DNA of 22,200 nt, from the IMG/VR virus record IMGVR_UViG_3300033150_003044, positions 1-22,200 of that record; one strand, given 5' to 3'. Both the position numbers and the translations under genes were made by a program. The notes under the pieces are model-generated. The model saw nothing but the letters and a program-made list of their open reading frames with translations. It searched no databases and was not told the DNA's origin. Numbering within the stretch: position 1 is the first letter of the stretch; each line of letters opens with the position of its first letter. Shown here in pieces: positions 1 to 22,200 of the stretch. This DNA is from a virus.

Positions 1-603
1 ATGCAGGCGCTGATCGTCGTGGACGTGCAGAACGATTTCGTGCCGGGCGGGGCCCTGGCCGTGCCCGGCGGCGACCGCGTCGTCGGGCCGATCAATCGGC
101 TGATGCACAGCGGCGACTACGACCGGATCGTCGCCACGCAGGACTGGCACCCGCCGGGCCATGTCTCGTTCGCCAGCTCACATCCGGGCCGTCGCGTCGG
201 CCAGACGATCCAGATCGACGGCATCGCCCAGACCCTGTGGCCCGACCACTGCGTCCAGCACACCTACGGGGCCCGGTTCGTCAAGCGCCTCGAGACCGAC
301 CGCTTCAACCACATCGTCCACAAGGGCACCGACCCGCGGATCGACAGCTATAGCGGATTCTTCGACAACGCCCGGCGACGGGCGACCGGCCTGGCCGACT
401 GGCTGCGGGAACACCACGTCACGGCCGTGCACATCGTCGGCCTGGCCACCGACTACTGCGTCAAGTTCACCGCCCTGGACGCCGTGGACCTGGGCTTCGA
501 GACGACCGTCATCGCCGAGGCCACCGCCGCGGTGAACCTGGCCCCCGGCGACGGCGACCGCGCCCTGGACGACCTGGCCGCCGCCGGCGTCATCATCGCC
601 TGA
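1..603 (+). CDS. pncA: Nicotinamidase (isochorismatase-family hydrolase)
   Basis: This 200-residue protein should hydrolyse nicotinamide to nicotinate and ammonia in the cytoplasm, the first step of the NAD salvage route through nicotinate. The family signature is complete. The catalytic triad can be assigned as Asp8 (in VVDVQNDF), Lys108 (in VHKGTD) and Cys153 (in GLATDYCV). The metal ligands are Asp48, His50 and His54 (TQDWHPPGH) plus His83 (WPDHCV). The length is typical for bacterial PncA. The ATG is the first base of the window, so no upstream ribosome site can be seen, but MQALIVVDVQNDF is a normal family N-terminus. The gene reads in the same direction as the phage genes that follow, separated by 382 bp. 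It may be a host gene at an element boundary or a phage-carried metabolic gene. Assignment to the family is very secure; substrate preference for nicotinamide over related amides is inferred from the motif set. Confidence 0.95.
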   Translation: MQALIVVDVQNDFVPGGALAVPGGDRVVGPINRLMHSGDYDRIVATQDWHPPGHVSFASSHPGRRVGQTIQIDGIAQTLWPDHCVQHTYGARFVKRLETDRFNHIVHKGTDPRIDSYSGFFDNARRRATGLADWLREHHVTAVHIVGLATDYCVKFTALDAVDLGFETTVIAEATAAVNLAPGDGDRALDDLAAAGVIIA

Positions 604-664
604 CCCACCCCGCCGGTGGTGCGACCCTCGCCTGATACCCCCACACCGCCACCGGCATTTCGTG

Positions 665-680
665 GCCGGCGCTCGCCGGC
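665..680. other. Short GC hairpin downstream of pncA
   Basis: Two copies of GCCGGC flank the 4-base spacer gctc, giving a 6-bp stem about 60 bases after the pncA stop codon. No T-tract follows, so it is not a convincing intrinsic terminator. It may be part of the pncA 3' end, or chance in GC-rich DNA. Confidence 0.3.
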
Positions 681-700
681 ACCGACCCGCCTAGCCCGCC

Positions 701-741
701 GACAGAGCCCCTATCAATGCTGACAGAACCCCTATCAGTCC
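701..741 (+). repeat. Tandem direct repeat, 21-bp period
   Basis: Two copies of gacagaRcccctatcaRt begin at 701 and 722 and match at 16 of 18 positions. The 21-bp spacing is two helical turns, so a protein bound at both copies would sit on the same DNA face. A degenerate third partial copy (gacaggctccta) may start at 855. The arrangement suits a regulator or recombinase binding site in the pncA-capsid gap. The repeat is read directly from the sequence; its role is inference. Confidence 0.6.
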
Positions 742-857
742 GTCGAAAAACACCCCAACAACGCCAGGTGGCATGCCCACGCCCGCGTGGGCATGTCTGT
801 AACGCCCACAACCGGCCTCCGTCACCGGCAGGCCGACCCTATCGCGGTTTTTTCGAC
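742..857. repeat. Separated inverted repeat, 9 bp
   Basis: gtcgaaaaa at 742-750 is the exact reverse complement of tttttcgac at 849-857. The pair brackets the 772-795 palindrome and ends just before the attenuator-like leader. The 98-bp spacing is too long for a simple hairpin. The repeat could be a pair of binding sites or chance. Confidence 0.35.
772..795. repeat. Near-perfect palindrome, 10-11-bp arms
   Basis: catgcccacg (772-781) and its exact reverse complement cgtgggcatg (786-795) are separated by cccg. Counting the inner C-G pair, the arms are 11 bp. As RNA it would fold into a very stable hairpin with a 4-base loop; as DNA it is an operator-like dyad. No T-run follows, so I do not call it a terminator. 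It lies between the direct repeats and the capsid leader and could serve pncA 3'-end stability or regulator binding. Confidence 0.6.
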
Positions 858-891
858 AGGCTCCTAGGCGGCTAGCTACCGCCGAATGATG

Positions 892-922
892 CCGTAACCA
901 TCGCGCCTGTTACGGAGGCGCG
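892..922 (+). promoter_or_regulatory. Attenuator-like alternative RNA pairings before the terminator
   Basis: Two mutually exclusive stems can form just upstream of the capsid terminator. Stem A pairs ccgtaac (892-898) with gttacgg (909-915), 7 bp with a 10-base loop. Stem B pairs cgcgcc (902-907) with ggcgcg (917-922), 6 bp. Stem B consumes the 5' arm of the terminator stem (917-925), while stem A encloses the 5' arm of stem B in its loop and leaves the terminator free. That is the anti-antiterminator, antiterminator, terminator arrangement of an attenuator. Pairings are seen in the sequence; switching is inference. Confidence 0.4.
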
Positions 923-956
923 GCGGACCGACCGTGTTCGCCGCGCCTTCTTTTTT
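916..956 (+). terminator. Rho-independent terminator before the capsid gene
   Basis: ggcgcggcg (917-925) pairs perfectly with cgccgcgcc (939-947), extended by A916-T948 to 10 bp, with a 13-base loop. It is followed at once by a U-rich tract (ttcttttttg, 948-957). It reads on the + strand and lies 30 bases before the capsid ATG. It would stop transcripts entering from the pncA side, isolating the capsid operon unless it is read through. The capsid gene must then be served by read-through, antitermination or a promoter in the last 30 bases, where none is visible. Confidence 0.8.
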
Positions 957-985
957 GGCCGGGCCAGGCAGTCAAGGAGTACGAC

Positions 986-1861
986 ATGGCAACGAAAGTC
1001 AATGCCAACACGTTGGGGGTCGTCGAGGTCGCACGACGCTTCAACGCCGAGAAACTGTTGCCCATCGCCGAGGTCCTGCCCAAGGGGACGTGGCGCAAGA
1101 TCAACGGCGGTGTCGAGCCGGAAGCCAGTCAGACCGAGGCGGTCGAAGAGGGCATCGGGTTCCTGGAGTCCTACAGCCAGGTCGACAAGGCCCTGCTGGA
1201 CATTTCTCCGAACCCGGAGGCGGTCCGGCAAAGCGAGGACGAAGCGTTCCTCGAAGGGCTGGCCCAGACCTGGGCGGACACGCTGCTGGCCGGCGACGCC
1301 GCGGTGGATCCGGAGACGTTCACGGGCCTGCAGCCGCGGTTGAGCACGCTGGCGAACCCGAACGTGATCGACCAGGGCGGGACCGCCGATGGGGCCATGA
1401 CCAGCCTGTACATCGTCCAGTGGGGCAAGAAGCGGGTGCACATGATCCACCCGACCAACAGCCCTGGTGCCGTCGAAATGGACGACCTGGGCGAGCAGAC
1501 CGTCACGGACGAGACCGGAAAGAAGAAGTTCCAGGCCATGGTCTCGCATTTCAAGTTCTACGGCGGCCTGTTTGTCCACGATACGCGGTGCATCAAGCGC
1601 ATCTGCAACATCGATCTGAGCGACATCACGGGCCTGGACAACAAGATCATCGAGGCGCTCAACGCTCTGCCGTACGGGGGGCGCGGCGCGATCCTCTACT
1701 GCAACGTGGGGCTGAAGACGGCCCTGGAGGTCCACGCCAAGGACAAGAGCAACGTGCACTATGGCGTGCGCAACCTGTGGGGCGAGCCGGTGACGGACTT
1801 CCGTGGCGTACCCGTGCGCCAGTGGGACTCGATCACGACGACCGAGGCGCAGGTGGCGTAG
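986..1861 (+). CDS. Phage major capsid protein
   Basis: This 291-residue protein is called the major capsid (coat) subunit, probably of the HK97 fold and of the type found with Bbp17 of Bordetella phage BPP-1. The call rests on its length, soluble mixed alpha/beta composition, an acidic N-terminal third, and above all its position directly before a clear Bbp16-type cement protein and a gp11-like adaptor. The segment with SHFKFYGGLFVHDTRCIKRI and the C-terminal VTDFRGVPVRQWDSITTTEA look like the domain that places subunits around the capsomer. The start is supported by AAGGAG (974-979) six bases before the ATG. No separate scaffold or maturation protease is seen upstream, where it would normally be. 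An intrinsic terminator lies just before the gene, so expression probably depends on antitermination or a nearby phage promoter. A different shell protein is the main alternative. Confidence 0.8.
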   Translation: MATKVNANTLGVVEVARRFNAEKLLPIAEVLPKGTWRKINGGVEPEASQTEAVEEGIGFLESYSQVDKALLDISPNPEAVRQSEDEAFLEGLAQTWADTLLAGDAAVDPETFTGLQPRLSTLANPNVIDQGGTADGAMTSLYIVQWGKKRVHMIHPTNSPGAVEMDDLGEQTVTDETGKKKFQAMVSHFKFYGGLFVHDTRCIKRICNIDLSDITGLDNKIIEALNALPYGGRGAILYCNVGLKTALEVHAKDKSNVHYGVRNLWGEPVTDFRGVPVRQWDSITTTEAQVA

Positions 1862-1893
1862 CCGGGTGGCGAAAGCGATCGTTGAGGCACAAC

Positions 1894-1909
1894 GCGCCGG
1901 TTGCGGCGC
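1894..1909 (+). other. Hairpin between capsid and cement genes
   Basis: gcgcc (1894-1898) pairs with ggcgc (1905-1909) across a 6-base loop in the 69-bp gap. No T-run follows. A short stem like this is easily found by chance in GC-rich DNA. It is noted because each longer gap of this operon carries one. Confidence 0.25.
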
Positions 1910-1930
1910 ACGTGGAAAGCGAGGTGTTTT

Positions 1931-2335
1931 ATGGCAGTCATGGATGTCAACGTCGAATTGTCGGATGCCCAGGCCGTGACGACGACGGCTGTATCCGAGA
2001 ACGTGATCGACTTGGGCGAAAACCAGGAGCATGCCGGTCAGGGCCTGCCCCTGGCCGTGCAGTGCGTCGTGGCCGAGGACTTCGCGGGCGGCACGAATCT
2101 GAAGGTCGCTTTGCAGCACAGTGATTCCGAAGGCAGTGGCTACACGGACGTACTGGTCGGCGAAACCGTTCTCACATCCGGTCTGAAGGCGGGCAAGGTC
2201 CTCCTGCAGGCGACCCTGCCGCCCGTGTTGAAGCGGTACCTGCGGCTGAACTACACGGCGACGGGTACGTTCACGGCGGGCAAGGTCAACGCGTGGATCG
2301 GCCCGGCCGACTCGTTCGGGCGGAACCGGAACTAG
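1931..2335 (+). CDS. Bbp16-family capsid cement protein
   Basis: This 134-residue protein should trim the outside of the capsid shell and stabilise it after expansion, as Bbp16 does in BPP-1. The family pattern is clear: an N-terminal strand with LSDAQAVTTTAVSENVIDLG, a central LAVQCVV and LKVALQHSDSEGSGYTDVLV, then LPPVLKRYLRLNYTATGTFTAGKVNAW near the C-terminus. Chain length and beta-rich composition fit. I chose the ATG at 1931 rather than an in-frame start 30 bases earlier, because the family begins at about this point and GAGGTG lies shortly upstream. It follows the capsid gene by 69 bp, the usual neighbour in this phage type, and was a main reason for calling the upstream gene the capsid protein. 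Confidence 0.88.
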   Translation: MAVMDVNVELSDAQAVTTTAVSENVIDLGENQEHAGQGLPLAVQCVVAEDFAGGTNLKVALQHSDSEGSGYTDVLVGETVLTSGLKAGKVLLQATLPPVLKRYLRLNYTATGTFTAGKVNAWIGPADSFGRNRN

Positions 2336-2363
2336 GGACGCTCCTCCATCACCCTTTCGCTCG

Positions 2364-2396
2364 CCCTGGGGTTGGGCCTTCGGGCCCGCCCCGGGG
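2364..2396 (+). other. Strong UUCG-capped RNA hairpin
   Basis: gggcc (2374-2378) and ggccc (2383-2387) close a ttcg loop, the very stable C(UUCG)G tetraloop. The stem continues outward with ccctggggt (2364-2372) against gccccgggg (2388-2396), with one bulged T and two G-U pairs, about 14 bp in all. No U-tract follows. It lies between the abundant head proteins and the tail genes, so it probably protects the 3' end of the capsid-cement message or damps read-through. It could also be an RNase III processing site. The structure is seen; the role is inferred. Confidence 0.75.
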
Positions 2397-2415
2397 CCCG
2401 TGAGGGAGACCGAGC

Positions 2416-3225
2416 ATGGCGACGACGAGATTCGAGATTTGCAATATGGCGCTGGCCCGGATCGGGGCAGGGGACATCGTGGACTTCACGACCGCGCCGC
2501 ACGGCCCGGTGTGCGCGTTGTTCTACGACGAGGTCCGGCGGGCCGTGCTGCTCGAAGAGGCCTGGCGCTTTGCGCTCCGGGATGCGGACCTGGTCTGGAC
2601 GCCCTTGGTCGAGGGGGCGACGGCCACGGCGTCCGATCATCGTGTGAGCAAGTCGGCCGGCGACTTCGATGCGACCTGGCCCGGCGACACGGTGTACCTG
2701 TCGGGTGCGGGCCTGGTGGACGGTCATTATGCGGTCTCGGCCGTGGCTGGCGACGGGTCGTATATCGAGTGCCCGGCCCTGGACGACGACGGGGCGGAGG
2801 TGCTCGTCTACCTGGCTCGGCTGAACGGCGGGTCGGTCATGTTCGGGTACCCCACGTCCGCCCTGCCGGTGCCGCCGTTGCGCGTGGTGTCGGCCACGTC
2901 GTTTACGGGCCTGCCCCTGGCCTGGGCGTTGGAGGCCGACCGGCTGTATGCGGACTACGGCGAGGTGCGGGTACGGTACGTCGGCGATATCGAGGACACG
3001 ACGCTGTTTCCGGCCGTGTTTGTCCAGGCCTTCGTGCCTCGGCTGGCCGCGGCCATGTGCATGCGCATCAAGCCGTCGCAGGGCCTCTATGACCGGCTCG
3101 TGGTCGAGTATGAGCAGGCCCTGTTGAGGGCCCGGCAGGTCAACGCCGTTGGCTGGGACAACCCGTCGAGTGACGAGGAAGGCGGCACAGCGTGGTTGGA
3201 CGCGCGCGGTGGAGGGGTCGACTGA
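2416..3225 (+). CDS. Tail adaptor / tail tubular protein A (T7 gp11-like)
   Basis: This 269-residue protein should form the ring joining the portal to the nozzle in a podovirus tail. The N-terminus carries the family pattern: FEICNMALARIGA near residues 6-18, then YDEVRRAVLLEEAWRFAL near residues 36-53. The C-terminal third (YADYGEVRVRYVGDIEDTTLFPAVFVQAFVPRLAAAMCMRI) also fits the helical part of the ring protein. Residues about 77-135 form a beta-rich insertion with VYLSGAGLVDGHYAV and YIECPAL that is absent from the minimal family and could be exposed on the tail. GAGGGAG precedes the ATG. The gene lies between cement and nozzle genes, as in T7-like phages, but here separated from the nozzle by small genes and the spike. 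Its stop overlaps the next start. Confidence 0.82.
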   Translation: MATTRFEICNMALARIGAGDIVDFTTAPHGPVCALFYDEVRRAVLLEEAWRFALRDADLVWTPLVEGATATASDHRVSKSAGDFDATWPGDTVYLSGAGLVDGHYAVSAVAGDGSYIECPALDDDGAEVLVYLARLNGGSVMFGYPTSALPVPPLRVVSATSFTGLPLAWALEADRLYADYGEVRVRYVGDIEDTTLFPAVFVQAFVPRLAAAMCMRIKPSQGLYDRLVVEYEQALLRARQVNAVGWDNPSSDEEGGTAWLDARGGGVD

Positions 3226-3389
3226 TGGGCAGGCCGCCGCACTATCCGTGCGTGAACCACCCGGACCGTGAGGCGTTCGTCCGCCTCGATGACGGCGACG
3301 TGGACGTATGCCGGGAATGTTACCTGAAGGAGGCCGACGAACGTGAAACGCGGGCCAGGCGGAATCGCGTACCCGGCGTACTGTCCTAG
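3225..3389 (+). CDS. Small zinc-binding protein (CxxH...CxxC)
   Basis: This 54-residue protein overlaps the adaptor stop (tgATG) and has GGAGG about 11 bases upstream. Its one recognisable feature is a treble-clef or zinc-ribbon ligand set: Cys9, His12, Cys29 and Cys32, spaced by an acidic, beta-prone segment (FVRLDDGDVDVCREC). The C-terminal tail is highly charged (EADERETRARRNR). No family can be named. It overlaps the next gene by 47 bases in another frame, so the two are likely co-translated. A nucleic-acid or protein adaptor is possible. The four ligands and the tight gene packing argue that it is real. Confidence 0.6.
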   Translation: MGRPPHYPCVNHPDREAFVRLDDGDVDVCRECYLKEADERETRARRNRVPGVLS

Positions 3390-3969
3390 GTGTCTGTGGG
3401 ACGGGTTCGTCGACGACCCGAACGATGCGGCGCAGTGTCCGCACTGCGGAAACCGAGACATCCGAGTTGCAGGAGAGAAGGCCATGAATGAAACGAAACC
3501 ATGGTACACGAGCATGACGATGTGGGGCGGCATCGCGATGCTGATCGTCGGCGTCGCGAATCTGTTCGGCCTGGACCTGTCGGGCGAACGACAGCAGGTC
3601 GCCAACGCCCTGGGGGCCATCGGCACGGCGATCGCGGAGGTCGTCACGGCGGTGGTGGTGATCGTTGGACGGGTGCGCGCCACCAAACAGATCGGCGCCG
3701 GCTCGGTGGTGCCTGTCCTGTTGATCGGCCTGGTGCTGCTCGGCATGGTCGGCTGCGGCGGCGTGACGGTGACGCCGGAGTATCGCGTACTGATCGAGCA
3801 GACGGCGGCGGTCCAACGGGCAATCGCCGAGGACGCCAAGGCCGCCCCGACCTGCGAGACGTGCGTCGGGCGGCTGACACGCGACCAGGCGGCCGAAGCG
3901 CTGGACTTGAGCGCGCAAAGTTGGGAACGAATCCGTGATGCGGTCCGAGGTAAGGGGAGTGAAGACTAA
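3343..3969 (+). CDS. Zinc ribbon-holin-like-lipoprotein fusion (lysis candidate)
   Basis: The full frame is 208 residues and contains three blocks. Residues 14-35 form a zinc ribbon (Cys14, Cys17, Cys32, Cys35: CPRC and CPHC). Residues about 54-117 are holin-like: WYTSMTMWGGIAMLIVGVA, a second hydrophobic span (about 86-109), then GRVRATKQIG, a sequence style common at the end of phage holins. Residues about 121-138 are a third hydrophobic span ending in GMVGC, a lipobox-like site at Cys138, followed by VTVTPEYRVLIEQTAAV and a Cys171/Cys174 pair. This tail resembles small phage lipoproteins of the outer-membrane spanin kind. The GTG at 3343 has AAGGAGG nine bases upstream. A second start, ATG 3484 (codon 48), has its own AGGAGAG and gives a 161-residue protein without the ribbon. 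Both may be used. Holin-type function is likely; lipoprotein processing is inferred. Confidence 0.65.
   Translation: MKRGPGGIAYPAYCPRCLWDGFVDDPNDAAQCPHCGNRDIRVAGEKAMNETKPWYTSMTMWGGIAMLIVGVANLFGLDLSGERQQVANALGAIGTAIAEVVTAVVVIVGRVRATKQIGAGSVVPVLLIGLVLLGMVGCGGVTVTPEYRVLIEQTAAVQRAIAEDAKAAPTCETCVGRLTRDQAAEALDLSAQSWERIRDAVRGKGSED
3471..3486 (+). promoter_or_regulatory. Internal ribosome site and second start of the holin-like gene
   Basis: AGGAGAG at 3471-3477 lies six bases before an in-frame ATG at 3484. Initiation here yields a protein starting MNETKPWYTSMTMWGG, the expected N-terminus of a holin, and omits the zinc ribbon. Together with the strong site before GTG 3343 it makes two nested products possible, as in phage holin/antiholin dual starts. 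Confidence 0.6.
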
Positions 3970-4253
3970 TGGATGGGGAAGTCATCAAGGACAAGGCGAA
4001 GGAACTGGCACGGGCCCTGTTGGAGGCCCAGGTCGCCGGGCTGCGGCGCGCTATCGACCTGGCCCTGGAGGCCGGGGCGGTGAACGTCTCCGGGGTCGCG
4101 GCACGGCTCGAAGTCCAGCGGCGACTCAACGACGCCTGGGCCGTGGCCAACAGGGCCAATATGGACAGCGTGGACCTGCAGCGTGAGCAGGGCCGGGCGA
4201 TCCTGGGGATGCTCGTGGACCTGGTGGCCCAGGCCGCGTTGTCGGCACTATAG
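3969..4253 (+). CDS. Small helical protein of unknown function
   Basis: This 94-residue protein starts in a taATG overlap with the previous stop and has AAGGGGAG about nine bases upstream, so it is translated with the lysis candidate. It is almost entirely alpha-helical by composition (Ala, Leu, Glu, Arg), with a charged first half (IKDKAKELARALLEAQVAGL) and a hydrophobic C-terminus (ILGMLVDLVAQAALSAL) that could pack against a membrane or oligomerise. There is no cysteine, no signal peptide and no family I recognise. Position suggests a role in lysis or assembly, but nothing in the sequence decides it. Confidence 0.65.
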   Translation: MDGEVIKDKAKELARALLEAQVAGLRRAIDLALEAGAVNVSGVAARLEVQRRLNDAWAVANRANMDSVDLQREQGRAILGMLVDLVAQAALSAL

Positions 4254-4271
4254 GGAACCGTTGTATGAGAG

Positions 4272-4288
4272 TGCCGGCTGGCCCGGCA
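4272..4288 (+). other. Hairpin before the tailspike gene
   Basis: tgccgg (4272-4277) pairs with ccggca (4283-4288) over a 5-base loop in the 73-bp gap. No U-tract follows. It may be a processing or stability element. Confidence 0.3.
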
Positions 4289-4326
4289 GTGGCTCGAGGC
4301 GAATGCATGACAAAAGGAGTACTCCG

Positions 4327-6159
4327 ATGCGAACAATGTGCCTTATCCTGATGGCGATGTCCTCGATGGCGTTCGCGGTCAGCCGCGGCTTCGACACGCC
4401 CCTGCTGGTCGTGCCGTACGATGCGCCATCCGACCTGCGCAGCCGTGCCGCCAACCGCGGGGCCTGGCTGTGCGACGGGGTGGACGACGAGGCCGAGATC
4501 AACGCGGCGATCAGTGCGGCGGCCGGCGGAAACAACCCCGTCGTGTACCTGCCGGGCACGTACTACGTCAGTTCGCCCATCCTCCTGCGGTCGCATACGG
4601 AGGTCGTCTTTTGCCAGGGGAACCGCGTCCGCGTGCGGGCGGGGCACCGGTTCGACGAGGCGGCCAACCAGATCACGCTGTACAGCGACACGGTGCCCGT
4701 TGCGACCATCGTGCGCAACGTCGGGGCCGTTGGCACGGGCGACTCGAACATCGTCCTGCGCGGGCTGTACCTCGACGCGGGCCAAGGACAGGGCGACGCT
4801 GCGATCTACGATCCGGACGAGCACCACGTGGGCGTCCTGCTGGACCAGTGCACCGACAGCGTCATCGAAGACTGCGTCGTCGAGAATCTGGCGTACGCGT
4901 CCACGATCGACGACTACGGCAGGCAGATCGGCATCTGCGTCACGCGCAGCGAGCGGATCCACGTCAACCGGTGCCGGACGGACGAATGCGGCTACGAGGG
5001 GATCGGCCTGCGCGGGACCAATGCGTATATCAAAGTCAGCAACTGCAACGGGCGTGGCAACCGCGTGCACTTTGCGCAGGCGGCCCGTTGGCACGGGGCG
5101 GTCTCCGGAGGCGATGGGCAGCACGACATCCTGTTTGAAGGACTCTACTCGGAGGAGAGTATTCATTCGGGCACGTCGGACGACGGCGCGATCTTCCACG
5201 GGCGGTCCGATGCGCCGATCTACAACAGCAGCATGCGGGGATGCCAACTGGAATCCGGGATCACGGTGTCGGGGGAGATCTATGGATGTTCGTTCGTCGG
5301 GAACGTGACGCCGGATCTGAAGATTTACGGCAGCTACAACGGGGAAACGGTCGAGGACGTGATCCTCCAGGGCAACATCATGTGCGGCACGGATTCCAGC
5401 CCAGCTATCTTGCGGATCAATACGAGTGCTGCCGGGGCGACGATCCGGCGGATCATGGTCCAGGGAAATACGATTCGCAAGGGCTACGTGTACGTGTCGG
5501 ACACGGCGGGCCAGACGGCGACCCTCCAGCAGTTGACGTTCAGTGGCAACCAGATGACCAGCATCTCGGGGGGCCTGCGGTATCCCATCCTGCTGCAGGT
5601 CAACGGGGGCAGCGATATCGACACGGTGTCGATTGTCGGCAACTCGCTGATCACCCCGGACCGGCTTACGAATTGTGTGGGGGTCCGGATGTGCCTCGAG
5701 AGCGGGTCCACCGGCAACATCAAGAAGGTGAGCCTGCTGAACAACTACATCTATTCGACCAACGGAGCACAGTTGTACACGTACGCCGGCAGTGGAACGG
5801 CCAGTGACGTGTCGCTGATCTGCAACGTGCTGGATTTGTATTCTAACCCCGTGAAGGGCAGCGACAAGTTGACCCGGGTCGCGTTGTTGAACAACGTCGT
5901 ATTGAACAGCCAGTCCCAGATCAACGGGGCCATCGACGATGTGATCTATGCGGGGAATGTACTGACGGGAATCACGGGGTTCACGGCGAACAACCCCACC
6001 AACGTGTGCTTTGGGGTGAATCCCTCGTGGAAGGGCGGCACGGGAGAGAACGGGGCCTGGCGGCTGAAGCAGGACGATACGGACCCGGATAAGATGTACA
6101 TCCAGAAGTTGATCTCCGGGACCTGGACGACGGCGGGGACGTTCGATGCAACTCCATAG
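4327..6159 (+). CDS. Beta-helix tailspike with N-terminal signal peptide
   Basis: This 610-residue protein is a right-handed parallel beta-helix of the pectate-lyase-like superfamily, the usual fold of podovirus tailspikes that bind or cut surface polysaccharide. The entry segment CDGVDDEAEINAAISAAAGG then VVYLPGTYYVSSPI (residues about 55-85) is the family signature. From about residue 320 to 550 there are regular rungs: VILQGNIM, IMVQGNTI, LTFSGNQM, VSIVGNSL, VSLLNNYI, VSLICNVL, VALLNNVV, VIYAGNVL. The C-terminus (WRLKQDDTDPDKMYIQKL) looks like a small capping or trimer domain. Unusually, the N-terminus MRTMCLILMAMSSMAFA reads as a Sec signal peptide with cleavage after Ala17, and I see no typical virion-binding head domain. 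AAAAGGAG precedes ATG 4327, which is why this start was preferred over one 24 bases upstream. Catalytic residues cannot be assigned. An exported polysaccharide lyase is the alternative. Confidence 0.8.
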   Translation: MRTMCLILMAMSSMAFAVSRGFDTPLLVVPYDAPSDLRSRAANRGAWLCDGVDDEAEINAAISAAAGGNNPVVYLPGTYYVSSPILLRSHTEVVFCQGNRVRVRAGHRFDEAANQITLYSDTVPVATIVRNVGAVGTGDSNIVLRGLYLDAGQGQGDAAIYDPDEHHVGVLLDQCTDSVIEDCVVENLAYASTIDDYGRQIGICVTRSERIHVNRCRTDECGYEGIGLRGTNAYIKVSNCNGRGNRVHFAQAARWHGAVSGGDGQHDILFEGLYSEESIHSGTSDDGAIFHGRSDAPIYNSSMRGCQLESGITVSGEIYGCSFVGNVTPDLKIYGSYNGETVEDVILQGNIMCGTDSSPAILRINTSAAGATIRRIMVQGNTIRKGYVYVSDTAGQTATLQQLTFSGNQMTSISGGLRYPILLQVNGGSDIDTVSIVGNSLITPDRLTNCVGVRMCLESGSTGNIKKVSLLNNYIYSTNGAQLYTYAGSGTASDVSLICNVLDLYSNPVKGSDKLTRVALLNNVVLNSQSQINGAIDDVIYAGNVLTGITGFTANNPTNVCFGVNPSWKGGTGENGAWRLKQDDTDPDKMYIQKLISGTWTTAGTFDATP

Positions 6160-6190
6160 TTGGCCCGCTGGTGGGACGGGTTTCTCCATC

Positions 6191-6205
6191 CCGCCCGACG
6201 GGCGG
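6191..6205 (+). other. Hairpin between tailspike and nozzle genes
   Basis: ccgccc (6191-6196) and gggcgg (6200-6205) form a 6-bp stem with a 3-base loop, followed by a mildly T-rich stretch (tgttcgtgttacttc). It could be a weak terminator or a processing site in the 85-bp gap. The nozzle start that follows has only a weak ribosome site. Confidence 0.35.
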
Positions 6206-6244
6206 TGTTCGTGTTACTTCAGGATTGGAATCGGAAACTAGCCC

Positions 6245-8740
6245 ATGAACGTCGCACCGGTCATTCGTTCGTTCAACGCCGGAGAGCTGAGCCCGCTCTT
6301 GGACGGGCGCAGCGACCTGGCGAAGTACCAGGCGGGCTGTCGCATCCTGAAGAACATGCTGCCGACGCCCTACGGCGCGGCCGTGCGCCGTCCGGGCACG
6401 AAGTTCGTCGGCAAGTTGGGATTGGCCAACGCTGCGACGCGCATCGTTCCGTTCATGTACTCTACGGACGAGGTCTATATCTTGGTGTTTGTAGACGGGT
6501 ACATGCACGTGGCGGTCGCGGGCGACAATCCCAGGATGCTGGGCTGGGTGATTGACGACCTCCCCGCCTGGTCGCCGGGCAACACCTACTACGAGGGGGA
6601 GGTCGTCAAGGATGGCGGGCTTGCATACATCTGCGTCGTGGAGGAGACGTCGGGCACGACGAATCCCGGCTCCAGCTCCGACTGGCTCGACCTGTCAAGC
6701 GATGAACATGTCCAGGACCCTGGCGCACTGACGCAATACGATCGATGGCTGTACACGATTCCGACGCCGTACACGGACAGCGACCTGGCCGACCTGCAGT
6801 ACGCTCAGATCAACGACGTGATGTGGCTGGTGCACGCCAACCATCCCGTGCACAAGCTCATGCGGTATGCCGAAGACCGTTGGGTGTTGTCGGAGGTCGG
6901 GACGGTCGGCGGGCCGTTCGCGCCGGAGAACGACGACGAAACGATCACGCTGGCCTGCAGCGTGACGACCGGTACGGGGACGTTGACGGCGTCGAGCGGC
7001 ATCTTCACCGAGGCCATGGTCGGATCCCTGATGCGGCTGAGCCACTACCGTGCGCCCAACGCGGGCCATTCGTTTGTGTCGGCCGCCAACTGGTCCACAG
7101 GTGCGCCGCACACCACGGCCGAGCTGCGCGTTGTCAACGGCTACGAGGTGATCACGCATGGGACCTGGACCGGGTCGGTGTGGATTCAGGAGCGCATCGG
7201 GGCTGACGGTGACTGGGAAAACGTGCGGATGCTGTCGAGCAACGACGACAAAAACTACCTGATCACCGAGGATGCCGACGAGCCGAACCTCTACGTGCGG
7301 GCACATAGCGAAGCCAACCTGGACGCGTCATTCGGCATCAAGATTTCCAGCCTGGGCAACCGTGTCGACGGGATCGTCAAGATCACCGGCTACACCAGCC
7401 CGACCCAGGTCGCTGTCGACGTCGTGGAGGACCTGTACAGCACCGACCCGACACCGCACTGGGCCGAGGGAGCCTGGAACGGCCGGCGGGGGTATCCGGC
7501 TGCCATCGAGATCAGCGCCAATCGTCTGGTCTTTGGCGGCACGCCGGCCCAGCCGCAGACGGTCTGGCGGTCGGCCGTGGACGACTATACGAACTTCCGG
7601 ACCGGGACACGGGACGACGACTCGGACAGCTACACGCTGGCCTCGGGCACGCAGAACGGCATCCGATGGATCAAGGCGTTCGGCTCGGCCCTGGTCATCG
7701 GCACGCGGGGCGGTGAGCACATCCTGCGCCCGGCCGAGGGCGAGGTCCTGACGGCCACGAACCTGGACCAGGAGCAGCAGTCCAGCTACGGCAGCGCCGC
7801 CATCCAGGCGGTCATGCTGCACGACGCGGTGTTCTTCGTCGAGCGGGACGGCGACGGCGTGCGGGCCATGAAGTACCGGTTCGAGACGGACAGCTACGCC
7901 GCCCAGGACGCGACGATCCTGGCCGAGCACATCGCCGAGGTCGGGATCCGCTCGATTGCGGTCCAGACCCAGCCCATGGGCATCCTGTGGTGCGTCCTGA
8001 ACGACGGGACGCTGGCGTCCCTGACCTACGAGCCGTTCCACGACGTGCAGGCCTGGAGCCGCCACGACACGCAGGGGACCATCCTTGGCGTCGCCGTTGT
8101 GCCAACAACGAGTGAGGACCAAGTGTGGCTGGCGGTCGAACGAGCCATCGACAAGGACGATCCGCCGAACACGGCTGTCCTGCTCGAATACCTCGGTCCG
8201 CTAAAGAACAACACGGACATCGACCTGGTCTGCTGTGTAGACTCGGCAATGGAATACCATAGTGCAACGACGCCAAAAACCACCTTGCGGCTGGCTCGGC
8301 ACATCCGGGTATGGACAATCGACGTCCTGGCCGACGGTGTGGTCTACAAAGACCTCCCGGTCGACGCCTACGGTGACATCTCATTGCCGCAGTCTGCCGA
8401 GGCCAAGAACGTGGTAGGGGGCCTGCCGTTCGAGTCCATCCTGTGCCCCATGCGGGCGGATTTCTCGGCCCGGGTGGGCGACACGTCGGGCCGGGTGCAG
8501 CGGGCCTACGAGGTGGCCGTCAGCCTGCACGAGACCCAGAAGCCCGCCGTGGGGACCGTGGAGGGATCGTACCGCGACGTCGTCCTGGGCGCGGATGCCG
8601 AGGCCCTGTGGTCCGGCGTGCACGTCGAGCCCGTGGGCGACGAGTTCGACCGCGAGGGCCGGTTCTACGTCGTCCAGCGGAACCCGTTGCCGTTGACGGT
8701 TCGCAGCCTGGCCCTGCACCTGGAGTTCGCCGATGCCTGA
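6245..8740 (+). CDS. Tail nozzle / tail tubular protein B (T7 gp12-like)
   Basis: This 831-residue protein is the expected nozzle of the short tail, bound below the gp11-like adaptor. T7 gp12 is of similar size. The N-terminus is diagnostic of the large podovirus nozzle family: PVIRSFNAGELSPLLDGRSDL (residues about 5-25), then GCRILKNMLPTPYGAAVRRPGTKFVG. Further conserved-looking parts are ANRLVFGGTPAQPQTVWRS and the beta-rich C-terminal half with SLTYEP, expected for a propeller. Residues about 109-150 (AWSPGNTYYEGEVVKDGG...SSDWLDL) resemble a CBM5/12-like carbohydrate-binding fold inserted in the N-terminal region, and residues about 240-370 form another beta-rich insertion. No strong Shine-Dalgarno is seen before the ATG. 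The stop overlaps the next start by 8 bases, which suggests coupling to the ejection genes. Confidence 0.82.
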   Translation: MNVAPVIRSFNAGELSPLLDGRSDLAKYQAGCRILKNMLPTPYGAAVRRPGTKFVGKLGLANAATRIVPFMYSTDEVYILVFVDGYMHVAVAGDNPRMLGWVIDDLPAWSPGNTYYEGEVVKDGGLAYICVVEETSGTTNPGSSSDWLDLSSDEHVQDPGALTQYDRWLYTIPTPYTDSDLADLQYAQINDVMWLVHANHPVHKLMRYAEDRWVLSEVGTVGGPFAPENDDETITLACSVTTGTGTLTASSGIFTEAMVGSLMRLSHYRAPNAGHSFVSAANWSTGAPHTTAELRVVNGYEVITHGTWTGSVWIQERIGADGDWENVRMLSSNDDKNYLITEDADEPNLYVRAHSEANLDASFGIKISSLGNRVDGIVKITGYTSPTQVAVDVVEDLYSTDPTPHWAEGAWNGRRGYPAAIEISANRLVFGGTPAQPQTVWRSAVDDYTNFRTGTRDDDSDSYTLASGTQNGIRWIKAFGSALVIGTRGGEHILRPAEGEVLTATNLDQEQQSSYGSAAIQAVMLHDAVFFVERDGDGVRAMKYRFETDSYAAQDATILAEHIAEVGIRSIAVQTQPMGILWCVLNDGTLASLTYEPFHDVQAWSRHDTQGTILGVAVVPTTSEDQVWLAVERAIDKDDPPNTAVLLEYLGPLKNNTDIDLVCCVDSAMEYHSATTPKTTLRLARHIRVWTIDVLADGVVYKDLPVDAYGDISLPQSAEAKNVVGGLPFESILCPMRADFSARVGDTSGRVQRAYEVAVSLHETQKPAVGTVEGSYRDVVLGADAEALWSGVHVEPVGDEFDREGRFYVVQRNPLPLTVRSLALHLEFADA

Positions 8741-9191
8741 CGTGCGGATCATCCCATTCAAGGCCGAGCACTACCTGGCCCTGCTGGAGCAGGCGGACGT
8801 GGGCCCCCTGGCCAAGTCCAAGGCGTTCGTTCAGGAGCTGGAGGCCAACGAGGGCTACGCCTACACGGCCCTGGCCGGCGAGACGGTCATCGGCTGCGGC
8901 GGCGTCAAACCGTTCTGGCCGGGCGTCGGGGAGGCGTGGGCCGTCTACCCGAACGACCGGAAGGAGTACGCCATGGCCATCGCCAAGCAAACACGACTGG
9001 GCTTGATGTTCTTGATGCAGGAGCACAAGCTGCGTCGCGTCCAGGCCGTCGTACCCGTGACGTACGCGGTCGGCATGCGGTTCGTGCGGTGGCTGGGGTT
9101 CGAGATGGAGGGCCGCATGCGCGGCTACATGCCGGACGGCGGCGACGCCTATATGTACGCTTTGGCCACCGGGAGGGACGACCATGCTTGA
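8733..9191 (+). CDS. GNAT-like protein, gp13 position
   Basis: This 152-residue protein has the shape of a GCN5-type acetyltransferase: an N-terminal FKAEHYLALL, a central strand pair ETVIGCGGVKPFWPGVGEAW, a helix AMAIAKQTRLGLMFLMQEHKL, and the C-terminal strand-helix-strand FVRWLGFEMEGRMRGYMPDGGDAYMYAL. Such GNAT-like proteins are common between nozzle and internal core genes in podoviruses, at the place of T7 gp13. The usual acetyl-CoA loop (Q/RxxGxG/A) is not clear, so it may be a structural or degenerate member rather than an active enzyme. The gene overlaps both neighbours (8 bases each), indicating strong translational coupling within the ejection gene set. Confidence 0.75.
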   Translation: MPDVRIIPFKAEHYLALLEQADVGPLAKSKAFVQELEANEGYAYTALAGETVIGCGGVKPFWPGVGEAWAVYPNDRKEYAMAIAKQTRLGLMFLMQEHKLRRVQAVVPVTYAVGMRFVRWLGFEMEGRMRGYMPDGGDAYMYALATGRDDHA

Positions 9192-9684
9192 AGCGGCCAT
9201 GATTGCCGGGATCGTCGGCGGGGTCACGTCGGCCGTCGGGGCCTATCGGCAAGGTCAGGCGGCCCAGGCCCAAGCCAAACAGGAAGCCCTGTGGCACGAG
9301 TACAACGCGGAATTGAGCCGCAAGCAGGCCCTCGAGGCCGAGCAGCAGGCCCTGGCCGAGGCCCGCCGGCAGAAGCGGGCCGCCGACGAACAGATGGCAC
9401 GGATGCGTGCGGCCTACGGGGCCTCCGGGGTGCTCATGAGCGAAGGCTCGCCGCTTCGGGTCCTGGAGCAGTCGGCGGCCGATGCGGTCCTCGACCGCCT
9501 GAACCTCCTGCGTCGCGGGCGCCTGTCGAGCGACCAGTACATGGCCCAGGCGGCCCTGGACACCGGCCAGGCGGGCCTGTCGCTGATGCGCGGGCGGGCC
9601 GCCAAGCGCGCCTCGCGGTGGCGGACCGGATCGACGCTCCTGAGCGGCCTGAGCAGTAGTCTGACGAACTACTACAGAGGATAA
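9184..9684 (+). CDS. Internal virion protein, gp14-like
   Basis: This 166-residue protein is a candidate for the outer-membrane pore part of the DNA ejection conduit. Like T7 gp14 it starts with a Gly/Ala-rich hydrophobic helix (AAMIAGIVGGVTSAVGAY), followed by a long charged Gln/Ala/Glu coiled coil (residues about 23-75). After that comes a short conserved-type motif YGASGVLMSEGSPLRVLEQSAADAVLDRLNLLRRG. The C-terminus SSLTNYYRG is typical of such proteins. The start overlaps the GNAT-like gene, with GGGAGGG upstream. Function rests on this pattern and on position before two larger internal proteins. Confidence 0.75.
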   Translation: MLEAAMIAGIVGGVTSAVGAYRQGQAAQAQAKQEALWHEYNAELSRKQALEAEQQALAEARRQKRAADEQMARMRAAYGASGVLMSEGSPLRVLEQSAADAVLDRLNLLRRGRLSSDQYMAQAALDTGQAGLSLMRGRAAKRASRWRTGSTLLSGLSSSLTNYYRG

Positions 9685-9687
9685 GCC

Positions 9688-11373
9688 ATGCCGCGCATTC
9701 AACCGTACAAACCGCAGGTCAGCCCCGCCGCGGGTGTCGGGGCCGTGCGTGCGAATCCCGCGGCCATGAGCGATGCAGGAGCCGAACGGCTCGGCCGGGG
9801 CATGATGATCGCGGGCCGGGCCTTGAATCAGGTGGCGGATGACCTGGATGTGTTGCAGGGCTACATGGACCGTGTGGAGTTGAGCGAGGCTGCGCGTCGC
9901 CGCGACGAGCTGATGGTGGACACGTTCAGGCGCATCGCCGAGGAGCCGGACTACACACAGCATGAACGCATGTTCCACGAGGCCCTGGCCCAGCTTGACG
10001 AGCTCGGGCCCAAGAGTCGTCGGGCCGCGAACGCCTATCGCCTGCAAAACAACGACCTTCAAGCCTACTGGAAGTCCAAGCTCAACAGCCTGACCACGAG
10101 CCGCAAGATTCGCGTGATCGCGGCCGAGAACACCGTGGACGAGGAGCGTGGCGCCGAAATGCTCCGGGACGCGATCCGGGAGGGCCGCGAGGACGACGCC
10201 GTGCTGGCCAGGCAGCGGGCCCTGGACGCGATCGCCCGCAGCGAAGAGATGGGCCTGTACACGCCCAAGCAGGCCCAGGCGGCCCGCGAGAAGCTCGACC
10301 TGATCGAGTCCCGCGAACGGGCCTGGACGACCGCCTTGGGAGCCGAGAGCCTGGACGAAGGTCTGGCCGCGATCCGTGGGGCTGAGGGGCTGTCCGCGCG
10401 GGAGAAGGAGGCCCTCGAGAACGGCTTCCGCACGGAGTGGAACCGCCGCCAGGCCGACGCCCGCATCGCGAAGCTGCAGGCCGCCGAGCAGGCCGAGGCG
10501 GAGATCTTCCAGAAGCTGGTCGACGGGTCACTGCAGATGGCGGACATCAGCAGTTTCGTCGAATCCGGCGTGGTCGATGCCGAGACGGGCTACCGGTGGA
10601 CCCAGCGCCTGGCGGCTTACCAGGAGGCCCGGGCCAAGGGCGAGCGGGATCCCTTCCTGGTCACGGATCCGCGGGTCGAACTGAAGCTTCGTCTGGCGAT
10701 CCTGAACGGCGAAGAAGTCACGCCGCAGGCCATCTACGACGTTGTCGGCAAGGGCCTGTCGCTGCAGACGGCCAACACCCTGGTCAACACCCTCGAAGAG
10801 CGTCGCAGCAAGCGGGCGGCAGCCGAGCGCGTCGTCTTCGACCGGCCCGTGGTCAAGCGGGCCCTGGAGCAGATCGAGGCCCGCCGTCGTGCCGGGTATT
10901 TTTGGATCACGGGCGGCGGCGACGAAGACGACTGGAAGGACAAGGACTTCGAGGCGATCCGGGTTAACGACGCGGCCTACAACAACATCCTGAGCGATTT
11001 CGAGGCCTGGTGCCGCGAGAACCCGGACGCCACGGACTCGGACGTGTACGCCAAGCTCGAATCCCTGCTGTATCCGCAGATCCAAAAAGACGCCGTGGAC
11101 AAGGTGTCGCTGACGTTCGGCGACGCGGCCTGGCTGGCGGTTTCGCCGTTGATCGGCGGCGGTCGGCTGTTGTGGAAGCGGTGGAGGGCCCGCAGTCCGG
11201 AAGTGTCGGCAGCGGAGTACTGGCAGGGCCTGGGCAAGAGCAACCTGGCCAGGGACGTCATCGCCAACCTGGGCCCGGCCGAGCGGGTGTTGTGGGAACA
11301 ATACAAGGCACGCGGCGGAACCCCGGAAGGCTTCGTGAAGATACTGCAGGAGCAGCATGGGCAACAAGACTGA
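9688..11373 (+). CDS. Internal virion protein, gp15-like
   Basis: This 561-residue, mostly helical and strongly charged protein lies where T7 gp15 would, between gp14-like and gp16-like genes. The N-terminus (MPRIQPYKPQVSPAAGVGAVRANP) is of the short, Pro-rich kind seen in such proteins. After it come long helices (AERLGRGMMIAGRALNQVADDLDVLQGYMD and beyond) with TPR-like alternation of Ala/Leu and charged residues to about residue 330. No membrane span or enzyme motif is visible. AGAGGA precedes the ATG. It should form the periplasmic tube of the ejectosome with its neighbours. The 3' end overlaps the giant gene by 17 bases. Family assignment is by architecture and position, not by a signature motif. 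Confidence 0.7.
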   Translation: MPRIQPYKPQVSPAAGVGAVRANPAAMSDAGAERLGRGMMIAGRALNQVADDLDVLQGYMDRVELSEAARRRDELMVDTFRRIAEEPDYTQHERMFHEALAQLDELGPKSRRAANAYRLQNNDLQAYWKSKLNSLTTSRKIRVIAAENTVDEERGAEMLRDAIREGREDDAVLARQRALDAIARSEEMGLYTPKQAQAAREKLDLIESRERAWTTALGAESLDEGLAAIRGAEGLSAREKEALENGFRTEWNRRQADARIAKLQAAEQAEAEIFQKLVDGSLQMADISSFVESGVVDAETGYRWTQRLAAYQEARAKGERDPFLVTDPRVELKLRLAILNGEEVTPQAIYDVVGKGLSLQTANTLVNTLEERRSKRAAAERVVFDRPVVKRALEQIEARRRAGYFWITGGGDEDDWKDKDFEAIRVNDAAYNNILSDFEAWCRENPDATDSDVYAKLESLLYPQIQKDAVDKVSLTFGDAAWLAVSPLIGGGRLLWKRWRARSPEVSAAEYWQGLGKSNLARDVIANLGPAERVLWEQYKARGGTPEGFVKILQEQHGQQD

Positions 11374-14300
11374 CAACACCATCCGGTTGGAATGGCCCCG
11401 GCAGGCGGCGGGCAATCCGCCGGAGGAGGTACGCCTGCGCGACCTGCAGGAGCCCCGGGCAGCCGATCCGACCGATGTGCCGCCGGTGACGCCGTTGCAA
11501 CAGACGCGCGCCCCGGTGGCTCCGGGGCCACAAGACCCGGACGCCTGGCTGCGTGAACAACTCGGGGGCAAGGAGGATCCCGATCAGTGGCTGGTCACCG
11601 CGTATCGCCGACTCCAGACCAGGCGAGCCTTAATGGCAGTCTGGCAGGCGTCATTCTTCGATACGGGCCTGTGGAAGAAGCTCCAGGAGTCGGTCGAGGC
11701 CGAGCGGTCCCTCTACGGGGACGAGGACCCCAGCCGGGGCCCGGCCCTCTCGAAGGAATCCCTGCTTGCGCAGGTTCGGGACAGGACCTGGCCCGAGATG
11801 GTCTTGGCCGAACACCGGGACCTGTATGATGCGCTGAGCCCGTGGAAAGCCGAGGCAACGCCGAAGCACACGCCCGGCGTGCGTGCCACCAACGTCCTGT
11901 ACCTGTCCCAGTTGGCCGACCTGGACATGGAGCAGGCCGAGGTGGTCTACGACGACCTGGTGCGCCACCTGTGGGGCGGCCGGCAGCCCAAGGATATCCG
12001 GCCCCTGACCCGATGGATTCGCCGCGCGTACACGGATCACTGGATGCGCCGGAACGGGATCAACCCGGTTTTATTCCGTGCCGCGACGCGGTTGGCCACG
12101 GGCGACGGCAGCGTCGACTGGAATCACGTCCTGGAGAACATCCCGGACGAGGCGAAACCGGAGTTTTTGAACTACGTGATGATGGTCACGCCCCCGAAGG
12201 ACCGGTCGTTCGGCCGCAAGCTGGTCGACCAGTTCATGCGCGGTGTGTGGCGGTCGGCGGCCAACGTGCGGGATTTTGCAGTGGCCGACGAACCACTCCT
12301 GTCGCCGGAGGTTCGGCAGCGGTACGAGACCCTGCGTTCCGAATGGGAAGCCGAGCACGACAAGTCGCTGCCGGATGTCGACCTGTTGTGGTCGGTCATG
12401 GGTTCGTGGCACCCGTTGGTCGACTCGTCCGTGATCCGCGAACAGGCGGGGATCACCGAAGAGCAGGAGAACGCGGCGTACGCGTTGTATCAGCAGGCCA
12501 TCCACCAGGTCGCCGATGCCCGTGCGTTTCAGCGCGAGACCGTCGAGGCCACGTGGCAGGCCGACCCGATCGAGGGTGAAGGGCTGCTGCAAAGGGCCGC
12601 GATCGGCACGGCCGGCCTGCTCCCGAACGTGGCCGGCTCGGCGGCCGCCGGAATCGGCACGGCGGGGGTCGGGACGGCGGCTTATTGGTACGTCCAGGTC
12701 GCCCCCGACATGTACTTCAATCTGCGAGAGTTGGGTTTCGACGACGAGACGGCACGCGGTGTCTCGTCGGTCGCGGCCATCCCGGTCGCACTCATCAATA
12801 CGTTGCAGGTCCGGCAACTGGCCAAGCTCGGTCCGGCGGCCCGCGAGACGGCCGGGCGTGCCGCCGAACGCGGCATCCTGCGATACCTGGGCTCCAAGGC
12901 GGCCGACGCCGTCAAGACCTACGGCGAGGAGATGGCCGAGGAGACGCTGGAGGCCGTCGTCGACGGCATGGCCGTCGCCGTGGCCGATGCCCTGAGCGAG
13001 ACGAATCCGGAAATCGACTGGCTCAACGATGTCATCAAGCCGGAGATCGAGGGCCTGAAAGAGGCCGCCCTGGCGATGCCCCTGCTGGTCGCCGGTGGCA
13101 AGGGCGTCGAAATCACGTCCGAAGCCCGCATGATCAACGAGATCCGGCAGGCCACGGGAATGACCCCACCGCAGGCCCGCGGCGTGATCGAAGCCATGCG
13201 GCAGAACAAGCCGTTCGTGTTTATCCCGAACCGCGTCTGGGCGAGCATGAGCCGGGCGGACAAGGACGCGGTCCTGAAGGCCTTCGGCTCGTCGGACGCC
13301 AAGGAGCAGTCCCGCATTCTTCGGGAGGTGTCCGAGCGGTACCTGGCCGAGAACTATGCCAAGGCCGAACAGACCGTCAAGGCCATCCTGGAAGCCAACG
13401 GAGTAGAGGGTGTCACGGTCGAAGGGGCCGAGTTGGGCAAGCAGGGTGACGAGCTGGTGATGGGGGCCACCGGCCTGAACGAAAAGGGCCGGTTGGTCGT
13501 TCGCCTGGCGTTCTCGGGGTACGATCCGCAGACCCGTGCGTTCATGACGACGATCCCGGAAGGAGTGGCCGGGCCGGACACACAGACGGGGGCTCACGAG
13601 GCGTTTCACGTTTTGGAGGCCGTCTTGGACCCTGACGAGCTGGCCGTGATCGACGCCCACTTCAAGGGGGACCGGGAAGCAGCGGCACGGGCGTTCGGGA
13701 GATTCGTGGCCGAGTACCGGGGCGAAGTCCAGGCGGACGCCTTGGCCAAGGCCTGGGCCAAGGCCGCGGACCTCCTGGCCAAGGTCAAGGCGGCCTTCGT
13801 CGTCAGGCAATTCCGCAGCTATGCGGATGTGTTCAGGGCCATGGTGGAGGGTCGGGTCAAGAAGGGTCGGGCGGACACGGCCAAACCGTCCCGGCAGGGC
13901 GGGCCGCAATACGGCAGGATTCCCGGCAAGCCGATCCGGTTTGGATCGCAGGCCGCTACGGAAATCCAAGGCGTCGCAGAACCCCGACAGGCCGAGCCTG
14001 TCCCGGAAGTCGAGAGGGCCGCGGCGACCGAAGCTGCCACCGAGGCTGAACCCGTTGGGCCCGAACCCGGTCCGGAGAGCGAGCAGGCAACCGAGGCTGG
14101 GCCGCAAGCCGCGTTCGAGACGCAGGCGGCCGTGATGGAAGCTCCGCTGGCCCAGGCCGAGCAGCAAGGCGAACCGGAACGCCCGGCGGACGCGGGCATG
14201 GAGGCCCCGCCGCCTGCTGAACAGCCGGTCGCCGCCGCGGTCGCCGAGCCGCAGGCCGTCCTGGGGGCGGAGCCCCAACAAGAGCCGCAGGCAGAAGGGG

Positions 14301-17300
14301 AGCCGGAGCCACAGCCCGAATCGGAACCGTTGCCGATCAAAGACGAGCCCCTGAGCGAGGGCAAGCGCAGGTATCTCCTGGGCCGGGTGAGCCGGGAGAT
14401 CAGGGAGCACCCGCTGTATCAGCAATACGTCTTGACTGCGGCTGAGAACCTGGAAGAAATATACGACATCGCCGGCGGCTCGGTCGACTGGAACCGCGGT
14501 GAAGTGCGCGACAGGGTGGATGGCCTGCCACCGCACAAAAAGGCGCTCCTCCGCAGGCGCATGCCCCAGATCAGAAAAGGATTCAGCATAGCGGACTGGG
14601 ACACGGTCGCGGACTGGCTTCTGGAACGCTTCGGCATCGAGATCCGCGGTGAAGACGAGATGGTCGAATGGGTCCTCGACCTGAGCGAGAAGCTGAAGAA
14701 GGATCGGTCTGGAATCTACGTGAACCTGTTGGGCGAGGCGGTCAAGCACGATCCGTATTTTACCTGGCTGGTCGAGCAACGGGAAAACCTGCAATGGAAG
14801 GGGGAGGGGACGTCGACCACAAATCCGTATGCGCTCAAGGAGAAGGCCGAGACGTACCGGGCCGCCGCCGAGAAGGTCACGGATCCCAAAGAGGCCGAAG
14901 TCCTGCGACGCACGGCGAACCGGCTGGAACGCGAGGCGTTCAGGGGTTACCCGGAGCTGGAGCAGGATCTTGTGGTTGCGGACGACGTGGATTTCACGGA
15001 AGCCGACACCTGGATCGAGCCGGAGGACGCTCCCTTGCCGGAGACGCCGGACGACGGGATCCCGTTCGAGCGGCGTCGGCAAGCCCTGTGGGAGGCGTTC
15101 GGCGACAAGGCTAAAGAGGCCGTGCGTGCGGCTGAGACGGCGGCGGACATCCTCAAGGCGAGTATGCGGGAGGGGCAGAAGCTTGGAGCCGAGCCCTGGC
15201 AGACGGTGGACCTGGCGACCCGCGCCATGCGGAGTAAGGGCGTTCCGTACACGGTGTACGCCGACGCAGACGGCCGGGCCCACATCGAGACCGAATCGGG
15301 GATCCGGCCGATTTCCGGTGGGCCCGGTCGGCCGCAAGGCCTGCGACCCGTTCAGGCGTTCGATGGACAATCGGCCGTGGCGTTGGAATACGAAGCCGTC
15401 GGCGGTGTCTGGCCGGTACGCCCTGCTGCGTTCGAGACGCGGCCTGCGGAGTTTTTCGCAAGCCGCGAAGATTTCCAGAAGGCGGTAGCCTACGCCATGC
15501 TGGATGCGGCACGCGCCCGGGTGCAGGCCCGGAGCGATCTGCGGCGGATCCGGCAGGCCCAGGTTCGGCCCCTGAAGCGCAGTATCCGGGTCCGGGTCCG
15601 GGAGGTCACGGGCAAGACCAAAATCGGTGACCTGTACTACGAAGAGGAAGCCCTGCGCCAGGCCCTCCGCAAGGCGGCACGGGCCGCCCGGTCGGCCTAC
15701 GCAGCCGGTCGGCGTGACCAGGCCGAGAAGGAGCGTCAACGTCGCCGGGCCCTTACCAAGAAGCGCAAGGCCGTCCGCGAGGCCAAGGCACGTATGCGAA
15801 AGGCCGTGCAGGCCTTGACCGCCCCGATCCCCGGAAACGTCCACTGGAGCTACCGGGAGGCGATCTCGGCCCTGACGGCCGGGATCGACCTGCACCGTCG
15901 GGCCGAGAAGACCCTGCACGCCCGCCAGCGGACGGCCGAATACCTGAAGCGCCATCCTGAGAAGATCGCCGAGGTCCCGCGCAAGGTCCTGGAGGCGATC
16001 CAGAGCAAGCCCCTGAACGACTACAGCCTGGAACAGCTGGAGGCGTTGGCCGCGGAACGGCAACGGCTCATCAAGCTGGGCCGGTTGAAGTACGATCTGT
16101 GGATCAAACACCGCAAGCGGGTCGATGAGCGGCTCCGCCACGCCGCCATCGATGCCATCACCGAAGGCCGCGGCGTTCAGGTACGGCAAGGGGTGGTTGT
16201 CGGACCCGCGGCCGAAACCCTCGCGGACAGGGCCAAGAAGACCAAGGCCAAAATCGACGCAGCGACCCTGCGTCCTGTGCGGCTGTTTGACATGCTGGAG
16301 CACGGCCACGGCACGTTCGACGGCCCGATCACGCGCATGTTGTACGATCAGGTCAAGCAGGCGAAGGCCAAGAAGCTCCGATGGGTGGATCGCCGAACGG
16401 CCGAGCTGGTCGTGGCCATGGAGTCCCTGGGCATCACCTGGCGGCAGTTGACGGCGCCGGTTCATCTGCCGGATGTGCCGACGGCCCAGGGGCAATGGAC
16501 CCTGCAACGCATGATCGGCGTGTATGTGTACCATCAGAATGCGCGGGCCGACGCCGCCTTGCGTTTCGGCAACCGGCTGAGCGAATCCCAGATACGGGCC
16601 ATCATCGACCGCCTGACGCCGAGCCAGAAGGCCCTGGGCGACTGGATCATTGCGGCCTGTGAATGCCGCAAAGGCCCTTTGTTCCGGGCGGTGGCCGAGA
16701 CGACGAACGTCGTGCCTGAAGAAGAGGAAAACTACGCCCCGATGCGGCGCGTGAATGCCGAGTTCGGCACGCCGGAGGAACAGTTGATCACGGAGATCGA
16801 GCACCGGGCGGCCCTGAAGAAGGGGTACGCGGACCGGGGGTTCAGCTATGCACGCAAAGACATCCCGGCCGAGTTCCAGTCGCCGATCGACCTGGACGTG
16901 GTCAAGATTTTCATCCAGCAGGTGGACGTGCAGGAGCATTTCATCGCCCTGGCCCCCGTGGTCAACCGGCTGCATCGCGTGTTCCAGAGCCCGGAGGTCC
17001 GCACGGCCATCAAGCAACAGTTCGCAGACGCGTTCAACAAGGCCGTCCGGGACTACATCAACCGCGTGGCGAATCCGAACATCTACAAGACCTACGGCGA
17101 CCTGGACAACCTGTCGCGTTGGCTGCGGCGCAACGTGGCCACGGCCTACCTGAGCTTCAACGTGTTGACCTGGGCCAAGCAGTTACCGTCCCTGGCCCTG
17201 TACCTGCGCGACGCGGGGGTCGGGCACCTGTTGGCCTCGGCCCTGGAGTTCGCCAGAGGCCCGCGAGCCCTGATGGAGACGGTGGCCAAGAAGGACCCTA

Positions 17301-18058
17301 CGATCAAGCATCGCCTGATCGAGCGGGAGATCGAGGAAATGTACGCCGCGACCGAGGGCAGCGGCCGATGGCTCGACCGGGTGCGACGGGCGGGTATGGC
17401 GCCGATCCGCCTGATGGACAGCGTGGCGGTCACCATCGGCTGGAATGCCGTCTACCAGGCCAACCTGGAGGAACATGGCGAGGCCGAGGCCGTCCGACGG
17501 GCCCGCAACGCCACGATGCGAACCCAGCCGGCGGCCGCGCCGGAGGACCTTCCGGGCCTGTACACGACCAGCGAATGGCTCAATTGGTCCCTGATGTTCA
17601 CGAACCAATTGAACCAGTTATACAACATCGCACGATACGACCTGCCGCGCGACGTGGCGCGAGGCGGCTGGCCGGAAGCGGCCCGCAGCGTGGCGGGAAT
17701 GGTCATTGCGGCCCTGCTGATCCAGGCGATCGGGGGTGACGAACCGCCCGAAGAGCTCGAAGGCATGCCGGGCTACATCGCCTGGGCCGCGTTGGTCCAG
17801 CAGGTCAACGCGATTCCTTTGATCGGGTCGGCGGCCATGGCATATCGCAAGGGGTGGCGACGGGACAACCCGATCCTCCGTGCCCCGGCCGAGACGATCG
17901 CGGCCCTGCTGCGCATGGACTGGATGCGTGCGGCCAAGAGCGGCGTTCACACGTTGGCCCTGCTCGAAGGCCTGCCCCTGGTCGCGGCCGAGCGGACGTA
18001 CCGGGCGGTGGCCGAAGGCGAACCCGGCGAGTTGATTGGCAGACGAGGCAAGAAATGA
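11357..18058 (+). CDS. Giant polyvalent ejection protein with HExxH metallopeptidase (gp16-like)
   Basis: This 2233-residue protein takes the place of T7 gp16 (about 1318 residues), the largest ejected core protein. Visible parts in order: a helical N-terminal region (1-400); a Gly/Ala-rich hydrophobic stretch at about 406-490 (GTAGLLPNVAGSAAAGIGTA) able to enter membranes; a zincin motif HEAFH at 747-751 followed by acidic helices; a Pro/Glu/Ala/Gln-rich linker at about 865-1000; helical regions; a very basic coiled coil at about 1435-1495 (EKERQRRRALTKKRKAVREAKARMRKAV); and a C-terminal region from about 1880 (WLRRNVATAYLSFNVLTWAKQLPSLALYL...) resembling the large polyvalent protein-associated domain 38 found at the end of phage polyvalent proteins. 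No lytic transglycosylase motif was recognised. AGGAG precedes the ATG, which overlaps the gp15-like gene. Ejection role is likely; peptidase activity is inferred from the motif. Confidence 0.78.
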   Translation: MGNKTDNTIRLEWPRQAAGNPPEEVRLRDLQEPRAADPTDVPPVTPLQQTRAPVAPGPQDPDAWLREQLGGKEDPDQWLVTAYRRLQTRRALMAVWQASFFDTGLWKKLQESVEAERSLYGDEDPSRGPALSKESLLAQVRDRTWPEMVLAEHRDLYDALSPWKAEATPKHTPGVRATNVLYLSQLADLDMEQAEVVYDDLVRHLWGGRQPKDIRPLTRWIRRAYTDHWMRRNGINPVLFRAATRLATGDGSVDWNHVLENIPDEAKPEFLNYVMMVTPPKDRSFGRKLVDQFMRGVWRSAANVRDFAVADEPLLSPEVRQRYETLRSEWEAEHDKSLPDVDLLWSVMGSWHPLVDSSVIREQAGITEEQENAAYALYQQAIHQVADARAFQRETVEATWQADPIEGEGLLQRAAIGTAGLLPNVAGSAAAGIGTAGVGTAAYWYVQVAPDMYFNLRELGFDDETARGVSSVAAIPVALINTLQVRQLAKLGPAARETAGRAAERGILRYLGSKAADAVKTYGEEMAEETLEAVVDGMAVAVADALSETNPEIDWLNDVIKPEIEGLKEAALAMPLLVAGGKGVEITSEARMINEIRQATGMTPPQARGVIEAMRQNKPFVFIPNRVWASMSRADKDAVLKAFGSSDAKEQSRILREVSERYLAENYAKAEQTVKAILEANGVEGVTVEGAELGKQGDELVMGATGLNEKGRLVVRLAFSGYDPQTRAFMTTIPEGVAGPDTQTGAHEAFHVLEAVLDPDELAVIDAHFKGDREAAARAFGRFVAEYRGEVQADALAKAWAKAADLLAKVKAAFVVRQFRSYADVFRAMVEGRVKKGRADTAKPSRQGGPQYGRIPGKPIRFGSQAATEIQGVAEPRQAEPVPEVERAAATEAATEAEPVGPEPGPESEQATEAGPQAAFETQAAVMEAPLAQAEQQGEPERPADAGMEAPPPAEQPVAAAVAEPQAVLGAEPQQEPQAEGEPEPQPESEPLPIKDEPLSEGKRRYLLGRVSREIREHPLYQQYVLTAAENLEEIYDIAGGSVDWNRGEVRDRVDGLPPHKKALLRRRMPQIRKGFSIADWDTVADWLLERFGIEIRGEDEMVEWVLDLSEKLKKDRSGIYVNLLGEAVKHDPYFTWLVEQRENLQWKGEGTSTTNPYALKEKAETYRAAAEKVTDPKEAEVLRRTANRLEREAFRGYPELEQDLVVADDVDFTEADTWIEPEDAPLPETPDDGIPFERRRQALWEAFGDKAKEAVRAAETAADILKASMREGQKLGAEPWQTVDLATRAMRSKGVPYTVYADADGRAHIETESGIRPISGGPGRPQGLRPVQAFDGQSAVALEYEAVGGVWPVRPAAFETRPAEFFASREDFQKAVAYAMLDAARARVQARSDLRRIRQAQVRPLKRSIRVRVREVTGKTKIGDLYYEEEALRQALRKAARAARSAYAAGRRDQAEKERQRRRALTKKRKAVREAKARMRKAVQALTAPIPGNVHWSYREAISALTAGIDLHRRAEKTLHARQRTAEYLKRHPEKIAEVPRKVLEAIQSKPLNDYSLEQLEALAAERQRLIKLGRLKYDLWIKHRKRVDERLRHAAIDAITEGRGVQVRQGVVVGPAAETLADRAKKTKAKIDAATLRPVRLFDMLEHGHGTFDGPITRMLYDQVKQAKAKKLRWVDRRTAELVVAMESLGITWRQLTAPVHLPDVPTAQGQWTLQRMIGVYVYHQNARADAALRFGNRLSESQIRAIIDRLTPSQKALGDWIIAACECRKGPLFRAVAETTNVVPEEEENYAPMRRVNAEFGTPEEQLITEIEHRAALKKGYADRGFSYARKDIPAEFQSPIDLDVVKIFIQQVDVQEHFIALAPVVNRLHRVFQSPEVRTAIKQQFADAFNKAVRDYINRVANPNIYKTYGDLDNLSRWLRRNVATAYLSFNVLTWAKQLPSLALYLRDAGVGHLLASALEFARGPRALMETVAKKDPTIKHRLIEREIEEMYAATEGSGRWLDRVRRAGMAPIRLMDSVAVTIGWNAVYQANLEEHGEAEAVRRARNATMRTQPAAAPEDLPGLYTTSEWLNWSLMFTNQLNQLYNIARYDLPRDVARGGWPEAARSVAGMVIAALLIQAIGGDEPPEELEGMPGYIAWAALVQQVNAIPLIGSAAMAYRKGWRRDNPILRAPAETIAALLRMDWMRAAKSGVHTLALLEGLPLVAAERTYRAVAEGEPGELIGRRGKK

Positions 18059-18342
18059 CGGCACAGCGGAAACGACAGGTGATCTCCTGGGCTCCCTATG
18101 TGACGGCCATCGTGACCCTCGGCACGGTCCTGATCGGCATCGGGTCGTTCTACCGGACGGTGTCGGCCAACACGCAGGCGATCCAGGCCAATACGCGGGC
18201 CATTCAGGCCAACAGCGCGCGGATCCAGGCCATCGAAATCCACCAGGCCACCCAGTCGGCCGATCTGAAGAATGTCCAGGCCCTCCTCGAAGAGGTCCGC
18301 CGTGACGTCAAGACGATGCTCCAGCGCACGGCGGACCGATAG
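18055..18342 (+). CDS. Single-span membrane protein with coiled coil (i-spanin-like candidate)
   Basis: This 95-residue protein starts in an ATGA overlap with the giant gene's stop. It has a basic N-terminus (TAQRKRQ), one hydrophobic span (about residues 11-31, WAPYVTAIVTLGTVLIGIGSF), then a heptad-like repeat (NTQAIQANTRAIQANSARIQAIE) that continues as a charged helix to the end. Topology should be N-in, with the coiled coil in the periplasm. This is the layout of inner-membrane spanins, and T7 also places its spanin among the last late genes. Holin-associated or host-surface proteins of the same layout exist, so the assignment is tentative. That it is a real gene is supported by the overlap and the clear repeat. 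Confidence 0.65.
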   Translation: MTAQRKRQVISWAPYVTAIVTLGTVLIGIGSFYRTVSANTQAIQANTRAIQANSARIQAIEIHQATQSADLKNVQALLEEVRRDVKTMLQRTADR

Positions 18343-18473
18343 CGTGGTCGCTCGCTGCCGTTGCGGCCTGCTCCCAGGCACCGGTCGGTCCGGTCATGTT
18401 CCTTCCCCACAGTCCCGTAGGGGCGGAAGTTCCAAAGCCGGAAAACAGGCGGGACGGCCTCCGAAATGAACGA
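18343..18473. other. Gap between phage module and R-M genes
   Basis: No gene is supported here. Two small adjacent stems (gcctg/caggc, 18366-18379; accgg/ccggt, 18380-18394) could form, but no T-tract follows and I do not call a terminator. No tRNA gene or obvious duplicated attachment core was recognised. Confidence 0.5.
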
Positions 18474-18502
18474 TTGACACGCGATTCGGATGACAGTTGA
18501 AT
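18474..18502 (+). promoter_or_regulatory. Sigma-70-like promoter for the R-M operon
   Basis: A perfect -35 TTGACA (18474-18479) is followed after exactly 17 bp by TTGAAT (18497-18502), four of six matches to the -10 consensus. It lies about 75 bp before the hsdM start codon and points into it. This supports independent transcription of the R-M genes rather than read-through from the phage late operon. Confidence 0.6.
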
Positions 18503-18577
18503 GGCCCCGGTGGACATTTCCCCAAGGGTGCTATTGATGCAGGGTTCAGGAACCGCAAACCGAACGGGCGAAAACGC

Positions 18578-20281
18578 ATGGCCAACAAGAACAACCACAA
18601 AGCCCTGCCTGCCGCCGATGCGGCGCAGGCGGCCAACCTCGGTTTCGAACGGCAATTATGGCGTGCCGCCGATAAGCTCCGCGGCAACATGGACGCCGCC
18701 GAGTACAAGCATGTCGTCCTTGGCCTGATCTTCCTCAAGTACATCTCTGACGCCTTCATGGAGAAATATCACGCCCTGAAGAACGATCCCCTCGCCGACC
18801 CCGAGGACAAAGACGAATATCTGGCCGACAACATCTTCTGGGTTCCGCCGGAGGCCCGCTGGGACTACCTTCAAAAGAACGCCAAGCGTCCCGAGATCGG
18901 CTCACTCGTTGACGACGCCATGGCCGCCATCGAGCGTGACAACAGGGTCCTCAAGGGCGTCCTGCCCAAGGACTACGCCCGCCCGGCACTCGATAAGGCC
19001 CGGCTCGGCGAGATTATCGACCTCATCGCCACCATCGGCCTGGGCGATAAGGAGAGCCGCCAACGCGACGTGCTCGGCCGGGTCTACGAGTACTTCCTCG
19101 CCCGCTTCGCTGCGGCCGAGGGCAAGCTCGGCGGCCAGTTCTACACCCCCCAGTGCGTGGTCAAGCTCCTGGTCGAGATGCTCGAGCCTTACAAGGGCCG
19201 CGTCTTCGACCCCTGCTGCGGATCCGGCGGCATGTTCGTCTCAGCCGTGAAGTTCGTTCAGGCCCACGCCTCCGGTAACGGCAACGCCAAGAGGTCTAGG
19301 GTCCGCCTTCAGCGCGACATCTCGATTTACGGCCAGGAGTCCAACTACACCACCTGGCGGCTGTGCCTGATGAACCTGGCCATCCGGGGTATCGACGGCG
19401 ACATCCAATGGGGAGACTCCTTCCTCGACGATAAGTTCAAGGACCTCAAGGCCGACTTCATCCTCGCCAATCCGCCTTTCAACATGGAGGACTGGGGCTA
19501 CTCCAAGGTGAAGAACGATGTCCGCTGGCGACGCTTCGACCAGCCTAACGGCAACGCTCAGTTCTCCCTGCCCCCCGGTGGTCGGCGCAAGCAGAAGGAC
19601 GACTCCTTCGTTCACGTGGACGGCGGCAACGCCAACTACGCCTGGATTCTCCACTTTCTCCACCACCTCGCCCCTCACGGCACTGCCGGATTCGTCCTAG
19701 CCAACGGCTCGCTCACCAGCAACACCTCGGGCGAAGGCGAAATCCGCAAGGCCATCATCGAGGCCGACCTGGTGGACTGCATGGTCGCCCTGCCGGGCCA
19801 GCTTTTCTACTCGACTCAGATCCCGGCCTGTCTGTGGTTCCTGACGCGGGACAAAAGGAACAAGCGATTTCGGGACCGATGTGGCGAAGTCCTGTTTATC
19901 GATGCCCGCAAGATGGGCCGCATGGTCGATCGTACCCACCGTGAGTTGGCCCAGGAAGATATTGAGCGGATTGCCCGCACCTATCATGCTTGGCGCGGTG
20001 AAAGGGACGCTGGCGACTACAAAGACGTTCCCGGCTTCTGCAAAGCCGCGACTATCGAGGACATCCGTAAACACCACCACATCCTCACCCCAGGCCGCTA
20101 CGTCGGCGCGGCCGAGGTGGAAGATGACGGCGAGCCATTCGAGGAGAAGATGAAGCGGCTGGCCGCGCAGTGGTGGGAGCAAATGGCCGAGGCCGAGGAA
20201 CTCGACGCCACCATCTGTCAGAATCTGGAAGCGCTGGGGTTCTCGATTCCAGCACTATCGCAAAAAGAGAAGCAAAGATGA
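18578..20281 (+). CDS. hsdM: Type I restriction-modification DNA methyltransferase subunit (N6-adenine)
   Basis: This 567-residue protein is the modification subunit of a type I R-M enzyme. With a specificity subunit it transfers a methyl group from S-adenosylmethionine to adenine N6. The N-terminal helical domain is typical ([38 protein letters not shown]). The methyltransferase core has the SAM-binding motif [13 protein letters not shown] beginning at Asp211, preceded by [18 protein letters not shown], and the catalytic NPPF at 298-301 ([13 protein letters not shown]). All key residues are present and the length is in the normal range. I chose ATG 18578 because family members start shortly before the FERQLW segment; the upstream ribosome site is weak (gggcgaaaa). 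A promoter lies just upstream, and the stop overlaps the next ATG (ATGA), so the two genes are coupled. The matching hsdS and hsdR are not in the window. Confidence 0.95.
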
Positions 20282-22200
20282 TCTCGAGACTGGTTTTTCT
20301 TTACGACAGTACCGTCAAGCCTTTCGGTGACTTTGACCTGGAGGTCATCAAGTCCCAGCTGAAGAAGGTCCAAGCTGTCGGCATCAAGTGCAAGCTTCTG
20401 GACACAAAGGACCTGTCCTCTGATGAAATGGAGCGATGGCGGGAAAGGGCTACAATAATTGCGGTACGGCAGCATATCGGGGTACGCCAGCTGTTTGGCA
20501 GCCGCCGCACGGGAGGCCTTCCCCACCTTGGCGAACAGGTTCCAGCACTGTTCGTGTTCGAGGAGGGGAAGGACGAACCCGTAGCCGTCTATCCTCACGA
20601 AAAAAGTGGCAAGGAATGCTCGATCGTAGACTATTTGACGGCACTGTGGGGCCGCGAGACGCATCCACCTGGAGAAGAAAACCAAAGAGCCAACCACTCG
20701 CATCTGCCGGAATCTCCTGGCCCTGCTCCCCGGGGAAGCGCGGCTATAACAAGGGAAACTCTCCAGCGGTTAATTGCGCAGGGCGAATCCCTTGACGTAG
20801 AGTTCAAGGGGGAAAAGCGGAAACGATTATCCGACGATGACCTTGTGGAAACAGTTGTCTGCCTGGCCAACCGCACCACCGACACTCCAGGATGGGTTCT
20901 GATCGGCGTCGAAGACGACGGGCGTGTTACCGGCGCGAGACCTCGTCACGAGTCCGGCCGCACCGACCCTCTTCGTTTGGCGGCCCTCATCGCCAACCGA
21001 ACACGTCCTGCTTTGACTGCTCGAATATCGGTTGTTCCATGGGAGGGAGATAAAGAGATAATCGTCGTAGAAGTTCCCCCGATGCGGTCCCCCGTCGGAA
21101 CGACATCAGGGCGATATTTACGTCGCGCTTTAGGAGGTGACGGCAAACCGTGCTGTCTGCCGATGTTCTTTCACGAGATGCACGCTCGGCAGGCCGACCG
21201 AGGCTCGGAAGACTACTCTTCGCTTATTATCCCTGACGCCACCTGGGAGGACCTGGATCCACTAGAATTCGAGCGATTCCGCCGCAGCATTCGCGAGCAC
21301 CGCAACGGTGACCAGTCTCTGCTCGCCTTGCCTGACCTGGAGTTGGCCAAAGCCCTCGGTGCGGTCGAAGCCAACGGCCGGGTCCACAACGTCCGCGTCC
21401 TGGGCCTGCTTTTGTTTGGTAAAGAGGAGTCACTGGGCCGACTCCTGCCCACGCATGAAGTAGCCTTTCAAGTGCTGCGTGGCCAAAAAGTAGAAGTCAA
21501 TGAATTCTTCCGCTGGCCTCTCCTGCGCGTCATGGAAGAGTGCGTGCAGCGGTTCACTGCGCGCAACCGCGAAGAGGAAGTAATGGTCGGCCTGTTGCGG
21601 GTGGCCGTCCCGGATTACCCCCTGCCGGCGTTCCGCGAGGCCGTGGCCAATGCCTTGATTCATCGTGACTATACGCGCCTCGGTGCCGTTCATGTCCAGT
21701 GGCACGATGGCCGCCTGGAAATCTCCAATCCCGGCGGCTTTCCCGAAGGTGTCCGCCTCGACAACCTGTTAGTGACCGCGCCGCGACCTCGGAATCCGCT
21801 ATTGGCCGATGCCTTCAAGCGGGCCGGTATCGTCGAGCGCACCGCCCGCGGCATCGACACCATCTTTTACGAACAACTCCGCAACGGCCGACCCGCACCC
21901 TCCTATGAGCGCAGCAACGAATCCGGCGTCGTCGTGCTCCTGCCTGGCGGCCCGGCCAACCTGGAATTCGTTCGACTGTTGGTGGAAGAATCCCGCGCCG
22001 GACGCGACTTGTCACTCGACGATTTACTGCTCCTGAACGCCCTTTGGCAGGAGCGCCGGCTGACCACGGAACAGGCCGCACGGCTGACGCAAAAGCCGGA
22101 ACCTGACGCACGGGCTACCCTTAACCGTCTGGTGGAGATCGGCCTCGTCGAATCCCGCGGAGAACGCAAGGGCCGCACCTGGCACCTCTCCGCCGCCACC
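20278..22200 (+). CDS. Schlafen-type AlbA_2 / GHKL-ATPase protein with novel N-terminal domain (partial)
   Basis: The frame is open from ATG 20278, which overlaps the hsdM stop, to the window edge: 641 residues without a stop. Residues 1-125 form an unrecognised alpha/beta domain ([41 protein letters not shown]). A Pro-rich linker follows at about 127-155. Residues about 160-300 are an AlbA_2 (Schlafen) domain: [44 protein letters not shown]. Residues about 330-560 resemble the RecG-like family C-terminal part, with a divergent GHKL ATPase: [31 protein letters not shown] and [13 protein letters not shown]. Residues from about 580 form a winged helix ([38 protein letters not shown]). Such proteins are often found inside type I R-M operons, including mlo-type genes. 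Role may be regulatory or defensive. It is commonly mislabelled RecG helicase; no helicase motifs are seen here. Confidence 0.85.

Follow-up and report, generated by a model that had tools for sequence, protein, structure and literature searches.

Metallopeptidases in large phage ejection proteins are already published (Iyer et al. 2017; Bbp10 of phage BPP-1 in CLCA_X, 2013). Residues 700-1000 of the BPP-1 Bbp10 protein (2052 aa) are a CLCA_X seed (Lenart et al. 2013, PMC3650047). The phage polyvalent metallopeptidase (MPTase) proteins, as presented in the relevant passages of Iyer et al. (2017, PMC5512222), are large, multi-domain and thought to be delivered at invasion, and they combine an HEXXH motif with a Glu in a second helix; the same passages state both self-cutting and host-target roles for these enzymes. 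According to those passages, N4 vRNAP, which carries such an MPTase, is packaged unprocessed. According to a preprint (PMC12633501), this giant ejection protein (3500 aa) has a C1 domain with HExxH, a tether of low complexity and a front part that binds lipids.

The 22,200-nucleotide stretch analyzed here (the window) is an entire 22.2-kb IMG/VR virus record, and its 2233-residue protein resembles these systems in size and in general construction, as well as in a putative metallopeptidase module and a low-complexity tether. The RNA polymerase domain of N4 vRNAP was not found in the window protein. Bbp10 occupies the same gene place, following a gp15-like gene, and likewise contains two conserved regions, termed here core B (HMM E 3e-61) and core A (E 5e-19), with an HExxH motif (HESGH, residue 797) in the cassette between them. 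It was reached via a relative, L011 (23% identity over 272 residues), rather than by tblastn with the window protein. In contrast to the window protein, the Bbp10 zincin is canonical (profile score 242, versus 36) and no Pro/Glu linker is present; moreover, the upstream Bbp11 protein is annotated with a transglycosylase, whereas none was found in the gp15-like protein of the window. Gene 16 of Pseudomonas phage AF (AF_016, 2213 aa) matches the window protein in length and gene place and shares 22% identity with its core B over 831 residues, but it differs in its LPD22 and LPD23 domains and in having two HExxH motifs. A protease-like module in an injection protein having been described for related phages, the window protein represents a new example rather than a novel kind.

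Gene neighborhood and identity of the protein

The gene is a single ATG frame without interruption (11357..18058, forward strand), as originally predicted, and its start overlaps by 17 bases the end of the gene for a gp15-like ejection protein (561 aa; 9688..11373, forward strand). Ahead of these, all in the same direction, lie genes for an epsilon15 gp7-type major capsid protein (986..1861; NF045672, PF20911), a Bbp16-type protein with presumably a cement role (1901..2335; PF21190), tail tube A (2416..3225; phrog_394), tail tube B (6245..8740; phrog_376, E 1e-171), a GNAT-type gp13-like protein (8733..9191; phrog_4177, phrog_308) and a gp14-like internal virion protein (9184..9684; PF24072, phrog_418). 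The 2233-residue protein is encoded by the last gene of a gp14-gp15-gp16 row behind the tail tube genes, in which gp15 is assigned by position only: the 561-residue protein gave no significant database match and no sequence relative. Among ten relatives inspected, tail tube B was found in nine, gp14 in six, gp13 in four and the capsid protein in three, in the same order as in the window wherever the genes were found, and in all ten an open frame of 479-759 codons ended within 70 bases of the start of the gp16-like frame.

The gene order, together with a core common to the AF, HU1 and BPP-1 proteins at the same gene place, supports the earlier identification as an ejection protein, and the fold comparison of core B adds weaker support (Z 4.6-6.3). 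The protein is very probably a gp16-type ejection protein of an epsilon15/BPP-1-like podophage, and is probably injected together with the DNA by the short-tailed phage. T7 gp16 comprises 1318 aa, so the estimate that the frame is about 70 percent longer is numerically correct, but this length is ordinary within the family, in which open frames extend to 3227 codons (Bbp10 and AF_016, at 2052 and 2213 aa, are of similar size).

Conserved cores and the variable cassette

Core A (residues 412-577; 12590..13087, forward strand) is rich in Gly and Ala, reaching 20% Ala and 14% Gly in residues 405-500. Its HMM, built with the window protein among the seeds, matched 27 of the 51 family entries, both with and without a zincin. 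The only two Kyte-Doolittle peaks of at least 1.3 are at residues 2108-2128 and 2141-2161, and none falls inside the Gly/Ala stretch, which had been described as membrane-active.

Core B (residues 1472-2228; 15770..18040, forward strand) is the conserved helical C-terminal body; these last ~750 residues were found in about 50 phage proteins, being common to AF_016, LS06, zth2-2, vir555 and IMG/VR contigs and linked by the HMM and by intermediate relatives to HU1 and BPP-1 Bbp10. The predicted model of core B (pLDDT 78) was compared with 895 re-aligned chains, and the first, second, third and fifth rows were core or ejectosome proteins. Chains of PhiM1, E1004, T7 and 7eyb (which we take to be a T7 structure) gave Z values of 6.3, 5.2, 5.1 and 4.6, all below 8 and thus, by the guidance of the tool, possibly reflecting merely a common arrangement. 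Foldseek gave no significant match for the same model (7eyb, E 0.99), and a core-B profile searched against PDB sequences gave nothing convincing (best E 0.05). The C-terminal hydrophobic peaks and the GRRGKK end are similar to the C-terminal helices and basic end residues of T7 gp16, as these appear in the portion of PMC8954989 that deals with them. The proposed LPD38-like end was not borne out, since LPD38 (PF18857) matched neither the whole window protein (E up to 1) nor any core-B member among the 33 searched (E up to 0.1); six-frame searches covering G000 and 24 records gave nothing, but their control was equally silent.

Between the two cores lies a variable cassette. The distance from core A to core B ranges from 230 to 2040 residues across the family (the LS06 value, 323, comes from a stray core-B match and is artefactual). 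In some relatives ART-PolyVal, RadC/JAB, LPD22 or LPD23 domains are present; within the cassettes, ART-PolyVal and RadC/JAB exceeded the Pfam cut-off, while GNAT fell below it. Five of the closest relatives (L012, L013, L017, L025 and L026) had no Pfam domain above cut-off, and domain searches of the window protein revealed no second recognized domain beside the putative zincin. The polyvalent architecture originally proposed is supported by way of the relatives, the window protein itself having a single putative enzymatic domain. The predicted Pro/Glu linker is real, spanning 130 residues (864-993; 13946..14335, forward strand) with 73% Pro, Glu, Ala or Gln, and among the 51 family entries the window protein alone has a 100-residue stretch with at least 60% of these residues.

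On the basis of synteny and the weak likeness of the core-B fold to podophage core proteins, cores A and B are probably housed in the capsid core, from which they would leave through the tail, helping to form a DNA conduit across the envelope. The module described below, tethered by the linker, would be a passenger delivered with the DNA.

The putative zincin-like module

The motif HEAFH (residues 747-751; 13595..13609, forward strand) was confirmed as the only HExxH in the 2233 residues, with 0.048 occurrences expected per shuffle of the protein. An HExxH is present in 26 of 50 family proteins, including that of the window, and a zincin profile was built from the other 25. Against this profile, hhalign delineated a putative module at about residues 648-786 (13298..13714, forward strand) with a score of 35.8 (E 7e-5). 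In two alignments, H747, H751 (predicted zinc ligands), E748 (the predicted base) and E774 (13676..13678; predicted third ligand) aligned with four residues invariant in all 13 rows, and a D-x-x-T preceding the motif also aligned with the zincins of relatives. Window-protein segments without HEAFH reached at most 8.4% probability against the profile.

Other searches were less favorable. The family zincin HMM gave 4.4 bits on the window protein, and HMM, Pfam and NCBIfam searches did not find the module there. Pfam MPTase-PolyVal (PF18818) had no match in the window protein, unlike the proteins in the corresponding passages of Iyer et al. (PMC5512222); across the records of 24 relatives (19 with an HExxH ejection gene) it matched one separate gene and no ejection gene. 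The CLCA_X pattern HExxHxxxD is also absent, HEAFHVLEA having Ala at the Asp position; three residues after the motif stands a Glu, at a position occupied by Asp in one widespread clade of phages (PMC5512222).

The AF2 model of the module is poor (mean pLDDT 54, strands below 50), yet the order of its elements (helix, three strands, HExxH helix, helix) equals that given in the structural description of Iyer et al. (PMC5512222). Foldseek against the PDB gave no match at E 0.001 (best 1.1) and no zincin among the 50 matches listed, the low model confidence making this search uninformative. In a second structural comparison, lethal factor (Z 3.9) and PPEP-3 (presumably a zincin; Z 3.8) both ranked under eight other rows, the highest being a RecBCD chain (Z 5.8). 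We read the module as a strongly diverged zincin, remotely related to the family zincin, with activity predicted at most; of the zincin fold first proposed, the remote membership and the predicted third ligand are supported, while the HMM score is low and the model poor.

Distribution and possible roles of the module

The nearest relative and tree sister of the window protein, the IMG/VR contig protein L012 (1395-codon frame), shares 38% identity in core B but has no HExxH and no Pro/Glu linker, and core A was not detected in it. All seven other members of this tree group of eight ejection proteins lack HExxH, as do 22 of 47 tree rows overall, indicating that the module is optional. The His and Glu residues are thus kept in zincin-bearing relatives and missing from the nearest ones. 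Among the large and middle ejection-place proteins of BcepC6B, phiV10 and HTVC024P (three each), HExxH occurred in none of nine. Scans of viral_contigs for close relatives yielded nothing, whether the query was the entire protein, its zincin region or just its C-terminus, as did two scans of genome_contigs, and no near DNA match to the window was found in phages; a tblastn search of phages with the zincin region returned three rows at chance level (E 3 to 9).

The family includes seven core-matching records from relative-based searches (one, L054, matched via its front part rather than core B); additional BPP-1-type copies, as well as rows whose match was confined to the ART region of L011, were left out. 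L049, the same protein as L048, is excluded from the 50-protein count; the near-copies L021/L022 (in the 50-protein set), L029/L030, L032/L033 and L053/L056 are retained. The tree omits LS06_main, L044, L049 and L022, and L013 stands for L010, from the same contig.

A gp16-type polyvalent ejection protein bearing a diverged passenger zincin is, as a joint claim, the reading we hold to be somewhat probable, and it overlaps with two of the alternatives considered below. The most likely use of the module, suggested tentatively by analogy, would be self-cleavage that releases the front half of the protein from core B. Self-cutting is among the proposals in the passages of Iyer et al. on polyvalent metallopeptidases (PMC5512222), although the unprocessed packaging of N4 vRNAP argues against it.

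Cutting of a host protein is a close second. An active zincin would then act at entry on a periplasmic or cytoplasmic target, as first suggested, the linker serving merely as a tether; this possibility is also named in those passages (PMC5512222). The patchy distribution of the module, a scaffold that does not need it and its location in a cassette that holds other domains of effector type in some relatives are consistent with a delivered effector, but the strong divergence and the lack of a second recognized effector domain in the cassette of the window count against this putative role, which is rather unlikely. Less likely still is a decayed zincin, its fold kept as a non-catalytic spacer or scaffold, or an entire element that is a dying prophage remnant. 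The score of 35.8 is far below those of the 25 members when left out (120-253), and some of the conservation around the motif has gone, for example in the EGxAPS segment that follows the second helix. Bacterial-type genes flank the phage genes at both ends of the window, and none of the scanned frames was recognized as encoding a terminase or portal, so that a defective or truncated element may be present; the window showed no tRNA, and 561-1000 shares no exact direct repeat of at least 12 bases with 18041-18600, and hence no attachment site was identified. Decay is nevertheless at odds with the retention of all four key residues and a 6.7-kb frame without a stop.

The only other exact HEAFHVLE found in the collection of viral contigs is in a further phage protein, L057 (2080 codons, with a phosphoribosyltransferase-like match), whose zincin region had no match in phages or plasmids and only itself in viral_contigs. 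A HEAFH present by chance in an otherwise ordinary helical stretch, without any zincin, is the least likely alternative: the silence of the plain searches and Foldseek, the fall of the score to 17.7 upon replacement of HEAFH by Ala (much of the signal being the motif itself) and the score of only 22.4 (no match) for L057 would agree with it, but against it stand the rarity of the motif in shuffles, the aligned third Glu and D-x-x-T, and a score reached by none of 300 HEAFH-keeping shuffles (highest 25.4) and by none of 17 further open frames with an HExxH (best 23.5).

The absence of HExxH from the seven other members of the tree group and the distance of the window sequence from the family zincin raise the prospect, itself doubtful, that the zincin was gained independently in this lineage. 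If so, ejection proteins would take up unrelated metallopeptidases as exchangeable cargo, and the sister proteins of the window and L012 would provide a natural pair, with and without the cargo, for examining its function. The HEAFHVLE of L057 offers a lead here. Taken alone, the window protein contributes a single diverged case. Because the module is present in some members of the family and absent from others on an otherwise constant scaffold, the role of the metallopeptidase, be it self-cutting, a host target or neither, becomes testable by comparing relatives.

The probable ejection gene and its setting

The frame at 11357-18058 (+) is open for 2233 codons, as originally predicted, and its start overlaps the end of the preceding gene by 17 bases. 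HEAFH was confirmed at residues 747-751 (shuffles of the protein give 0.048 HExxH per copy), as was the Pro/Glu linker: P, E, A or Q form 73% of residues 864-993, and a 100-residue stretch with at least 60% of these four occurs in this protein alone among 51 family entries. As to the predicted membrane-active Gly/Ala stretch, the composition stood (residues 405-500). The LPD38-like end was not borne out, the domain search matching no LPD38 in this protein or in relatives of core B, its helical C-terminal body (residues 1472-2228). Within the gene lies an antisense open frame of 1648 codons (12071-17017, -), for which high GC codon use probably accounts.

The window is a complete 22.2-kb virus record. 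From the left edge it encodes a nicotinamidase (1-603), an epsilon15 gp7-type major capsid protein, a Bbp16-type protein, tail tube A, a frame with two CxxC pairs near its start and then two hydrophobic stretches (3343-3969), a right-handed beta-helix protein (4183-6159, between the tail tube A and B genes), tail tube B, a GNAT gp13-like protein, a gp14-like protein, a gp15-like protein (assigned by position), the 2233-residue protein, a 95-residue protein with one hydrophobic segment, judged by eye, and, within 18497-22200, HsdM followed by an AlbA_2/RecG-C protein whose frame is open at the right end. The capsid-to-ejection genes are flanked by the nicotinamidase on one side and by HsdM and AlbA_2/RecG-C on the other. 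The product of 3343-3969, which also contains the lipobox-like LLGMVGCGG, is possibly a lysis or membrane protein. A start inside the beta-helix frame, near 4327, yields the signal-peptide-like MRTMCLILMAMSSMAFA; this protein had no relative at E 0.001 in the fetched loci. No frame in the scan, which took in all but some of the small ORFs, was recognisable as a terminase or portal gene, so the record resembles a fragment or remnant of a provirus, or else an assembly join.

In 10 relatives inspected for gene order, similarity revealed tail tube B in nine, gp14 in six, gp13 in four, the capsid in three and gp15 in none, with some loci stopping short upstream; the genes found stand in the window's order throughout. 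Gene context and, weakly, the core-B fold support the predicted ejection protein.

Core B and the middle part

By tblastn, the C-terminal part was matched in five phage-collection records, of which two are copies of phage AF. With an alignment of three core-B sequences, 39 viral_contigs loci were reached, and seven more phage records were added, one (L054) through its front part. Since members were gathered by core B or front-part matches, their selection made no use of HExxH, which occurs in 26 of the 50 members, window included (1.19 predicted from shuffles).

The core-B model (786 residues, pLDDT 78) had no significant Foldseek match in the PDB (best E 0.56; 7eyb, titled 'core proteins', ranked third with E 0.99). 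Among 895 re-aligned chains, podophage core or ejectosome proteins occupy rows 1, 2, 3 and 5: PhiM1 8vb2 (Z 6.3), E1004 9vvp (Z 5.2), T7 9jyy (Z 5.1) and 7eyb, also T7 (Z 4.6), with 186-212 residues aligned and Z values (4.6-6.3) that are low on the tool's own scale. We read these chains, by their length, as gp16 type; coincidence would hardly place four such rows among the top five. In BFVD, 107 matches to core B reached E <=0.001, and the best 50 include several named polyvalent, ART-PolyVal or crystallin-motif phage proteins.

HMMs detected core A (residues 412-577, Gly/Ala-rich) in 27 of the 51 entries and core B in every one; since the models were made from these very proteins, the counts are not independent. 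The gap between the cores ranges from 230 to 2040 residues; in the eight entries that have core A but no HExxH it measures 230, 264, 265, 291, 339, 392, 895 and 911. Seven relatives were scanned for domains upstream of core B. ART-PolyVal occurs there in L018 and L011 (below cut-off in L034), and a RadC-like JAB domain in L014 (6236-10100, E 2e-12), whose ejection protein lacks HExxH; GNAT (L018, L028) and LPD14 (L034) fell below cut-off, and L020 and L047 had no domain in the scanned part. Gene 16 of Pseudomonas phage AF carries LPD22 and LPD23, and five of the window's closest relatives gave no Pfam domain above cut-off. These varied domains and gap lengths indicate that the middle part is an exchangeable cassette of polyvalent type. 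In the record of another relative, L026, a separate gene (G009:C1:40419-40604, -) scores above the MPTase-PolyVal cut-off, and the L026 ejection protein lacks HExxH.

The zincin-like module

A profile of 25 relatives' zincin regions, window excluded, matched residues 601-870 with 62% probability (E 7.4e-5, score 35.8). Segments of the protein without HEAFH reached at most 8.4% probability. Shuffles retaining HEAFH scored at best 25.4 (300 trials), replacement of HEAFH by alanines gave 17.7, two HEVQH sites gave 24.4 and 17.7, and 17 other open frames with HExxH, whether coding or non-coding, scored <=23.5; the members, left out one at a time, scored 120-253. The window thus outscores all the negatives tried but falls far short of the members, and its HMMER score is 4.4 bits. 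All 13 rows of two alignments keep H747, E748, H751 and the predicted third ligand E774 unchanged.

The AF2 model of residues 591-870 is poor (mean pLDDT 54), with blocks of 67-87 on the HExxH and next helices and <50 on strands after model residue 98. Its element order (helix, three strands, HExxH helix, helix) is that given for this domain by Iyer et al. (PMC5512222). Foldseek returned no PDB match at E 0.001 for this model; a second comparison placed lethal factor (Z 3.9 over 138 residues, model 64-220) and PPEP-3 (Z 3.8) beneath eight other rows, the top at Z 5.8. The original zincin prediction is thus favoured by the profile score and the four invariant residues, and weakened by the distance from members, the HMMER score and the model. 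A zincin fold around HEAFH is quite likely; that it is catalytically active has about even chances.

On a quick core-B tree (47 proteins, 25 with HExxH), the HExxH label requires 5 changes versus a shuffled mean of 15.8, and none of 500 shuffles was as low. The window, with L012 as sister (support 98), belongs to a group of eight (support 85) whose other seven members lack HExxH, so that the module would have been gained on its line or lost in the lines around it. Its divergence fits separate gain or relaxed constraint.

Precedents and possible role

Residues 700-1000 of Bbp10 from Bordetella phage BPP-1 served as CLCA_X metallopeptidase seed in 2013 (PMC3650047), the zincin-like MPTase was described as the commonest domain of polyvalent proteins (2017; PMC5512222), and an Antarctic phage encodes a 2986-residue protein resembling Bbp10 (PMC9239159). 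Given the Bbp10 and MPTase precedents, the window protein is a diverged addition to an already published kind. A review terms ejection proteins mosaic, and its available text has no word beginning with protease, peptidase or polyvalent (PMC8954989). A 2080-codon phage frame (L057:5482-11718) shares the motif HEAFHVLE and resembles a phosphoribosyltransferase at a score below cut-off; searches of phages, plasmids and viral_contigs yielded no relatives of it.

Self-cutting and host-target roles are both discussed by Iyer et al., who point out that P1 DdrB is processed, whereas N4 vRNAP is packaged unprocessed (PMC5512222). Like the window protein, N4 vRNAP combines a low-complexity tether with an HExxH domain (C1), according to a preprint (PMC12633501). 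From gene context and fold, the protein would be ejected and form part of the DNA conduit. The putative zincin, lacking in close relatives, would be a passenger module, and the Pro/Glu linker behind it would offer an accessible site for self-cleavage.
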